The notes below the pieces were generated by a model. It saw nothing but the letters and a program-made list of their open reading frames with translations. It was not told where the DNA came from and searched no databases. Below, one piece after another: positions 1-64,000 of a stretch of 64,000 nt of DNA. Position numbers and translations under genes: made by a program. The DNA is from Pigmentiphaga sp. NML080357 (GTDB lineage: Bacteria; Pseudomonadota; Gammaproteobacteria; Burkholderiales; Burkholderiaceae_B): contig NZ_NINW01000024.1 in the NCBI RefSeq assembly GCF_002188465.1, forward strand, positions 248,001-312,000. The letters are read 5' to 3'. Positions within the stretch are counted from its first letter, which is position 1. Each line of letters begins with the position of its first letter.

Positions 1-461
1 AGCCTGAGCAGTTCGCGCCGTTCGGTCTCGGTCAGCATGGAAGTCGCTTCCCGTTCGAGTTCGGTCACCGTTATTTCAGCCTGGCGGTAGAGGCGTTCGC
101 CGGCGGCGGTAAGGCGCAAGACTTGCGTGCGCTGGTCGGCTGCATGCCGTTCACGCCGGATCAGCCCGCGCTCGAGCAGGCGGCCGAGGACCGTCGCCAT
201 GTTGGGGGGAGAGACGTTGATCGCGTCGGCCAGGCGCTTCTGGCTGATGCCGGGATTGGCGTCCAGCAGCGAAAGGACCGCGAATTCGGCCTGGCGAAGA
301 TCGTAGGCCTCCATGCGCTCGGTGAAGTAGGGACGAATGCTGGACGAGGCCAGCCGTGCGCTGTGGCCGACCAGGCCGAGCAGGAAGGTCTGGTCGAGCG
401 CTTCGGACGGCCCGTCGGCGTCCGGTCCTGCGGCATGGGGAGCCGGAGGTGCGGGTTTCAT
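1..461 (-). CDS. MarR-family transcriptional regulator (3' end cut by window edge)
   Basis: Reading leftward from an ATG at 461, the frame is open to the window edge and gives about 153 residues of a winged-helix MarR protein. It has a helical N-terminal segment, then the recognition region (SQKRLADAINVSPPNMATVL), then the wing (RRERHAADQRTQVLRLTAAG), then the start of the C-terminal dimerisation helix. The start codon shares one base with the stop of the amidohydrolase upstream (TGATG), so the two are probably translationally coupled. MarR proteins usually repress nearby catabolic or efflux genes and respond to small aromatic or acyl ligands; the ligand here is unknown. The C-terminus lies outside the window. 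Confidence 0.85.
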   Translation of the reverse strand, partial: MKPAPPAPHAAGPDADGPSEALDQTFLLGLVGHSARLASSSIRPYFTERMEAYDLRQAEFAVLSLLDANPGISQKRLADAINVSPPNMATVLGRLLERGLIRRERHAADQRTQVLRLTAAGERLYRQAEITVTELEREATSMLTETERRELLR

Positions 462-1324
462 CACGCAAAGCCCAGCAGCTTGGCGGCGTTGTCCTTCAGG
501 ATCAGGGGATGGACCTCGGGCCGGAAACCCGCGGTTTCGAAATCCTGCATCCACCTTTCGGGCGTGATCAGGGGGAAATCCGAGCCGAACAGCATCTTGT
601 GCTTGAGCTGCGTGTTGGCGTAGTGCACCAGCTCCTTGGGGAAATACTTGGGGGACCAGCCTGACAGGTCGATGTAGACATTGGGCTTGTGCAGGCAGAC
701 GGACAGCGCCTCGTCCTGCCACGGCCACGAAGGGTGGGCAATGATGATCTTCATGTCGGGGAAGTCAGCCGCCACGTCGTCCAGGTGGATGGGGTTGGAG
801 TACTTCAGCTTGAGTCCGCCGCCGCCGCGCATGCCGGTGCCTATGCCCGAGTGGCCGCTATGGAATATGGCGGGCAGGCCGGCCTCGGCGATTACTTCGT
901 ACAGCGGATAGGCCAGTTCGTCGTTCGGAAAGAAACCCTGAACGGTCGGGTGGAACTTGAAGCCCGCGACCTTGTAGTCCTCGATCAGCCGGCGCGCCTC
1001 GCGCACGCCCATCTTGCCCTTGTGCGGGTCGATGCTGGCGAAGGCCAGCATCATGTCGCTGTTCTCCATCGCCGCCTCGGCGATTTCCTCGTTGGGGATG
1101 CGCCGACGGCCCATGTTGGCCTCGGCATCTACGGTGAACATGACCAGGCCGATGCGTTTCTCGCGATAGCGCGCGACGGTCTCGGGTATGGTCGGGCGGT
1201 GCGTGAACTTGAAGTACTTCTCGGCTGCCTCGTCGAACTCCTTGCCGAACGCGTCGGGCGCGCAGCGGCACGAGACTTCGGCGTGGACGTGGATGTCGAT
1301 GGCGATGAGATCGTCGATTTTCAT
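461..1324 (-). CDS. Amidohydrolase-family (ACMSD-like) metal-dependent hydrolase or decarboxylase
   Basis: A 287-residue TIM-barrel protein of the amidohydrolase_2 group, which includes ACMS decarboxylase and resorcylate decarboxylases. Visible metal-site motifs are DIHVH (D10, H12, H14), HSGHSG near 155, HPSWPW near 198 and GSDFPL near 246. It sits 15 bp downstream of the acetoacetyl-CoA synthetase and overlaps the MarR gene by one base, so the three look like one leftward operon. The family covers both decarboxylation and hydrolysis of aromatic or dicarboxylic acids. Nothing here fixes the substrate, and the CoA ligase neighbour only suggests acid breakdown. Confidence 0.8.
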   Translation of the reverse strand: MKIDDLIAIDIHVHAEVSCRCAPDAFGKEFDEAAEKYFKFTHRPTIPETVARYREKRIGLVMFTVDAEANMGRRRIPNEEIAEAAMENSDMMLAFASIDPHKGKMGVREARRLIEDYKVAGFKFHPTVQGFFPNDELAYPLYEVIAEAGLPAIFHSGHSGIGTGMRGGGGLKLKYSNPIHLDDVAADFPDMKIIIAHPSWPWQDEALSVCLHKPNVYIDLSGWSPKYFPKELVHYANTQLKHKMLFGSDFPLITPERWMQDFETAGFRPEVHPLILKDNAAKLLGFA

Positions 1325-1339
1325 GTAAGGCTCCTCGTG

Positions 1340-3322
1340 TCAGGCCTGCTGCAGCAGTGTGTCCAGCCGCGCCTTGAATTCGATAAAGAACTGCATGCTT
1401 CCGGGATTGGCCATGGCGTCGGGGCTGGCTACCTTGGCCGGCTCGGCACCCAGGAGCAGCTTGCGTATGGGCAGCTCCATCTTCTTGCCGGTGAGCGTGC
1501 GGGGGATTTCGTTCACGGCGTAGACGTCGTTGGGAACATGGCGCGCAGACGCCTTGGTGCGGACCTGGTCCCGGATGCGGGCCCTGAGGGCATCGTCCAG
1601 GTCGACGCCAGGCTTGAGCACCACGAACAGCGGCATGAAGGAAGGACGCCCGAGGTACTCCAGGTCCACCACCAGGCTGTCCTGCACTTCCGGCATCTCC
1701 TCCACCACGCGGTAGATCTCCGCGGTGCCCATCCGGATGCCATGGCGGTTGATGGTGGTGTCGGAACGGCCGTAGATGACGGCGGTGCCGCGCGGCGTAA
1801 AACGTATCCAGTCGCCATGGCGCCATTTGCCCGGGAATTCCTCGAAATAGCTCGCGCGGTAGCGGGCATGGCCGGGGTCGGCCCAGAAATACAGGGGCAT
1901 GGACGGCATGGGCTGCGTGATGACGAGCTCGCCCACCTCGTCCACCACGGGCTTGCCGGATTCGTCGTAGGCATAGGCCGCCACCCCCAGTTCGCGGCAC
2001 TGGATCTCGCCGGCGTTGACCGGCAGCGTGGGAGCGCAGGCGACGAAGCCCGAGGCGATATCGGTGCCGCCGCTGATCGAGGCCAGCCAGAGATCGCGCT
2101 TGATGTGTTCGTAGACCCAGGCGTAGGCCTCCAGCGGCAGCGGCGAGCCGGTCGAGTTGATGGAGCGCAGCGCTTCGAACCGGCGACCGGGCGCGACCCC
2201 TTGCTTCATGTTCTGGATCAGGAAGGCGGCGCCGCAGCCGAAATGGGTGACCCGGTGGTCGTCAATGAATTGCCACAGCGCCTGGGCATCGGGCCAGGCC
2301 GGGTTTCCGTCCGACAGCACCACGGTGGCGCCCGAAAGCAGTCCGCCCACCATCAGGTTCCAGACGATCCAGCCGGTGCTGCCGAGGAACATGAAGCGGT
2401 CGCCGGCCCTGACATCGTGCTGCAACTGGTTGGTTTTCAGGTGCGTCAGCACGATGCCGCCATGGCCATGCACCATGGCCTTGGGCAGACCTGTGGTGCC
2501 GGAGGAATAGACCACCCACAGCGGATGATCGAACGGCACGCGGACGAACTCCAGCGCAGCCTCGGCCGCGATGGCGTCGGCCCACGTCAGCAGGCTGCGC
2601 CAGTCGGGAAGCAAGGCGCCACCGCCCGGCTCCGGGACGTGGATGACGTGGGCGACGCTGGGCAGCGCCTCGAGCAGTTCGCCCACGACTGCGGTGCGAT
2701 CGTGATGCTTGCCGTTGTAGCGGTAGCCGTCGACGGCGAACATGACCTTGGGTTCGATCTGCCGGAAGCGATCCACGACGACCGACACACCCATTTCGGG
2801 CGAACAGCTCGACCAGGTCGCGCCCAGGCTGGCGCAGGCCAGGAAGGCGATGACCGTCTCGGGCGTGTTGGGCATGTAGGAAACGACCCGGTCGCCGGGG
2901 CCGACGCCCAGCCCGCGTAGCGTCGCCGCGAGCGCGCCGGCGGACCGGCGCAACTCGGCCCACGGCACCATGCGGGGCGGGTGCGACTCGCCGCGGGCGA
3001 TCAGTGCGGGGCGTTCGTCGGAAGCGTTGCGGAACACATGCTCGGCATAGTTCAGACGGACATCGGGGAACCAGCGCGCGCCGGGCATCTCGCGCGAGGC
3101 GAGGACAGGCTGTGGGCTGCCGTCGGCCTGGATGTCGAAGAACTCCCAGACCGCCGACCAGAAGGCGTCCAGCTCGTCCACCGACCATTGCCAGAGGGCC
3201 TGGTAATCGGCGAATTGCAGCCCGCGCGTTGCGCGCAGCCAGGCAGTGAAAGCGGCCAGCCGGGTCGCATCTATCTGGCTGGCGCTGGGGCGCCAGAGTT
3301 CATCGCCTTCTTTGAGCTGCAT
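1340..3322 (-). CDS. Acetoacetyl-CoA synthetase (acetoacetate-CoA ligase)
   Basis: A 660-residue adenylate-forming enzyme of the acetoacetate-CoA ligase family, close to the usual family length (about 650). It should activate acetoacetate, or a similar short keto acid, with ATP and CoA in the cytoplasm. The N-terminal cap contains WRPSASQIDATRLAAF. The AMP-binding P-loop YSSGTTGLPKAMVHG lies near residue 270, the hinge motif YGRSDTTINRHGIRMG near 517, and the catalytic lysine region LTGKKMELPIRK near 614. The ATG at 3322 is preferred over upstream in-frame starts because the extra residues fall in the AT-rich promoter region and match nothing in the family. It is the first gene of a leftward unit. 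Confidence 0.9.
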   Translation of the reverse strand: MQLKEGDELWRPSASQIDATRLAAFTAWLRATRGLQFADYQALWQWSVDELDAFWSAVWEFFDIQADGSPQPVLASREMPGARWFPDVRLNYAEHVFRNASDERPALIARGESHPPRMVPWAELRRSAGALAATLRGLGVGPGDRVVSYMPNTPETVIAFLACASLGATWSSCSPEMGVSVVVDRFRQIEPKVMFAVDGYRYNGKHHDRTAVVGELLEALPSVAHVIHVPEPGGGALLPDWRSLLTWADAIAAEAALEFVRVPFDHPLWVVYSSGTTGLPKAMVHGHGGIVLTHLKTNQLQHDVRAGDRFMFLGSTGWIVWNLMVGGLLSGATVVLSDGNPAWPDAQALWQFIDDHRVTHFGCGAAFLIQNMKQGVAPGRRFEALRSINSTGSPLPLEAYAWVYEHIKRDLWLASISGGTDIASGFVACAPTLPVNAGEIQCRELGVAAYAYDESGKPVVDEVGELVITQPMPSMPLYFWADPGHARYRASYFEEFPGKWRHGDWIRFTPRGTAVIYGRSDTTINRHGIRMGTAEIYRVVEEMPEVQDSLVVDLEYLGRPSFMPLFVVLKPGVDLDDALRARIRDQVRTKASARHVPNDVYAVNEIPRTLTGKKMELPIRKLLLGAEPAKVASPDAMANPGSMQFFIEFKARLDTLLQQA

Positions 3323-3364
3323 GAAAGAGTCTCCGCAGGGGCCACGGAGGTCGGGCCTGGAATT

Positions 3365-3397
3365 AGTTATAAAACATAATAGATATTTTTCATAACT
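3365..3397. promoter_or_regulatory. AT-rich interrupted palindrome upstream of the acetoacetyl-CoA synthetase
   Basis: The outer arms AGTTAT (3365-3370) and ATAACT (3392-3397) are perfect. The inner parts continue imperfectly (AAAA against TTTT). The block is the only AT-rich stretch in the gap and lies 43-75 bp upstream of the start at 3322. That fits an operator or promoter for the leftward operon. The MarR protein encoded at the end of that operon is the obvious candidate ligand, by proximity only. Confidence 0.4.
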
Positions 3398-3587
3398 ATA
3401 CGGAGGCGCACGTATGCCGTCAGGAGGGAAAACCCTAGGATTATTTGCGTTCGATCCCGCCCGCCTGATCGAGCAGGGCACGTCGGGAGGCACGAACTTG
3501 CGCTGCGGCCGACCGGGCCGAATGCGGGCCGCCTTGGGCTATCCTTGACGATTGCCGTCAGGCGCAACAATTCAATGGGAAAGCCTC

Positions 3588-3791
3588 ATGGCTACCGACA
3601 AAGACAACGATCCCGATCTGCAGGCCCTCATCCAGTGGTGCACCGAAGTCGAGGGTTTCCTGGTGGCGGCGGGCGCGAGCCGCGAAGAAGCGCAGGCCTA
3701 CATCGAGCAGGAAGCCGAGTGGTTCACCGACCAGTTCTACGAGGGGCTGACGCCGGAAGAGGCCGCCAAGGCCAGCTTGAACGACCAATAG
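3588..3791 (+). CDS. Small acidic hypothetical protein
   Basis: A 67-residue acidic soluble protein. The ATG at 3588 follows a GGGAAAG ribosome-binding site. No membrane segment or signal peptide is visible. The sequence looks helical, with ALIQWCTEVEGFL followed by ASREEAQAYIEQEAEW and GLTPEEAAKASL. It ends only 5 bp from the convergent LysR gene. I do not recognise the family. The length, ribosome-binding site and amphipathic pattern argue that it is a real gene. Confidence 0.6.
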   Translation: MATDKDNDPDLQALIQWCTEVEGFLVAAGASREEAQAYIEQEAEWFTDQFYEGLTPEEAAKASLNDQ

Positions 3792-3796
3792 CCGGC

Positions 3797-4729
3797 TCAG
3801 GTCCGGCTGCGCTGCCCTCGAGGGGGTGGGGGGCGCGAGCCGGCCTGCGCGGACTGGATCAGCCCGATGAGCTGGTCCGTGACGGGCTGCAGCGCCTGGC
3901 GCGGCCAGACCACATGGATGGGGCGCTCGGGCAGCGGATGTGCGACATCCAGTATCCGCAGGCCGCCATTGCCGGCGTGGCGCCGGGCGACCTGCCGCGG
4001 CATGACGGCCAGCATGGGCGTGCCCGGCAGCACGCTGGCGATGGCATCGTAGGTCCGCGCCGCCACCCGGCACGCGGGCGGCGGGACGTCGTGGCGCTGC
4101 CAGTAGCGGTCGAACTCCAGGCGCGATGGCGTGCCCGGAGCGGGCGCCGCGAAGGGGTGCCGCGCCAGAGCCTGCGGCGTGAGCCGGCCGTCCGGGATCT
4201 GGGGTCCGGGAACGCCGCATACGAACACGTTGCGGTCCAGGTAGAGCTTGCGCGACACCAGGTGGGAGGGCATTTCTCCGAACAGGGACAGGATCGCCAG
4301 ATCCAGCTCGCCGCGGGCCAGGGCCGCGAGCAGGCTCAGGCTGTCGTCCTCGAGCAGATCGATCTCGACCTGGTCCGATAGTTCGCCCGGCAGGCGATGC
4401 AACAGGCCGGGCACGACCAGGTCGAGGGCGCGCGGAATACACCCCACCCGCAAGTGCCAACGGCCGTCGCTCGCCATGTCGTGCAACCGCGCCACGTCGG
4501 CCGCGATGCGCCGCGCCACCTGCTCGGCCAGGACTCCGGCCGCGGTGGCGCGGCTGCCCAGGGCCGAACGTTCGAACAGGCGCACGCCCATGCGTTCCTC
4601 CGCCTCGCGCAGCAGCCGCGACAGCGCCGGCTGGGAGGTCCCGAGGGAGGCGGCCGCCTGGTGCAGCGACCCGGTCTCGGCGGTCGCCAGCACCGCCCGC
4701 AGGTGGCGCAGTTCCACGGATTTGCTCAT
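3797..4729 (-). CDS. LysR-family transcriptional regulator
   Basis: A 310-residue LysR protein. The N-terminal winged helix-turn-helix covers residues 5-65, with the recognition segment SLHQAAASLGTSQPALSRLL. It is followed by the linker helix and a periplasmic-binding-like effector domain (VEIDLLEDDSLSLL, LDLAILSL). The gene is divergent from the enolase-superfamily operon at 4847, and the shared gap carries a strong palindrome, so it probably controls that operon. The last dozen residues are unusually Pro/Arg-rich (RPPPPRGQRSRT) and look like recent read-through into GC-rich intergenic sequence. Confidence 0.9.
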   Translation of the reverse strand: MSKSVELRHLRAVLATAETGSLHQAAASLGTSQPALSRLLREAEERMGVRLFERSALGSRATAAGVLAEQVARRIAADVARLHDMASDGRWHLRVGCIPRALDLVVPGLLHRLPGELSDQVEIDLLEDDSLSLLAALARGELDLAILSLFGEMPSHLVSRKLYLDRNVFVCGVPGPQIPDGRLTPQALARHPFAAPAPGTPSRLEFDRYWQRHDVPPPACRVAARTYDAIASVLPGTPMLAVMPRQVARRHAGNGGLRILDVAHPLPERPIHVVWPRQALQPVTDQLIGLIQSAQAGSRPPPPRGQRSRT

Positions 4730-4746
4730 GACAGGCTCGTGAAGGG

Positions 4747-4784
4747 GATATGAATCTGATATCGATATATCTCATATTCATATC
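4747..4784. promoter_or_regulatory. 38-bp interrupted palindrome, probable LysR operator
   Basis: Perfect 9-bp arms GATATGAAT (4747-4755) and ATTCATATC (4776-4784) flank an AT-rich centre that is itself partly symmetric (CTGATATCGATATATCTCAT). The element begins 18 bp upstream of the lysR start and lies 63-100 bp upstream of the GTG at 4847. That is the usual place for a LysR recognition site plus activation site. Confidence 0.65.
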
Positions 4785-4846
4785 ATTTTCAAATTATCTT
4801 GCCTTGCGTACGCTGACGGCATTCCAACCCATGCAAGGGGCTAGTC

Positions 4847-6007
4847 GTGAAAGTCCGAAACGCGGAGTGCCTGGCCGTCCATCCCGGCTGGCGCAAGAAC
4901 CTGATCTTCATCCGTCTGGAGCTGGAGGACGGCACGGTCGGCTGGGGCGAAAGCTACAGCCAGTACGACCGCGACGAGGCGGTTGCGGCGCAGGCCCGCG
5001 AACTGCTGCGCTATCTGGTGGGGCGCGACGTCTTCAACATCCGGTATTTCTGCCAGGTCGCGTTTGACGACTATGCCCAGCGCCGTTCTTCGCTGGAATT
5101 CTGGAGCGCCCTATCGGGCATCGAGATGGCCATGTGGGACGCCGTGGGCAAGCTGCTGGAGCAGCCGGTCTACAGGCTGCTCGGCGGCCGTTGCCGCGAG
5201 CGCGTACGCGTCTATGCCAACGGCTGGGGATACAAGCTCAAGACGCCGGACGACTACGCCCGCGCCGCGGAGCAGGTGGTGGCGGACGGCCACACCGCGC
5301 TGAAGTTCGATCCGCTGCCGCGGCCCTGGCGCACCTACGTTCCGCGCGACCACATCCAGCATGCGGTGGCCGTCGTACGGGCGGTGCGCAACGCGGTCGG
5401 CCCGAACGTGGAGCTGCTGCTCGACCTGCACCGCCGGCTCGCGCCGGTACATGCCATCGAGCTGGCGAAGCGGCTGGAGGAATTGGACCCGTACTGGATA
5501 GAAGAGCCGTGCCAGAAGGAAAACATGGAGGCCATCCAGGAAGTGCGCGCGGCCACGACCATACCGGTGGTCACCGGCGAGGCGCTGTACGGCCGGGCCG
5601 ACTTCCGCAGCGTCTTCCGCAGCCGGGCCGCGGACATCATCAATCCGGACGTCTCCAACTGCGGGGGCATCCTGGAGCTGCTGTTCATTGCCGCTCAGGC
5701 GGAAACGGAAATGATCGCGGTCTCGCCGCATAACTACAACTCGACGCTGCTCTCGCTTTCCGCGACCGTGCATGCGTCGGCATGCATGCCCAACTTCACC
5801 ATTACCGAATACTTCGTACCCTTCGAGTCTTTCTCGCAACAGGTGTCGCCGCAGGCGCTCAAGCCCGTCGACGGCTGCATCGCGGTCCCCGAGCTGCCGG
5901 GGCTGGGGCTGCAGATCGACGAGCAGGTGCTGCGGTCCATGCCGGCCCAGCCTTATCCGACCCGCAGCCTGCGGCACAGCGAGGACGACCTGGCCGCGAC
6001 GTTCTGA
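4847..6007 (+). CDS. Enolase-superfamily (mandelate racemase/muconate lactonizing type) dehydratase
   Basis: A 386-residue enolase-superfamily enzyme that starts at GTG after an AAGGGG ribosome-binding site. The N-terminal capping domain covers about residues 1-125. The barrel carries LKFDPL (about 151-156, second-strand base), LLLDLHRRL (metal ligand near 194), the metal ligand in EEP (about 219), TGEALYGR (about 242-249) and the general base region SPHNYNS (near 295). The KFDP and SPHN pattern is that of acid-sugar dehydratases rather than muconate cycloisomerases. A sugar-acid dehydratase is therefore the best guess, with substrate unknown. It heads a three-gene operon with a Bug receptor and a 2-hydroxyacid dehydrogenase. 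Confidence 0.85.
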   Translation: MKVRNAECLAVHPGWRKNLIFIRLELEDGTVGWGESYSQYDRDEAVAAQARELLRYLVGRDVFNIRYFCQVAFDDYAQRRSSLEFWSALSGIEMAMWDAVGKLLEQPVYRLLGGRCRERVRVYANGWGYKLKTPDDYARAAEQVVADGHTALKFDPLPRPWRTYVPRDHIQHAVAVVRAVRNAVGPNVELLLDLHRRLAPVHAIELAKRLEELDPYWIEEPCQKENMEAIQEVRAATTIPVVTGEALYGRADFRSVFRSRAADIINPDVSNCGGILELLFIAAQAETEMIAVSPHNYNSTLLSLSATVHASACMPNFTITEYFVPFESFSQQVSPQALKPVDGCIAVPELPGLGLQIDEQVLRSMPAQPYPTRSLRHSEDDLAATF

Positions 6008-6044
6008 AGCCTGGCGACTTATAACGATATCAAGGAGACACATC

Positions 6045-7004
6045 ATGAAATCCGTAAGCCGATGGTTCGGCGCTTGTGCGCTCGCGGGATCGCTCGCCGC
6101 AGCGAGCGTGCCGGCCGGCGCCGCCGAATGGCCCGAGCGTTCGCTCCATTTCATCACCACGTCGGCTGCCGGATCGCCGCTCGACAGCATGATGCGCGCG
6201 CTGGGCAAGGAGCTGGGCGAGATACTGGGCCAGACGGTGGTGGTGGAGAACCGCCCGGGCGGCACGGGAGCGGTGGGCATGAACATGGCGCTGAACGCGC
6301 CGGCCGATGGCTATACCGTCGTCTCGGCCACCGGTTCGACCTCGTTCCTGATGGCAGAGAAAGACAGCCGCTTCCAGCCATCCGACTTCATTTTCCTGCG
6401 CGCGCTGCAAACCGAGCCGTCGAGCGTGGCCGTGCGCAAGGACAGCCCGTACCGCAGCCTGAAGGACCTGGTCGAGGCGCTGAAGAAGCAGCCCGACAAG
6501 GTGAACATCGGCGGATATGCCACGGCCGGATTCCACCAGTATGTGTTGTACCGGCTGGAGCAGAAAGCGGGCTTCAAGTCCACGTGGGTGCCTTATCAGG
6601 GAGGGAACCAGGCGCTGCTGGCCTTGATGGGCGGTCATCTGCACGCGGCGGTGATCACGCCGAGCACGGCCATGGCGCAGATCCGCAGCGGCGACGTGCG
6701 GCTGCTGGGCATCAGCAGCGAATCGCGCAGCGAGTTCTTTCCCGACGTGCCCACGTTCCGCGAGCAGGGATACGATGTGGTGGAGACCCTGTGGCGGGGC
6801 GTGATGGTGGCCAAGGGAACTTCGCCGACGGTGACGGCGCGCTTGGCGCAGGCCCTTGAGGACGTGGAGAAGCGGCCTTCCTGGCAGGCTTTCATGCGCG
6901 AGAATATGCAGGACAGCCTGCCGCTGTCGCAGCCGGACCTGCAGCGCTTCGTCGCGAAGGAGGTCTCGGACCGCAGGCAGTTCCTGATGTCATTGCAGAA
7001 GTGA
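6045..7004 (+). CDS. Bug-family tripartite tricarboxylate transporter receptor
   Basis: A 319-residue periplasmic solute-binding protein. The signal peptide is clear (RWFGACALAGSLAAASVPAG, cleaved about residue 26 after AGA), followed by WPERSLHFITTSAAGSPLD and the Bug hallmark VVVENRPGGTG with ADGYTVV. Near the end of the binding fold is PDVPTFREQGYDV. The ATG at 6045 follows AAGGAGA; the frame is open further upstream inside the preceding gene but has no ribosome-binding site there. Bug proteins bind organic acids. By context this one may capture the sugar acid or related carboxylate handled by the neighbouring enzymes. No TctA or TctB membrane gene is adjacent. Confidence 0.9.
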   Translation: MKSVSRWFGACALAGSLAAASVPAGAAEWPERSLHFITTSAAGSPLDSMMRALGKELGEILGQTVVVENRPGGTGAVGMNMALNAPADGYTVVSATGSTSFLMAEKDSRFQPSDFIFLRALQTEPSSVAVRKDSPYRSLKDLVEALKKQPDKVNIGGYATAGFHQYVLYRLEQKAGFKSTWVPYQGGNQALLALMGGHLHAAVITPSTAMAQIRSGDVRLLGISSESRSEFFPDVPTFREQGYDVVETLWRGVMVAKGTSPTVTARLAQALEDVEKRPSWQAFMRENMQDSLPLSQPDLQRFVAKEVSDRRQFLMSLQK

Positions 7005-7008
7005 GGCC

Positions 7009-7968
7009 ATGAATATTCTTTGTTCCGGGCGAGGCGCGCAAGAACTGACCGAGGCGGGCGTCTTGCGGAAATGGCCTGGCCGCGCGAGGCTGATCGGACT
7101 GCAGGATGCAGCCGAGGCGGATATAGCGTTCGTGACGCGGGACATCGTCTGGCCATCCACCGATACCTGGCTCGCGCCGGCCACTGCCGCGTTCTACGAC
7201 GCGATGCTGGCCGCGCCGGGATTGCGCTGGGTCCATACCTATGCGTCGGGCGCCGATCGCCGCATCTATCGGGACCTGCGCGCCCGCGGCGTGCGGGTCA
7301 CCAATTCCGCGGGCGCCAATGCCGGCGCGGTGGCCCAGACGGCGGTGGCGAGCTTCCTGTATTTCGCCCGCAAGCTGCATGCGGCGCGCGACCAGCAATT
7401 GCAGCGTGCCTGGCAGCCGATGGCACACGACGAAGTCCGCGCGTTGCATCGCCTGGACGCCATGGTGGTGGGGTGGGGCGAGATCGGACAGCGCATCGGC
7501 GCGCATCTTTCGCAATTCGGCGTGCGGTGCCGCGTGCTGCGCCACAGCGGCACGCCGGTTTCGCACGGCTGGCCGACCGCCGGCTACGACGCCTTCGGCC
7601 AGTGGGCGGCAAGCGTGGACTGGGCGTTCTTCGCCTGCCCGCTGTCGCCCGAGACCCAGGCGCTGTTCAACTGGCGCACGCTGGATGTCCTGCGCGCCGA
7701 CCGTCCCTTGAACATCGTCAATGTGGCACGCGGCCCCATCGTCGACACCAAGGCCTTGCTGGCCGCCCACGAGCGGGGGCTGGTGCGGCACGCGCATCTG
7801 GACGTGTTCGATACGGAGCCCCTGCCCGCGGACGATCCGCTCTGGACGTGCCCGGATTTTCTGGTGACGCCCCACATGGCCGGCACCTCGGACGGCAATC
7901 GCGAAGAAGTCGTCGAGCGCTTCGTGGCGTTGCTGGGCTCGTTTGCCGAGGACGGCGGGGGGAAGTAA
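7009..7968 (+). CDS. D-isomer-specific 2-hydroxyacid dehydrogenase (glyoxylate/hydroxypyruvate reductase-like)
   Basis: A 319-residue NAD(P)-dependent 2-hydroxyacid dehydrogenase that starts 4 bp after the Bug gene stop, so it is probably coupled. The split substrate domain includes VHTYASGADRRIYRDL and VTNSAGANAGAVAQTA. The nucleotide fold shows GWGEIG near 158. The active-site residues are visible: Arg in NVARGPIVDTKAL, Glu in FDTEPLPADDPLW, and His in TPHMAG. It would reduce a 2-oxo acid such as hydroxypyruvate or glyoxylate, or oxidise the D-hydroxy acid. That suits a pathway in which the upstream dehydratase yields a keto acid. Confidence 0.87.
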   Translation: MNILCSGRGAQELTEAGVLRKWPGRARLIGLQDAAEADIAFVTRDIVWPSTDTWLAPATAAFYDAMLAAPGLRWVHTYASGADRRIYRDLRARGVRVTNSAGANAGAVAQTAVASFLYFARKLHAARDQQLQRAWQPMAHDEVRALHRLDAMVVGWGEIGQRIGAHLSQFGVRCRVLRHSGTPVSHGWPTAGYDAFGQWAASVDWAFFACPLSPETQALFNWRTLDVLRADRPLNIVNVARGPIVDTKALLAAHERGLVRHAHLDVFDTEPLPADDPLWTCPDFLVTPHMAGTSDGNREEVVERFVALLGSFAEDGGGK

Positions 7969-8013
7969 GGCAATGCGCCCCGCATGGACGAGAGGTCTGG
8001 AAGCGGCGCTCGC

Positions 8014-9081
8014 CTACCTGGCAAAAAGCGGGTGCGGCTGCGTCTGAAACTCCTCCAACAGCAGGCTGCTTCCCATGGCCAGGATCAGCAGTCCGCCGAG
8101 AACGCCGAGCAGGTCGAATGCGGCCTGCATGAGCCGGCCGTTGCGGGTAAACGTTCGCAGCAGCCGAAACGCTCCCTGGCGCGTAAAGACCGTGGCCGCG
8201 GCAAGCATGCTGACCGTCGCCGCCGTGCCCGCCGACATCGCCAGCACGGATGCGATGCCGGCCCATCGCATGTCCAGCGAATAAGCGACGAGCAGCACGA
8301 GCAGCGCGCCGGTGCAAGGCCGCAGGCCGATGGACAGGATGATGGCGCCCGCGGTGCGTAGCGCAAGCGGTTGTTCGATATGCCGGCGCGATGGCCCGTG
8401 AAGGGCGCCGCATTCGGCGCAATAGGCTCGCATGTTCCCGCCTGTGGAGAACAGCGAACCGGTCTGCGATGGCAAACCTGCCGGCACGTGTTCCTCCGCT
8501 GCGCCGGCGCGATGCCTTTTCCATAGCGTGATCGCGCTGCGCAGCGCCAGTGCGGCGCCCAGCAGCGCGACCAGCGCGAAGCTGGCGTTCTCCAGTTGCA
8601 TGCCCACGCGCTGCGTGTGCCGCATCGACAGGCCGAAGAGGTTCATGGCGATTTCGACGATGAGGATGGCCGTGATGCCCTGTGCCAGCGCCGACAGCAC
8701 GGATAGCAGCACGCCACGCCGGAGCTGGACCCGGTTGCTTCCCAGGTAGGTGGCGATCACGGCCTTGCCATGGCCGGGGCCCGCGGCATGGAACACGCCG
8801 TAGAGCAGGCTCATGCCGGCCAACGCCCAGGCCGTGCGTGGCCCGTCTTCGGCCAGGCCGCGCATCGCCGCGGCCAGGTGCCGGTGCAGTTCGCGCTGCG
8901 TGGCTTGTATCCAGAGCGTCACCTCGTTCCAGGCGTCGGTACGGAGCAGCCATGCCATGCCGACCACTATGGCGGCGAGCGCCAGGCCATAGCCCAGGAG
9001 CCTCAGTGCACCGCAGCGCGGCGGCTGCCGGTTTTCCCGTGTCGGCTCTGGGGCGGGCTGCGGGTTGCGGCTCACTTGCAT
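8014..9081 (-). CDS. NicO-family nickel/cobalt exporter-like membrane protein
   Basis: A 355-residue polytopic inner-membrane protein of the NicO/RcnA type. An N-terminal membrane anchor (LLGYGLALAAIVVGMAWLL) is followed by the family motif FHAAGPGHGKAVIATYL, several hydrophobic helices and the second signature SIGLRPCTGALLVLLVAYSL. A central soluble loop holds Cys and His (AYCAECGALHGPSRRHIEQ) and may bind metal. The start at 9081 overlaps the end of the DUF1007 gene by 10 bp, so the two are tightly coupled. The pairing suggests export or homeostasis of Ni, Co or a similar ion. It is convergent with the hydroxyacid dehydrogenase. Confidence 0.82.
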   Translation of the reverse strand: MQVSRNPQPAPEPTRENRQPPRCGALRLLGYGLALAAIVVGMAWLLRTDAWNEVTLWIQATQRELHRHLAAAMRGLAEDGPRTAWALAGMSLLYGVFHAAGPGHGKAVIATYLGSNRVQLRRGVLLSVLSALAQGITAILIVEIAMNLFGLSMRHTQRVGMQLENASFALVALLGAALALRSAITLWKRHRAGAAEEHVPAGLPSQTGSLFSTGGNMRAYCAECGALHGPSRRHIEQPLALRTAGAIILSIGLRPCTGALLVLLVAYSLDMRWAGIASVLAMSAGTAATVSMLAAATVFTRQGAFRLLRTFTRNGRLMQAAFDLLGVLGGLLILAMGSSLLLEEFQTQPHPLFAR

Positions 9082-9710
9082 GCCATCACCGCTTTCTCGG
9101 CAAACAGACGCCCCAGTGTATCGTCCGCGGGCGCACCCTTGTCCATGGCGAAGGCGCGGGCGATCGTCGCCGCACTGGGCCGGGGCTTGCGCAACTCCAG
9201 CCGGCAGCGGCCCGGCTCGCCTCCTCGGATGGCGGGAGGGGCCTGCTTGTCGTGCAGCATTTCGATGTAATAGGTCGGGTCGTAGACGGAGAATTCGAAC
9301 GCGTGGAGGAGGGGATCCACGGGCTGCGCCAGCGGGGCGGTGAACCGCAGGAGCAGACGGTCGCCCTGCATTTCGCTTCGGTACTGGGTGACCGGCGCTA
9401 TCTTGACCGGCTTGTCGCCGGCCCGGATCTTCGTGAAATAGCCGTATGGGCCGAGGTTTTCGATGACCTTGCCCGCGAAGCCCTCGACGACTTTCGCGCT
9501 GGGCTTGCGCCCGCCCGCCATCTCTTCGATGACGTAGGTGGTGTAGAGCTCGTCGAACAGCCACTGCTGCTCGATGGCCGTAACCAGCCCCGCGTTGGAC
9601 AGGACCACGGTGCTGCGAACGTCGATCCAGGCATGGGGGTGCGCCCGCGCCGCGGCCGCGGGCAGCATCCCGAGCAGCAGGAGAAGGACGGCCGACAGGA
9701 TGGATTGCAT
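9072..9710 (-). CDS. DUF1007-family exported protein, partner of the NicO transporter
   Basis: A 212-residue protein with a clear signal peptide (LSAVLLLLLGMLPAAAARA) and, right at the mature N-terminus, the family motif HPHAWIDVRS. That motif offers a two-histidine metal site. The rest is typical DUF1007: EQQWLFDELYTTYVIEEMAGG and AFEFSVYDPTYYIEM. The family is nearly always found next to NicO or ABC-type metal exporters and probably delivers or senses the metal in the periplasm. The function is inferred from pairing. It lies upstream of, and overlaps, the transporter gene. Confidence 0.82.
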   Translation of the reverse strand: MQSILSAVLLLLLGMLPAAAARAHPHAWIDVRSTVVLSNAGLVTAIEQQWLFDELYTTYVIEEMAGGRKPSAKVVEGFAGKVIENLGPYGYFTKIRAGDKPVKIAPVTQYRSEMQGDRLLLRFTAPLAQPVDPLLHAFEFSVYDPTYYIEMLHDKQAPPAIRGGEPGRCRLELRKPRPSAATIARAFAMDKGAPADDTLGRLFAEKAVMACK

Positions 9711-9722
9711 GCGGTTGCCGGC

Positions 9723-10718
9723 TTACGAGAAGAATTGCCGTGTGGCTTCGGCAGATACCCGCATGCCTGCGGCGTGCGCCCGCCGCAGCACGTCCCAGTA
9801 GTAGCGGTAGCTGGCGCGATCGTGCAGGCGCCCGGCGCGGGGATCGCCGTCGCGTATCGGCCCCCAGTCGGCGCGCGCGGCGGCCAGCAGGATGCGCTCG
9901 GCATCTTCGACGTCGGTCGCGGTCGGCGAGAGGGCGCCGACGATGGGATCGATCTGCGAGGGATGGATGCTCCACATGCGGGTGTAGCCGAATTCGCGGC
10001 CGGCGCGCAGCGCGGCGCGCGCGATGACTTCCGGCGCGTTCAGCTCGGTGACGACGTTGTGGGAGGGCACCTTGCCATAGGCATGGCAGGCGGCGGCGAT
10101 TTCCAGCTTGGCGCGAGCCACCAGGGGATGGTCGAACTGGCCTTCGGCGGTCAAGGCATGCGCCGGAATGGCGCCGCGATGGGAGGACACGAAGTCCATC
10201 AGTCCGAACGACAGGCATTCGATGGCGGGGTGTGCGGCAATGCGGAAGACTTCGCGCAGCGCGCCGTGGGTCTCGATCAGCACGTGCACGGGAATCTTGC
10301 GGCCCAGTCCCATTTCCAGGCCGATGCGCTCGATGGATTCGGCGGCGTTGAGGGCGTCGTTGGCGGAGTTGAGCTTGGGGACGGTGATGTAGGCGAGCTT
10401 GTGGCCGGCGATGCCGATCAGGATTTCGAGGTCGCTGATGAACGAGGGATGGTTGACGTCGTGCACGCGGACGCCCACGCGGCCGTGGCGGTTGGCGTCG
10501 CTGGCGGCCAGGCGGGCGGCCATTTCGGCGTGCTCGGCTTCCTTGCCGACGGCGGCGCCGTCTTCGCAGTCGAGGGTGACGTCGAAGACGGGGCCGGCCT
10601 GGGCCTGGCGTTCGAGGCTTTTCTGCATGAGTTTTTCGGAGCCGGCATAGTGGTCGCAGACGGGGAGGACCGCGGGTTGTTTGCCGGATTCGTGCAGGAC
10701 TTCAGCGGGGTGTTTCAT
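9723..10718 (-). CDS. CoA-ester lyase of the HpcH/HpaI (CitE-like, malyl-CoA lyase) family
   Basis: A 331-residue TIM-barrel C-C lyase. Key segments are LPVCDHYAGSEKLMQKSLE at the N-terminus, FDVTLDCEDGAAVGKEAEH (metal-binding acidic residues), RVGVRVHDVNHPSF, VHVLIETHGALREV (catalytic Glu region) and MWSIHPSQIDPIVGAL. The extended C-terminal part, ending QFFS, is like that of L-malyl-CoA/beta-methylmalyl-CoA lyases rather than short CitE. It probably cleaves a 3-hydroxyacyl-CoA such as malyl-CoA to acetyl-CoA and an aldehyde acid. It lies downstream of mdh but beyond a strong terminator. The ATG at 10718 is chosen because residues further upstream run into the mdh terminator hairpin. Confidence 0.85.
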   Translation of the reverse strand: MKHPAEVLHESGKQPAVLPVCDHYAGSEKLMQKSLERQAQAGPVFDVTLDCEDGAAVGKEAEHAEMAARLAASDANRHGRVGVRVHDVNHPSFISDLEILIGIAGHKLAYITVPKLNSANDALNAAESIERIGLEMGLGRKIPVHVLIETHGALREVFRIAAHPAIECLSFGLMDFVSSHRGAIPAHALTAEGQFDHPLVARAKLEIAAACHAYGKVPSHNVVTELNAPEVIARAALRAGREFGYTRMWSIHPSQIDPIVGALSPTATDVEDAERILLAAARADWGPIRDGDPRAGRLHDRASYRYYWDVLRRAHAAGMRVSAEATRQFFS

Positions 10719-10784
10719 GGGCGCGTTGTTCTGTCTGGGTTCTTGAGACGGCCGTGCTGGAGGCGGTGGGCTTGTGGGGGGCGA

Positions 10785-10822
10785 AAAAAAGCACGCGAGA
10801 CGATATCGTACTCGCGTGCTTC
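10785..10822 (-). terminator. Rho-independent terminator of mdh
   Basis: Perfect 11-bp stem: AAGCACGCGAG (10790-10800) pairs with CTCGCGTGCTT (10812-10822). On the minus strand it is followed by a run of T (the A tract 10785-10790 on the plus strand). It sits 63 bp beyond the mdh stop. Confidence 0.92.
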
Positions 10823-10885
10823 TGTGCCGGGCCGAAAGAACGCCGTTCCCCGCCAGCCCGGTTGTACCCGGTAGGGAGGCTTCCC

Positions 10886-11872
10886 TTAGAGCAGATGCTT
10901 GACGCCGTCGCGCTCTTCCATCAGCTCCTTGAGCGTCAGGTCCATGCGCTCGCGCGAGAAGGCGTCGATCTCGAGGTCCTTGACGACCGCGTATTCGCCG
11001 TTCTTCGTGATGACCGGCACGCCGTAGATGATGCCTTCGGGGATGCCGTAGGAGCCGTCCGAGGGAACGCCCATCGTGACCCACTTGCCGTTGCTGCCCA
11101 GGACCCAGTCGCGGACGTGGTCGATGGCGGCGTTGGCGGCGGAGGCGGCGGAGGACAGGCCGCGGGCATCGATGATGGCGGCGCCGCGCTTGCCGACGGT
11201 GGGGATGAACACGTTGCGGTTCCACTCGTCGTCATTGACCACCGACAGGGCGGGCTTGCCGGCCAGGGTGGCGAAGCGGTAGTCGGGGTACATCGTGGGC
11301 GAGTGGTTGCCCCAGACGATGAGCTTCTCGATGTCGCCGACGGCGCAGCCGGCCTTGGCGGCCAGTTGCGACAAGGCGCGGTTGTGGTCCAGGCGCAGCA
11401 TGGCGGTGAAGTTGCGGGCGGGCAGGTCCGGGGCCGACTTCATCGCGATGTAGGCGTTGGTGTTGGCGGGGTTGCCCACGACCAGCACTTTGACGTTGCG
11501 GCTGGCGACGGCGTTCAGGGCCTTGCCCTGGGCGGTGAAGATCTGGGCGTTGACCGTCAGCAGGTCCTTGCGCTCCATGCCCGGGCCGCGGGGACGGGCA
11601 CCCACCAGCAGGGCGACGTCGGCGTCCTTGAAGGCGGTCATGGGATCGCTATGGGCGGTGACTTCCTGCAGCAGCGGGAAGGCGCAGTCCTCGAGCTCCA
11701 TGATGACGCCCTTGAGGGCCTTCTGTGCTTTCTCGTCGGGGATTTCCAGCAGTTGCAGGATGACCGGCTGGTCCTTGCCTAGCATTTCGCCGGAGGCGAT
11801 ACGAAACAACAGGGCATAGCCGATCTGGCCGGCGGCGCCGGTGACGGCGACGCGCATTGCGGGCTTGGTCAT
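10886..11872 (-). CDS. mdh: Malate dehydrogenase
   Basis: A 328-residue NAD-dependent malate dehydrogenase of the LDH/MDH superfamily, oxidising malate to oxaloacetate in the TCA cycle. Visible are the Rossmann motif [20 protein letters not shown], the substrate loop [15 protein letters not shown] with its arginines, [15 protein letters not shown], the Asp-His catalytic region ([11 protein letters not shown] and [11 protein letters not shown]), and [19 protein letters not shown]. Length and sequence match the Bordetella/Burkholderia enzyme. The ATG at 11872 ([10 protein letters not shown]) is the conserved start. The gene is divergent from a GntR regulator, and the gap holds a perfect palindrome. 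Confidence 0.97.
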
Positions 11873-12096
11873 GTAAGTCTCCGAAGAGGATGGTGAGTTG
11901 GAATGACGCGACGCGCAGTGTAACTCCGCGGGGGGAGGGCACGGCGCGATGCACGAAGGGAGAGGCGGGGAGACGGGCCGGCATCCACGGCGGGCAGGAA
12001 GCGGCGGTGCGCCAGGGAACAGCTGACGGCGCGGCAAGCGTGGATGGGCATAATCCGCCGAGTTTAGAAAAATCGGCTCGGACCGTCAATAAACAT

Positions 12097-12124
12097 ATCT
12101 TATGTTTTATATAAGACATAAGAT
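12097..12124. promoter_or_regulatory. Palindromic operator between mdh and the GntR gene
   Basis: Perfect 9-bp arms ATCTTATGT (12097-12105) and ACATAAGAT (12116-12124) flank TTTATATAAG, which adds a second ATAAGA half-site. The element lies in a sharply AT-rich island inside the 305-bp gap (11873-12177), 54 bp before the GntR start. It probably binds the GntR/HutC protein for autoregulation and perhaps control of mdh. The rest of the gap is GC-rich and shows no convincing gene. Confidence 0.65.
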
Positions 12125-12177
12125 TTTTCACCGTTTTGGTTGGACACTGCGGCTTACGCTGTGACACAATCCGGGCC

Positions 12178-12987
12178 ATGCCGATCAAGCCGCACTCGCC
12201 TTGCATGTCCGCCTCGTCCGACGCGCCCGCGACGGCCGGCGCGTCCGCGGCCGCCGGGCCGGGGGCGCCGGGAGCGGCCTTCAGTCCTTTATACAGGCAA
12301 ATCAAGGCGCTGATCCTGCAGAGCCTCGACCGCGGCGAGTGGAAACCGGGCGAGGCCATTCCCAGCGAGCTCGACCTCGCGGCCCGTTTCAAGGTCAGCC
12401 AGGGGACGGTGCGCAAGGCGATCGACGAATTGGCGGCCGACAACATCCTGCTGCGCCGCCAGGGCAAGGGCACTTTCGTCGCCACCCACCACGAGGACCG
12501 GGTCCGGTTCCGGTTCCTGCGGCTGGCGCCCGACGACGGTCAGCATGCCCGTTCGCGCAGCCGCTTCCTGGAGTGCCGCCGTCTGCGCGCGCCGGCGGAG
12601 GTCGCCAAGGCGCTCGAGCTGCGCGCCGGCGACAGCGTGGTGCTGGTGCGGCGGGTGCTGTCGTTCGGCGAGGTGCCTACCGTCATCGACGAGATCTGGT
12701 TGCCCGGCTCCCTGTTCAAGGGCCTGACCGCCGAGCGCCTGGCCGAGTACAAGGGCCCGATGTACGGTTTGTTCGAAAGCGAGTTCGGTGTCCGGATGAT
12801 CCGGGCCGACGAGAAGATTCGCGCGGTTGCCGCCGGCGAGCCCGAAGCCGAGCTATTGGGCGTCGCGGCGGGCACCCCGCTGCTGCAGGTGGAGCGCATA
12901 TCGTTCACCTATGGCGACCGCCCGGTCGAGATGCGCCGCGGGCTGTATCTGACCTCCCGCTACCACTATCGGAACAGCCTCAACTGA
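12178..12987 (+). CDS. GntR-family (HutC/UTRA subfamily) regulator
   Basis: A 269-residue regulator. A low-complexity Ala/Gly/Pro N-terminal tail of about 35 residues leads into the GntR winged helix (LYRQIKALILQSLDRGEWKP, IPSELDLAARFKVSQGTVRK, RRQGKGTFVA), then a UTRA ligand domain (PAEVAKALELRAGDSVVLVR, PLLQVERISFTYGDRPVEMR). The chosen ATG is 12178; a second ATG at 12205 would remove nine residues. It is divergent from mdh and just upstream of the sdh operon, a placement conserved in this group. A role in sensing a TCA-related metabolite is likely but not shown by the sequence. Confidence 0.88.
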   Translation: MPIKPHSPCMSASSDAPATAGASAAAGPGAPGAAFSPLYRQIKALILQSLDRGEWKPGEAIPSELDLAARFKVSQGTVRKAIDELAADNILLRRQGKGTFVATHHEDRVRFRFLRLAPDDGQHARSRSRFLECRRLRAPAEVAKALELRAGDSVVLVRRVLSFGEVPTVIDEIWLPGSLFKGLTAERLAEYKGPMYGLFESEFGVRMIRADEKIRAVAAGEPEAELLGVAAGTPLLQVERISFTYGDRPVEMRRGLYLTSRYHYRNSLN

Positions 12988-13099
12988 CGCCGATTTGGGA
13001 CACGATTTGATACGGTGGCGATGAATGGGCGAAAATAGCACGTTTGCCTTTACCGGCGGCCTGGGCGCGGCGCTTTCCGCCAGCCCTGGAAACCCCGGA

Positions 13100-13127
13100 G
13101 GGAACCGGCGCGCCAGCGCGGGTTCCC
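13100..13127 (+). other. Stem-loop in the sdhC upstream region
   Basis: GGGAACC (13100-13106) pairs perfectly with GGTTCCC (13121-13127); the loop CGCGCCAGCGCG can add inner pairs. No T-run follows closely. It may be part of the sdh 5' leader or a weak end signal for the GntR transcript. Confidence 0.4.
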
Positions 13128-13161
13128 CGAGACGAATCTCCTGATGCGCAATCACGCAACA

Positions 13162-13203
13162 ATGGTTTTTTTCATGGTTTGCTTACTTTACCCGAGGTCG
13201 TGA
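13162..13203 (+). other. 13-codon upstream open reading frame overlapping the sdhC start
   Basis: ATG at 13162 encodes MVFFMVCLLYPRS and stops with TGA at 13201-13203, sharing one base with the sdhC ATG (TGATG). The ribosome-binding site (CCGAGG) used by sdhC lies inside it. It is hydrophobic and could be a leader peptide coupled to sdhC, but it is short enough to be chance. Confidence 0.25.
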
Positions 13204-13616
13204 TGTCCGACTCTGCCGCAAAACCCCGCCCGCAGTTCAGAAATATCAATATCACCCAGATCGCGCGCTACCGCCTTCCGCTGGCCGGCAAGGTGTCGAT
13301 TCTGCATCGCGTTTCCGGTTTCGCGCTGTTCCTGGCGCTGCCGCTGGTGCTGCTGCCGCTGTTCGAGCGCAGCGTGATCTCTGAAATCGGCTTTGCGCAG
13401 TTCCACGATTTCGTCACGCATCCCGTGGTCAAGATCGTCCTGCTGGGCCTCATCTGGGCCTACCTGCATCATTTCTGTGCGGGCATCCGGTTCCTGGCGC
13501 TGGATCTGCACATGGGACTGGAAAAGTACAAGGCGCAGCGTTCCGCGGGCGTCGTGCTGGTCGTCAGCCTGGCGCTGACCCTCGTCTTCGGTTTGAAACT
13601 GTTCGGAGTATTCTGA
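13203..13616 (+). CDS. sdhC: Succinate dehydrogenase cytochrome b556 subunit
   Basis: A 137-residue inner-membrane subunit of respiratory complex II. It anchors the enzyme and takes part in haem b and quinone binding. The pre-membrane motif RYRLPLAGKVSILHRVSG is the family signature. Three membrane helices follow (FALFLALPLVLLPLF; VKIVLLGLIWAYLHHFCAGI, with the haem-ligand histidine; GVVLVVSLALTLVFGLKLF). It starts the operon sdhC-sdhD-sdhA-sdhB-sdhE-gltA and overlaps sdhD by one base (TGATG). Confidence 0.95.
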   Translation: MSDSAAKPRPQFRNINITQIARYRLPLAGKVSILHRVSGFALFLALPLVLLPLFERSVISEIGFAQFHDFVTHPVVKIVLLGLIWAYLHHFCAGIRFLALDLHMGLEKYKAQRSAGVVLVVSLALTLVFGLKLFGVF

Positions 13617-13999
13617 TGTCGGCCCCGCAAAATATCGGTCCCAAGCGCCTGGTCGTGGGCGCGCACTACGGCGTCAAGGACTGGATCATCCAGCGCATCA
13701 CCGCCGTCGTGCTGGTCATCTACACGCTGGTGCTGGGCATCGGCGCCCTGATCACTCCGGAATTCACCTACGAAAACTGGGTGCGCCTGTTCAATTTTGA
13801 AGTGCTCAGTTTCCCGCTCGGCAAGCTGCTGGCCATGCTGGCCTTCCTGTCGCTTGCCTATCACGCCTGGATCGGCGTGCGTGACATCTGGATGGACTAT
13901 GTCAAGCCCGCCGGCCTTCGCCTGGCCCTGCAAGTCCTGACCGTTCTGTGGCTGGTCGGCTCCGTCGTCTATGCCGCTCAAATTCTGTGGAGAATCTAA
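13616..13999 (+). CDS. sdhD: Succinate dehydrogenase hydrophobic membrane anchor subunit
   Basis: A 127-residue membrane anchor of complex II with three hydrophobic helices (IIQRITAVVLVIYTLVLGIG; SFPLGKLLAMLAFLSLAYHA; LALQVLTVLWLVGSVVYAAQ). VGAHYGVKDWIIQRITAV and YHAWIGVRDIWMDYVKP are family-typical and line the quinone site together with SdhC. Its start is coupled to sdhC, and sdhA begins 3 bp after its stop. Confidence 0.93.
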   Translation: MSAPQNIGPKRLVVGAHYGVKDWIIQRITAVVLVIYTLVLGIGALITPEFTYENWVRLFNFEVLSFPLGKLLAMLAFLSLAYHAWIGVRDIWMDYVKPAGLRLALQVLTVLWLVGSVVYAAQILWRI

Positions 14000-14002
14000 G
14001 TC

Positions 14003-15781
14003 GTGGCCGCCGTTAAATCTTCTCTCCCGCGCCGCCAGTTCGATGTGGTGGTAGTCGGCGCCGGTGGATCCGGCATGCGTTGCTCGCTCCAGCTCGCGCA
14101 AGCCGGCCTGAGCGTCGCCGTCTTCTCCAAGGTATTCCCCACGCGCTCGCACACCGTCGCCGCGCAGGGCGGCATCGGCGCGTCGCTGGGCAACATGAGC
14201 GAGGACAACTGGTTCTGGCACATGTACGACACGGTCAAGGGCTCCGACTGGCTGGGTGACCAGGACGCGATCGAATTCATGTGCCGCGAGGCCACCAACG
14301 CGGTCTACGAGCTCGAACACTTCGGCATGCCGTTCGACCGCAATCCCAACGGCACCATCTACCAGCGTCCGTTCGGCGGCCATACCGCCAACTTCGGCGA
14401 AAAACCCGTGCAGCGTGCCTGTGCCGCGGCCGACCGTACCGGCCACGCGCTGCTGCACACGCTCTACCAGCGCAACGTCGCCGCCCGCACCCAGTTCTTC
14501 GTCGAATGGATGGCGCTGGACCTGATCCGCGACGCCGAAGGCGACGTCGTCGGCGTGACGGCGCTGGAAATGGAAACCGGCGACATCTATATCTTCGAAG
14601 CCAAGACCACCGTGCTGGCCACGGGCGGCGCGGGCCGCATCTGGGCCGCCTCCACCAACGCCTTCATCAACACCGGCGACGGCCTGGGCATGGCGGCACG
14701 CGCGGGCCTGCCGCTCGAGGACATGGAATTCTGGCAATTCCACCCCACCGGCGTGGCCGGCGCCGGCGTGCTGATCACCGAAGGCGTGCGCGGCGAGGGC
14801 GGCATCCTGCTGAACAAGGATGGCGAACGCTTCATGGAGCGCTACGCGCCCACCCTGAAGGACCTGGCGCCCCGCGACTTCGTGTCGCGCTCGATGGACC
14901 AGGAGATCAAGGAAGGCCGCGGTGCCGGTCCGCACGGCGACTACGTGCTGCTCAAGCTCGACCACCTGGGCGCCGAGACGATCAACAAGCGCCTGCCGTC
15001 GATCCGCGAAATCGCGATCAAGTTCGCCAACGTGGATCCCATCAAGGAACCGATCCCGGTCGTCCCGACCATCCACTACCAGATGGGCGGCATCCCGACC
15101 AACTACCATGGTCAGGTCGTGGTGCCCAAGGATGGCAACCCGAACTCCGTCGTCAACGGTCTGTACGCGATCGGCGAGTGCGCCTGCGTGTCGGTGCACG
15201 GCGCGAACCGCCTGGGCACGAACTCGCTGCTCGACCTGGTGGTGTTCGGCCGCGCGGCCGGCAACCACATCGTCGCGGCCGACCTCAAGCGCCGCAGCCA
15301 CAAGGCGCTGCCCGCCGACGCCGCCGACTTCACGCTGGGCCGCGTCGACGCGATGGAAAGCCGCAAGGAAGGCGAGCGCGTCCAGCACGTCGCCAACGAC
15401 ATCCGCAACTCCATGCAGCGCCACTGCGGGGTGTTCCGCACCCAGGCGTTGCTGGACGAGGGCGTGCAGCAGATCAACGCGCTGGCCGAGCGTGCCAAGG
15501 CGGTCGCCATCAAGGACCACTCCAAGGTCTTCAACATGGCCCGCGTCGAGGCGCTGGAACTGGACAACCTGATCGAGGTCGCCAAGGCCACCATCGTGTC
15601 GGCCGCCGCCCGCAACGAAAGCCGCGGCGCGCACGCGCACAGCGATTTCCCGGAGCGCGACGACCAGAACTGGCTGCGTCACTCGCTGTGGTATTCCGAA
15701 GGCAACCGCCTCGACTACAAGCCCGTGACCATGAAACCCCTGACCGTCGAAAGCTTCCCGCCGAAGGCCAGAACGTTCTAA
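14003..15781 (+). CDS. sdhA: Succinate dehydrogenase flavoprotein subunit
   Basis: A 592-residue flavoprotein that oxidises succinate to fumarate on the cytoplasmic side of complex II. The start is GTG at 14003. The FAD-binding Rossmann motif VVVVGAGGSGMRCSLQLA lies near residue 15. The covalently flavinylated histidine is H50 in FPTRSHTVAAQGG. The capping domain and substrate site include FHPTGVAGAGVL, and the second FAD motif is HGANRLGTNSLLDLVVFGRA. An unusual 117-bp gap separates it from sdhB and contains a copy of the dispersed repeat. Confidence 0.97.
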   Translation: MAAVKSSLPRRQFDVVVVGAGGSGMRCSLQLAQAGLSVAVFSKVFPTRSHTVAAQGGIGASLGNMSEDNWFWHMYDTVKGSDWLGDQDAIEFMCREATNAVYELEHFGMPFDRNPNGTIYQRPFGGHTANFGEKPVQRACAAADRTGHALLHTLYQRNVAARTQFFVEWMALDLIRDAEGDVVGVTALEMETGDIYIFEAKTTVLATGGAGRIWAASTNAFINTGDGLGMAARAGLPLEDMEFWQFHPTGVAGAGVLITEGVRGEGGILLNKDGERFMERYAPTLKDLAPRDFVSRSMDQEIKEGRGAGPHGDYVLLKLDHLGAETINKRLPSIREIAIKFANVDPIKEPIPVVPTIHYQMGGIPTNYHGQVVVPKDGNPNSVVNGLYAIGECACVSVHGANRLGTNSLLDLVVFGRAAGNHIVAADLKRRSHKALPADAADFTLGRVDAMESRKEGERVQHVANDIRNSMQRHCGVFRTQALLDEGVQQINALAERAKAVAIKDHSKVFNMARVEALELDNLIEVAKATIVSAAARNESRGAHAHSDFPERDDQNWLRHSLWYSEGNRLDYKPVTMKPLTVESFPPKARTF

Positions 15782-15800
15782 CCGATATGACAACCCCTTC

Positions 15801-15876
15801 CCTGGGCGCCGCGGATCCGGCTCCGCCGTCCGCCAGCGCCACCCCCTGGGGGCGCGCGAAGCGCGTAGGGGGGGCT
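15801..15876 (-). repeat. Dispersed GC-rich repeat, copy A (between sdhA and sdhB)
   Basis: Inverse-orientation copy of an element that recurs at 24681, 26228, 52846 and 53011. Shared blocks are CCTGGGCGCCGCGGATCCGG, a near-palindromic CCCCCTGGGGG core, and a GCGCGNAGCGCGTAGGGGGG end. It lies inside the operon, leaving the sdhB ribosome-binding site (GGAG at 15887) intact downstream. Confidence 0.8.
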
Positions 15877-15898
15877 CAACTTTTTTGGAGTGCTCCTA

Positions 15899-16615
15899 AT
15901 GAGTGCTAAACGTGTTGTGAAGTTCGAGATCTACCGCTACGACCCCGACAAGGACGAGCGTCCCTACATGCAGCAGCTCGAGGTCGAGCTGGGTCCGAAC
16001 GACAAGATGCTCCTCGACGCGCTGGTGCGCATCAAGAACGACGTCGACGACAGCCTGTCGTTCCGCCGCTCGTGCCGCGAGGGCGTATGCGGTTCCGACG
16101 CCATGAACATCAACGGCAAGAACGGCCTGTCGTGCACGACCAACCTGCGCGACCTGAAGCAGCCCATCGTGCTCAAGCCGCTGCCGGGCCTGCCCGTGAT
16201 CCGCGACCTGATCGTGGACATGACGCACTTCTTCAACCAGTACCACTCGGTCAAGCCTTTCCTCATCAACGACACGCCGCCGCCCGAAAAAGAGCGCCTG
16301 CAGTCGCCCGAGGCCCGCGAAGAGCTGGATGGCCTGTATGAGTGTATTCTTTGTGCTTGCTGCTCCACGTCGTGCCCGTCCTTCTGGTGGAACCCGGACA
16401 AGTTCGTGGGCCCGGCCGGATTGCTGCAGGCGTACCGCTTCCTCGCGGACAGCCGCGACGAAGCGACCGGGGAACGTTTGGATAACCTCGAGGATCCATA
16501 TCGTTTGTTCCGTTGCCATACCATCATGAATTGCGTCGACGTCTGTCCCAAGGGGCTGAACCCCACGCGGGCAATAGGCAAGATCAAGGAAATGATGGCC
16601 CGGCGCGCGATCTGA
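15899..16615 (+). CDS. sdhB: Succinate dehydrogenase iron-sulfur subunit
   Basis: A 238-residue electron-transfer subunit of complex II. The N-terminal ferredoxin-like domain carries the [2Fe-2S] cysteines ([12 protein letters not shown], then NGLSC). The C-terminal domain carries the [4Fe-4S] motif [16 protein letters not shown] and the [3Fe-4S] motif [14 protein letters not shown]. The ATG at 15899 lies 8 bp after GGAG; an in-frame GTG nine bases earlier lacks spacing. It is followed at 4 bp by sdhE. Confidence 0.96.
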
Positions 16616-16619
16616 TACC

Positions 16620-16883
16620 GTGGTGCCTGAATTTTCCCTGCATGACCGGACGCGCCTGCGCTGGCGCGCCCGGCGCGGCCTGCTCGAGAACGACCTGATA
16701 CTGACGCGTTTTCTGGACGCCTACGAATCGCAGCTTACCGACGCCGACGTGGCGGAGCTGACCCGGTTGCTCGAGCTGTCCGACAACGAGCTGATGGACT
16801 ATCTGTTGGCCCGCAAGGAGCCCGACGGCGATCTGGCCACGCCCGCCATGCAGGACTTGCTGAAGCGGCTGCGCTCGGTATGA
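16620..16883 (+). CDS. sdhE: SdhE, FAD assembly factor for succinate dehydrogenase
   Basis: An 87-residue helical protein of the SdhE/YgfY (DUF339) family, which promotes covalent attachment of FAD to the SdhA histidine. The hallmark RGxxE is present as RRGLLEND. The GTG start at 16620 lies 4 bp after sdhB. Its place between sdhB and gltA is classic for beta-proteobacteria and supports the call. Confidence 0.93.
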   Translation: MVPEFSLHDRTRLRWRARRGLLENDLILTRFLDAYESQLTDADVAELTRLLELSDNELMDYLLARKEPDGDLATPAMQDLLKRLRSV

Positions 16884-16931
16884 AGCGGCCTGAGTCCGAA
16901 TGATTTGATTTTGATGGAAGAGGAACATCCG

Positions 16932-18242
16932 ATGAAACTGTCCGACAAGAAAGCAACCCTGACCTTTTCCGATGGAAGCCCCGGGGCCGAGTTCCCGGTT
17001 TACGAGGGTACGGTCGGTCCGTCGGTCGTCGATATCCGCAAGCTGTATGCGCAAACCGGGATGTTCACTCTGGACCCGGGCTTCATGTCGACGGCGGCTT
17101 GCTCGTCGAGCATCACCTACATCGACGGCGACAAGGGCGAACTGCTCTACCGTGGTTATCCGATCGAGCAGCTGGCGGTCAAGTGCGACTTCCTGGAAAC
17201 CTGCTACCTGATCCTGAACGGCGAACTGCCCAACGCCCAGCAGAAGGCTGACTTCGACCATCTGGTGACCCATCACACCATGGTCAACGAGCAGCTGCAG
17301 TTCTTCCTGCGCGGCTTTCGCCGCGACGCCCATCCGATGGCCGTGCTGACCGGCCTGGTCGGCGCGCTGTCGGCGTTCTACCACGACTCGATCGACATCA
17401 CCCAGCCCAAGCACCGCGAGATTTCGGCCATCCGCCTGATCGCCAAGATGCCCACGCTGGTGGCCATGGCGTACAAGTATTCGATCGGCCAGCCCTACGT
17501 CTATCCGAAGAACGACCTGTCGTACACCGGCAACTTCCTGCGCATGATGTTCGCCACGCCGTGCGAGGAGTATGAGGTGAACCCGGTCATCGAGCGCGCG
17601 CTCGACCGTATCTTCATCCTGCACGCCGATCACGAGCAGAACGCGTCGACCTCGACCGTGCGCCTGTGCGGATCGTCGGGCACCAACCCGTTCGCCGCCA
17701 TCGCCGCGGGCGTGGCTTGCCTGTGGGGGCCGGCCCACGGCGGCGCCAACGAAGCCGCGCTGCAGATGCTGGAAGACTTGCTGGCCGCCGGCGGCGTCGA
17801 CAAGCTGGGCGAGTTCGTTGCCAAGGTCAAGGACAAGAATTCGGGCGTGCGCCTGATGGGCTTCGGCCACCGCGTCTACAAGAACTACGACCCCCGCGCC
17901 AAGCTGATGCAGGAAACCTGCCGCGAAGTGCTGGAAGCACTGGGCCTGCAGGACGATCCTCTGTTCAAGCTGGCGATGGCCCTGGAAAAGATCGCCCTCG
18001 AAGACGATTACTTCGTCCAGCGCAAGCTGTACCCGAACGTGGACTTCTATTCGGGTATCGTCCAGCGCGCCATCGGCATCCCGACCCAGCTGTTCACGGC
18101 CATCTTCGCGCTGGCCCGCACGGTGGGCTGGATTGCCCAGTGGGACGAAATGATCTCCGATCCCGACTACAAGATCGGCCGTCCGCGCCAGCTGTTCACG
18201 GGCTCGCCCGCCCGCGACGTGCCGGATCTCGACAAGCGCTGA
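16932..18242 (+). CDS. gltA: Citrate synthase (type II)
   Basis: A 436-residue type II (hexameric, NADH-sensitive class) citrate synthase that condenses oxaloacetate with acetyl-CoA. The small N-terminal beta domain typical of this type is present ([20 protein letters not shown]). Catalytic residues are visible: His in [13 protein letters not shown] near 269, His in [18 protein letters not shown] near 311 and Asp in NVDFYSG near 370. The ATG at 16932 follows AGAGGAAC; upstream in-frame codons are not family-like. It ends the sdh operon and is followed by a strong terminator. Confidence 0.97.
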
Positions 18243-18290
18243 TCCGGATCGGCCGGGCCGCCGCCGGCCCGGTGCGCGGTGCCGCCAAGA

Positions 18291-18319
18291 ACCCGCCTGG
18301 AGTCCAGGCGGGTTTTTTT
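18291..18319 (+). terminator. Rho-independent terminator of the sdh-gltA operon
   Basis: Perfect 10-bp stem ACCCGCCTGG / CCAGGCGGGT with an AGT loop, followed directly by seven T (18313-18319). It lies 48 bp beyond the gltA stop. Confidence 0.95.
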
Positions 18320-18814
18320 GCGCCCGCCGCCCAAGGCAAAAAGCACCCCTCGGAGGAAGGGCAGCGGCGGTCCGGAGCGGCTTAGGGGCGTTTTTCGTCC
18401 CGCCGCCAAGCGGCGCCGATGCTGCGACGGGTGCGGCTATCCGGGCCCCGCGGGCAGGCGGGGACGGGGCGCGCGTAATGGCCCCGATTCTCGCATCTTG
18501 AATCGGCCGCTCGCATCGCAAAACCCATCCCGTTATTTCGTTGCTGCGCAAAATCCATTGCTTTCATAGCTCGATTTTTCTTTTCTTATCATGGAATTAT
18601 ATTTTTAACTATTTGATATTTAAGGAGAATATTTTCATCTTGTAGAAGAGAAAAGTCGTTGATTGCGTCGCAGCAAATATATAGATTGATTGCCATGCCG
18701 CCCGCGCACGGCAAATACGCTCGATGCGACGCCACCGCGTAGGGACGGCCCTGTTTTCCCCGGCACCGCGGCCGCCAGGATCATCCGTCGTTCTCAACCT
18801 TGAAGGAGACAGTC
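18320..18814 (+). other. Gene-free gap upstream of aceA with an AT-rich island
   Basis: No convincing gene is visible. The first 200 bp are GC-rich. Positions 18560-18690 are markedly AT-rich for this genome (for example TATTTTTAACTATTTGATAT), consistent with a promoter or regulator-binding region for aceA. A candidate sigma-70 promoter is listed separately. The start of aceA is served by AAGGAG at 18803-18808. Confidence 0.55.
18659..18687 (+). promoter_or_regulatory. Candidate aceA promoter
   Basis: TTGATT (18659-18664) and TAGATT (18682-18687) are separated by exactly 17 bp, with an AT-rich upstream flank, about 130 bp before the aceA start. Each box matches the sigma-70 consensus at four of six positions, so this is only suggestive. 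Confidence 0.35.
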
Positions 18815-20134
<1,320 letters not shown>

Positions 20135-20144
20135 GGAAGGGCAG

Positions 20145-20164
20145 TCCCGTGGCACGGGATTTTT
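20145..20164 (+). terminator. Rho-independent terminator of aceA
   Basis: Short GC stem TCCCGT / ACGGGA around GGC, followed by five T, 11 bp beyond the aceA stop. It is compact but well formed. Confidence 0.65.
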
Positions 20165-20187
20165 GCTGCGGTGCGGTATGAATAGGG

Positions 20188-20209
20188 AAGGGTTGCCACG
20201 GCAACCCTT
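20188..20209 (+). terminator. Second hairpin downstream of aceA
   Basis: AAGGGTTGCC (20188-20197) pairs perfectly with GGCAACCCTT (20200-20209). The next base is T and the T-rich stretch is short (TTTCTT), so it may be a backup terminator. Confidence 0.5.
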
Positions 20210-20259
20210 TCTTGCATGAGGGCTGGAACCAATACGCGGGACGCCCGGTCTTTCAGGCT

Positions 20260-20490
20260 GGACGCGGAATCCGCGTCCGTCGGGTAAACCGCGACAGTCG
20301 CGTCGGTTTTCCAAGCAGGGGAAGTCCCTAAGTGCTATGCTTTACAGGTTTATTGATTTTTTCCCGACCAACCGAAAGGTTTCCATCAACCGCCTTCTGC
20401 ACTCGCTATCCGCTAATCGGCCAAGCCGTGTCGCGGAAGGTACGTCCTGCATCGAACGGGTGAAACACCCGGCAAGGTGAAGCGCAAATC
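20260..20490 (+). promoter_or_regulatory. Structured upstream region of the 2-oxoglutarate dehydrogenase operon
   Basis: This stretch holds two palindromes: GGACGCGGA A TCCGCGTCC at 20260-20278, and just after it CGCGACAGTCGCG inside a longer AACCG...CGGTT stem that ends in TTTT. An AT-rich segment with TTTACAGGTTTATTG follows before the odhA start. It could be a promoter with attenuator-like hairpins. No gene is visible in it. Confidence 0.4.
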
Positions 20491-23358
20491 ATGTCCAGCA
20501 TCCAAGAGTCCAGCACCTCGTATCTGTTCGGGGGTAATGCGCCGTACGTGGAGGAACTCTACGAGGCCTACCTCGACAACCCGGGTTCCGTTCCCGACAA
20601 CTGGCGCAATTACTTCGACCAGTTGCAGCACACGCCGGCGGTCGACGGACAGGAGTCCACCCGTGACCAGGCCCATGCGCCCGTCATCGAATCCTTCGCC
20701 CAGCGCGCCCGCGCCAATGCCTTTCTGCCGCGCGCGGCCGAAAGCGATCTGTCGGTAGCCAGCAAGCAGGTCCACGTCCAGTCCATCATCGCCGCCTATC
20801 GCTACCTGGGCGCGCGCTGGGCCGACCTCGATCCGCTGCAGCGCCAGGAACGCCCGGCCATCCCCGAACTGGAGCCCAGCTTCTACGGCCTGACCGAGGC
20901 CGACATGGACAAGGTCTACTCCGCCACCAACACCTACTTCACGACCGCCGAGCACATGACGCTGCGCGAGATCGTGAAGGCGCTGCGCGATACGTACTGC
21001 CGCAGCATCGGCGTCGAGTTCATGCACGTGTCCGACCCGGTCATCAAGCGCTGGATCCAGCAGCGCCTGGAAAGCACGCTGGCCACGCCGAACCTGAATG
21101 CCGACCAGAAGAAGCACATCCTGGACCGTCTGACGGCCGCCGAAGGCCTGGAGCGCTACCTGCACACCAAGTACGTCGGCCAGAAGCGTTTCTCGCTGGA
21201 AGGCGGCGAGAGCTTCATTCCCGCCATCGACGAACTGATCCAGCACGCCGGCGAGCGCGGCATCCAGGAAGTGGTGCTGGGCATGGCCCACCGCGGCCGC
21301 CTGAACGTGCTGGTCAACACCCTGGGCAAGATGCCCAAGGACCTGTTCGCCGAATTCGAAGGCAAGTACGACGACGGCGGCCTGGCTGCCGGCGACGTCA
21401 AATACCACAAGGGTTTCTCGAGCGACATTTCCACCCGTGGCGGCCCCGTCCACGTGTCGCTGGCGTTCAACCCCTCGCACCTGGAAATCGTCAACCCCGT
21501 GGTCGAAGGCAGCGCGCGCGCGCGCCAGGAGCGCCGCGGCATGGACGGCGGCAAGCAGGTGCTGCCGGTGCTGGTCCACGGCGACGCCGCCTTCATCGGC
21601 CAGGGCGTGGTCATGGAAACCCTGAACCTGGCCCAGACCCGTGGCTACGGCACGGGCGGCACGGTGCACCTGGTGATCAACAACCAGATCGGCTTCACCA
21701 CCTCCGATCCGCGCGATGCGCGCTCGACGCTGTATTGCACGGACGTGGTCAAGATGATCGAGGCCCCCGTGCTGCACGTGAATGGCGACGATCCCGAGGC
21801 CGTCGTGTTCGCTACGCGCCTGGCGCTCGACTTCCGCGTCGAGTTCCAGAAGGACATCGTGGTCGACATCGTCTGCTTCCGCAAGCTGGGCCACAACGAG
21901 CAGGACACCCCGGCCCTGACGCAGCCGCTGATGTACAAGCGCATCGGCAAGCATCCGGGTACCCGCAAGCTGTATGCCGACAAGCTGGTCGTGCAAGGCG
22001 TGATCAGCGAAGGCGAGGGCGAGGAATACGTCAAGCGCTTCCGCGCCGCGATGGACGAAGGCCGCCACACGGTCGATCCCGTCCTGACCGACTACAAGAA
22101 CAAGTACGCCGTGGACTGGTCGCCCTTCCTGGGCCGCAAGTGGACGGACTCCGCCGATACCTCCATGCCGCAGGCCGAGTTGAAGCGCCTGGGCGAGCGC
22201 ATCACCACGGTGCCGGAAGGCTTCAAGGTCCACCCCATCGTCGAGAAAGTGCTGGCCGACCGCCGCGCCATGGCCCGCGGTGAAATGAACCTGGACTGGG
22301 GCATGGGCGAGCACCTGGCTTTCGCCAGCCTGGTGGCCTCCGGCTACCCGGTGCGCCTGACCGGCCAGGATTCGGGCCGCGGCACCTTCACGCACCGCCA
22401 TGCCGTCCTGCACGACCAGAACCGCGAACGTTGGGATTCGGGCGTGTACGTGCCGCTGCAGAATGTGTCCGAGGCGCAGGCGCCGTTCCGCGTCATCGAT
22501 TCCATCCTGTCGGAAGAGGCCGTCATGGGCTTCGAGTACGGCTATTCGACCGCCGAGCCGAACTCGCTGGTCATCTGGGAAGGCCAGTTCGGCGACTTCG
22601 CCAACGGCGCCCAGGTCGTGATCGACCAGTTCATCAGCTCGGGCGAAGCCAAATGGGGCCGCCAGTCGGGCCTCGTGCTGATGCTGCCGCACGGCTACGA
22701 AGGGCAGGGTCCCGAGCACTCGTCGGGCCGCATCGAGCGCTTCCTGCAGCTGTGCGCCGACAACAACATGCAAGTGGTGCAGCCGACCAACGCCGCGCAG
22801 ATCTTCCACCTGCTGCGCCGCCAGATGATCCGCCAGTTCCGCAAGCCGCTGGTCATCTTCACGCCCAAGTCGCTGCTGCGCAACAAGGATGCCGGTTCGC
22901 CGCTGTCCGACCTGAGCAAGGGTTCGTTCCAGACGCTGATCGGCGAGGTCGACGAGTCCATCGACGCTTCCAAGGTCAAGCGCGTGCTGCTGTGCTCGGG
23001 CAAGGTCTATTACGACCTGATCAACGCCCGCAAGGACCGCGGTGCCGACGACGTCGCCATCGCGCGCATCGAGCAGCTGTATCCCTTCCCCCACAAGGTC
23101 CTTGCCGCCGAGTTCAAGAAGTATCCCGAGGCCACCGAGGTGGTCTGGGTGCAGGACGAGCCGCAGAACCAGGGGCCTTGGTTCTACGTGCAGCATCACC
23201 TGTACGAGAACATGTCGGCCGGACAGAAGCTGGGCTACGCGGGCCGTCCCGCCTCGGCCTCGCCCGCCGTGGGCTACTACTCCAAGCACATGGAGCAGCT
23301 CAAGGCCCTGCTGGACCAGGCGTTCGGCCGCCTCAAGGGCATCGTGCTGACCAAGTGA
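20491..23358 (+). CDS. sucA: 2-oxoglutarate dehydrogenase E1 component
   Basis: A 955-residue thiamine-diphosphate E1 enzyme that decarboxylates 2-oxoglutarate and passes the succinyl group to E2. The N-terminal docking helix is present (SYLFGGNAPYVEELYEAYLD). Core motifs include GMAHRGRLNVLVN, the TPP/metal-binding HGDAAFIGQGVVMETLNLAQ, NNQIGFTT, the transketolase-like C-terminal half (FEYGYSTAEPNSLVIWEGQF) and LLPHGYEGQGPEHSSGR written in the genome as MLPHGYEGQGPEHSS. It is the first gene of the sucA-sucB-lpdA operon (odhA-odhB-odhL in Bordetella usage). Confidence 0.97.
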   Translation: MSSIQESSTSYLFGGNAPYVEELYEAYLDNPGSVPDNWRNYFDQLQHTPAVDGQESTRDQAHAPVIESFAQRARANAFLPRAAESDLSVASKQVHVQSIIAAYRYLGARWADLDPLQRQERPAIPELEPSFYGLTEADMDKVYSATNTYFTTAEHMTLREIVKALRDTYCRSIGVEFMHVSDPVIKRWIQQRLESTLATPNLNADQKKHILDRLTAAEGLERYLHTKYVGQKRFSLEGGESFIPAIDELIQHAGERGIQEVVLGMAHRGRLNVLVNTLGKMPKDLFAEFEGKYDDGGLAAGDVKYHKGFSSDISTRGGPVHVSLAFNPSHLEIVNPVVEGSARARQERRGMDGGKQVLPVLVHGDAAFIGQGVVMETLNLAQTRGYGTGGTVHLVINNQIGFTTSDPRDARSTLYCTDVVKMIEAPVLHVNGDDPEAVVFATRLALDFRVEFQKDIVVDIVCFRKLGHNEQDTPALTQPLMYKRIGKHPGTRKLYADKLVVQGVISEGEGEEYVKRFRAAMDEGRHTVDPVLTDYKNKYAVDWSPFLGRKWTDSADTSMPQAELKRLGERITTVPEGFKVHPIVEKVLADRRAMARGEMNLDWGMGEHLAFASLVASGYPVRLTGQDSGRGTFTHRHAVLHDQNRERWDSGVYVPLQNVSEAQAPFRVIDSILSEEAVMGFEYGYSTAEPNSLVIWEGQFGDFANGAQVVIDQFISSGEAKWGRQSGLVLMLPHGYEGQGPEHSSGRIERFLQLCADNNMQVVQPTNAAQIFHLLRRQMIRQFRKPLVIFTPKSLLRNKDAGSPLSDLSKGSFQTLIGEVDESIDASKVKRVLLCSGKVYYDLINARKDRGADDVAIARIEQLYPFPHKVLAAEFKKYPEATEVVWVQDEPQNQGPWFYVQHHLYENMSAGQKLGYAGRPASASPAVGYYSKHMEQLKALLDQAFGRLKGIVLTK

Positions 23359-23452
23359 ACCTCTTTCCCGGGGCCGCGCATCGCGCGGCCCTGGCGTTCG
23401 GCCATGAATGCCGGACGGCGAACGAACTCCCCATACTTGCGGAATAACTGAC

Positions 23453-24679
23453 ATGGCAATCGTCGACGTAAAAGTCCCCCAATTTTCCGAATCGGTGTCG
23501 GAAGGCACGCTGCTGACCTGGAAGAAAAAGCCCGGTGAAACGATCTCGCGCGACGAGATCGTGATCGAGATCGAGACCGACAAGGTCGTGCTGGAAGTGC
23601 CGGCGCCCGCCGACGGCGTGCTGGCCGAGATCGTCAAGGCCGACGGCAGCACCGTCACCTCCGAGGAAGTGATCGCCAAGATCGACACCGAAGGCAAGGC
23701 TGCTGCCGCTCCCGCCGCCGCTGCGCCTGCCCCGGCCGCCGCCGCGCCTGCCGCTGCGCCCGCTGCCACCCCCGCCGCCGCATCGGCTGCCGCGCCCGCC
23801 ACCTCGATTCCTTCGCCCGCCGCCGCCAAGCTGCTGGCCGAGCAGGGCATTTCGCCCGAATCCGTGGCCGGCACCGGCCGCGGCGGCCGCATCACCAAGG
23901 GCGATGCCCTGGCCGCGTCCGAGAACCGTCCCGCCGCCAAGCCGGCCCCGATCAACGAGGCCGCCACGCTGGTCAACGGCCGCCCAGAGCAGCGCGTGCC
24001 GATGAGCCGCCTGCGTGCCCGCGTGGCCGAGCGCCTGCTGCAATCGCAATCCGAGAACGCGATCCTGACCACGTTCAACGAGGTCAACATGCAGGCGGTG
24101 ATGGACCTGCGCGCCAAGTACAAGGACAAGTTCGAGAAGGAGCACGGCGTCAAGCTGGGCTTCATGTCGTTCTTCGTCAAGGCCGCGGTGGCCGCGCTCA
24201 AGCGCTACCCGATCCTGAACGCCTCGGTCGACGGCAAGGACATCGTCTACCACGGCTACTTCGACATCGGCATCGCCGTGGGCAGCCCGCGCGGCCTGGT
24301 GGTGCCCATCCTGCGCAACGCCGACCAGCTCAGCCTGGCCGACATCGAGAAGAAGATCGCCGAGTTCGGCCAGAAGGCCAAGGACGGCAAGCTCAGCATC
24401 GAAGAGCTGACCGGCGGCACCTTCTCGATCTCCAACGGCGGCGTCTTCGGCTCGATGCTGTCGACCCCCATCATCAACCCGCCCCAATCGGCCATCCTGG
24501 GCGTGCATGCCACCAAGGACCGCCCCGTGGTGGAGAACGGCCAGATCGTCATCCGGCCGATCAACTACCTGGCCATGTCGTATGACCACCGCATCATCGA
24601 CGGCCGCGAAGCCGTGCTGGGCCTGGTCGCCATGAAGGAAGCCCTGGAGGATCCGCAGCGCCTGCTGCTGGATATCTGA
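23453..24679 (+). CDS. sucB: Dihydrolipoyllysine succinyltransferase (2-oxoglutarate dehydrogenase E2)
   Basis: A 408-residue E2 core protein. The N-terminal lipoyl domain has the modified lysine K44 in [13 protein letters not shown]. An Ala/Pro-rich flexible linker (about 83-113) follows, then the E1/E3-binding domain ([33 protein letters not shown]). The C-terminal acyltransferase domain carries the catalytic His in [12 protein letters not shown] near 380. The ATG at 23453 gives the conserved [14 protein letters not shown] start. A 111-bp gap with a dispersed repeat separates it from lpdA. Confidence 0.96.
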
Positions 24680-24680
24680 T

Positions 24681-24758
24681 CCCCCCTACGCGCTTGCGCG
24701 CGCCCCCCAGGGGGCGGCACTGGCCGACCGGCGGAGCCGGATCGGCGGTGCCCTGGGT
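24681..24758 (+). repeat. Dispersed GC-rich repeat, copy B (between sucB and lpdA)
   Basis: Forward-orientation copy: CCCCCCTACGCGCTTGCGCG, then CGCCCCCCAGGGGGCGGCAC, then ACCGGCGGAGCCGGATC and a GTGCCCTGGGTC end. It contains a CCCCCAGGGGG palindrome. It starts 2 bp after the sucB stop. Confidence 0.85.
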
Positions 24759-24790
24759 CGAATAGGGTCGTTCTAATTGGAAGAAATGAA

Positions 24791-26215
<1,425 letters not shown>

Positions 26216-26227
26216 CAAGGGAAGCCC

Positions 26228-26305
26228 ACCCCCTACGCCCTTCGGGCGCCCCCTCAAGGGGGCGGCACTGGCGGACCGGCGGAGCCGGATCCGCTGTGCC
26301 CTGGA
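26228..26305 (+). repeat. Dispersed GC-rich repeat, copy C (downstream of lpdA)
   Basis: Forward copy: CACCCCCTACGCCCTTCGGG, then GCGCCCCCTCAAGGGGGCGG, then GGACCGGCGGAGCCGGATCC and a TGTGCCCTGGAGTC end. It lies just before the shared terminator. Confidence 0.85.
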
Positions 26306-26319
26306 GTCGGGATGCTAAG

Positions 26320-26346
26320 AAAAAACGGCCGTGAGGCCGTTTTTTT
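26320..26346. terminator. Bidirectional rho-independent terminator
   Basis: AAAAAACGGCC (26320-26330), loop GTGA, then GGCCGTTTTTTT. The flanking A and T runs let it end both the sucA-sucB-lpdA operon (rightward) and the leftward lyase operon. Confidence 0.93.
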
Positions 26347-26360
26347 GCCTTGGAGGGTGG

Positions 26361-27719
26361 TCAGGTCGTGGCGCCGCGATGGGCGGCCACGACGCGGTCG
26401 ACGAAGGTGCCGGCAGCGCCGGTGTAGGCTTGGGGATCCAGCATGCGGTCGAGGTCCTCCGGCTTGAGATGGCGGGCGATGGTCGGGTTGGCCAGCAGGC
26501 CGTCCTTGAACGTGCCGCCGCGCTCGAACACGTCCATGCAGATTTCATAGACGAGTTCGTGGGCTTCCTGCCGGCCCAGATGGTCCCCCAGCTTCATCAT
26601 GACGGCCTCGGAAAGCAGGAGGCCTTTCTGCACGGACAGGTTGCGTTCCATGTTGTCGCCCCTGACGGTCAGGCCGGCTGTCACGTAGGCCAGCTTGGCG
26701 AAGGCGGCATCGGCCATGCAGCAGAGGCGGGTGACGAACTCGCGCTCGGTCTGCAGCACGATCTTGTCCCGCTCGTGCTCGGCCATCATGCCTTCGAGTC
26801 CCAGCGCGACGGTACTGCGCACGACACGGGAAATCGCCACGATGCCTTCGCACGCGGGCGGGTTGCGCTTGTGCGGCATGGTGCTGCTGCCCACTTTCCC
26901 CATGGTGAAGGGTTCTTCGAGCTCTGCGGTCTCGGTCTTCTGCAGGCTGTAGATCTCGTGGGCGATCTTGCCCGCGGTGCTGGTGCAGATAGCCAGCACG
27001 CAGGCCAGTTCGGCGATGCCGTCGCGCGCCACGTGCCAGCAGATTTCGGGGCAGGCGAGATCCAGCTCCTTGAACAAGGCCTCCTGGACCTCGATGCCGC
27101 GGTCGCCCAGGGCGGCCAGCGTTCCGACCGCGCCGGCAAACTGGCCGACCAGCACCCGTTCCTTCATCTGCCGCAGGCGCTCCAGGTTGCGGCCGATCTC
27201 GGCCGCCCAGACCGCGGCCTTGAAGCCGAAGGTGATGGGCAAGGCTTGCTGGCCGTGGCTGCGTCCCGCCATGGTCTGCGTGCGATGGCGCTGCGCCAGG
27301 GCAACGACGTTGGCGTGCGCGTGGCGGTAATTGCTCTCGATCTGGGCCAGGGCTTCCTTGACCTGAAGGATGGTGCCGGTGTCGACGATGTCCTGGGTCG
27401 TCGCTCCCCAGTGGATGAATTCTCCGGCATCGCCGTCGCATACCTTCTTCATCGCCCGCAGCAGCGGGACGATGGGATGGCTGGTGCGGTCCATCTCCTG
27501 CTTCAGTTCCGCCAGGTCGATGAGTTCTACCCTGGCCTTGGCCTGGATCTCGTCCGCGGCGTTCTGCGGAATGATGCCCATGCGGGCCTGCACGCGGGCA
27601 AGGGCGGCTTCCACGTCCAGCCATTTCTGGACGGTCTGTTCATCGCTGAAGATGGCGCGGGTGGCGGCGGTGCTGAACTGGTCCCGGAACAGCGCGCTGT
27701 CGATGACGTAGGCGCTCAT
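26361..27719 (-). CDS. Fumarase/aspartase-superfamily lyase (adenylosuccinate lyase/PcaB-like)
   Basis: A 452-residue helical lyase. The superfamily signature is GSSTMPHKRNPPACEG near 276-290, and the other two conserved regions are FIHWGATTQDIVDTGTIL and MAGRSHGQQALPITFGFK. These enzymes eliminate fumarate, or cyclise muconate, by base catalysis from a serine on the signature loop. PurB proper and PcaB are both possible by sequence alone. A degradative operon with a thiol dioxygenase, CoA-transferase and Bug receptor argues against purine synthesis. The start ATG at 27719 follows AGGAGA; nine upstream residues are not family-like. It is the last gene of the operon. Confidence 0.82.
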   Translation of the reverse strand: MSAYVIDSALFRDQFSTAATRAIFSDEQTVQKWLDVEAALARVQARMGIIPQNAADEIQAKARVELIDLAELKQEMDRTSHPIVPLLRAMKKVCDGDAGEFIHWGATTQDIVDTGTILQVKEALAQIESNYRHAHANVVALAQRHRTQTMAGRSHGQQALPITFGFKAAVWAAEIGRNLERLRQMKERVLVGQFAGAVGTLAALGDRGIEVQEALFKELDLACPEICWHVARDGIAELACVLAICTSTAGKIAHEIYSLQKTETAELEEPFTMGKVGSSTMPHKRNPPACEGIVAISRVVRSTVALGLEGMMAEHERDKIVLQTEREFVTRLCCMADAAFAKLAYVTAGLTVRGDNMERNLSVQKGLLLSEAVMMKLGDHLGRQEAHELVYEICMDVFERGGTFKDGLLANPTIARHLKPEDLDRMLDPQAYTGAAGTFVDRVVAAHRGATT

Positions 27720-27772
27720 ATGATCTGATCTCCTGGTGGGCAAGGGGGAAGGCGCGAGGCGATGCCGCGGCG

Positions 27773-28117
27773 CTACTCGGACTGGTTCTGGAGGAAGGCC
27801 TCCATGGCGTGCAGGGAATAGACGTAGGCCGCGCCGGCGTTCAACGCGATGGCCGTTCCCAGGGCATCGCTCAGCTCAGCCTCAGTCGCGCCCGCCTTGG
27901 CCGCCGCCGCGGCGTGGGAGGAAATGCAGCCGTCGCAGCGCGTGGTCACCGCCACGGCCAGGGCGATCAGCTCGCGCGTCTTGGCGTCCAGCGCGCCGTT
28001 GGCGCCCTGGGCGGCGTTGAGGCCGCGATAGGCCTCGAGCATTTTCGGGTTCGTGTTGCCCAGCTTGCTGGACGAAGCCCGCAAGGTGCCGAGCAACGCT
28101 TTCCAGTTTTCGAACAT
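27773..28117 (-). CDS. Carboxymuconolactone decarboxylase/AhpD-like protein
   Basis: A 114-residue all-helical CMD-family protein. It carries the AhpD-type redox motif C61-x2-C64-x3-H68 (TTRCDGCISSHAAAAAKAG), so it is more likely a peroxidase-reductase-like or thiol-active protein than a true decarboxylase. The start follows an AGGAG site. It lies between the lyase and the Bug receptor in the same leftward operon. A thiol-active partner fits the thiol dioxygenase upstream, but that link is inference. Confidence 0.85.
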   Translation of the reverse strand: MFENWKALLGTLRASSSKLGNTNPKMLEAYRGLNAAQGANGALDAKTRELIALAVAVTTRCDGCISSHAAAAAKAGATEAELSDALGTAIALNAGAAYVYSLHAMEAFLQNQSE

Positions 28118-28150
28118 GTATGGCTCCTGTTGTTGGGAAGTCGGGACGAA

Positions 28151-29122
28151 TCAATCAACCTTGGCGCCCGCGGCGCCGATCACTTTCTTCCAGCGGGCGA
28201 TGTCCTCGGCCAGGAAAGAGGCGAAGAACTCCGGCGTGCTGGTCATGGGATCCACGCCGGCGTGCGCCAGCTGGGTCCGGAATTTCTCGTCCGCCAGCGC
28301 ATCGTTCACGGCCTGGTTCAGGCGCCTGACGATGGCCGGCGGCGTACCGGCCGGGGCCAGCAGGCCATACCAGGCGGCGACGTCCATGCCGTCCACGCCG
28401 GACTCGGCCAGGGTGGGAATGTCGGGCACGGCCGAGGACCGCTTCGAGCTGGTCAGGCCGAGGATCTTGACCTTGTCGCTGCCCATCAGCGCCGACATGG
28501 ACGGAATGTTGATGAAGGTGAACTGGACCTCGCCCGTCTGCACCCCGTTGATGGAGGGGCCCGAGCCCTTGTAGGGAACGTGCGTGGCCGAGATGCCCGT
28601 TTGCAGCTTGAACAGCTCGGCGGACAGGTGCTGGGTGCTGCCGTGGCCGGACGAAGAGAAATTCAGCGTTCCGGGATGCCGCTTGCCGTAGGCGATGAGC
28701 TGCTTGACGTCGTTCACCGGCAGTTTGCTGGATGCGACCAGCAGATTGGGACTTTGGCCGAATACCGCGATGGGCGCGAAGCTCTTGACGGGATCGTAGT
28801 CCAGCCTGGGAAACAGGCTGACATTGATGGCCAGCGCCGAAGAGCTCAGGAACAGGGTGTAGCCGTCCGGGTCGGCCCGGGCAACATAGGTCGCGCCGAT
28901 GTTCTGGCCGGCTCCGGGCCGGTTCTCGACGATCACCGATTGGCCCAGCTTGTCGCCGAGCTGCTGGGCGAGCAGGCGAGCCGTCATGTCGGTGCCGCCG
29001 CCGGGCGTATAGCCGACGACGATCTTGACGGCACGCGCCGGATAGCCGGCGGCATCCGGGGCCGCTTGGGAGAGGGAGCTCAGCAGTGCAATGGCCGTGC
29101 CGGCCGCAAGACGATGAAGCAT
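28151..29122 (-). CDS. Bug-family tripartite tricarboxylate transporter receptor
   Basis: A 323-residue periplasmic receptor with signal peptide (LAAGTAIALLSSLSQA) and the family blocks KIVVGYTPGGGTDMTARLLA, VIVENRPGAGQNIGA, DPDGYTLFLSSS, KRHPGTLNFSSSGHGSTQHL and AWYGLLAPAGTP. It should bind the substrate or an intermediate acid of the surrounding pathway. No membrane subunits are nearby, as is usual for the expanded Bug family in Bordetella-type genomes. Confidence 0.92.
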   Translation of the reverse strand: MLHRLAAGTAIALLSSLSQAAPDAAGYPARAVKIVVGYTPGGGTDMTARLLAQQLGDKLGQSVIVENRPGAGQNIGATYVARADPDGYTLFLSSSALAINVSLFPRLDYDPVKSFAPIAVFGQSPNLLVASSKLPVNDVKQLIAYGKRHPGTLNFSSSGHGSTQHLSAELFKLQTGISATHVPYKGSGPSINGVQTGEVQFTFINIPSMSALMGSDKVKILGLTSSKRSSAVPDIPTLAESGVDGMDVAAWYGLLAPAGTPPAIVRRLNQAVNDALADEKFRTQLAHAGVDPMTSTPEFFASFLAEDIARWKKVIGAAGAKVD

Positions 29123-29174
29123 GGGTGTCTCCTGTCGTGCGCCCGGAACGGGCGCTTGTCATGAAAAGGCGGGG

Positions 29175-29924
29175 CTACTGCTTGGCCGCGCGTATGCGGG
29201 CGGCATAGTCTTGTATTCGTTGCTTCAACCCGGGCCTGGCCGCCGATCGGGTCAGCAGGCCGAGATCGGTGTCCCCGGCCTGCGCGCCATGCAGAACCCG
29301 GTCGATCAGCGCGCTGGTGACGAAGTCGGGGGAGGGGCCAGCGGCCGAAGGCAAGGCGCCCAGCGCGCTCGCACGCTCGTCGATGCGCTCGTGCGCGAGG
29401 CCGCTGGCCAGGGCTTCATCGGCGTCTATCCAGCGTCCGGTTCGTATCCAGTCCCGGGCAATGTCGGTGCCCACGAGCGAGGCCAGGCGGCGAGTGCCGA
29501 GCACCAGGCCGAAGCCGGCGGCCCCGGGAAAGGCGAACGACGCCTGGCCCCGGACGATGCGGTGCCGGCAGGCGGCGAACAGGTCGGCGCCGGCGCCCGC
29601 CACCTTGCCATGGGCGACGGCGACCGTCTCGAAAGGCGCCTGGTGCACGGCTTGCAGCAGCAGTTCGATGCGGATGAATCGCGCCAGCAGGGTATCGTCG
29701 GTTTCCTCGTGCAGGGCCGATAGATCCACGCCGGTGCAGAAGTGGCGGCCGGCTCCTTCCAGCACCAGGCGCCGCACGCGGTCGCGGACGCAGGCATCGA
29801 CCGCGCCGGCCAGGGCGTCCACCAACGGGGCGGACAAGGCGTTGCCCGTCCCGGGACGATTGAGCGTGATGCGCCGCGTGCCCGGACCGGCATCGGTCTC
29901 GATGAGCAAACTGTCGTCAGGCAT
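29175..29924 (-). CDS. Crotonase-fold (enoyl-CoA hydratase/isomerase family) protein lacking both catalytic glutamates
   Basis: A 249-residue crotonase. The oxyanion-hole segments are present (GRHFCTGVDLSAL near 60-71; GKVAGAGADLF near 107-116). At the two positions that hold the catalytic glutamates in hydratases it has D114 (GAGAD) and G134 (AFPG). Water addition as in classical hydratase is therefore unlikely. Crotonases with other acid residues do decarboxylation, thioester hydrolysis or C-C cleavage. It overlaps the end of the dioxygenase gene by 8 bp. The ATG at 29924 was chosen because residues upstream of it are the dioxygenase read out of frame. Confidence 0.8.
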   Translation of the reverse strand: MPDDSLLIETDAGPGTRRITLNRPGTGNALSAPLVDALAGAVDACVRDRVRRLVLEGAGRHFCTGVDLSALHEETDDTLLARFIRIELLLQAVHQAPFETVAVAHGKVAGAGADLFAACRHRIVRGQASFAFPGAAGFGLVLGTRRLASLVGTDIARDWIRTGRWIDADEALASGLAHERIDERASALGALPSAAGPSPDFVTSALIDRVLHGAQAGDTDLGLLTRSAARPGLKQRIQDYAARIRAAKQ

Positions 29925-30483
29925 TGGCGTATCCGGAAACGAAGGGCTTGGCGGCACCCGTACCGGGGTCGAAGACGTGGCGCGTCTGCTTGCCGATATC
30001 CGTGCCGTAGACGTGGATGCTGATGGATACCTGATCGTCGAACGCGTTGCGCACGAGATGGATGTCGCCGGCCGTGGGCGAAACGAGCGCGGTCTGGCCC
30101 GGTTCCAGGCGTTCCTCGGTGGGAGCGGCCACGAGACGCCCGTCCACCTTGGCGTATGCGCGCGAGAACTCGGCACCGCGCAGCATGCCGATGACGCCCC
30201 AGGTGCCATGGTCGTGGATCGGCGTGCGTTGGCCGGGACCCCAGACGAAGCTGACTACCGAATAGCGGTCGGCGGGGTCGCGATACAGCAGGTATTGCTG
30301 GTAATAGGTCGGGTGAGGGCGGGCGCAATCCTCGGGTAGCCAGTCGTCGTGGGCGATGAGTTCGCGCAGCAGCGCCTCGCAGGCCAGCATCGCCCCGGAC
30401 TCGCAAGGCGAGGCCTCGATCGCGGCGTCCATGTCCCGGACGAAAGCGGCCAGCCGGGCGGCTAGCGCGGGTGTCGTCGTCAT
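29917..30483 (-). CDS. Cysteine dioxygenase-like thiol dioxygenase, Gln-type (3-mercaptopropionate dioxygenase-like)
   Basis: A 188-residue cupin iron enzyme that would oxidise a thiol to a sulfinate. The iron ligands are H90 and H92 (PIHDHGTWG) and H142 (GDIHLVRN). The conserved Ser-His-Tyr relay is S155, H157 and Y159 (SISIHVYG). Where cysteine-specific enzymes have the carboxylate-binding Arg, this protein has Gln in YYQQYLLY (62-63), the pattern of bacterial Gln-type enzymes that prefer 3-mercaptopropionate. The Cys of the mammalian Cys-Tyr crosslink is absent. It shares ATGA with the CoA-transferase gene upstream and overlaps the crotonase gene. Substrate assignment is inference. Confidence 0.85.
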   Translation of the reverse strand: MTTTPALAARLAAFVRDMDAAIEASPCESGAMLACEALLRELIAHDDWLPEDCARPHPTYYQQYLLYRDPADRYSVVSFVWGPGQRTPIHDHGTWGVIGMLRGAEFSRAYAKVDGRLVAAPTEERLEPGQTALVSPTAGDIHLVRNAFDDQVSISIHVYGTDIGKQTRHVFDPGTGAAKPFVSGYANA

Positions 30484-31643
30484 GCCAGTTCCTCCCCGGC
30501 GGCGCGCCGGATCGCCTTGTCGTGCTCGCCCAGGGCGGGAGGTGGGCGGCGTATCGGCAGGGATTGTCCGTTCAGCCGGACCGGCGAGGCGAACGTCCGG
30601 GTCTCGTGTCCGCCGGGCAGGCGCAGTTCGCGCACCCAGTCCATGTGCCGCACCTGGGGGTCGGCCAGGGCCGATGCGTAGTCGTTGATGCGGGAATGGG
30701 GCACGCCGGCCTGCCGGAAGACTTCGATCCAATGGTCCACGCCGTGCAGCACGAAGCGCTCCTCCAGGATCTCCTTCAACGCGGCCTGGTGGCGGGCCCG
30801 CTCGAGGATGGTGCGAAAACGCGGATCGCGGTCGAGTTCGGGCAGCTCGACCGCACGCACGACGGCGCGCCACAGGTTGTCGTTGCCGGCCGCGATGGCG
30901 AAGTAGCCATCCGCGGCGCGGTAGGCCTGATAGGGGGCGTTGCGCGGATGGGCGGATCCCAGTTTGCGCGGGCTGGCGCCGGTGCCGAAGTACTCGCTGG
31001 TCTGGAGCGCGCCGATGGCCAGCGTGCAGCCGAACATGGGAATGTCGATGTGCACGCCGCGGCCGCCTTTCAACGCCTTCAGCAGCGACGAGGCCACGGC
31101 GAATGCCGCGTACAGGCCCGACGCGAAGTCCGAGACCGGCACGCCGCATTTGACCGGGGCGTCGGAGTCGCCGGTCACGCTCATCACCCCGGCCGCCGCC
31201 TGCATGGTCAGGTCGAAGCCGCCTTCCTGGGCCCGGGGGCCGCTCTGGCCGTAGGCGGAGATCGAGCAGTAGACCAATGCCGGATTCAGTACGGATAGCG
31301 CGGCGTAGCCGAGTCCCAGCCGGTCCATGACCCCAGGGCGGTTGTTCTCGATGAGCACATCGGCCCCGCGGACCAGTTCCTTGGCCGCGGCGAGGCCGTC
31401 CGGGGTTTTGAGGTCCAGCACCACGGACTGCTTGTTGCGGTTCAGCGCGGCGAAGTTCTCGCTGTAGCCGTCGCTCAGCGGCGGCCAGCCCCGCATGGCG
31501 TCGCCACCCGGAGCTTCGACCTTGACGACCTCGGCGCCCAGGTCGGCCAGCAGCATTCCGCAGAACGGACCGGCCGCGATCGAGCAGAACTCGACGACGG
31601 TAACGCCGGCCAACGGCAGTTCGCGGGTTTCGATGTCGCTCAT
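30480..31643 (-). CDS. Class III (CaiB/BaiF family) CoA-transferase
   Basis: A 387-residue family III CoA-transferase that moves CoA between carboxylic acids. Family marks are VVEFCSIAAGPFCGMLLADL, GAEVVKVEAPGGDAMRGWPP, the NRNKQSVVLDLKTPDG block, ADVLIENNRPGVMDRLGLGY, CSISAYGQSGPRA and the catalytic Asp region GGFDLTMQAAAGVM. It is the first gene of the leftward operon, opposite the IclR gene, and overlaps the dioxygenase gene by 4 bp. In known 3-mercaptopropionate breakdown a family III transferase activates the sulfinate product, which makes the pairing notable. Confidence 0.92.
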   Translation of the reverse strand: MSDIETRELPLAGVTVVEFCSIAAGPFCGMLLADLGAEVVKVEAPGGDAMRGWPPLSDGYSENFAALNRNKQSVVLDLKTPDGLAAAKELVRGADVLIENNRPGVMDRLGLGYAALSVLNPALVYCSISAYGQSGPRAQEGGFDLTMQAAAGVMSVTGDSDAPVKCGVPVSDFASGLYAAFAVASSLLKALKGGRGVHIDIPMFGCTLAIGALQTSEYFGTGASPRKLGSAHPRNAPYQAYRAADGYFAIAAGNDNLWRAVVRAVELPELDRDPRFRTILERARHQAALKEILEERFVLHGVDHWIEVFRQAGVPHSRINDYASALADPQVRHMDWVRELRLPGGHETRTFASPVRLNGQSLPIRRPPPALGEHDKAIRRAAGEELA

Positions 31644-31740
31644 GAGTGCGATGTCTCCTTATCGGTTCGGGAAAGGACCGCCCGGCAGGTCCGGTCCTTG
31701 ATGCGCAGAGCTTATTGTCGTTCTCAGATTCGGTACAACT

Positions 31741-31757
31741 GTTCTATTATGTAGAAC
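31741..31757. promoter_or_regulatory. IclR-type operator palindrome
   Basis: Perfect 17-bp palindrome GTTCTATTATGTAGAAC (GTTCTA and TAGAAC arms) 19 bp upstream of the IclR start and about 100 bp from the CoA-transferase start. It probably serves both divergent promoters. Confidence 0.7.
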
Positions 31758-31776
31758 GAAACAGAGGGACACGAAT

Positions 31777-32559
31777 ATGAACAACACCCTGCTCAAGGGG
31801 CTGGGCATCATCGAGCTGCTGGCGCGCAGCAAAGGGGCGCTGGGTGTCACGGACATCGCGCGTGCGCTGGGACTGCCCAAGAGCAACGCGCATCGGCTGC
31901 TGCAGGCGCTGGCCGAGCAACGCTACGTGATCCGCCACGACGGCGGCTCGTACGGCATATCGATCAAGCTATGGGAACTTGGCTCCGCGGCGTTGTCGGG
32001 ATTCGACCTGCGCCGCCACGCAGAAGGCGTCATGGACGCCCTCATGGAAGCCACGGGGGAGTCCGTGCACCTGTCCGTGCTGGACCAGAAGGAAGTCGTC
32101 TACGTCCACAAGGTCGAGAGCCTGAATCCGGTCCGGGCCTATTCGCAGATAGGCGGCCGCGCCGCCGCGCATTGCGTGGCCACGGGCAAGGCAATGATCG
32201 CGTTCCGCACGCCCCAATGGCTGGAGGCGATGTCCCAGGAGTTGACGGCATACACGCGCCACACCATTGTCGATCCCGCTGCGTTCGTGGCGGAAATGGC
32301 GTTGGTTCGCAAGCGCGGCTACGCCGTCAACCGGTGCGAGTGGCGCGAGGCGGTCAGCGGGGTGGCGGCGCCGATACGCGATGGTATGGGCAACGTCATC
32401 GCCGCGATAGGCGTATCGGGACCGGATGCCAGGTTCAAGCCCCGGCGCCTGAGGGAATTCTCCGAGCGCGTGACCCTGGCCGCGCGCGAGTTGTCCGAAG
32501 GCCTGTCTGCGGGCGCGGATCATGGCCTGTCCCACGTCGCGAGCGCCTGGCGCGCCTGA
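31777..32559 (+). CDS. IclR-family transcriptional regulator
   Basis: A 260-residue IclR protein. The N-terminal winged helix has GVTDIARALGLPKSNAHRLL and RHDGGSYGISIKLWELG. The C-terminal ligand domain has SVHLSVLDQKEVVYVHKVES, GGRAAAHCVATGKAMIAF, KRGYAVNRCEWREAVSGVAA and IAAIGVSGPDARF. It is divergent from the CoA-transferase operon with a perfect palindrome in between, so it is the likely local regulator. Confidence 0.93.
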   Translation: MNNTLLKGLGIIELLARSKGALGVTDIARALGLPKSNAHRLLQALAEQRYVIRHDGGSYGISIKLWELGSAALSGFDLRRHAEGVMDALMEATGESVHLSVLDQKEVVYVHKVESLNPVRAYSQIGGRAAAHCVATGKAMIAFRTPQWLEAMSQELTAYTRHTIVDPAAFVAEMALVRKRGYAVNRCEWREAVSGVAAPIRDGMGNVIAAIGVSGPDARFKPRRLREFSERVTLAARELSEGLSAGADHGLSHVASAWRA

Positions 32560-32591
32560 TGGCGCCCGGAGGGAATCGAGCGGGAGAGGCG

Positions 32592-33455
32592 CTAGTCTGC
32601 TTCCTCCCAATGACCGCTGATCAGCCCCTCTGGCCGCCGCCCGGCGACGACCCTCGCGCTGGCGGCCCAGGCATCGCGCCGTACCTGGAGGCCGGCGTAG
32701 ATCCCATAGCCCGGCCCGCAGGCGATCTCGGTCGCCTCGATGCCCTCGCCGGCGCGGATTGAGCCGAGGGCCGATATGCCGGCGCCGGCTTTCATGCCCC
32801 AGCCGACCTCGATGTGATTGCCGGCCTCGATGGCGCCGCCGGCGAGGATGCCCTGGGCGGCCAGCAGGTCGTGGGCCGCGGTGACGTCGGCACCGGCCTT
32901 GATGCCGCGCTCGCAGCGCAGCGTGCGGCCGGAATGGAGGCTGCCGTCGGCGTGGAGCACTTGCCTGACCGAGATGTCGCCCCCGGCCTGGATGTTCCAT
33001 TTGGCACGGCAATGCCCGCCTGCTTCCAGCGTGGTCCCGGCCTGGATGCCCCAGCCCGCCGAGATGTCGCCCCCGGCGCGGATATGGCCGCCGCTGGCGA
33101 GGTTGCCGGCGGCCTGGATGTCGCCGCCGGCAATGATTGCTGTGCCCGCGCGTATGCCGCCTTCGGTGCAGAGGTGCCGGCCTGCGCGCACGATCGTGTC
33201 AACGTTGATGCCGCTGCGCACTTCGAGCGTGCCCGCGAAGACGATGGCGTGGGCGTCGATCGTGTCCACGCGCAGTACCGTGTCGATGGGGCCGAATTGA
33301 TCCAGCAGCCAGCACGCGTCGTCGATCCTGCCGTCGGCGACCAGCGCGTCCAGGAGGGATTGATAGTCTCCCTGGCCATTGTGGCCGCGGACGAACCAGC
33401 GGTAGCCGCCGGCGCAGGGGTTCTTGGCTTTGACGAATTTCTTGGTGAGTTCCAT
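32592..33455 (-). CDS. Hexad-repeat beta-solenoid protein of unknown function
   Basis: A 287-residue protein with a short N-terminal domain (about 1-70, with three Cys/Trp-rich turns and a helical LLDALVADGRIDDACWLLDQ segment). From about residue 71 to 244 there is an almost unbroken run of 29 six-residue repeats, each starting with I, L, V, M or C (for example IRAGTA, IIAGGD, IQAAGN, LASGGH, IRAGGD, ISAGWG). There is no acyltransferase domain, no signal peptide and no membrane helix. This is a beta-helix solenoid; left- or right-handed form cannot be told by eye. ATG at 33455 is preferred to an in-frame TTG 15 bp upstream. It stands alone and its role is unknown. Confidence 0.75.
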   Translation of the reverse strand: MELTKKFVKAKNPCAGGYRWFVRGHNGQGDYQSLLDALVADGRIDDACWLLDQFGPIDTVLRVDTIDAHAIVFAGTLEVRSGINVDTIVRAGRHLCTEGGIRAGTAIIAGGDIQAAGNLASGGHIRAGGDISAGWGIQAGTTLEAGGHCRAKWNIQAGGDISVRQVLHADGSLHSGRTLRCERGIKAGADVTAAHDLLAAQGILAGGAIEAGNHIEVGWGMKAGAGISALGSIRAGEGIEATEIACGPGYGIYAGLQVRRDAWAASARVVAGRRPEGLISGHWEEAD

Positions 33456-33959
33456 GGGCCATCCAGGCAAAACGAGCGAGATGGCACGACGGCGCGCTGT
33501 GGCGCGATATCGTGCCGAACCGGCGCGGCACCGCGGCCGGCCTCGGAGGCCGGCGCGTCGATCGCGGCCGGTGGGATGCGGGGAAGGCGCGGCGTGGGCC
33601 GCGCCCGGTGCTCGTTTAGCCGGGCTTGGAGCGGGCGTACGCGGAACGGGCGGCGGCTTCCTGGGCGTCGAGGAACGTGGCGCGCAAGGGCCTGGAGAAA
33701 CCGCAGGGAACGAAATCGCCGTGCATCGCAGGGCCTGGCGCGAGGCGCCAAAGGCGAGGGGCCGTCAGCAGCGGGCCTCGGGGGATCCGGCGGGCGATCG
33801 GGGCGAACACAGTGTCGTGGTGGCAAATGCTCCGGCAAGGAAGCCGGAGAAGAACGGAAGGTTGCGGCGCCGCCCGCGCCATGGGGGAGCGAGGCAGCCC
33901 GACCCGCCCGATCCTACCAGTTGTGCGGAATGCGTCAAGTCGGCGCGCGCCGGGCCTGT
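33456..33959. other. 500-bp gap between the solenoid gene and ligD, no confident gene
   Basis: The stretch is GC-rich throughout and open by chance in several frames. A leftward frame 33616-33882 (88 residues, ATG, no ribosome-binding site) is the only one with any plausible shape, and I do not trust it. No terminator with a T-run and no palindrome stood out. Confidence 0.4.
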
Positions 33960-36380
33960 TCAGACATCGGAAGACGGATCGAAATCCATGCGCCGCATCG
34001 CATCGGCCAGCGACACGCGGGAGCGCTCGTAATCCGCCCAGGGCGCGTTGCCCGTGGCCAGGCGGTCGCCCAATACGTGCAGCGTCCAGTGCGCGGAGCT
34101 CGTGAGCGTGTCGAGTTCGTCCCAGGCGATGGGCACCGATACCGCCAGCCCGGGGCGCGCGCGGACCGACCAGGCACAGACGGTGGTGGCGCCGAACCCG
34201 TTGCGCAAGTAGTCGATGAATATCTTGCCCACCCGATTCCGCGGTCCGCTCTTGGCCACGAAATGCCGGGGCAGGGTCTGCGCCAGGTGCTGGACGATTG
34301 TGCGCGAGAAAGCCTTGACGGTGTCCCAGTCGTATTGGGGCCGCAGCGGCACGATGATGTGCATGCCCTTGCCGCCGCTCGTCTTGAGGAAGGCCGGCAG
34401 GCCCAGTTCCTGAAGGAAAACATGCAGCAGCTTGGTGCCTTCCTGGATCTGCGCCCACCCCACGCCTTCGCCCGGATCCAGGTCGAAGGTCATCCGGTCG
34501 GGGGTGCCGATGGCGCGGTCCACGCCGTTCCAGGTATGCAGTTCGATAGTGTTCATCTGGGCCGCCGACAGCAGCCCCTGGAGGTCGTCGATCTTCATCA
34601 GCGGCGGATGGCCGGGGTCCAGTTTCTGCGGCAGCCGCACCACGCCCGGCAAGGCGGCCTTGTCGGCATGCTTCTGGAAGAAGAGCTCGCCGCCTATGCC
34701 GTCGGGCGCCCGCACCAGCGCCACCGGCCGGTCTTTCAGGTGCGGCAGCAGCAGGGAGGACAGCGCGGCGTAGCACTGGACGAGCTGCAGCTTGGTGATG
34801 CCGCTCTGCTTGTCGATGACCCGGCCGGGATGGCTGACGCGGAACGAGGAGGGCAGCCCGTTGCTTTGCATGGTTTCCGATTCCTTGGGAGGAGCGGTGG
34901 GTTTCTCGCGTACGACGGCGCCCGCGGGCTTGTCGGTGCGCAAGCCGCGGAACACGCCTTGCCGGATGTGGCCTCCCGCGGTCCACTCCGCGAAGGAAAC
35001 CTCCGCCAGCAGTTCGGGGCGCACCCAATGCGCCCTGCCCAGGCCCGCGAGGTTGCGCTGGAACGGGGAGCGGGACGCGTGCAGTTCGTCCAGGCGTTTT
35101 TTCAGCGATGTGAGTGTGCGCTGATCGAAGCCGGACCCCACGTTGCCCGCGTAGCGCAGGTGGCCTTCGTCGTCGTATACCCCAAGCAGCAGCGAGCCCA
35201 GGCCCGTGCGGGTGCCCTTCGGGTCGGTATAGCCGCCGATGACGAACTCCTGGCGGTTCTGGCACTTGAGCTTGATCCAGTCAGAGGATCGTCCCGAGCG
35301 ATAGCCGCCGTCCTTGCGCTTGCCGATCACGCCCTCGAAACCGAGCTTGCAGGCCGAGGCCACCAGATCGCGGGGCGTCGCCTCGAACGCATCGCTGAAG
35401 CGCACGTGGGCGCGGTCGGCGTCGTGCAGCAGGTTCTCCAGGGTGGCCCGCCTGTCGGTCAGCGGCAGACGGCGCAGGTCGCGGCCCGCATAGAAGGGGA
35501 TGTCGAACAAGTAGTAGACCACGCCGCGCGCGGCGCCGGTCTCGAAAGCGTTCTGCAAGGCCTGAAAGTCCGGGATGCCGTGTTCGTCCGGTACGATGAT
35601 CTCGCCGTCGAGCCAGGCATCGGCCAGTTTCATCGCGGCCAGCGCATCGCGCAGCTCCTTGAGCTTGGCGGTCCAGTCCTTGCCGGTGCGGGTGAAGAGG
35701 CGCACCTCGCCGTTCTCGATCCGCGCCAGTACCCGGTAGCCGTCGAATTTCAGCTCGTACTGCCAGTGCTCGTGGTCGGGCGGAGCCGTGTCGACCAGTG
35801 TGGCCAGCTGCGGTTCGAGGCGGCCGGGCAATTCGTCATAGGCGGGAGCCGGCGCCGACGCCTCCTCGGCATCGGCCTGGGGGCCGGCGGCGGCGTACTC
35901 GTCCTTTTCCTTGATCAGCAGCCAGGCCGGTTGTTTCTCGGTCTTGCGCATGCGCACCAGGGCCCATTGCCCGTGCAGCTTGGTGCCGCGCAGCTCGAAC
36001 TTGAGCTTGCCGGCGCGGTAGCCTTTGCGGGGATCCTCGAGGGGTACCCAGGTGCCGGCATCCCAGATGGCCACTTCGCCCGCGCCGTAGTGGCCCTCGG
36101 GGATGCGGCCTTCGAAGCTGCCGTAGGAAAGCGGATGGTCCTCGACCTGTACCGCCATGCGCTTGACGCCGGGGTCCAGGCTGGGGCCCTTGGGAACCGC
36201 CCAGCTCTTGAGCGTGCCGTCCAGCTCGAGGCGAAAATCGTAGTGCAGGCGCCGGGCCGCATGCCGCTGGACGACGAAAGACAAGGCGTGGCCGCCGGGC
36301 TTGCCGCCTTCGCTCGGTTCGGGCGTGTGGGCAAAGTCGCGCTTGGCGCGATAGGTGCGAAGGCTGTCGTTCCTGGCCAT
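33960..36380 (-). CDS. ligD: Multifunctional ATP-dependent DNA ligase D for non-homologous end joining
   Basis: An 806-residue three-domain enzyme acting with Ku on double-strand breaks. The order is phosphoesterase, ligase, polymerase. The N-terminal 3'-phosphoesterase has FVVQRHAARRLHYDFRLELD and VEDHPLSYGSFEGRIPEGHY. The ligase core has the nucleotidyl lysine in YELKFDGYRVLARIENGEV, then GVIGKRKDGGYRSGRSSDWI. The C-terminal primase-polymerase domain has RVSHPGRVID, TFDLDPGEGVGWAQI and GGKGMHIIVPL. The ribosome-binding site GGAGGA precedes the ATG at 36380. It begins 21 bp after the ku stop, so they form one operon. Confidence 0.96.
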   Translation of the reverse strand: MARNDSLRTYRAKRDFAHTPEPSEGGKPGGHALSFVVQRHAARRLHYDFRLELDGTLKSWAVPKGPSLDPGVKRMAVQVEDHPLSYGSFEGRIPEGHYGAGEVAIWDAGTWVPLEDPRKGYRAGKLKFELRGTKLHGQWALVRMRKTEKQPAWLLIKEKDEYAAAGPQADAEEASAPAPAYDELPGRLEPQLATLVDTAPPDHEHWQYELKFDGYRVLARIENGEVRLFTRTGKDWTAKLKELRDALAAMKLADAWLDGEIIVPDEHGIPDFQALQNAFETGAARGVVYYLFDIPFYAGRDLRRLPLTDRRATLENLLHDADRAHVRFSDAFEATPRDLVASACKLGFEGVIGKRKDGGYRSGRSSDWIKLKCQNRQEFVIGGYTDPKGTRTGLGSLLLGVYDDEGHLRYAGNVGSGFDQRTLTSLKKRLDELHASRSPFQRNLAGLGRAHWVRPELLAEVSFAEWTAGGHIRQGVFRGLRTDKPAGAVVREKPTAPPKESETMQSNGLPSSFRVSHPGRVIDKQSGITKLQLVQCYAALSSLLLPHLKDRPVALVRAPDGIGGELFFQKHADKAALPGVVRLPQKLDPGHPPLMKIDDLQGLLSAAQMNTIELHTWNGVDRAIGTPDRMTFDLDPGEGVGWAQIQEGTKLLHVFLQELGLPAFLKTSGGKGMHIIVPLRPQYDWDTVKAFSRTIVQHLAQTLPRHFVAKSGPRNRVGKIFIDYLRNGFGATTVCAWSVRARPGLAVSVPIAWDELDTLTSSAHWTLHVLGDRLATGNAPWADYERSRVSLADAMRRMDFDPSSDV

Positions 36381-36401
36381 GGCTCGTTCCTCCGCGCCGG
36401 G

Positions 36402-37268
36402 TTACGCGCTGCGCTTGGTCTTTCCGCCACGCGCATGGCCGCCGCGCCCGCCGCCGGCCTGCTTGTTCTTCTCCAGGCTGCGCTTGAGGAGCTCGGTCAG
36501 GTCCACGATGTCGGCGGTGGGACGGGCCTCCTCCATGGATTCGATCTTCGTGACTTCCTCGGTTTCCTCGGCCTCGATCTTCGTCTGCACCAGCTGGAGG
36601 ATTTTCTCCTTGAACTCGTCGTGGTATTGGGCCGGGTCCCATTTGCCCGCCATGTCGTCGATCAACTGGACGGCCATCTTCATTTCGCGTGCGGAAATAC
36701 CTTCCGCATGGCTGCCTTCCTCGGGCAGGTCGAGGTTCTCCCAGGAACGGATCTCGTCGGCCCAGCGCAGCAGGTTCAGGACCAGCCCTGGTCCGGCGGG
36801 TATCAACGCGGCCAGGTGCTGCTTGGTCTGGATCACCACCCGCGCGACGCCGATCCGGCCGGTCTTGAGCAGCGCTTCGCGCAGTAACGCGTAGACCTTG
36901 GCGCCCTTGCCCAGGGGCGCGAGGTAATAAGGGCGTTCGAGGTAGATGAAAGGAATTTCGTCGGCCGCGACGAAGGTCTCGATTTCTATGGTTTGCGTGG
37001 ACTCGGGATAGGCGGCGCGGATCTCGTCCTCCGACAGCAGCACGTAGCGGCCGTCCTCGTAGGCGATGCCCTTGACGATGTTTTCGCGCGAGATCTCGCG
37101 ACCGGTGCGCTTGTTGACGCGCTTGTAGCCCACCGGATCCATGGTGCGCTTGTCCAGCCAGTCGAAGTCCAGTTCGCTTTCCTGGGTGGCGGTATAGAGC
37201 GCCACCGGGATGTGGACCAGGCCGAAGCTGATGGCGCCTTTCCAGAGAGTGCGTGCCGTGGCTGCCAT
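36402..37268 (-). CDS. ku: Ku-family DNA end-binding protein
   Basis: A 288-residue bacterial Ku homodimer subunit that encircles DNA ends and recruits LigD. Start and core match the family: LWKGAISFGLVHIPVALYTA, GYKRVNKRTGREISRENIVK, GIAYEDGRYVLLSEDEI, FIYLERPYYLAPLGKGAKVY and MKMAVQLIDDMAGKWDP. A lysine- and glycine-rich C-terminal tail (about 265-288) probably binds DNA and modulates threading. It is the promoter-proximal gene of the ku-ligD pair. The 254-bp gap to zapE contains the divergent promoters but no clear motif. Confidence 0.96.
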   Translation of the reverse strand: MAATARTLWKGAISFGLVHIPVALYTATQESELDFDWLDKRTMDPVGYKRVNKRTGREISRENIVKGIAYEDGRYVLLSEDEIRAAYPESTQTIEIETFVAADEIPFIYLERPYYLAPLGKGAKVYALLREALLKTGRIGVARVVIQTKQHLAALIPAGPGLVLNLLRWADEIRSWENLDLPEEGSHAEGISAREMKMAVQLIDDMAGKWDPAQYHDEFKEKILQLVQTKIEAEETEEVTKIESMEEARPTADIVDLTELLKRSLEKNKQAGGGRGGHARGGKTKRSA

Positions 37269-37522
37269 GGCTGTCCCCTTTGTGTAGCGGAATCGTCACG
37301 TTCCAGCATATCCGAGCGCTTGGCCCGCGCGGTGACATCCTGCGGCGAACTGGTAGCAGACTGTTATCGGACGTGTCCCGTTCGCGAATTCCCGTGAGAA
37401 ATGTCACCTTTTGGCGCACCCGCGCATCCGAATGGCCTAGGGTGGGAGGGGGAGGAGGCCGACCCTCGTGGCCCGGGACAGAGCGGCGCTGGTCGTATAC
37501 TTTCGTCTTTTGCCCGACCGTA

Positions 37523-38617
37523 ATGAACGTCCGCGAATACTACGAACACGCCCTGGCCGAGCGCGGATTCACGCCGGATGCCGCCCAGCGCGCGGCCATC
37601 GACCGCCTGCAGCGCTACTACGATGACTGGGTGGAGTTCAAGTCGCTGCGTTCGAACGCGCTCAAGCGCCTGCTCAATCGCCCGGGGGTGCCGCGTGGCG
37701 TCTACATGTGGGGCGGCGTCGGGCGAGGCAAGAGCTTCCTGATGGATGCCTTCTACGCCACGGTGCCGGTGGTGCGCAAGACGCGCTTGCATTTCCACGA
37801 ATTCATGCGCGGCGTGCACCGGGAGCTGGACGAGGTCAAGGGCATGGCCGATCCCCTGGACGAGGTCGCGCGCCGCATTTCCCGCCGCTACCGGCTGATC
37901 TGCTTCGACGAGTTCCACGTCTCGGATGTGGCGGACGCGATGATCCTGTACCGGTTGTTGCTGGCGCTGTTCAATAACGGGACGTCGTTCGTGATGACGT
38001 CCAACTATGAACCGTCGACCTTGTATCCCGACGGCCTGCATCGCGACCGCATCCTGCCGGCGATCGCGTTGATCGAGGAGAAGATGGACGTGCTCAATGT
38101 GGACTCCGGCGTGGACTATCGCCGGCGCGCGCTGGAGCAGGTGGAGATCTATCACAGTCCTCTCGGCCCGGAGGCCGATGCCGCGCTGGAGAAAGCCTTC
38201 GCCGCGCTGGCCGACACGCCGCCTATCGAACCGCCGGTGCTATCGGTCGAGAACCGGCAGATCAAGGCCCGCAAGCTGAGCGGGACGGTGGTGTGGTTCG
38301 ATTTCGCCACGCTGTGCGGCGGACCGCGGTCGCAGAACGATTATCTGGAGCTGGCCAGCCGCTTCCATGCGGTGATCCTGTCGGACGTGCCGGCCATGGG
38401 GCCGAGACAGGCGTCGGAGGCCCGCCGCTTTACCTGGCTGGTGGACGTGTTCTACGACCACAAGATCAAGCTGATCATGTCGGCGGCATGCGAGCCGGAG
38501 GGGCTGTATACCGAGGGAGCGCTGGCGAACGAGTTCCATCGGACGGTGTCGCGGATATTGGAGATGCAGTCCAGGGAATACCTGGATGCGGAGCGGCGGG
38601 AGGCGGTGGTCTTGTAG
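37523..38617 (+). CDS. zapE: Cell division ATPase ZapE (AFG1-like)
   Basis: A 364-residue P-loop ATPase of the AFG1/ZapE family, which acts at the Z-ring late in division and affects FtsZ polymers. Walker A is GGVGRGKSFLMDAFYA near 72 and Walker B is LICFDEFHVSDVADAM near 130. MTSNYEPSTLYPDGLHRDR is the sensor region, and the FDFATLCGGPRSQNDYLELA block is family-specific. The ATG at 37523 (MNVREYYEHALAERGF) is the usual family start; the frame stays open upstream only as low-complexity sequence. It is convergent with tex. Confidence 0.93.
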   Translation: MNVREYYEHALAERGFTPDAAQRAAIDRLQRYYDDWVEFKSLRSNALKRLLNRPGVPRGVYMWGGVGRGKSFLMDAFYATVPVVRKTRLHFHEFMRGVHRELDEVKGMADPLDEVARRISRRYRLICFDEFHVSDVADAMILYRLLLALFNNGTSFVMTSNYEPSTLYPDGLHRDRILPAIALIEEKMDVLNVDSGVDYRRRALEQVEIYHSPLGPEADAALEKAFAALADTPPIEPPVLSVENRQIKARKLSGTVVWFDFATLCGGPRSQNDYLELASRFHAVILSDVPAMGPRQASEARRFTWLVDVFYDHKIKLIMSAACEPEGLYTEGALANEFHRTVSRILEMQSREYLDAERREAVVL

Positions 38618-38625
38618 GCGGGTAA

Positions 38626-38653
38626 CCGACACGGCCTCGGCCCGCCGTGTCGG
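38626..38653. terminator. Strong hairpin between convergent zapE and tex
   Basis: Perfect 10-bp stem CCGACACGGC / GCCGTGTCGG with an 8-base loop, between two convergent genes. There is no T-run on either side, so it may be a rho-dependent or structural end rather than a classical terminator. Confidence 0.5.
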
Positions 38654-38694
38654 CGTGCGCGCTCCCCGCCCCGGGGGCTGGGGAGGCATGAGGA

Positions 38695-41055
<2,361 letters not shown>

Positions 41056-41185
41056 CGAGTCCGTCCTACCTTGGAAAATGAAGCCGCGGATTTTGCCACA
41101 GTCTGAGAATATGTCCCCAATCGCATCCCGCCAGGGCGTTACGCAATGTGTCCCCGGATCGGTCCAGCCGCCCGGGCGTCTGGCC

Positions 41186-41950
41186 ATGCATGCGCCGGCT
41201 GCGGGCGCTCGCCGGCCCTTTGGCCCGCGACTGGCCGGATTGCTGCGGCGCTGGCTGCCTGCGGTCTGCCTGGCTGCCTGCGGAGCCGTTTCTCCGTTGG
41301 CGGCCTCGGCCGCCGACGAGGCGCAGCCGGCCCCGGCGCGCACATTCTCCTCGATCGAGGAAGCCCAGGCCGCCGCCGATGCCGCCAAGGCGGAAACCGA
41401 TCGTCTCAAGCAGCAGTACGACGTCGAGGCGGCCGAATGCATGAGCAAGTTCTTCGCCAACCGCTGTGTCGAGAAGGCGCGGATCGAGCGCAACGAGAAC
41501 GTGATGCGTTCGGACGCAGCACGGCGCGAGGCCGAACTGTATATCCGCCGCGAACAGGCCCGGCTGCGCCACGAGGAGCGGGACAGGGAAAATGCCGAAC
41601 GCGATGCCCGGAACGCCCGCCGCGCCGAAGAAGCGGCCAATCGCCCGCCCCGGCAGGCTGCGGAGCCGGAACCTGCCGCGCCCCGTCCGGCCGGCCCCGG
41701 CGGGGAGCTCCCTGCGCCGCAACCCCGTCCGCCCCGCGACGTGGACGATCCGGCCGTACGGGCGAGGAATCGCGCAGACTTCGAGCGCAAGCAAGCCGAG
41801 GCGCGCGAGTATGCGGAGAAACAGGCGCGGCAGCGTGAGGAGGCCGAGGCCAAGCGCGCGCGGCGCCGGGCCGAGCGCGAAGAGGAAGCCGAGCGCCTGA
41901 AGGCGCGGCAGCAGGAAGAGGGCGCGCAGGCACCCGCCGGGAACCGGTGA
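41186..41950 (+). CDS. Exported, highly charged coiled-coil protein of unknown function
   Basis: A 254-residue protein with an Arg-rich N-terminus, a hydrophobic signal segment ([20 protein letters not shown]) and likely cleavage after ASA. There is no clear lipobox, although a Cys lies in the segment. The mature part is dominated by charged helices: [20 protein letters not shown], two Cys in [38 protein letters not shown], a Pro-rich break, then [20 protein letters not shown]. It is divergent from tex and overlaps the next gene by one base (TGATG). The family is not recognised; a periplasmic structural role is a guess. Confidence 0.72.
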
Positions 41951-42153
41951 TGGACGACAGGATCCAGGCGCTGACGGCGCGTATCGTCGAATTGCAGCTC
42001 GAGCATCGCGATCTCGACGCGGCCATCGAGTTGCTGGCCGCCTCCCCGGCGGTGGACGAACTGCGCCTGAAGCGCATGAAGAAGCGCAAGCTTCAGCTCA
42101 AGGACCACATCGCGGCCTTGCAGATGCAATTGATCCCGGACATCCCGGCATGA
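41950..42153 (+). CDS. DUF465 (YdcH-like) small coiled-coil protein
   Basis: A 67-residue antiparallel helical hairpin of the DUF465 family ([20 protein letters not shown], then [20 protein letters not shown]). The function of the family is unsettled. The ATG at 41950 shares a base with the stop of the gene before it, and its own stop overlaps the DinG-like gene by 4 bp. The three are thus translationally linked. Confidence 0.82.
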
Positions 42154-44285
42154 CGGACTCGATCATGGACATCGGCGCCGACGTGGCTGCCGTGTTCGCG
42201 GCCGAGGGCCCGCTGGCGCGCAAGCTCAAGGGCTATCGTCCCCGCATCCAGCAGATCGAGCTGGCACAGGCGATCGCGCGGACCATCGGCGAACGCGGCA
42301 CGCTCGTGGCCGAGGCCGGCACCGGGACGGGCAAGACCTTTGCCTACCTGGTGCCGGTGCTGATGCACGGCGGCAAGGTGCTGGTCTCGACCGGCACCAA
42401 GACGTTGCAGGACCAGTTGTTCGCGCGCGACCTCCCGGCAGTGCGGGATGCGCTGGGGCTGCCGGTCACGATCGCCTTGCTCAAGGGCCGCTCCAACTAC
42501 CTGTGTCATTACCACCTCGAGCGCACCGTGGGCGACGGCCGGCTGGCCTCGCGCGCGGAAGTCGCGCAACTGCGCAAGATAGAACTGTTCGCCAAGCACA
42601 CCCGCAACGGCGACAAGGCGGAACTCGCCGAGGTGCCGGAAAACGCCGACATCTGGCACAAGGTCACGTCGACCCGCGACAATTGCCTGGGTTCGGACTG
42701 CCCCGCCTTCCGCGAGTGCTTCGTCATGCAGGCGCGCAAGCGGGCCATCGAGGCCGACGTGGTAGTCGTGAACCATGCGCTGTTCCTGGCCGATCTCGCG
42801 CTCAAGGACGAGGGCATCACCGATCTGCTGCCGGCCGCCGACACGGTGGTGTTCGACGAGGCCCACCAGTTGCCGGCGGTCGCGACGCGTTTCCTGGGCG
42901 AGTCGGTATCGTCGCACCAGTTGCTGGACTTCGCGCGCGACGCCACGGTCGCTGGCCTGTCCCATGCCCGCGAGAGCGCCGACTGGCCGGCCCTGGGGCA
43001 GGCCGTCGAGCAGGCGACGCGCGAATTGAGGCTGTCCTGCGCGGCGGTGGAGAAAATGCCCGGCCAGCGCAGCACGTTCGATACGCTGCCCAATCCGCAG
43101 GATTTCGGCACGGCGGTGCGCCAAGTGATCGAAACGGTCCATACCCTGGGACGCATCCTGATGGCCGTGGGCGAACGCCATCCCGACCTGGACATGGTGG
43201 CCAAGCGCGGTCCGGACCTGATCGCGCGCCTGTCGCGCTGGACCGAGGCGCACGGGGTCCCGCCCGCGCATCCCCAACAGACCGGCAAACCGGCCGAATC
43301 CGCCTGGCCCGAGCCGGCTTCGGCGCCATCCCCCGAGCCGCCTCCCCAACGAGCCGATGACGGTTGGGTGCGCTGGGTGGAGACCGGCGCCAGCCACATT
43401 CGCCTGCACACGGCGCCGCTGTCCGTCGCACAGGCGTTTTCCCAGTATCGGCCCGCCGGACAGGCCTGGATACTGACCTCGGCCACCTTGTCGGTGCGCG
43501 AGGATTTCTCGCATTTCACGCGCCAGCTCGGCCTGTACGAGGCGACGACAGGCCGCTGGGAGTCGCCGTTCGACTATGGCGCCAACGGCCGCCTGTTCGT
43601 GCCGCACGGCATCCCCGCGCCGCAGGATCCACGCTTCATCGAAGGTTTTGTCGAGGTACTGCTGCCGGTATTGGCCGCCAGCCGCGGGTCTGCGCTCGTG
43701 TTGTGCACCACCTTGCGGGCCGTGGACCGCGTGGCCGAGTTGTTGCAGGAGGCGTTTCGCGAGCGCAACTGGGACTGGCCCCTGTTCAAGCAGGGCGACC
43801 GTTCGCGTCGGGAATTGCTCGAACGCTTCCGTAACAGCCGGCACGCGGTGCTGGTGGGAAGCGCGAGCTTCTGGGAAGGCATCGACGTACCTGGCGACGC
43901 GCTCACGCTGGTGGCGATCGACAAGCTGCCTTTCGCGCCGCCCGACGACCCTGTGCTCGACGCGCGCATCCGCGCTTGCCGCGAGCGCGGCGGCAACCCG
44001 TTCTTCGAGTACCAGTTGCCAGAGGCGGCGATTGCGCTCAAGCAGGGCGCCGGCCGGCTGATCCGCACGGAAACCGACTGGGGCGTGCTGATGGTGGCGG
44101 ACCGGCGGCTGGTCGAGAAGCCATATGGCAAGCTGTTATGGCGCGGGCTGCCGCCGTTTACGCGCACACGCAACGTGGCGGACGTAGAGGCGTTCTATGC
44201 GGAACGCGCCGCCGCCGTGCCGCCGGGCGTCGAGCCGGCACCCCCCGGGGCCGGACGGGAGCTTTTGGCCGAAGGAGGCCATTGA
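42150..44285 (+). CDS. DinG/YoaA-family ATP-dependent helicase (XPD-like)
   Basis: A 711-residue superfamily 2 helicase. Motif I is [14 protein letters not shown] and motif II is VFDEAHQLP. Between them are the four cysteines of the XPD-type iron-sulfur cluster ([22 protein letters not shown]). C-terminal motifs include [27 protein letters not shown] and [18 protein letters not shown]. Such helicases unwind damaged or R-loop/G4 DNA. It resembles YoaA more than full-length DinG, as it has no exonuclease domain. A proline-rich insert of about 40 residues lies near 370-410. Confidence 0.93.
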
Positions 44286-44296
44286 AGGGACGGTCA

Positions 44297-44578
44297 TCAG
44301 CGGACCACGACCGACACGCTGGTGCGGGGCGGAACAACGATGGTTTCCTCGTACACGTCGCGCACCGCCGGGCGCACGAAGGGGAAGAAACCGCGAGGCT
44401 GCAGATACATCGGCACGCTCGTGGGCAGTCCATAGCCCGCGTACAGCGAGCCGTCCATCGGCACGAGATCGTAGCCGGCATCGCTTCTGGCGCCCAGGCC
44501 GAAGTTCGGCGACGATGCCGCCGGTAGCAGCGCGATTGTCGTCCCAATGCGGCGCAGCGTCGTCTGGATGCCGGGCAG
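44297..44578 (-). other. Coding-like C-terminal fragment of an unknown protein
   Basis: A leftward frame of about 93 residues ending at 44297 reads like folded protein (DAGYDLVPMDGSLYAGYGLP, then TSVPMYLQPRGFFPFVRPAV, then IVVPPRTSVSVVVR). There is no good start codon or ribosome-binding site, and the frame degenerates upstream into the decayed response regulator. It is probably a gene remnant. I cannot name the family. Confidence 0.35.
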
Positions 44579-44663
44579 CCTACGTCCCGGATCAGCTTGT
44601 CCTGGACCTGCCAGGACTGCGGGAACTGGTGTCGTCCAGCAGCTCCTGGTAGAGGGCCGTGCC

Positions 44664-44916
44664 CTAGTGGCGCAGCACGGCGTCCGCCGATTTGTGCAGG
44701 AACCCGTGGGCGCCGGCGGCCAGCGCGGCACCGCCGATGTCGGGCAGGTAGTAGTCCATCAGGGCGATGTCGGCGGCCCTTCCTTCAGGAGGTCCAGCGC
44801 CTGCGCGCCGCTGGCGGCGGTGCGTAGATGCAGAGAGGGGCCGGCGCCTGCCCCAGGGCAAGCGCCAGCCCCTCGCGGAACATGGCGTGATCGTCGATCA
44901 GCAGCACGCTGGGCAC
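44664..44916 (-). pseudogene. Decayed response regulator (receiver domain remnant)
   Basis: Read leftward from a GTG at 44916, VPSVLLIDDHAMFREGLALA is a textbook NarL/FixJ receiver start. The frame then breaks: the continuation LHLRTAASGAQALDLLKEG is in a second frame, and ADIALMDYYLPDIGGAAL (with the phospho-acceptor Asp) is in a third. It then jumps to AAGAHGFLHKSADAVLRH and stops. So there are two frameshifts and an internal loss of about 30 residues covering beta-4/alpha-4. The output (LuxR helix-turn-helix) domain is missing. No cognate histidine kinase is visible nearby. Confidence 0.8.
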
Positions 44917-44929
44917 GGCCGGTGTGCCG

Positions 44930-45805
44930 CTACCAGATTTTCCACCAGGGACCCTTGTCCTGGGCGAAGCCGCCGCTGACGAACCTGCTGTTGGGATAGT
45001 TCAGGTTCAGGACGCGCGAGGCATCGTCGCGCAGGTCGGTCATGCCCATCTTGTCGTAGGCCAGGACCATGATGTAGAGCGCCTCTTCCACGGCCGGCGC
45101 GCCCTGGAAGTCGCGGACCGCGGTTTGCGCGCGGTTGACCGCGGCCACGTAGGCGCCGCGTTCGAGATACATGCGCGCGACGTGGACCTCGTTCATGGCG
45201 ATGGAGTTGACGAGGTAATTCAGCCGCAGGCGGGCATCCGGCGCATACTTGCTGTCGGGAAAGCGCGCGACCAGCGCCTTGAAGGCGTCGAACGACTCGC
45301 GCGCGCCCTTGGGGTCGCGTTCGCTGGGATCCTGCTTGGTCAGGCTGGCCAGCAGGGCGCTTTCCTGGTAGAAGTTGATCAGGCCCTTCAGGTAGAGCAT
45401 GTAGTCCAGGCTGGGATGGTTGGGATGCAGCCGCTCGAAGCGGTCGATCGCGGCCAGGGCCTGGGGATTGGAGCCGTCCTTCCAGTAGACGTAGGCGATG
45501 TCGATCTGCGCCTGCTGGGCGTAGACGCCGAAGGGATAGCGCGCTTCGAGCTTTTCCAGCAACTTGGCCGCCTGCGTCCAGTTGCCGGTGTCCATTTCGT
45601 CCTTGGCCTCCTTGTACAATCTCTCGGCGGTCCACCCCACGGTGGGATCGGGTTCCTTGGTGTTGGTGGCGCAGCCGGCCAGAACGATGGCGGCCAGCAC
45701 GCAGGCCAGGGCGTAGCCCAGTCGCAGCGCAAGTCCTTGCCACCGGGCCGGGGCCCGATGCCCGTTGCCGGAAGCCGCTTGCATTGCCAGGGTATTCAAC
45801 TGCAT
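44930..45805 (-). CDS. bamD: Outer membrane assembly lipoprotein BamD (ComL)
   Basis: A 291-residue lipoprotein of the BAM complex that inserts beta-barrel proteins. The N-terminus is long and basic, then the signal segment ends in the lipobox LAGC (VLAAIVLAGCATNTK). The mature part is a chain of TPR helices (YKEAKDEMDTGNWTQAAKLL, ARYPFGVYAQQAQIDIAYVY, FDAFKALVARFPDSKYAPDA, YYLERG-type repeats). The ATG at 45805 is chosen; a GTG 18 bp upstream and an ATG at 45784 are alternatives. It is divergent from rluD, as in many proteobacteria. Confidence 0.95.
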   Translation of the reverse strand: MQLNTLAMQAASGNGHRAPARWQGLALRLGYALACVLAAIVLAGCATNTKEPDPTVGWTAERLYKEAKDEMDTGNWTQAAKLLEKLEARYPFGVYAQQAQIDIAYVYWKDGSNPQALAAIDRFERLHPNHPSLDYMLYLKGLINFYQESALLASLTKQDPSERDPKGARESFDAFKALVARFPDSKYAPDARLRLNYLVNSIAMNEVHVARMYLERGAYVAAVNRAQTAVRDFQGAPAVEEALYIMVLAYDKMGMTDLRDDASRVLNLNYPNSRFVSGGFAQDKGPWWKIW

Positions 45806-45872
45806 GGTGGTGTCCCTCACCAATAGACTGTCCGTGATTATATTCGGGCTTGGCGGCCAAGCCTTTCAAAAC

Positions 45873-46871
45873 ATGCCATCTTCTCTGCCGTCCCCCGATA
45901 TCGAGAGCCAGGAAGCGGAACCGCGCGTGCTGGACCTGCCCGCGGGCACCCGCGCCGACCGCCTGGACAAGGTCCTCGCGCAGCTTTTGCCGCAACATTC
46001 CCGCAGCCGGCTCCAGGGCTGGATAGAACGGGGCGGGGTGCTGGTCAACGGCAAAGAGGCCACGGTCCGGCAAATCGTCGGCCCCGGCGACCAACTGACC
46101 GTCTGGGAGGAAGCCGCGCCCGAGTCGATGGCTTTCGTGCCGCAGCCCGTCGATTTTCCCGTCGTCGCCGAAAGCGCCGGCTGGATCGTGGTCGACAAGC
46201 CCGTGGGACTGGTGGTGCATCCGGGCGCGGGCAATTGGCAAGGCACCTTGCTCAACGGGCTGCTGCACCGCTATCCGGAGCTTGCGCAGGTGCCGCGCGC
46301 CGGCATCGTGCACCGGCTGGACAAGGATACGTCGGGACTCATGGTGGTGGCGCGCACCATCACCGCGCAGACCTCGCTGGTGCGGCAATTGCAGGCGCGA
46401 ACGGTGGGCCGGCGCTATATCGCCCTGGTGTCGGGCCATCTGCGCACGGGCGGCACGATCGACCGCCCCATCGGCCGCGATCCGCGCGTGCCGGTGCGGA
46501 TGAGCGTGGAGCGGCCGATCGCCGCCAAGCCGGCGGTCACGCACTTCGAGCCGCTGCGCCGGGGCAGCGCCCGCACCGGCATGCCGGTGACCGAAGTCGA
46601 GTGCCGCCTGGAGACCGGGCGCACGCACCAGATACGCGTCCATCTGTCGAGCATGGGCCATCCGCTGCTGGCCGATACGCTGTACGGCGGCAAGATGGTG
46701 GAGCCGGCCGCGCGCCAGATGCTGCATGCCGCTCGGCTGCAGTTCGACGACCCCGCCGACGGCGCGCCGCGGGTTTTCCATGCCCCGCCGCCCGACGACA
46801 TGCGGGCCGTGGCCGAGGCCATCGAGTGGGAAGAGGATTCCCTTCTACCGGAAGAGGAGGGCTGGATGTGA
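45873..46871 (+). CDS. rluD: 23S rRNA pseudouridine synthase RluD
   Basis: A 332-residue RluA/RluD-family enzyme that makes pseudouridines in 23S rRNA helix 69. An N-terminal S4 domain (RADRLDKVLAQLLPQHSRSR, GWIERGGVLVNGKEA) precedes the catalytic domain, with the Asp in HRLDKDTSGLMVVAR and the family block ECRLETGRTHQIRVHL. The ATG at 45873 is the likely start, since the upstream in-frame part runs into the bamD promoter region. Divergence from bamD and linkage to the laccase-domain gene match E. coli-type order. Confidence 0.94.
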   Translation: MPSSLPSPDIESQEAEPRVLDLPAGTRADRLDKVLAQLLPQHSRSRLQGWIERGGVLVNGKEATVRQIVGPGDQLTVWEEAAPESMAFVPQPVDFPVVAESAGWIVVDKPVGLVVHPGAGNWQGTLLNGLLHRYPELAQVPRAGIVHRLDKDTSGLMVVARTITAQTSLVRQLQARTVGRRYIALVSGHLRTGGTIDRPIGRDPRVPVRMSVERPIAAKPAVTHFEPLRRGSARTGMPVTEVECRLETGRTHQIRVHLSSMGHPLLADTLYGGKMVEPAARQMLHAARLQFDDPADGAPRVFHAPPPDDMRAVAEAIEWEEDSLLPEEEGWM

Positions 46872-46917
46872 CGCCCCTGCATGACCCCTGGATGGCGCGT
46901 AGCGTCATGGACCTGAA

Positions 46918-47679
46918 ATGACCGCAGAGAGCTTTGGCTTGCCCGTGCATGACGGACCGGACTGGCCCGGCGTGCGGATATTCGCCACCACGCGCGCCGG
47001 CGGCGTCAGCCGCCCGCCGTATGCGTCGCTCAACCTGGGCGCCCACGTGGGCGATGCACCCGAGGCGGTGGCCGAGAACCGGGCCCGCCTGCGGGCCATG
47101 CTGCCGTCGGCGCCGCTGTGGCTGGACCAGGTCCATGGCACGCGGGTGGCCGACGCCGACCGTGAGCAGGACCCCGGCCCGGCCGATGCCGCCGTCACGC
47201 GCACGCGCGGCAAGGTGCTGGCGGTCATGACCGCGGATTGCCTGCCCGTGGTGATCGCAGCCCCCGATGCCGGCGTGCTGGCGGTGGCGCATGCCGGCTG
47301 GCGGGGGCTGGCGGCCGGCGTGCTGGAAAACGCCGTTGCCGCGATGGGGGCGGTACCCGCCGGGATGCTGCGCGCGTGGATAGGGCCGGCCATCGGTCCG
47401 GCCGCGTTCGAAGTGGGTGACGAGGTCAGGGCCGCCTTCGGGCTCGGGCAGACCCCGCCGGACGGCGCTTTCGCGCCTGCCGGCACGTTCGACGCCGCCG
47501 GCAAGCCCAAGTGGCTGGCCGACCTGCCGGCCTTGGCCGAGCAGCGCCTGCGCGCGTGTGGCGTAGGCATGGTCGTGCGCAGCGGCCTGTGCACCGTGGC
47601 CGGGAACGATCGCTTCTATTCGTATCGCAAGGAAGGCGCGACGGGGCGTTTCGCCACACTGGCTTGGCTGACGTCCTGA
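46918..47679 (+). CDS. pgeF: Laccase-domain protein (PgeF/YfiH family)
   Basis: A 253-residue YfiH-family protein. E. coli PgeF (YfiH) corrects misplaced amino acids in peptidoglycan precursors, while others act as multi-copper or purine nucleoside enzymes. The metal-site residues are in WLDQVHGTRV, MTADCLPVVI and AVAHAGWRGLAAGVLE, with the ending GLCTVAGNDRFYSYRKEG. Its place after rluD is the conserved arrangement. No strong ribosome-binding site is visible before the ATG at 46918. Confidence 0.88.
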   Translation: MTAESFGLPVHDGPDWPGVRIFATTRAGGVSRPPYASLNLGAHVGDAPEAVAENRARLRAMLPSAPLWLDQVHGTRVADADREQDPGPADAAVTRTRGKVLAVMTADCLPVVIAAPDAGVLAVAHAGWRGLAAGVLENAVAAMGAVPAGMLRAWIGPAIGPAAFEVGDEVRAAFGLGQTPPDGAFAPAGTFDAAGKPKWLADLPALAEQRLRACGVGMVVRSGLCTVAGNDRFYSYRKEGATGRFATLAWLTS

Positions 47680-47688
47680 GCGGCCTTT

Positions 47689-47940
47689 TCACGGGGAGCG
47701 GGGGCGGCCGTTCCCGTCGGCATGCGTGGCATCCGCCGCAGACCCGCCGGGCTGCGCGGCTTCGCGTTCGCGTCGCCTGCGCTTGCGTGCCGGCGTGGTG
47801 ACGATGTAGAGCAGGATGGCAACCGGCAGCAATCCGTAGAACAGCAGCGTGGCGACGCCGGCAAGCACGGTGGGCTGGGCGAGCGACATCAGTAGCGTCA
47901 CGTAAAGCCAGCCGATGGCGATGATGGCGGAAAAGTGCAT
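47689..47940 (-). CDS. Small inner-membrane protein of unknown function
   Basis: An 83-residue protein with two membrane helices (IIAIGWLYVTLLMSLAQP and LLFYGLLPVAILLYIVTTP) and a basic then hydrophilic C-terminal tail (RKRRRREREAAQPGG). By the positive-inside rule the tail is cytoplasmic. It is convergent with pgeF and divergent from phaC. I do not recognise a named family. Confidence 0.68.
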   Translation of the reverse strand: MHFSAIIAIGWLYVTLLMSLAQPTVLAGVATLLFYGLLPVAILLYIVTTPARKRRRREREAAQPGGSAADATHADGNGRPRSP

Positions 47941-48080
47941 GAGCGGATGGGGGCGGGAAAACGCGCACTCGGCGATACAGCCGATAATCTACGCGAGTTC
48001 GGCCGTCCGCGCGATTTGACAGGCGCAGGCGCGCTATGCACTATCACATCTAGCGCAATCGAATCATCAAGGTGTTCTTA

Positions 48081-49796
48081 GTGAGTCAGTCCCGGCAGGA
48101 TTCTACGAACCCCTTGGCATGGTTGGAAACGTGGCAGCAAATGCTGGGTCCGGCGAGCCCCGTCCCGCCGCCGTCCGCCGAGGCGCCCAGCCACATCCTG
48201 TCCGGCGGGCAAGCCATGGCGCCCGAAAAGCTGCTCGAGATCCAGCAGGAGTTCACCCGCGAATGGGCCGGGCTCTGGCAGGCCGCTTCCCAGGGCACGC
48301 TCGAAGCGCCTTCCGATCAGCGCTTTGCCGGCGAAGCGTGGTCCGCGAGTCCGGCGCACGTGTTCCTGGCCCATGCCTATCTCCTGTCCGCGCGCACACT
48401 GCTGAAGATGGCCGACAGCATCGAGGCGCCGGAACACATGCTCAACCGCCTGCGCTTTGCCACCATGCAATGGGTGGACGCCATGGCGCCCTCGAACTTC
48501 CTTGCCCTCAACCCCGAGGCCCAGCGCCGCCTGATCGAATCCGGCGGCGAAAGCCTGCAGCAGGGTGTCGCCAATCTGCTGTCCGACTTGCGCAAGGGGC
48601 GCATTTCGCACACCGACGAAACCTCGTTCGAGGTGGGACGCAACCTCGCGACCACCGAAGGCGCGGTGGTGTTCGAGAACCGGCTGTTCCAGCTGATCCA
48701 ATACCGGCCCGCGGGCCCGCGCGTTTACGCGCGGCCGCTCCTGATCGTGCCGCCGTGCATCAACAAGTTCTACATCCTCGACCTGCAGCCGCACAACTCC
48801 TTCGTGCGCTTCGCGCTGGAACAAGGCCTGCAGGTCTTCATGGTGTCGTGGCGCAATCCGCTGGCCGCCGACGACGACGGCATCCAGCACGCGGATTGGG
48901 ACGCCTACCTGGAAGAGGGCGTGCTCGAGGCGATCTCGGTCGCTTCGGCCATCAGCCGGCAGAAGCAGATCAACGCCCTGGGGTTCTGCGTCGGCGGCAC
49001 GCTCCTGGCGTCGGCGCTGGCGGTGGCGAAGGCGCGCGGCGAAGACCCGGTCGCATCTCTGACCTTGCTGACGACGCTGCTCGATTTCACCGATACGGGC
49101 GTGCTCGACGTCTTCATCGACGAGGCCCAGGTCCTGCTTCGCGAGCAGCAGTTCGCCGCGGGAGGGGTCCTGGCCGCGCGCGAACTGGCGACCACTTTCG
49201 CGTTCCTGCGGCCCAACGACCTGGTTTGGAACTACGTCGTCAACAACTACCTGAAAGGGCAGGCGCCGTCGGCCTTCGACCTGCTGTACTGGAACGCAGA
49301 CAGCACCAATCTGCCCGGGCCGTTCTACGCCTGGTACCTGCGCAATACCTATCTGGAAAACAACCTCAGGGTGTCCGGTAAGGTGCGCGCCTGCGGGGTC
49401 GCGCTCGATTTCAGCAGCCTCGACATGCCGGCCTATGTGTACGGCTCCCGGGAAGACCATATCGTTCCGTGGGCATCGGCCTATGCCTCCACCACGCTGC
49501 TGCGAGGCCCCATGCGCTTCGTGCTGGGCGCCTCGGGACATATCGCCGGCGTCATCAACCCGGCCGCGCGCAACCGGCGCAGCTACTGGGTGCGCGAGGA
49601 CGACCACTTGCCGGCCGACGCTGCCGCCTGGGCCGGCGCCGCGCAGGAAGTGCCCGGCAGCTGGTGGAACGACTGGGCGCGCTGGATCAAGTCCCACGGC
49701 GGGCGCCTGGCCAAGGCCAAGGACACCCTGGGCAGCCCCGACCATCCCGCCATCGAGCCGGCGCCGGGCAGATACGTCAAGGTGAGGGCGGTATGA
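48081..49796 (+). CDS. phaC: Class I poly(3-hydroxyalkanoate) synthase
   Basis: A 571-residue PHA synthase that polymerises hydroxyacyl-CoA at the granule surface. The N-terminal domain precedes the alpha/beta hydrolase core. The synthase box is GFCVGGTLLA with the nucleophilic Cys; Asp is in GSREDHIVP and His in GASGHIAGVINPA. The start is taken as GTG at 48081, spaced 7 bp from AAGG; a GTG nine bases earlier overlaps the ribosome-binding site. It is followed by phaB and phaR in one rightward unit. Confidence 0.94.
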   Translation: MSQSRQDSTNPLAWLETWQQMLGPASPVPPPSAEAPSHILSGGQAMAPEKLLEIQQEFTREWAGLWQAASQGTLEAPSDQRFAGEAWSASPAHVFLAHAYLLSARTLLKMADSIEAPEHMLNRLRFATMQWVDAMAPSNFLALNPEAQRRLIESGGESLQQGVANLLSDLRKGRISHTDETSFEVGRNLATTEGAVVFENRLFQLIQYRPAGPRVYARPLLIVPPCINKFYILDLQPHNSFVRFALEQGLQVFMVSWRNPLAADDDGIQHADWDAYLEEGVLEAISVASAISRQKQINALGFCVGGTLLASALAVAKARGEDPVASLTLLTTLLDFTDTGVLDVFIDEAQVLLREQQFAAGGVLAARELATTFAFLRPNDLVWNYVVNNYLKGQAPSAFDLLYWNADSTNLPGPFYAWYLRNTYLENNLRVSGKVRACGVALDFSSLDMPAYVYGSREDHIVPWASAYASTTLLRGPMRFVLGASGHIAGVINPAARNRRSYWVREDDHLPADAAAWAGAAQEVPGSWWNDWARWIKSHGGRLAKAKDTLGSPDHPAIEPAPGRYVKVRAV

Positions 49797-49860
49797 GCGC
49801 GGGCATGCGGATTCTGCAGTACAAGCGGCGGGCGATCGTGCCTGCGATCAAGGAGGCATC

Positions 49861-50598
49861 ATGAGCGGAAAGGTAGCCTACGTGACGGGCGGCATGGGCG
49901 GTATCGGCACCGTCATTTGCCAACGGCTGGCCAAGGCGGGATTCACCGTCGTGGCGGGCTGCGGGCCCAACCGGAATTTCCAGCAATGGCTGGACGAGCA
50001 AGCGGCGCTCGGATACGCCTTTCGCGCTTCGGTGGGCAACGTGGCGGACTGGGACTCGACGGTCGCGGCATTCGCCAAGGTGCGGGAAGAGGTCGGCCCG
50101 ATCGACGTGCTGGTCAACAACGCGGGCATTACCCGCGACGGCCTGTTTCGCAAGATGACGCTGGACGACTGGCGCGCCGTCATCGACACCAACCTCAACA
50201 GCCTGTTCAACGTCACCAAGCAGGTCATCGGCGACATGATCGAGCGCAAGTGGGGGCGCATCATCAATATCAGTTCGGTCAACGGGCAGAAGGGGCAGTT
50301 CGGCCAGACCAACTATTCCACCGCCAAGGCCGGCATCCACGGATTCACGATGGCGCTGGCGCAGGAAGTCGCGTCCAAGGGGGTCACGGTCAACACGGTG
50401 TCGCCGGGCTACATCGGCACCGACATGGTCCGGGCGGTGCGTCCCGACGTGCTCCAGTCCATCGTCGACAGCATTCCGGTCAAGCGCCTCGGAACGCCCG
50501 AGGAGATCGCCTCCATCATCGCCTGGCTTGCCTCCGACGATGCGGGATTCGCCACCGGCGCGGATTTTTCCCTCAACGGCGGCCTCCACATGGGGTAA
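49861..50598 (+). CDS. phaB: Acetoacetyl-CoA reductase
   Basis: A 245-residue NADPH-dependent short-chain dehydrogenase that makes (R)-3-hydroxybutyryl-CoA for PhaC. The nucleotide motif is TGGMGGIGTVICQRLAKAGF. The catalytic Ser-Tyr-Lys is visible in INISSVNGQKGQFGQTNYST and the following AKAG. PhaB-specific NAGITRDGLFRKMTLDDW and the C-terminus LNGGLHMG are present. AAGGAGG precedes the ATG. The thiolase gene phaA is not in the cluster and must lie elsewhere. Confidence 0.96.
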   Translation: MSGKVAYVTGGMGGIGTVICQRLAKAGFTVVAGCGPNRNFQQWLDEQAALGYAFRASVGNVADWDSTVAAFAKVREEVGPIDVLVNNAGITRDGLFRKMTLDDWRAVIDTNLNSLFNVTKQVIGDMIERKWGRIINISSVNGQKGQFGQTNYSTAKAGIHGFTMALAQEVASKGVTVNTVSPGYIGTDMVRAVRPDVLQSIVDSIPVKRLGTPEEIASIIAWLASDDAGFATGADFSLNGGLHMG

Positions 50599-50704
50599 GC
50601 CCGGATCCGGCCCGCAGCGTTTCTCGCCGGGTTGATCTACACTTGGCGGCTGGTGCGGTCGGCGGACCGCGCCGGTTTCATACAACACAAAGTTGGGGGC
50701 AAGC

Positions 50705-51271
50705 ATGGCGCAGCAAGCCGGAGCCGGCAACGCGTTGCGGTTGATAAAAAAATATCCCAATCGCCGGTTATACGATACGCAGACCAGCACCTACATCACG
50801 CTGGCCGACGTCAAGCAGCTCGTGCTCGACAACGAGGCCTTCGAAGTGGTCGACGCCAAGTCCGGCGAGGACCTCACCCGCAGCATCCTGCTGCAGATCA
50901 TCCTGGAAGAGGAAACGGCCGGCGCGCCCATGTTCACCTCCAACATGCTGGCCCAGATCATCCGTTTCTACGGGCACGCGATGCAGGGCATCATGGGCTC
51001 GTACCTGGAGAAGAACATCCAGGCGTTCATGGAAATCCAGAACAAGCTCGGCGAGCAGTCCAAGAGCCTGTACGGCGGCCAGTTCGGGCCCGAGGCCTGG
51101 GCGCAGTTCATGAACGTCCAGACGCCGATGATCCAGAGCATGATGAGCAACTACATCGAACAGAGCAAGAACCTGTTCGTGCAGATGCAGGACCAGATGC
51201 AGAGCCAGACCCGGTCGATGTTCACCTCCTTCCCGTTCGCGCCCACGTCCAAGGAGGACGAGCGCAAGTAG
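50705..51271 (+). CDS. phaR: PHA synthesis repressor PhaR
   Basis: A 188-residue regulator that binds both PHA granules and DNA and represses phasin genes. The N-terminal PHB/PHA accumulation DNA-binding domain has RLIKKYPNRRLYDTQTSTYI and LADVKQLVLDNEAFEVVDAK; the helical C-terminal half has TSNMLAQIIRFYGHAMQGIM and a Met/Gln-rich tail. The ATG at 50705 follows GGGGGC; an in-frame ATG-like codon 12 bp upstream lacks a site. Confidence 0.94.
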   Translation: MAQQAGAGNALRLIKKYPNRRLYDTQTSTYITLADVKQLVLDNEAFEVVDAKSGEDLTRSILLQIILEEETAGAPMFTSNMLAQIIRFYGHAMQGIMGSYLEKNIQAFMEIQNKLGEQSKSLYGGQFGPEAWAQFMNVQTPMIQSMMSNYIEQSKNLFVQMQDQMQSQTRSMFTSFPFAPTSKEDERK

Positions 51272-51388
51272 CGGCAGCCGCCGCTGGCGTTCCGGAACCC
51301 GGTAAAATCCCCGGATTCCGCAAAATTCCGGCCGGGGGCCATGCCCGCGGTACGCCCGATGTCTTCCAAGTCAGCTCGTCCAACGTTC

Positions 51389-51419
51389 GCCGCCCTGTCA
51401 CGGGCGGCCGCCGCTTTTT
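51389..51419 (+). terminator. Probable terminator after phaR
   Basis: GCCGCCC (51389-51395) pairs with GGGCGGC (51402-51408); five T follow at 51415-51419 after a GC-rich spacer. The separation between stem and T-run weakens it. Confidence 0.5.
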
Positions 51420-51489
51420 CCTGTAGCCGTCCGCTGGCGGCCTGTTCTTTCCTGGCGGCGATGCCGCGCGGGCACGGGAGGGCCGTCCA

Positions 51490-52845
51490 ATGAGCGCTCC
51501 GGCTCCGCGCGTGGCCTTCGCCAGCCTGGGCTGCCCCAAGGCGGCGTCCGACTCGGAACAGATCCTGACCCAGCTTCGGGCCGAAGGCTACGAAACTTCC
51601 AGGTCCTACGAAGAAGCCGACCTGGTCATCGTCAATACCTGCGGCTTCATCGACGATGCCGTCAAGGAAAGCCTGGACACCATAGGCGAAGCCCTGCAAG
51701 CCAACGGCAAGGTCATCGTCACCGGCTGCCTGGGAGCGAAGAAGGAAGCCGACGGCGCCGGCGTGGTGCAGAAGATGCACCCCAAGGTCCTGGCCGTTAC
51801 CGGACCGCATGCGACCCAGGAAGTCATGGACGCGGTGCACCTGCACCTGCCCAAGCCGCACGATCCGTTCAGCGACCTGGTGCCGCCGCAAGGCGTGCGG
51901 CTCACGCCCAAGCACTACGCCTACCTGAAGATCTCCGAGGGCTGCAACCATCGCTGCAGCTTCTGCATCATCCCGTCGATGCGCGGCGACCTCGTCTCGC
52001 GTCCCATCCACGAGGTCATGCGAGAGGCCGAGAACCTGGTCAAGGCCGGTGTGAAGGAAATCCTCGTCATTTCCCAGGACACCAGCGCCTATGGCGTCGA
52101 CGTGAAATACCGCACCGGCTTCGTCAACGGCCGCGCGGTGCGCACGCGGATGACCGAACTGGTGCGCGAGCTGTCCAGGCTCGGCGCCTGGGTACGGCTC
52201 CACTACGTGTACCCGTATCCGCACGTGGACGAGGTGCTGCCGCTGATGAACGAGGTGCATGAGAACGGTGGCCGCGTCCTGCCGTACCTGGACGTGCCTT
52301 TCCAGCACGCCAGCCCGCGCATCCTCAAGCTGATGAAGCGGCCGGCCTCGTCCGAGCGCAACCTGGATCGCATCCGCGCGTGGCGCGAGATCTGCCCCGA
52401 CCTGACCATCCGCAGCACCTTCATCGCGGGCTTCCCCGGCGAAACCGAGGCCGAGTTCGAGGAAATGCTGGACTTCCTGCGCGAGGCCGAGCTCGACCGG
52501 GTGGGATGCTTTGCCTATTCGCCCGTCGAAGGCGCCGCCGCCAACGAACTGCCCGATCCCGTGCCGGACGAACTGCGGCAGGAGCGCCAGGCCCGCTTCA
52601 TGCAGGTGCAGCAGGGCATCTCCCGCAAACGCCTCGCCCGCCGGGTAGGCAAGGTGCTCAAGTGCCTCGTCGACGAAGTCACGCCCGAAGGCGGCGTGGC
52701 CCGTTCCATGGCCGATGCGCCGGACATCGACGGCAAAGTCTACGTCGCCCCCGCCGACAAGCCCTGGAAGCGCTACAAGGTCGGCGACATCATCTCGGTG
52801 CGCATCGCCCGCTCCGACGATCACGATCTCTGGGGGAGTGTGTAG
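51490..52845 (+). CDS. rimO: Ribosomal protein S12 methylthiotransferase RimO
   Basis: A 451-residue radical-SAM methylthiotransferase that modifies the conserved Asp of ribosomal protein S12. The N-terminal UPF0004 domain holds three Cys for one cluster ([42 protein letters not shown]). The radical-SAM motif is [20 protein letters not shown], and the C-terminal TRAM domain ends with [20 protein letters not shown]. The length is typical. Its stop lies at the edge of a dispersed repeat. Confidence 0.96.
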
Positions 52846-52928
52846 CCCCCCCCCTACGCCCTGACGGGCGCCCCCCAGAGGGCGATGCAGGTGGACCGGC
52901 GGAGCCGGATCCACCGCATCCGGGGTCT
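52846..52928 (+). repeat. Dispersed GC-rich repeat, copy D
   Basis: Forward copy: CCCCCCCCTACGCCCTGACG, then GGCGCCCCCCAGAGGGCGAT, then GACCGGCGGAGCCGGATCCA and GCATCCGGGGTCTAG. It pairs with inverted copy E about 80 bp further on. Confidence 0.85.
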
Positions 52929-53010
52929 AGTAGGAGTTTCTTGGGTTGTCGCGCCTGTGCTTCGCTGGCTGCCAGCGGTAGCAACAATGTGGCAATTGGA
53001 GAAAGCGGCA

Positions 53011-53098
53011 CTAGACCCAGGGCGCCGCGGATCCGGCTTTGCCAGTCCGCCCGCATCGCCCCCTGGGGGGCGCGCGTCAGCGCGTAGGGGGGGGGCCT
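53011..53098 (-). repeat. Dispersed GC-rich repeat, copy E (inverted to copy D)
   Basis: Inverse copy with CTAGACCCAGGGCGCCGCGG, ATCCGGCTTTGCCAGTCCGC and GCGCGTCAGCGCGTAGGGGG. With copy D it makes long inverted arms around a unique spacer 52929-53010. It ends on the stop codon of the IclR gene. Confidence 0.85.
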
Positions 53099-53864
53099 AC
53101 CGTCTAGCCATGAGCAGCGGTGCGATCTCGCCGGCCAGGCGCTTCAGCGTGGGCGCGACGGTGGCGGCGAGATGTTCGTCGGTGAAGAGCGCGTCCGAGG
53201 CGCCGCAGGTCAGGACCAGGGTGCGGTTGCGGTCGGCCGGCTGCACCGGGACGCCGAGGGCGTTGAAATTCTCCTGGGGGTAGCGCATGAACACCGCGCC
53301 GTGCCGCTCGTACTCGGCCAGCGCGGCTTGCAGGCGGCCCGGATCGCGGGCCGGCTCCCACATGCCTTCGGCTTGCAGCATCTGGACGATGCGGTCGCGT
53401 TCCGCGGCGTCCTGCGCGACCAGATAGGCGAGCCCCAGCGAGGAATCGGTCAGGCCCACGGTCGAGCCGATGTGCAGCATGACGCGCCGGACGTTGGCGG
53501 GCTCGCTGCGCTGGATGATCACCATCTTCGCGTCGTGCCGTTCCGCCAGCAGCACGGTGGTGCCCAGTGCATCGGCGGCGGTTTTCATCAATGGCGCGGC
53601 ATATTGGTTGATCTCGGTCTGGGCCACTACGGCATAGCCCAGCAACAGGGCGGCGGCGCCTACGCGGAGTTTGTCGTTCGCCGTCGGCACGAGATAGCCG
53701 AGCGCGACCAGGGTTTTGCACAACCGCCATGCCGTGGGCTGCGGCAATCGGGTGAGCTTGGCGATTTCGGTCGTGCCCAGTTCCGCCCGGTCCGGCGTGA
53801 AGCACCGCAGGACTTGCAGGCCTCGGGCCAGTGCCGTGACGAAGAGGGGATCGGTTTCTTTCAT
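53097..53864 (-). CDS. IclR-family transcriptional regulator
   Basis: A 255-residue IclR protein. The helix-turn-helix is GTTEIAKLTRLPQPTAWRLC; the ligand domain has LGTTVLLAERHDAKMVIIQR, HIGSTVGLTDSSLGLAYLVA and NFNALGVPVQPADRNRTLVL. The glycine-rich pocket loop of the family is shortened. The ATG at 53864 is used; a GTG at 53885 would add seven residues. It is divergent from the acyl-CoA dehydrogenase, with a palindrome between, and is the likely regulator of the cluster to its right. Confidence 0.9.
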   Translation of the reverse strand: MKETDPLFVTALARGLQVLRCFTPDRAELGTTEIAKLTRLPQPTAWRLCKTLVALGYLVPTANDKLRVGAAALLLGYAVVAQTEINQYAAPLMKTAADALGTTVLLAERHDAKMVIIQRSEPANVRRVMLHIGSTVGLTDSSLGLAYLVAQDAAERDRIVQMLQAEGMWEPARDPGRLQAALAEYERHGAVFMRYPQENFNALGVPVQPADRNRTLVLTCGASDALFTDEHLAATVAPTLKRLAGEIAPLLMARR

Positions 53865-53918
53865 GGCGAAGAGGGGCCTTGACACCGGGGGGTGCCAATA
53901 GCCACAATGAATTCGTTT

Positions 53919-53937
53919 TATGAATTATATATTCATA
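53919..53937. promoter_or_regulatory. AT-rich palindrome between the IclR gene and the acyl-CoA dehydrogenase
   Basis: Perfect palindrome TATGAAT-TATAT-ATTCATA within a run of repeated TGAAT motifs (53907-53946), only 20 bp upstream of the acyl-CoA dehydrogenase start. It is a probable operator that overlaps the promoter. Confidence 0.6.
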
Positions 53938-53956
53938 TAGTGAATTTTTGCAGCCC

Positions 53957-55099
53957 ATGAAGCAAGATTGCACGCCAGAACTGGCGGAAATGCGCCCGGC
54001 CGTCCGGCGTTTCGTGACCGAACGGCTGGAGCCGCTTGCCCGCCAGATGGACCGGGAAGGCACGGTACCGCCTTCGGCCTTGGCCGAGATGCGGGAACAA
54101 GGCTATCTGGGCATGCGCTTGCCGGCCGAGTACGGCGGTGGCGGGTTCGACCTGGCTACTTATTGCCTGGTCATGGAAGAGGTCGCGCGGTCGCACCGGG
54201 TCTTCACCGTAATGCTGGATTGCACGAGCGGATTGACGCCCATCGCCATCGCGCGGCATGGCACGCCGGCCCAGCGCGAAAAATACGTCGCCAAGCTGGC
54301 GAGCGGCGAATGGCTGGCCAGCTTCGCGCTGACCGAGCCTGAAGCCGGTTCCGATGCGGCGGCCCTGCGCACCACGGCCGAGAAAGTGGCCGGCGGCTGG
54401 CTGATACGCGGCCTGAAGCAATTCATCAGCGCGGCCCACCGCGCGCAAGTCGTCATGGTGCTGGCCGTGACCGATGCGGCCCGGCGCGCCCGGGGCGGCA
54501 TCACGGCCTTCCTGGTCGATCAAGGCACGCCGGGCATGCGCGTGGAGCGGGTGGACAAGACGATAGGTTCCGATCCCATCGAGTTGGCCGAGATCCGCTT
54601 CGACGACTGCCTGGTGCCCGACGATGCGGTGCTGGGCACCGTCGGCGGTGGTTTCGGGATCGCGATGGGATCGCTGGCCAGCGGCCGGATGGGCGTGTCG
54701 GCGGCCTGCATAGGCGCGGCGGACCGCCTGCTCGAGGATGCCGTGGCCTATGCCAAGACGCGCGTCACCTTCGGACAGCCGCTGGCCGAGCGCCAGGCGA
54801 TCCAATGGATGCTCGCCGATTCGGCGACCGAACTCGCGCTTGCTCGTTCGCTCGCCTACGACACCATGCGCCGCATCGATCGCGGCGAGGACGTGGAGAC
54901 GGCTCCCAGCATGGTCAAGCTCTTCTGCTCGGAAATGGTGGGCCGGGTCGCGGACCGCACGGTGCAGATCTTTGGCGGATCGGGGCTGATCCGGGGTGTG
55001 CCGGTCGAACGTTTCTATCGCGACGTGCGCCACTACCGGGTAGGCGAGGGCGCTTCCGAAATCCAGCGCATGCTGATTGCACGCGCTCTGCTGAAGTAG
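53957..55099 (+). CDS. Acyl-CoA dehydrogenase
   Basis: A 380-residue flavoenzyme of the acyl-CoA dehydrogenase family. N-terminal helical domain, then FALTEPEAGSDAAALRTTAE (FAD/substrate strand), GFGIAMGSLASGRMGVSAAC, and the C-terminal FGGSGLIRGVPVERFYRDVR with the usual base region RVGEGASEIQRMLIARAL. It oxidises an acyl-CoA at the alpha-beta bond. The ATG at 53957 is preferred to a TTG three codons upstream. It starts the rightward catabolic cluster. Confidence 0.93.
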   Translation: MKQDCTPELAEMRPAVRRFVTERLEPLARQMDREGTVPPSALAEMREQGYLGMRLPAEYGGGGFDLATYCLVMEEVARSHRVFTVMLDCTSGLTPIAIARHGTPAQREKYVAKLASGEWLASFALTEPEAGSDAAALRTTAEKVAGGWLIRGLKQFISAAHRAQVVMVLAVTDAARRARGGITAFLVDQGTPGMRVERVDKTIGSDPIELAEIRFDDCLVPDDAVLGTVGGGFGIAMGSLASGRMGVSAACIGAADRLLEDAVAYAKTRVTFGQPLAERQAIQWMLADSATELALARSLAYDTMRRIDRGEDVETAPSMVKLFCSEMVGRVADRTVQIFGGSGLIRGVPVERFYRDVRHYRVGEGASEIQRMLIARALLK

Positions 55100-55109
55100 G
55101 GGGCAGGCG

Positions 55110-56483
55110 ATGGAAGGGGAGCCAACCTCCGCACCGCCATTGGCGCGGCGCCTCGCGACCTTTGCCCTCGGCCTGCGCCGCGCGGACCTGTCGCCGGCAC
55201 GGCGCGAAAAGCTTGCGCTGATCCTTGCGGATTTCATCGGTTGTGTCCTGGCCGGGTCGACGCTGCCCGAGGCCTCGAGCGCATGGGTGCTCGCGCAGCC
55301 GGGGCCGGTGCGGATTCCCGGGGTTGCCGAAGGCCTCACCGCCGAGTCGGCCGCGATCGCGATGGGCGCCATGGGGTCGCTGCTGCAACTGCACGACGGG
55401 TACGGCCATGGCGGCAATCATCCCTGCAACACGATCATTCCGGCGGTGTGGTGCATGCGCGGTGCAAGGCCGATGCAGGCGGTGCACATGGCCATCGCGG
55501 TCGGCTACGAAGTCGCGAATCGGTTGGCGGCCAGCGCGCACCCGGCGTTGACACTGGCCGGGCTGGCGCCGACCTCCTGCACCGGTGCCATCGGGGCCAC
55601 TGCCGCGCTGGGCCGGTTGCTCGAGCTGGACGAGGACGCCCTCGCGCGCGCTTTGAGCAACGCCGCATTCTCGTTCCCGGCCGCGGCTCTGCGCGGCCTG
55701 ACGGAGCACGGCTCCGCGGTGCCGCTTCATGGCGGCCTGGCGGCCCGCTGCGCGATCGAGGCAGTGCGCATGGCATGCGCCGGATTGTCCGCGGGCGAAC
55801 GCATCTTCGAGGACGGCGGCGACCCGGGCGTGCTGACGGTGCTGCGCAGCAGCGGCCTGGACGCGCCTGAAGCATGGCGCGGACAGACGCTGGACGGGGT
55901 GTATTTCAAGCCCATTCCCGCATGCCGCCACGCGCAGCCGGCCATCGACGCTATCGAGGCCATCTGGCGCGATGGGCCGCTCGCCGCCCGGGACATCGCC
56001 GGGGTCGATGTGCATACCTATCCGGTGGCGCTGCGGTTCGGGAAGGCGCCCCGGGCGGGGCACGAACTGTATGACCGGCTGATGAGCGTCGTCTGGGCAG
56101 TGGCCAGCGCGCTGCGGCATGGGCGATACGATTTGTCGAACGTGCGTGCGCCCGCGGTGGATCCCGAGGTGGATGCGCTGTGCGCCCGCATCCGTCTTCA
56201 CGTCGATGAAGACTACGCGGTCCTTTATCCGCGCTATCTGCCGGCCCGGGTCGAAGTCACGTTGCGCGACGGCGCGCGCCGCGCGGGCATATGCATGATG
56301 GAGTACGGCACGCCTTCGGAAGACGGGCCGTATTCGCCGCCTGGAACCAACGTGCCGCCCCTGGACCGGGGCGGTGTGGAACGCAAGTTCTTGGGCCTGG
56401 CCTGCGCCGCGCTGCCCGAGGCGCAAGCACGGGCGCTGTGGAACGGCATCTGGTCGGTGGAGGACCTTTCGCCGGGCGCGTGA
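55110..56483 (+). CDS. MmgE/PrpD-family protein
   Basis: A 457-residue protein of the MmgE/PrpD family, which includes 2-methylcitrate dehydratase and other iron-free dehydratases and isomerases. Family blocks are LILADFIGCVLAGSTLPEAS, LLQLHDGYGHGGNHPCNTII, EVANRLAASAHPALTLAGLA and YFKPIPACRHAQPAIDAIEA. The active-site His region is intact. It lies 10 bp after the acyl-CoA dehydrogenase. No methylcitrate genes are near, so another substrate is likely. Confidence 0.88.
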   Translation: MEGEPTSAPPLARRLATFALGLRRADLSPARREKLALILADFIGCVLAGSTLPEASSAWVLAQPGPVRIPGVAEGLTAESAAIAMGAMGSLLQLHDGYGHGGNHPCNTIIPAVWCMRGARPMQAVHMAIAVGYEVANRLAASAHPALTLAGLAPTSCTGAIGATAALGRLLELDEDALARALSNAAFSFPAAALRGLTEHGSAVPLHGGLAARCAIEAVRMACAGLSAGERIFEDGGDPGVLTVLRSSGLDAPEAWRGQTLDGVYFKPIPACRHAQPAIDAIEAIWRDGPLAARDIAGVDVHTYPVALRFGKAPRAGHELYDRLMSVVWAVASALRHGRYDLSNVRAPAVDPEVDALCARIRLHVDEDYAVLYPRYLPARVEVTLRDGARRAGICMMEYGTPSEDGPYSPPGTNVPPLDRGGVERKFLGLACAALPEAQARALWNGIWSVEDLSPGA

Positions 56484-56516
56484 GCATGCCGGGCGGAGCC
56501 GCGCGTTCCACTTTAA

Positions 56517-56536
56517 TTGTCCTATTGACAGAACAA
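56517..56536. promoter_or_regulatory. Imperfect palindrome upstream of the hydantoinase-type genes
   Basis: TTGTCCTATTGACAGAACAA has 7-bp arms with one mismatch (TTGTcCT / AGaACAA). It resembles the perfect palindrome at 31741 (GTTCTA...TAGAAC) and lies 51 bp before the HyuB start, so it may be a second IclR-type site. Confidence 0.45.
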
Positions 56537-56587
56537 TAGATCATCCATACAGTGCCCGAGAAGAATCCTGAATGAACGAGAGAGCGC

Positions 56588-58258
56588 ATGCCTGAAGCCG
56601 AGCTCGACCCGGTCACCCTGGCGGTCCTGAAGGGACGGCTGGAACAGATCGCCGACGAAATGGACGCCACGCTCTACCGCAGCGCGTTCAATCCCATCAT
56701 CGCCGAGGCCCACGATGCCTGCCATGGGCTCTACGATGGCGCGACGGGCGACACGCTCGTGCAGGGCAAGTCCGGCCTGCCGGTGTTCGTCGGCGCCATG
56801 GCCTTCGCGGTGCGTGCCGCGGCGGCCGCTGCACAGCCGCTGGGCGGCATGCGCGAGGGCGAGGTCTGGTTGTTCAACGACCCCTATGACGGCGGCACGC
56901 ACGCCAACGACTTCAAGCTCGTCAAGCCCTTTTTCCGCGACGGCCGCCTGGTCTGTTTCCTCGCCTCGGCTGCGCATTGGCACGACGTGGGCGGCAACGT
57001 CCCGGGCAACTACAATCCGGCCGCCACCGAATGCTGGCAGGAAGCGGTCCAGATCCCGCCGGTGCGCATCGTGACGGAGGGGCAGGTGAATCCCGACGTG
57101 CTCGCCATCCTGCGCGCCAATACCCGCATGCCCGACAGCCTGTGGGGCGACCTGAACGGACAACTGGCGGCCCTGGACCTGGGCGATCGCCGCTTGCGCG
57201 AACTCTTCGATGCCTACGGCGAGGACCGTATCCTGGCCGCGATGCACGCGCTGCGCGCACGTGCGCGCAAGCTGATGCAGGCCCACATCGCCTCGCTGCC
57301 GGACGGCTGCTATTCATTCGAAGATTTCCTCGACAACGACGGCATACGGGACGAGATGCTGCGCATCGCCCTCGACATGACGGTAGAGGGCGAGCGGCTG
57401 GTGCTGGACTTCTCGCGCACGTCGGGCCAGTGCGCAGGGGCGGTCAACATATCGCGCGCCACCGCGGTGGCCGCCTGCTACGTGGCGCTCAAGCACCTGT
57501 TTCCCGACGTGCCGGCCAATGCCGGCGTGCTCGATGCCGTCGAGTTCGTGATGCCGGACGGACTCCTGATCACGGCCCAGCGGCCGCGGCCGGTCGGCGG
57601 CTATACCGAGACCATCCTGCGCATGATCGACGTGGTTTTCAGCGCCGCTGCGCTGGCCGATCCCTCGCGCGCCGTGGCCCAGGCCTACGGCACCATCAAT
57701 GCGCTGTCCATCGCCGGGCTGCGCAGCGACGAAAAACGCCATGGACAGCGCTGGGTCATGTTCAGTTTCTTCGGGGGCGGCCATGGCGCCCACGCCGGCG
57801 GCGACGGCCTGAGCCACGGCAACGCCCCGATTTCCACGGCCACCATACCGCCTCTGGAGATCCTGGAAGCGGCTTATCCGGTTCGTTTCACGCAATGGGC
57901 CCTCAGGCCCGATTCCGGTGGGCCAGGCATGCATCGCGGCGGCCTGGGAGCCGTCTACGAGATCGAACTGCTCGAGGAGAGCGCCCAGGCCTTCATTTTC
58001 GGCGAGCGCGGCAAATCGCCCCCCAAGGGGATCGCGGGCGGGGGCAATGGCGCGTTGAACCGGTTCAGCTATTGCGTGAACGGCCAATGGCATGTTCCGC
58101 CCATGGTCTCCAAGATGCTGGGCATCTCGCTTTCCCGGGGCGACCGGGTAAGGCTGGAGACGCCGGGAGGCGGCGGATATGGCGAGACCGCAGCGCGCAG
58201 CGCCGAAGCTCATGCGCGCGATCTCGCCATGGGCTACGTAACGGAGGACAAGCGGTGA
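56588..58258 (+). CDS. Hydantoinase B/oxoprolinase-family protein (HyuB-like)
   Basis: A 556-residue HyuB-type subunit. Typical blocks are VTLAVLKGRLEQIADEMDAT, FNDPYDGGTHANDFKLVKPF, ASAAHWHDVGGNVPGNYNPA, YEDFLDN-like SFEDFLDNDG, MFSFFGGGHGAHAGGDGLSH, RRDSGGPG-like RPDSGGPGMHRGGLG and a glycine-rich end (TPGGGGYGE). With HyuA it forms ATP-dependent amidases or carboxylases of hydantoins, oxoproline, lactams or aryl ketones. It overlaps HyuA by 4 bp. Confidence 0.92.
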   Translation: MPEAELDPVTLAVLKGRLEQIADEMDATLYRSAFNPIIAEAHDACHGLYDGATGDTLVQGKSGLPVFVGAMAFAVRAAAAAAQPLGGMREGEVWLFNDPYDGGTHANDFKLVKPFFRDGRLVCFLASAAHWHDVGGNVPGNYNPAATECWQEAVQIPPVRIVTEGQVNPDVLAILRANTRMPDSLWGDLNGQLAALDLGDRRLRELFDAYGEDRILAAMHALRARARKLMQAHIASLPDGCYSFEDFLDNDGIRDEMLRIALDMTVEGERLVLDFSRTSGQCAGAVNISRATAVAACYVALKHLFPDVPANAGVLDAVEFVMPDGLLITAQRPRPVGGYTETILRMIDVVFSAAALADPSRAVAQAYGTINALSIAGLRSDEKRHGQRWVMFSFFGGGHGAHAGGDGLSHGNAPISTATIPPLEILEAAYPVRFTQWALRPDSGGPGMHRGGLGAVYEIELLEESAQAFIFGERGKSPPKGIAGGGNGALNRFSYCVNGQWHVPPMVSKMLGISLSRGDRVRLETPGGGGYGETAARSAEAHARDLAMGYVTEDKR

Positions 58259-60294
58259 GCGATCGGCAGCGGGTCGTGGGCGTGGACGTGGGCGGTACGT
58301 TCACCGATTTGTTCGTGCTCGATGAAGCGGACCAATCCGTATCCATCGTCAAGGTACCCTCCACCCGGGGCAAGGAAGCCGTGGGCTTCATGAACGGCAT
58401 CGGCCGCACGGGCGATGGCGCGGCGCGCATCGGCACCATCATCCATGGCACCACGGTGGGCACCAACGCGTTGCTGGAGCGCAAGGCCGCCCGCACGGGC
58501 TTGATCACCACGCGCGGGTTCGCCGACGTGCTCGAGATGCGCCGCCGCGACCGCCCTCAGACGTGGGGATTGCGCGGCGACTACCTGCCGCTCATTCCGC
58601 GCAGCCTGCGTCGGGAGGTCGACGAACGCGTACTGGCCGACGGCAGCATTCATACCGAAGTCGATCTCGACCAGGTCGAGCAATGCGCGCAATCGCTGCT
58701 GGAACAAGGATGCGAGGCGCTCTGCGTATTCTTCATCAACAGCTACGCCAATCCGGCCAACGAGGCCAGGGCGGTGCGCCGGGTGCGCGCGTCCTGGCCC
58801 AACGCCTGCGTAACGGCGTCCACCGAGGTGCTGCCGGAGATCCGCGAGTTCGAGCGGGTCTCGACGGCGAGCCTGAACGCATCGCTCCAGCCGGTGGTGG
58901 GCGGTTATCTGCACCGGCTGGAGGGTGATTTGCGGGCTCGCGGATTCGACGGCCAGTTGATGATCGTGCAGAGCAACGGCGGCGTGATGTCGCGCCAGAC
59001 CGCCTGCGAACTGCCGGTGCGCACCGCGCTTTCGGGACCGGCGGCAGGCGTCATCGCCTGCGCCGCGGTGGCCCGGGCGGCCGGCTATCCCAACGTGATC
59101 ACCGGCGATATCGGCGGGACCTCGTTCGACGTGTCCCTGGTGGCCGACGGACGCGTCGCACTGGCGGACCAGACCAGTATCGACTTCGGCATGGTCGTGC
59201 GCACGCCGATGATACAGATCGAGACCATAGGCGCCGGCGGCGGGTCGATCGCCGCCGTGGACGCCAGCGGCATGCTGCGGGTGGGACCGGAGTCGGCGGG
59301 CAGCCGGCCAGGCCCGGCATGCTATGGCCGCGGCAACCCTTATCCCACCGTGACCGACGCCAATGTGCTGCTGGGCCGCATCGCCGCGCAGCGGCCGCTG
59401 GGAGGCGGGCTGCTCGGCGGCCTGGACGTGGAGCTGGCGCGCAAGGCGATCCAGGCGCACGTGGCCGAGCCGCTGGGGCTCGACGTGCTGGCGGCGGCGG
59501 AAGCCATTCTGACCGTCGCCAACGCCAAGATGGCCGGCGCCATGCGGCTGGTATCCATCGAAAAAGGGCACGATCCCCGCGCATTCGCCTACATGCCGTT
59601 CGGCGGCGGTGGTGGCTTGCACGTGTGCGCGATGATGCGGGAGACCGGTGTCGCAACGGGCATCGTGCCGCGTTATCCGGGGGTGACCTCGGCCCTGGGC
59701 TGCGTCATGGCGGACCTGCGCCACGATGCCGTGCGCACCATCAACCAACCGTTGGGCGACGCGGATTTCGGGCAGCTGCGCGACCTGGTCGACGCCTTGC
59801 GGGCCCAATGCGAGGCGCACCTGGCATCGGCCGGCGTGGCCATCGCGTCGGTGCGGGAGGAATTGTTCCTCGACATGCTTTACCAGGGACAGACCCACAC
59901 GGTCATGGTGCCGGCGACGCGCGAGCGGCTGGACGCCCAGGCGGTGGCGGAAGCCTTCGAGAAGACCTACCAGGCCGAATTCGGCCGGTTGTTGCCGGGT
60001 ATTCCCGCGCGCATGCTGAACCTGCGCTATGCCTTGATAGGAGTGCGGCCCAAGTTCGATCTGCGGCTGCTGGCGCCGCCGGCGGGAGGATCGACCGAGC
60101 CGGCCGGCGTGCAGCGCGTCCATGCCGACGGACGCTGGATGGAAGTGCCTCGCCATGCGCGGCTCGAGCTGCCCGTCGGAGCGTGCATCCGCGGGCCGGC
60201 CATTTTCGAGCAGCCCGATACGACCGTGTGGCTGGAGCCCGGCTTCACGGCCACCACCGACGACCACGGCAACCTGATCCTGCGGCGCGAGTGA
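58255..60294 (+). CDS. Hydantoinase A/oxoprolinase-family protein (HyuA-like)
   Basis: A 679-residue ATP-binding partner. The phosphate-binding N-terminus is VGVDVGGTFTDLFVLDEADQ; next are GTTVGTNALLERKAARTGLI, the core GDIGGTSFDVSLVADGRVAL and GAGGGSIAAVD, and AYMPFGGGGGLHVCAMM. The start is GTG at 58255, overlapping the HyuB stop as GTGA. The frame is open far upstream only because it is out of phase with HyuB. Substrate unknown. Confidence 0.92.
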   Translation: MSDRQRVVGVDVGGTFTDLFVLDEADQSVSIVKVPSTRGKEAVGFMNGIGRTGDGAARIGTIIHGTTVGTNALLERKAARTGLITTRGFADVLEMRRRDRPQTWGLRGDYLPLIPRSLRREVDERVLADGSIHTEVDLDQVEQCAQSLLEQGCEALCVFFINSYANPANEARAVRRVRASWPNACVTASTEVLPEIREFERVSTASLNASLQPVVGGYLHRLEGDLRARGFDGQLMIVQSNGGVMSRQTACELPVRTALSGPAAGVIACAAVARAAGYPNVITGDIGGTSFDVSLVADGRVALADQTSIDFGMVVRTPMIQIETIGAGGGSIAAVDASGMLRVGPESAGSRPGPACYGRGNPYPTVTDANVLLGRIAAQRPLGGGLLGGLDVELARKAIQAHVAEPLGLDVLAAAEAILTVANAKMAGAMRLVSIEKGHDPRAFAYMPFGGGGGLHVCAMMRETGVATGIVPRYPGVTSALGCVMADLRHDAVRTINQPLGDADFGQLRDLVDALRAQCEAHLASAGVAIASVREELFLDMLYQGQTHTVMVPATRERLDAQAVAEAFEKTYQAEFGRLLPGIPARMLNLRYALIGVRPKFDLRLLAPPAGGSTEPAGVQRVHADGRWMEVPRHARLELPVGACIRGPAIFEQPDTTVWLEPGFTATTDDHGNLILRRE

Positions 60295-60359
60295 TGCGGG
60301 GCAGGGGCCGCCCGCGCGGATTGCCGCTACCACGGCCTGTTGACGATGAGGTATTCGAG

Positions 60360-61343
60360 ATGAAATACGGCATCAACGTTGTTCGTGCATGTCCGGCCGT
60401 ACTGTGCGCCGCGCTGGCGGCGGGGGCGGCGCCAGCCTCCCGTGCCGAGGAGTATCCCTCGCGCCCGGTCATGGTGGTCAATACCTGGGCGCCCGGCGGG
60501 CCGTCCGACGCCATCATCCGCCCTCTGCTGGAGAAGTTCTCGCAGCGGTTCGGGCAGCCTTTCGTGCTCGAGAACCGCAGCGGCGCCAACGGCAGCATCG
60601 GCACGAGCTACGTTGCCCGGGCCAGGAGCGACGGCTATACGCTGCTGTTCGCCAACGTGGGGCCCATCGCCATCAGCCCGTGGCTGCCGGACAAGCCCAA
60701 CTACGACTCCCAGAAGGACTTCCAGCCCATCGGCCAGATCGTCTCAGGTTCGACGGTGCTGGTGGTCGCGCCTTCATTCCCGGCCAATACCATGCGGGAA
60801 TTCATCGACTACGCCAAGAAGCATCCGGGCAAGATCACCTACGGTTCGGTGGGCCTGGGCAGCAGCACGCACGTGGCCGGGGCGACCCTGGCCAAGATGG
60901 CGGACATCGAGATGGTCCACGCTCCCTATCGGGGATCGTCGCAGATCCAGATCGACATCATGTCGGGGCAGATCCAGTCGGCTTTCGTCAACCTGGGCGG
61001 GGCGCTGGAATTGATACGCGCAGGCAAGCTCAAGGCCATCGCCGTCAGCACCCAGTCGCGCTCCGCGGTGCTGCCCGACGTGCCGGCGGTGGCCGAGACC
61101 GTGCCGGGCTTCGATTTCAACGTCTGGTATGGGTTGATGGCGCCGGCGGGTACCCCCGTGGAGATCGTGCAGGCGCTGTCCGCCGCATTGAAAGCGACCA
61201 TGGAGATGCCCGACATCAAGGGACGCCTCCTGGCCAGCGGCCTCGATCCGAATTTCACCGGACCGGAGGCCTTCGGCAAGAAGATCGAGCAGGATTTGGC
61301 CGCGTGGAAGCGGGCCGTGGCCAACGCCAACCTGACCCCATAG
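60360..61343 (+). CDS. Bug-family tripartite tricarboxylate transporter receptor
   Basis: A 327-residue periplasmic receptor with signal peptide (VVRACPAVLCAALAAGAAPA, cleavage after SRA) and family blocks VMVVNTWAPGGPSDAIIRPL, FVLENRSGANGSIGTSYVAR, SDGYTLLFANVGP and WYGLMAPAGTP. The usual ENRPGG is here ENRSGA. It sits in the catabolic cluster, 65 bp after HyuA, and probably feeds it. Confidence 0.91.
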   Translation: MKYGINVVRACPAVLCAALAAGAAPASRAEEYPSRPVMVVNTWAPGGPSDAIIRPLLEKFSQRFGQPFVLENRSGANGSIGTSYVARARSDGYTLLFANVGPIAISPWLPDKPNYDSQKDFQPIGQIVSGSTVLVVAPSFPANTMREFIDYAKKHPGKITYGSVGLGSSTHVAGATLAKMADIEMVHAPYRGSSQIQIDIMSGQIQSAFVNLGGALELIRAGKLKAIAVSTQSRSAVLPDVPAVAETVPGFDFNVWYGLMAPAGTPVEIVQALSAALKATMEMPDIKGRLLASGLDPNFTGPEAFGKKIEQDLAAWKRAVANANLTP

Positions 61344-61395
61344 TCCCGATGCGGGCGGCACCGCCGCCGGCCCGCACATCCGTACCGAGAAGGCG

Positions 61396-62268
61396 ATGAA
61401 CGACAAGCGCTACGACATCCCGGCCATCGACGCCGTGGTCAATATCTGGACCCCCGAGCTGCTCGCGCAGCGTCCCAAACGCGACGCGTTCTACAGCGGC
61501 AAGATGAATGTCGACACCGGCATCATGAAAGGGCTCGCGCATGAGGACATGCTGCGCCGCATGGACGCCGCGGGCGTGGAGAAGGCCTTTCTGATCGCGG
61601 CCAAGGTCGGCCCTATCCAGCACCGCGCCAGTTACCACGTGCCCTACGAGGCGGTGGCCGAAGCGGTCAACCGCCATCCCGACCGGTTCCACGGGCTGGC
61701 CGGCCTGGATCCCACGGAGGGTATGCGCGGCGTGCGGGAGCTGGAGAAGGCGGTCAAGGAATACGGTTTCATCGGGGCGCACTTCTATCCGCACTGGTTC
61801 GAGCTCGCGCCCGACCACGCGAAGTGGTATCCGTTCTACGCGAAATGCGCCGAACTCGACGTGCCTGTGCAACTGCAGGTGGGCCAGTCCATGATCTACG
61901 ACCCTTCGCACCGGCTGCGCAGCGTGGGCCGCCCGATCTGCCTGGATGCCGTGGCCTGCGATTTTCCCGAGCTCAAGATCATAGGCATCCATATCGGCAT
62001 TCCCTGGACTGAGGAAATGATCGCCATGGCCTGGAAGCATCCCAACGTCTACATCGGCACCGATGCGCACAGCCCGAAGTACTGGCCCGAGTCCTTCGTC
62101 AAGTACATCGACAGCTACGGCCAGGACAAGGTGATTTTCGGCACCGATTTCCCCATCCTCGATTTCGGGCGCGCCCGCGACGAAATCGAAGCGCTGGGGT
62201 TGCGGCCGGCGCCCAAGGAAAAGCTGCTGCGCGGCAACGCGCTGCGCGTGTACGGGCTGGATCGATGA
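61396..62268 (+). CDS. Amidohydrolase-family protein with an altered metal site
   Basis: A 290-residue ACMSD-like barrel protein related to the protein at 461-1324. Where that protein has DIHVH, this one has DAVVNIW, so the first two histidine ligands are missing. Other family residues are kept: IGAHFYPHWFE, IGIHIGIPWTEEM and FGTDFPILDF. It could bind a metal differently or have lost hydrolase activity. Its stop overlaps the ligase start by 4 bp. Confidence 0.82.
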   Translation: MNDKRYDIPAIDAVVNIWTPELLAQRPKRDAFYSGKMNVDTGIMKGLAHEDMLRRMDAAGVEKAFLIAAKVGPIQHRASYHVPYEAVAEAVNRHPDRFHGLAGLDPTEGMRGVRELEKAVKEYGFIGAHFYPHWFELAPDHAKWYPFYAKCAELDVPVQLQVGQSMIYDPSHRLRSVGRPICLDAVACDFPELKIIGIHIGIPWTEEMIAMAWKHPNVYIGTDAHSPKYWPESFVKYIDSYGQDKVIFGTDFPILDFGRARDEIEALGLRPAPKEKLLRGNALRVYGLDR

Positions 62269-63752
62269 AAGGGGGCGCCGCCATGGCCACGCCCGGCCCC
62301 AATATCGCCGACCAGTTGTCGCTGCATGCCGTGCAGCGTCCCACCAAGCCCGCCATCATCCATCGCGACACCGTCATCGACTACCGGCAGCTCGACCGGA
62401 TGGTGCGCCAGCGCGCCGCGCTGCTGCTCGAGATGGGCGTGCGCCCCGGCGAGGTCGTGGGAGTGGCGCTCAAGGATACGCCCGAGCACCTGATCCTCCT
62501 CTACGCCGTGGCGCGGGCGGGAGCGGTCGTGCTGCCGGTGGACTGCCGCTGGACGGGCGAAGAAAAACGCCGCGTGGCGGAGCACTTCGGCGCCCGCCGC
62601 GTCATGGTCGAGCCGGATGACCTGTTCGCGCCCGGTCTTTGCGTGGCTGCCGACGCGTCCTGGCTGGCACAGGGGAAGCATGCCCCGGCAAGGGAGGAGT
62701 TTCCCGGCGGGGACCACGGTTTCTGCCTGTCGCTGTCGTCCGGCACGACCGGGCGGCCGAAGGGGCCGCTGCTGTCGCACGCGCAATTCATGAGCCGGTT
62801 CTTCACCCACTATGCCGATCTCGGTTTCGGCAGCCGGGAGGTCTATGTCAACGCCACGCCGCTGTACTTCGGCGGCGGACGCGCATTTTCGGTGTCGTCG
62901 CTGTACGTGGGCGCGACCGTGGTCTTGTGCGCGCCGCCCTATAAGGTCGAAGAGCTCGCCGCGGAAATCGAACGCCGCGCCGCCACCATTACCTTCCTGG
63001 TCCCCACGCTCCTGCGCCGCATCCTGCAGGCCGAGCCGGCCGCCAGGGCGCCATTCCGGCGGCTGCGCACGCTGATCGCCTCCGGCTCGCCGCTGACGGC
63101 CGAGGAGCGTGGCCGCATCCGTGACGAGATCTGTCCCGATTTCATCGAATACTACAGCTCGACCGAAGGGGGAGGGGTGACGGTATTGTCGGCGCAGGAG
63201 CAGGCCGCATACCCCGCCTCGGTGGGAAGGCCGGTGTTCGGGGTACGCCTGGAAATCGTGGACGAGCACGACCGTCCGCTGCCCCGCGGCGAGGTGGGGC
63301 GCATCCGCTACGACGGCGCCACCGTGGCCAGGGGGTTCTACCGGGACGACGACGCGAGCAGGGAAGCCTTCCGGGACGGATTCTTCTATCCGGGCGACCT
63401 GGGCTACCTGAACGAAGAGGGTTATCTCTTCCTCTGCGGGCGAGCCAAGGACATGATCATCCGTGGCGGGGTGAACATCTATCCCCTGGAGATCGAATCC
63501 GTCCTGATGACCCATCCCGGCGTGCTCGAGGCCGCGGTCGTGGGCGTGCCCTCGACCGAGTTCGGCGAAGAAGTGGCCGCCTTCGTACTGCCGCGAGGGG
63601 CGCAGGACGCCGCCGCGCTCGCGGCCTGGTGCCGGGAACGGCTGGCACCGTACAAGGTCCCGAAGCATTTCCGCTTCGTCAGCGACTTCGAGCGGAATTC
63701 GGCGGGCAAGATCGTCAAGGGAAATCTGGCGGCTTCCCTGTCAGCCGCGTAG
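62265..63752 (+). CDS. Acyl-CoA synthetase (AMP-forming, class I adenylate-forming)
   Basis: A 495-residue adenylating enzyme. The P-loop is SLSSGTTGRPKGPLLSH near 158, the YYSSTEGGGV motif is near 290, the hinge is GRAKDMIIRGGVNIYPLEIE near 388, and the catalytic Lys is in NSAGKIVKG near 482. It would activate a carboxylic acid for the acyl-CoA dehydrogenase. The start at 62265 is coupled (ATGA) to the previous gene; the ATG at 62283 has a better ribosome-binding site (AAAGGGGG) and is an alternative. Confidence 0.9.
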   Translation: MKGGAAMATPGPNIADQLSLHAVQRPTKPAIIHRDTVIDYRQLDRMVRQRAALLLEMGVRPGEVVGVALKDTPEHLILLYAVARAGAVVLPVDCRWTGEEKRRVAEHFGARRVMVEPDDLFAPGLCVAADASWLAQGKHAPAREEFPGGDHGFCLSLSSGTTGRPKGPLLSHAQFMSRFFTHYADLGFGSREVYVNATPLYFGGGRAFSVSSLYVGATVVLCAPPYKVEELAAEIERRAATITFLVPTLLRRILQAEPAARAPFRRLRTLIASGSPLTAEERGRIRDEICPDFIEYYSSTEGGGVTVLSAQEQAAYPASVGRPVFGVRLEIVDEHDRPLPRGEVGRIRYDGATVARGFYRDDDASREAFRDGFFYPGDLGYLNEEGYLFLCGRAKDMIIRGGVNIYPLEIESVLMTHPGVLEAAVVGVPSTEFGEEVAAFVLPRGAQDAAALAAWCRERLAPYKVPKHFRFVSDFERNSAGKIVKGNLAASLSAA

Positions 63753-63811
63753 GCGGGGCGCCGGGTAGTATATGGGGATGACGAGTCCGTTCTTCCCGTC
63801 CCGGAGGTCCC

Positions 63812-64000
63812 GTGAGCCTCAACCATCATCCGTCCGCCGTCCAGCCGTTGCGCCAGGTCTTGATGGAAACCGGCGCCTACACCTTGCACCAGTCGTTCGA
63901 CTATGGCGGACGGCTGGCCGGCGGCATCATCCATTGCAGTTTCGACGCGCATGAACTGCACTGCCCGGCCTTGCCCCACATTGTCCTCCTGGTATCGCAC
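63812..64000 (+). CDS. N-terminal part of an unidentified protein, possibly an AraC-type regulator
   Basis: A GTG at 63812 with GGAGG seven bases upstream opens a frame that runs off the window (63 residues seen, with LRQVLMETGAYTLHQSFDYG and CPALPHIVLLVSH). The sequence is consistent with the N-terminal cupin half of an AraC regulator, but the helix-turn-helix would lie outside. The product call is tentative. Confidence 0.45.
   Translation, partial: MSLNHHPSAVQPLRQVLMETGAYTLHQSFDYGGRLAGGIIHCSFDAHELHCPALPHIVLLVSH

Follow-up and report, generated by a model that had tools for sequence, protein, structure and literature searches.

Gene organization of the operon

The question raised by this locus is what a bacterium would degrade with six adjacent genes that join a thiol dioxygenase to a CoA-transferase, a crotonase, and a lyase. 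A preliminary description of the window, a 64-kb stretch of DNA from Pigmentiphaga sp. NML080357, had placed these genes at positions 26361 to 31643 and proposed that they form a candidate operon for thiol or thioether-acid degradation. The six genes are present and intact over that span, all on the minus strand; each exceeded the Pfam gathering score for its family, and the families assigned earlier were confirmed. In descending coordinates they encode a class III (CaiB/BaiF) CoA-transferase (caiB, 30480 to 31643, 387 aa, PF02515); a Gln-type, 3MDO-like thiol dioxygenase (29917 to 30483, 188 aa, PF05995); a crotonase-superfamily protein without the hydratase glutamates, a candidate C-S cleaving (desulfinating) enzyme (29175 to 29924, PF00378); a Bug/TctC periplasmic receptor (28151 to 29122, PF03401, 252.3 bits); an AhpD-like CxxC protein, a candidate thiol/disulfide partner (27773 to 28117, TIGR00778 and PF02627); and an aspartase/fumarase-superfamily lyase, a candidate S-succino-thiol lyase (26361 to 27719, PF00206 and PF10397). 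For the lyase, the most probable start codon is the ATG at 27719, which is preceded by AGGAGA, and not the TTG at 27743. The AhpD-like protein scored 64.9 with TIGR00778 (cut-off 27.8), and both cysteines of its C61-D-G-C64 motif are invariant in 8 aligned sequences, the window's included.

A divergent gene for an IclR-family regulator (31777 to 32559, plus strand, PF01614 and PF09339) lies just outside the range given in the preliminary description. Between it and caiB is an operator-like palindrome, GTTCTA-CATAA-TAGAAC (31741 to 31757), whose pattern GTTCY-N6-TAGAAC occurs at this single site in the window. Of 18 relatives examined, 9 have the palindrome in the iclR-caiB gap and one more has it upstream of caiB. 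An Rfam scan of positions 26000 to 33000 gave no match. The gene order of the operon, with iclR adjoining caiB, is repeated in two Pigmentiphaga and two close relatives (L032-L035) and in four Cupriavidus loci (L037, L040, L041, and L042); genes of the relatives were called with a simple codon-bias script, and their neighbors were named from family scans and the remainder by eye.

A recurrent three-gene cassette

The direct coupling of the dioxygenase to the CoA-transferase was borne out: the stop codon of caiB and the start codon of the dioxygenase gene are fused as ATGA, and the dioxygenase and crotonase genes overlap by 8 bases. The CoA-transferase matched PF02515 with 411.7 bits, and its best NCBIfam model was succinate--glutarate CoA-transferase (NF052585), with 304 of the 750 required. 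An alignment of 37 sequences, that of the window included, shows Asp172 in at least 97% of them, and this conservation makes it a candidate for the catalytic residue.

Among the 399 genomes of this order, 42 have both the crotonase and the dioxygenase, where 9.0 were expected (Fisher p 1e-29; the count includes the genome studied here and ignores kinship between genomes). Among the best 29 of 48 crotonase places in other genomes, 18 had both a dioxygenase and a CoA-transferase on the same strand, 2 had just the dioxygenase, 4 just the transferase, and 5 neither. These results demonstrated that the class III CoA-transferase, the dioxygenase, and the non-hydratase crotonase are a recurrent cassette in many Burkholderiales. 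Because those 5 loci have neither partner on the same strand, and because no dioxygenase passed the cut-off in 7 of the 49 crotonase-bearing genomes (42 have it), the crotonase family is not tied solely to thiols. Neighbors of the cassette elsewhere included a cystathionine beta-lyase (L070; 448.6 vs. a cut-off of 365.9), BisC-family S/N-oxide reductases (L148, and by similarity L055 and L070), and an AcuI adjoining the dioxygenase (L167; 495.6 vs. a cut-off of 440). All of the BisC-family proteins scanned fell below their own model cut-offs.

The thiol dioxygenase

The dioxygenase scored 25.9 bits with PF05995 (gathering score 23) and is the sole match to this family in the genome at E <= 0.001. 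Its top PDB matches were 4qma and the 3MDO structures 3uss/4tlf. It keeps the three Fe-binding histidines (H90, H92, and H142), the Ser155-His157-Tyr159 set, and, in AvMDO numbering, Gln63 and Arg168; the active-site residues have been named for 3-mercaptopropionate dioxygenase, and Arg168 of AvMDO serves in carboxylate/substrate binding (PMC8050391, excerpt). The enzyme had been called Gln-type, a class distinguished by the residue at AvMDO position 63 (PMC8050391, excerpt), and this name proved correct: Gln63 is present in all 22 cassette-linked dioxygenases and in all 66 others aligned (88 locus rows). Arg168 is likewise retained in 22/22 of the linked enzymes. Position 62, which had been considered as the distinguishing site and is Arg in 12 of the 22 linked sequences, was ruled out by the alignment and by the excerpt of PMC8050391. 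In the tree, the cassette-linked dioxygenases fell outside the 55-row clade that holds 3uss, 6xb9, and 4qma (support 83/93, below the tool's star mark), and because of this placement the dioxygenase of the operon is called only 3MDO-like.

The crotonase and the search for Acd

The crotonase matched PF00378 with 77.4 bits and PDB entry 3isa with 161.6 bits. Its predicted model (mean pLDDT 76.1, pTM 0.78) superimposed on 3isa with Z 30.7 across 239 residues, and the predicted structure confirmed a crotonase fold. Besides 3isa, the 50 matches listed in a structure search with this model were variously named crotonase-fold proteins and gave no functional lead. At the alignment positions that we take to hold the two catalytic glutamates of enoyl-CoA hydratase, the protein has Asp114 and a Gly-rich segment. 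It therefore lacks both of the residues by which a hydratase is recognized; the preliminary description had called it a non-hydratase crotonase.

The desulfinase Acd was not found in the genome. None of 18 genome matches reached the cut-off of 600 for NF042439 (best score 305.8), and none of the 10 of these 18 that were scanned against NCBIfam was above the Acd cut-off. Two of the 399 genomes exceeded this cut-off, with no dioxygenase in their examined flanks. Next to free dioxygenases in Cupriavidus is an acyl-CoA-dehydrogenase-like gene, which was rejected as Acd; its best PDB matches were the type-2-domain proteins 5gj7 and 5z8t with 198.6 bits, and it matched 5af7, which we take to be the desulfinase of Advenella, with 62.3. 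A single targeted search of the open-licence literature found no description of a desulfinating crotonase.

The lyase

The closest NCBIfam models to the lyase were NF006500 (485.6 vs. 626) and XcbD (NF052536, 480.4 vs. 600), both under their cut-offs; XcbD, 3-sulfopropionylcysteine synthase, belongs to the same superfamily, and its name implies C-S chemistry. The cut-offs for 3-carboxymuconate cycloisomerase were also missed (PRK09053, 428.5 vs. 595; TIGR02426, 297.1 vs. 355.75). The lyase passed the purB model TIGR00928 (348.9 vs. 326.2). It was rejected as the housekeeping PurB, since PRK09285 (NF006764, cut-off 446) gave 731.9 for the C58 gene and 81.5 for the operon lyase. It retains His103, His155, and Ser279, which are presumably the catalytic residues, with roles assumed from adenylosuccinate lyase. 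Trans-aconitate decarboxylase was likewise rejected; Asn takes the place of His155 in TAD1 and in the five rows that cluster with TAD1.

Lyase homologues were located 5.3–7.6 kb from a dioxygenase in 5 genomes of one further genus and 181 bases from one in another. Of the 30 places with a lyase, 23 had no dioxygenase within 8 kb. Because the lyase is present at only part of the cassette loci, we regard it as an add-on. The proposal that it releases a thiol gains support from the proximity of these homologues to thiol dioxygenases in both genera and from the S-(2-succino) lyases (2SL) of the same superfamily, which free fumarate from S-succino thiols (PMC9706529). The genome of the operon also has a lyase paralogue, which is clustered with genes of the BisC, rhodanese, GlcD-like, and MmgE/PrpD types, an order kept in genome G013; the rhodanese-family protein was below its model cut-off (143.2 vs. 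250).

Comparison with described systems

The preliminary description knew of no pathway with this exact set of genes. Among the open-licence papers listed in our searches, most of them judged by title and the opening of the abstract, none appeared to describe this operon; however, the description had not named a close relative, the 3,3'-dithiodipropionate (3MP) cluster of Advenella mimigardefordensis DPN7T, which contains a family III CoA-transferase, the desulfinase Acd, Mdo, AhpD, and two TctC (PMC5373536, excerpt). As judged by family and published content, the operon shares with it the CoA-transferase, an Mdo-type dioxygenase, an AhpD-core protein, and TctC, and both organisms are Alcaligenaceae. 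We consider this cluster the closest described system. The operon differs from it, as far as the excerpt describes the cluster, in having the extra fumarase-superfamily lyase, an IclR instead of a LysR regulator, and no methylcitrate genes, and in that a crotonase adjoins the dioxygenase where Advenella has Acd.

In the 3,3'-thiodipropionate (TDP) cluster of Variovorax paradoxus TBEA6, mdo, act, and acdA are grouped with two enoyl-CoA hydratases required for growth on TDP and a crotonase-family protein that helps; Ech-20 was stabilized by TDP-CoA (PMC6370202, excerpt). Compared by description, the operon shares the mdo, CoA-transferase, and crotonase-type genes. Unlike TBEA6 it has neither AcdA nor the two hydratases, and its lyase has no counterpart among the TBEA6 genes described in that excerpt.

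The yxe loci were set beside the operon by description. Their 2SL and the operon lyase are both of the lyase class I superfamily, and the operon lyase is predicted to free fumarate from an S-succino compound, as 2SL does. The yxe pathway includes an acetyltransferase and a deacetylase and ends in cysteine (PMC9706529), whereas neither enzyme is among the six operon proteins.

Proposed pathway and alternatives

We give about an even chance to the reading that the operon serves to catabolize a succino-thioether acid, acting by lyase cleavage, thiol oxidation, CoA activation, and crotonase-assisted C-S cleavage. The Bug receptor would bind the substrate. By beta-elimination, the lyase would split an S-(2-succino)-thiol acid, yielding fumarate and a short thiol acid, which would be 3-mercaptopropionate or a compound close to it; we infer this step from the residues of the lyase, its gene context, and the described 2SL. 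The AhpD-like protein may hold the thiol reduced or open its disulfide. The dioxygenase, by its family function and active-site residues, would oxidize the thiol to the sulfinate, and the CoA-transferase would form sulfino-acyl-CoA, probably with succinyl-CoA as donor, as its family and the analogy to Act suggest. The crotonase would assist C-S cleavage of this product, and IclR may govern the operon through the conserved palindrome.

Oxidation followed by activation with a family III transferase had been suggested from the start. The active site, the cassette, and the content of the 3MP cluster support it. A caution comes from Advenella, where CoA activation of 3-sulfinopropionate is credited to SucCD and not to the cluster's family III transferase (PMC5373536, excerpt). 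In TBEA6 it is credited to SucCD or to Act, a succinyl-CoA-dependent transferase acting on 3-sulfinopropionate (PMC6370202, excerpt). The unsuccessful search for Acd, the sulfur-type neighbors of the cassette in other genomes, the lyase homologues near dioxygenases, and the setting of the lyase paralogue also favor the proposed pathway. Counting against it, besides the Advenella assignment, are the lack of a desulfinating crotonase in the targeted literature search, the expulsion of sulfoxylate, an unusual leaving group, that beta-sulfinate elimination would entail, the crotonase loci without partners, the lyase places remote from a dioxygenase, the rhodanese- and BisC-family scores below their cut-offs, and the purB match of the lyase. 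Only tentatively do we extend it to the possibility that a crotonase-family enzyme cleaving the C-S bond of sulfino-acyl-CoA is a non-homologous replacement of Acd, that the lyase feeds the cassette, and that the second lyase supplies a branch of 3-mercaptopyruvate type, in which an S-oxide reductase and a sulfurtransferase take part.

Alternatively, the operon could act on an alpha-thiol, with thioglycolate, mercaptosuccinate, or some other 2-mercapto acid as the substrate. The crotonase would then extrude SO2 from a 2-sulfinoacyl-CoA with the enolate in the oxyanion hole; methylmalonyl-CoA decarboxylase, a crotonase, does the same with CO2. This chemistry would best match a crotonase without the hydratase glutamates, and it agrees with the failure to find Acd in the genome and the position of the linked dioxygenases outside the clade of solved 3MDOs. 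We nevertheless consider it unlikely: the carboxylate-binding Arg168 of AvMDO (PMC8050391, excerpt) is kept in every linked sequence, the AcuI in L167 suggests acrylyl-CoA and therefore a beta-thiol, and mercaptosuccinate would need no CoA because sulfinosuccinate hydrolyzes spontaneously (PMC5373536, excerpt). The same AcuI would fit a pathway in which CoA comes first, with the transferase activating a thioether acid akin to 3,3'-thiodipropionate, the crotonase yielding acrylyl-CoA and 3-mercaptopropionate, and the dioxygenase taking the thiol. Thiol elimination from a thioether-CoA has been proposed for Ech-20, and the hydratases, the crotonase-family protein, and the TDP-CoA effect in TBEA6 accord with it (PMC6370202, excerpt); however, on this reading the genome would have no desulfinase for the sulfinate and the lyase no role, and we judge it rather improbable.

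Less probable still is that one transcript serves two unrelated functions, with the lyase and Bug receptor handling a succino-amine or tricarboxylate and caiB, the dioxygenase, and the crotonase a thiol acid. A Bug gene in the examined flank, with no dioxygenase within 8 kb, was seen at 10 of 29 lyase loci outside the window, and an MmgE/PrpD gene adjoins the lyase in Cupriavidus L037 and is nearby in L040 and L041. Against this separation, the lyase and dioxygenase are associated in three lineages with differing arrangements, and the lyase paralogue sits among sulfur-type genes.

Biological significance

Thiol succination by fumarate is a recognized form of metabolite damage, and the route described for undoing it is the yxe pathway, which employs YxeK or 2SL (PMC9706529). 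The Pigmentiphaga operon looks made to free a sulfur acid from its succinate adduct, oxidize the sulfur, and remove it by an enzyme other than that of the known pathway; because that enzyme differs, the operon is a testable variant of bacterial organosulfur degradation. If this is true, an operon for S-succino-thiol acids would add a catabolic route in which a sulfur compound serves as carbon source, and the cassette would be a second enzymatic solution to the desulfination of sulfino-acyl-CoA. A function would also be gained for the crotonase subfamily of 3isa, a solved structure that bears only the name of a putative hydratase/isomerase, and the findings would be relevant to polythioester precursors and to the environmental fate of mercapto acids.

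Organization and regulation of the operon

The six-gene operon set out in the preliminary description was real. Intact genes for a class III CoA-transferase (caiB), thiol dioxygenase, crotonase, Bug/TctC receptor, AhpD-like protein, and fumarase-superfamily lyase occupy positions 26361–31643 on the minus strand, and an IclR-family gene (31777–32559) is divergent from them. For the lyase, the ATG at 27719 is the most probable start codon. The first three genes overlap, with ATGA at the caiB/dioxygenase junction and 8 bases at the dioxygenase/crotonase junction, so that from the sequence their translational coupling is likely. Genes read by eye as 2-oxoglutarate dehydrogenase genes are located at 20491–26215, directed towards the operon. 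Dihydrolipoamide dehydrogenase is a partner of AhpD. Adjoining LigD (806 aa) and Ku genes, a non-homologous end-joining pair, are found at 33960–37268. A second catabolic cluster, at 53948–63752, contained Pfam matches to acyl-CoA dehydrogenase, MmgE/PrpD, hydantoinase B, amidohydrolase, and an AMP-binding ligase. Reading by eye added a frame resembling hydantoinase A and a Bug-like protein, the latter at the end of frame 59319–61343; frame 60389–61399, scanned in place of that frame, gave no Pfam match.

The palindrome GTTCY-N6-TAGAAC occurs at a single place in the 64-kb window, the iclR-caiB interval. It was found in the same interval in 9 of 18 relatives (L032–L035, L037, L040–L042, and L114) and immediately upstream of caiB in L070; in L148 its sole match was elsewhere, and it was missing in the other 7 examined. 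We consider it a likely, putative IclR operator.

Conservation of the operon and its core

The assembly, 59 contigs totaling 5.73 Mb, groups with Pigmentiphaga, and the four nearest dioxygenase matches in named records (P. kullae, an Alcaligenaceae bacterium, a Burkholderiales MAG, and a Pigmentiphaga sp.) are 76–78% identical. Because a dioxygenase at least 75% identical was present in 5 of 10 sampled congeners, the distribution of the operon in the genus is patchy. Among 80 loci examined, the complete order iclR/caiB-cdo-ech-bug-ahpD-lyase was found in L032–L035 (two Pigmentiphaga and two close relatives) and in four Cupriavidus loci (L037, L040, L041, and L042), where the operon neighbors differ from those in the window.

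The three-gene core is more widespread. The crotonase (E ≤ 1e-30) was found in 49 of 399 genomes of the order, our own included, with membership in the Burkholderiales inferred from named relatives, and the dioxygenase (E ≤ 1e-40) in 73. Both occurred together in 42 genomes, compared with 9.0 expected (Fisher p 1e-29, relatedness ignored). The dioxygenase was within 1.5 kb of the crotonase at 22 of 48 foreign crotonase places, and at 3.2–8.4 kb at 5 more. Among the best-scoring 29 of these 48 places, taken with short flanks, 18 had the dioxygenase together with the CoA-transferase on the strand of the crotonase, 2 had only the dioxygenase, 4 only the transferase, and 5 neither. BoxA and/or BoxB genes of benzoyl-CoA degradation, by our reading by eye, are near the cassette or its crotonase in L105, L116, and L155.

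The dioxygenase

The best solved relatives of the dioxygenase (188.6–208.6 bits) were PDB 4qma of R. eutropha, named Cysteine dioxygenase type I, and the 3-mercaptopropionate (3MP) dioxygenases of P. aeruginosa (3uss/4tlf) and A. vinelandii (6xb9); mercaptosuccinate dioxygenase 8vni was a much weaker match (45.1 bits). Fe-His3, Ser-His-Tyr, Gln63, and Arg168, whose roles are described in PMC8050391, were conserved in all 22 cassette-linked dioxygenases. The 66 other rows conserve them equally, and these residues therefore indicate the chemistry rather than a special substrate.

Dioxygenases were called linked when a same-strand transferase or crotonase was no more than 2.6 kb away. After 24 of 112 matches were removed as duplicates or short, a 91-row tree placed the three solved enzymes in a clade of 55 rows (support 83/93), and none of the 22 linked rows belonged to it. 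Four dioxygenases counted as free (L011, L017, L023, and L095) nevertheless have caiB and crotonase at a distance of a few kb, and all four are outside that clade. Cupriavidus pauculus UM1 carries one dioxygenase of each kind (L042 and L082). The residue preceding the Gln-type position (62 in A. vinelandii numbering) is Arg in 12 of 22 linked compared with 5 of 66 free dioxygenases, and might bind a second carboxylate; the window's own enzyme has Gln there. Free dioxygenases often share a locus with an acyl-CoA-dehydrogenase-type-2 protein (like PDB 5gj7) that is not the desulfinase Acd, as at L082 (6742–7911) and other Cupriavidus and Pseudomonas loci.

Desulfination and the crotonase

A. mimigardefordensis converts 3MP to 3-sulfinopropionate, which undergoes CoA activation (assigned to SucCD) and desulfination by Acd (PMC5373536); its cluster encodes Acd and Mdo together with a family III CoA-transferase, two TctC proteins, and an AhpD-core protein, and the disulfide is opened by a disulfide reductase named LpdA. 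V. paradoxus TBEA6 has mdo, act, acdA, and crotonase-type genes in one cluster, with CoA activation by SucCD or Act (PMC6370202), and growth on 3,3'-thiodipropionate requires a TctC (PMC8102459). The proposal that our operon functions in thiol-acid catabolism is well supported; the roles of its lyase and crotonase we infer. The operon works in a similar way to the Advenella cluster, yet is not a member of that type, because Acd was not found and a lyase is added. The 18 matches in our genome all fell short of the 600-bit cut-off for Acd, the best scoring 305.8; 2 of 399 genomes passed it, and therefore the model is able to pass.

The crotonase adjoining the dioxygenase is the natural candidate for replacing Acd in C–S cleavage. 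In an alignment of 52 sequences of its subfamily, at least 93% have Asp67, Glu87, Asp114, and Arg146 (invariant in 8); a solved member of this subfamily, 3isa, has no assigned function. The genome encodes the acrylyl-CoA reductase AcuI (493.9 over 440), unlinked to the operon, and in L167 AcuI adjoins the dioxygenase; these observations favor acrylyl-CoA as the product. That product requires beta-elimination of a sulfinate, which is chemically unusual, and for this reason we retain as a rival an alpha-thiol substrate with loss of SO2.

The lyase and possible sources of thiol

The lyase is above the TIGR00928 purB cut-off; nonetheless, housekeeping PurB was rejected (81.5 bits on model NF006764, compared with 731.9 for a gene on contig C58). 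The lyase has His103, His155, and Ser279; at position 155, Asn replaces His in TAD1 and in the rows that cluster with TAD1. XcbD, whose name implies C–S chemistry, was among its two best models, yet under cut-off. The dioxygenase was within 8 kb at 7 of 30 lyase places (E ≤ 1e-100, 399 genomes), our own included. Dioxygenase-linked lyases fall in two clades. One is that of Pigmentiphaga/Cupriavidus; the other includes genera g74 and g38 along with unlinked rows and our genome's own paralogue. In five g74 genomes the lyase is 5.3–7.6 kb from the dioxygenase. The three clusters read (L224–L226) also contain Bug genes, genes that by eye resemble TctA/TctB, and a gene for a PIG3-family oxidoreductase, which was identified by a family scan on L224. 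In g38 (L218 and L227) the two genes are divergent with 181 bases between them. In genome G138 the lyase lies between tripartite-transporter-like genes and the dioxygenase; the corresponding stretch in G047 (L228, 5231–6000) is short and contains no lyase.

The paralogue, in a cluster at 158500–173500 of contig C34 (L229), is 43% identical to the window's lyase. Its neighbors encode Bug, MmgE/PrpD, a GlcD-like oxidase, and, by eye, an IclR-like protein. Also encoded there are a BisC-family S/N-oxide reductase (902.7 of 1017.55) and a protein of the rhodanese family, whose sole NCBIfam match at E ≤ 1e-25 was 3-mercaptopyruvate sulfurtransferase (143.2 of 250). Genome G013 (L231) has BisC, sulfurtransferase, Bug, lyase, GlcD, and MmgE/PrpD in identical order, the proteins being 61–79% identical to those of C34 except for Bug, which was compared only with the window's. 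This cluster is possibly a separate succino-thiol pathway. Fumarate release from S-succino thiols has been shown for S-(2-succino) lyases of the same superfamily (PMC9706529). For the operon enzyme, a putative S-succino-thiol lyase is accordingly the best inference.

Other sulfur enzymes were found near the cassette among neighbors selected by eye, and are not a tally over all loci: L070 encodes a cystathionine beta-lyase that scores above the TIGR01324 cut-off, L148 encodes a BisC-family reductase (965.7 of 1017.55), and L055 and L070 have BisC-like genes by similarity. These occurrences suggest that various bacteria supply one cassette with thiols from differing C–S-breaking or S-oxide-reducing enzymes.
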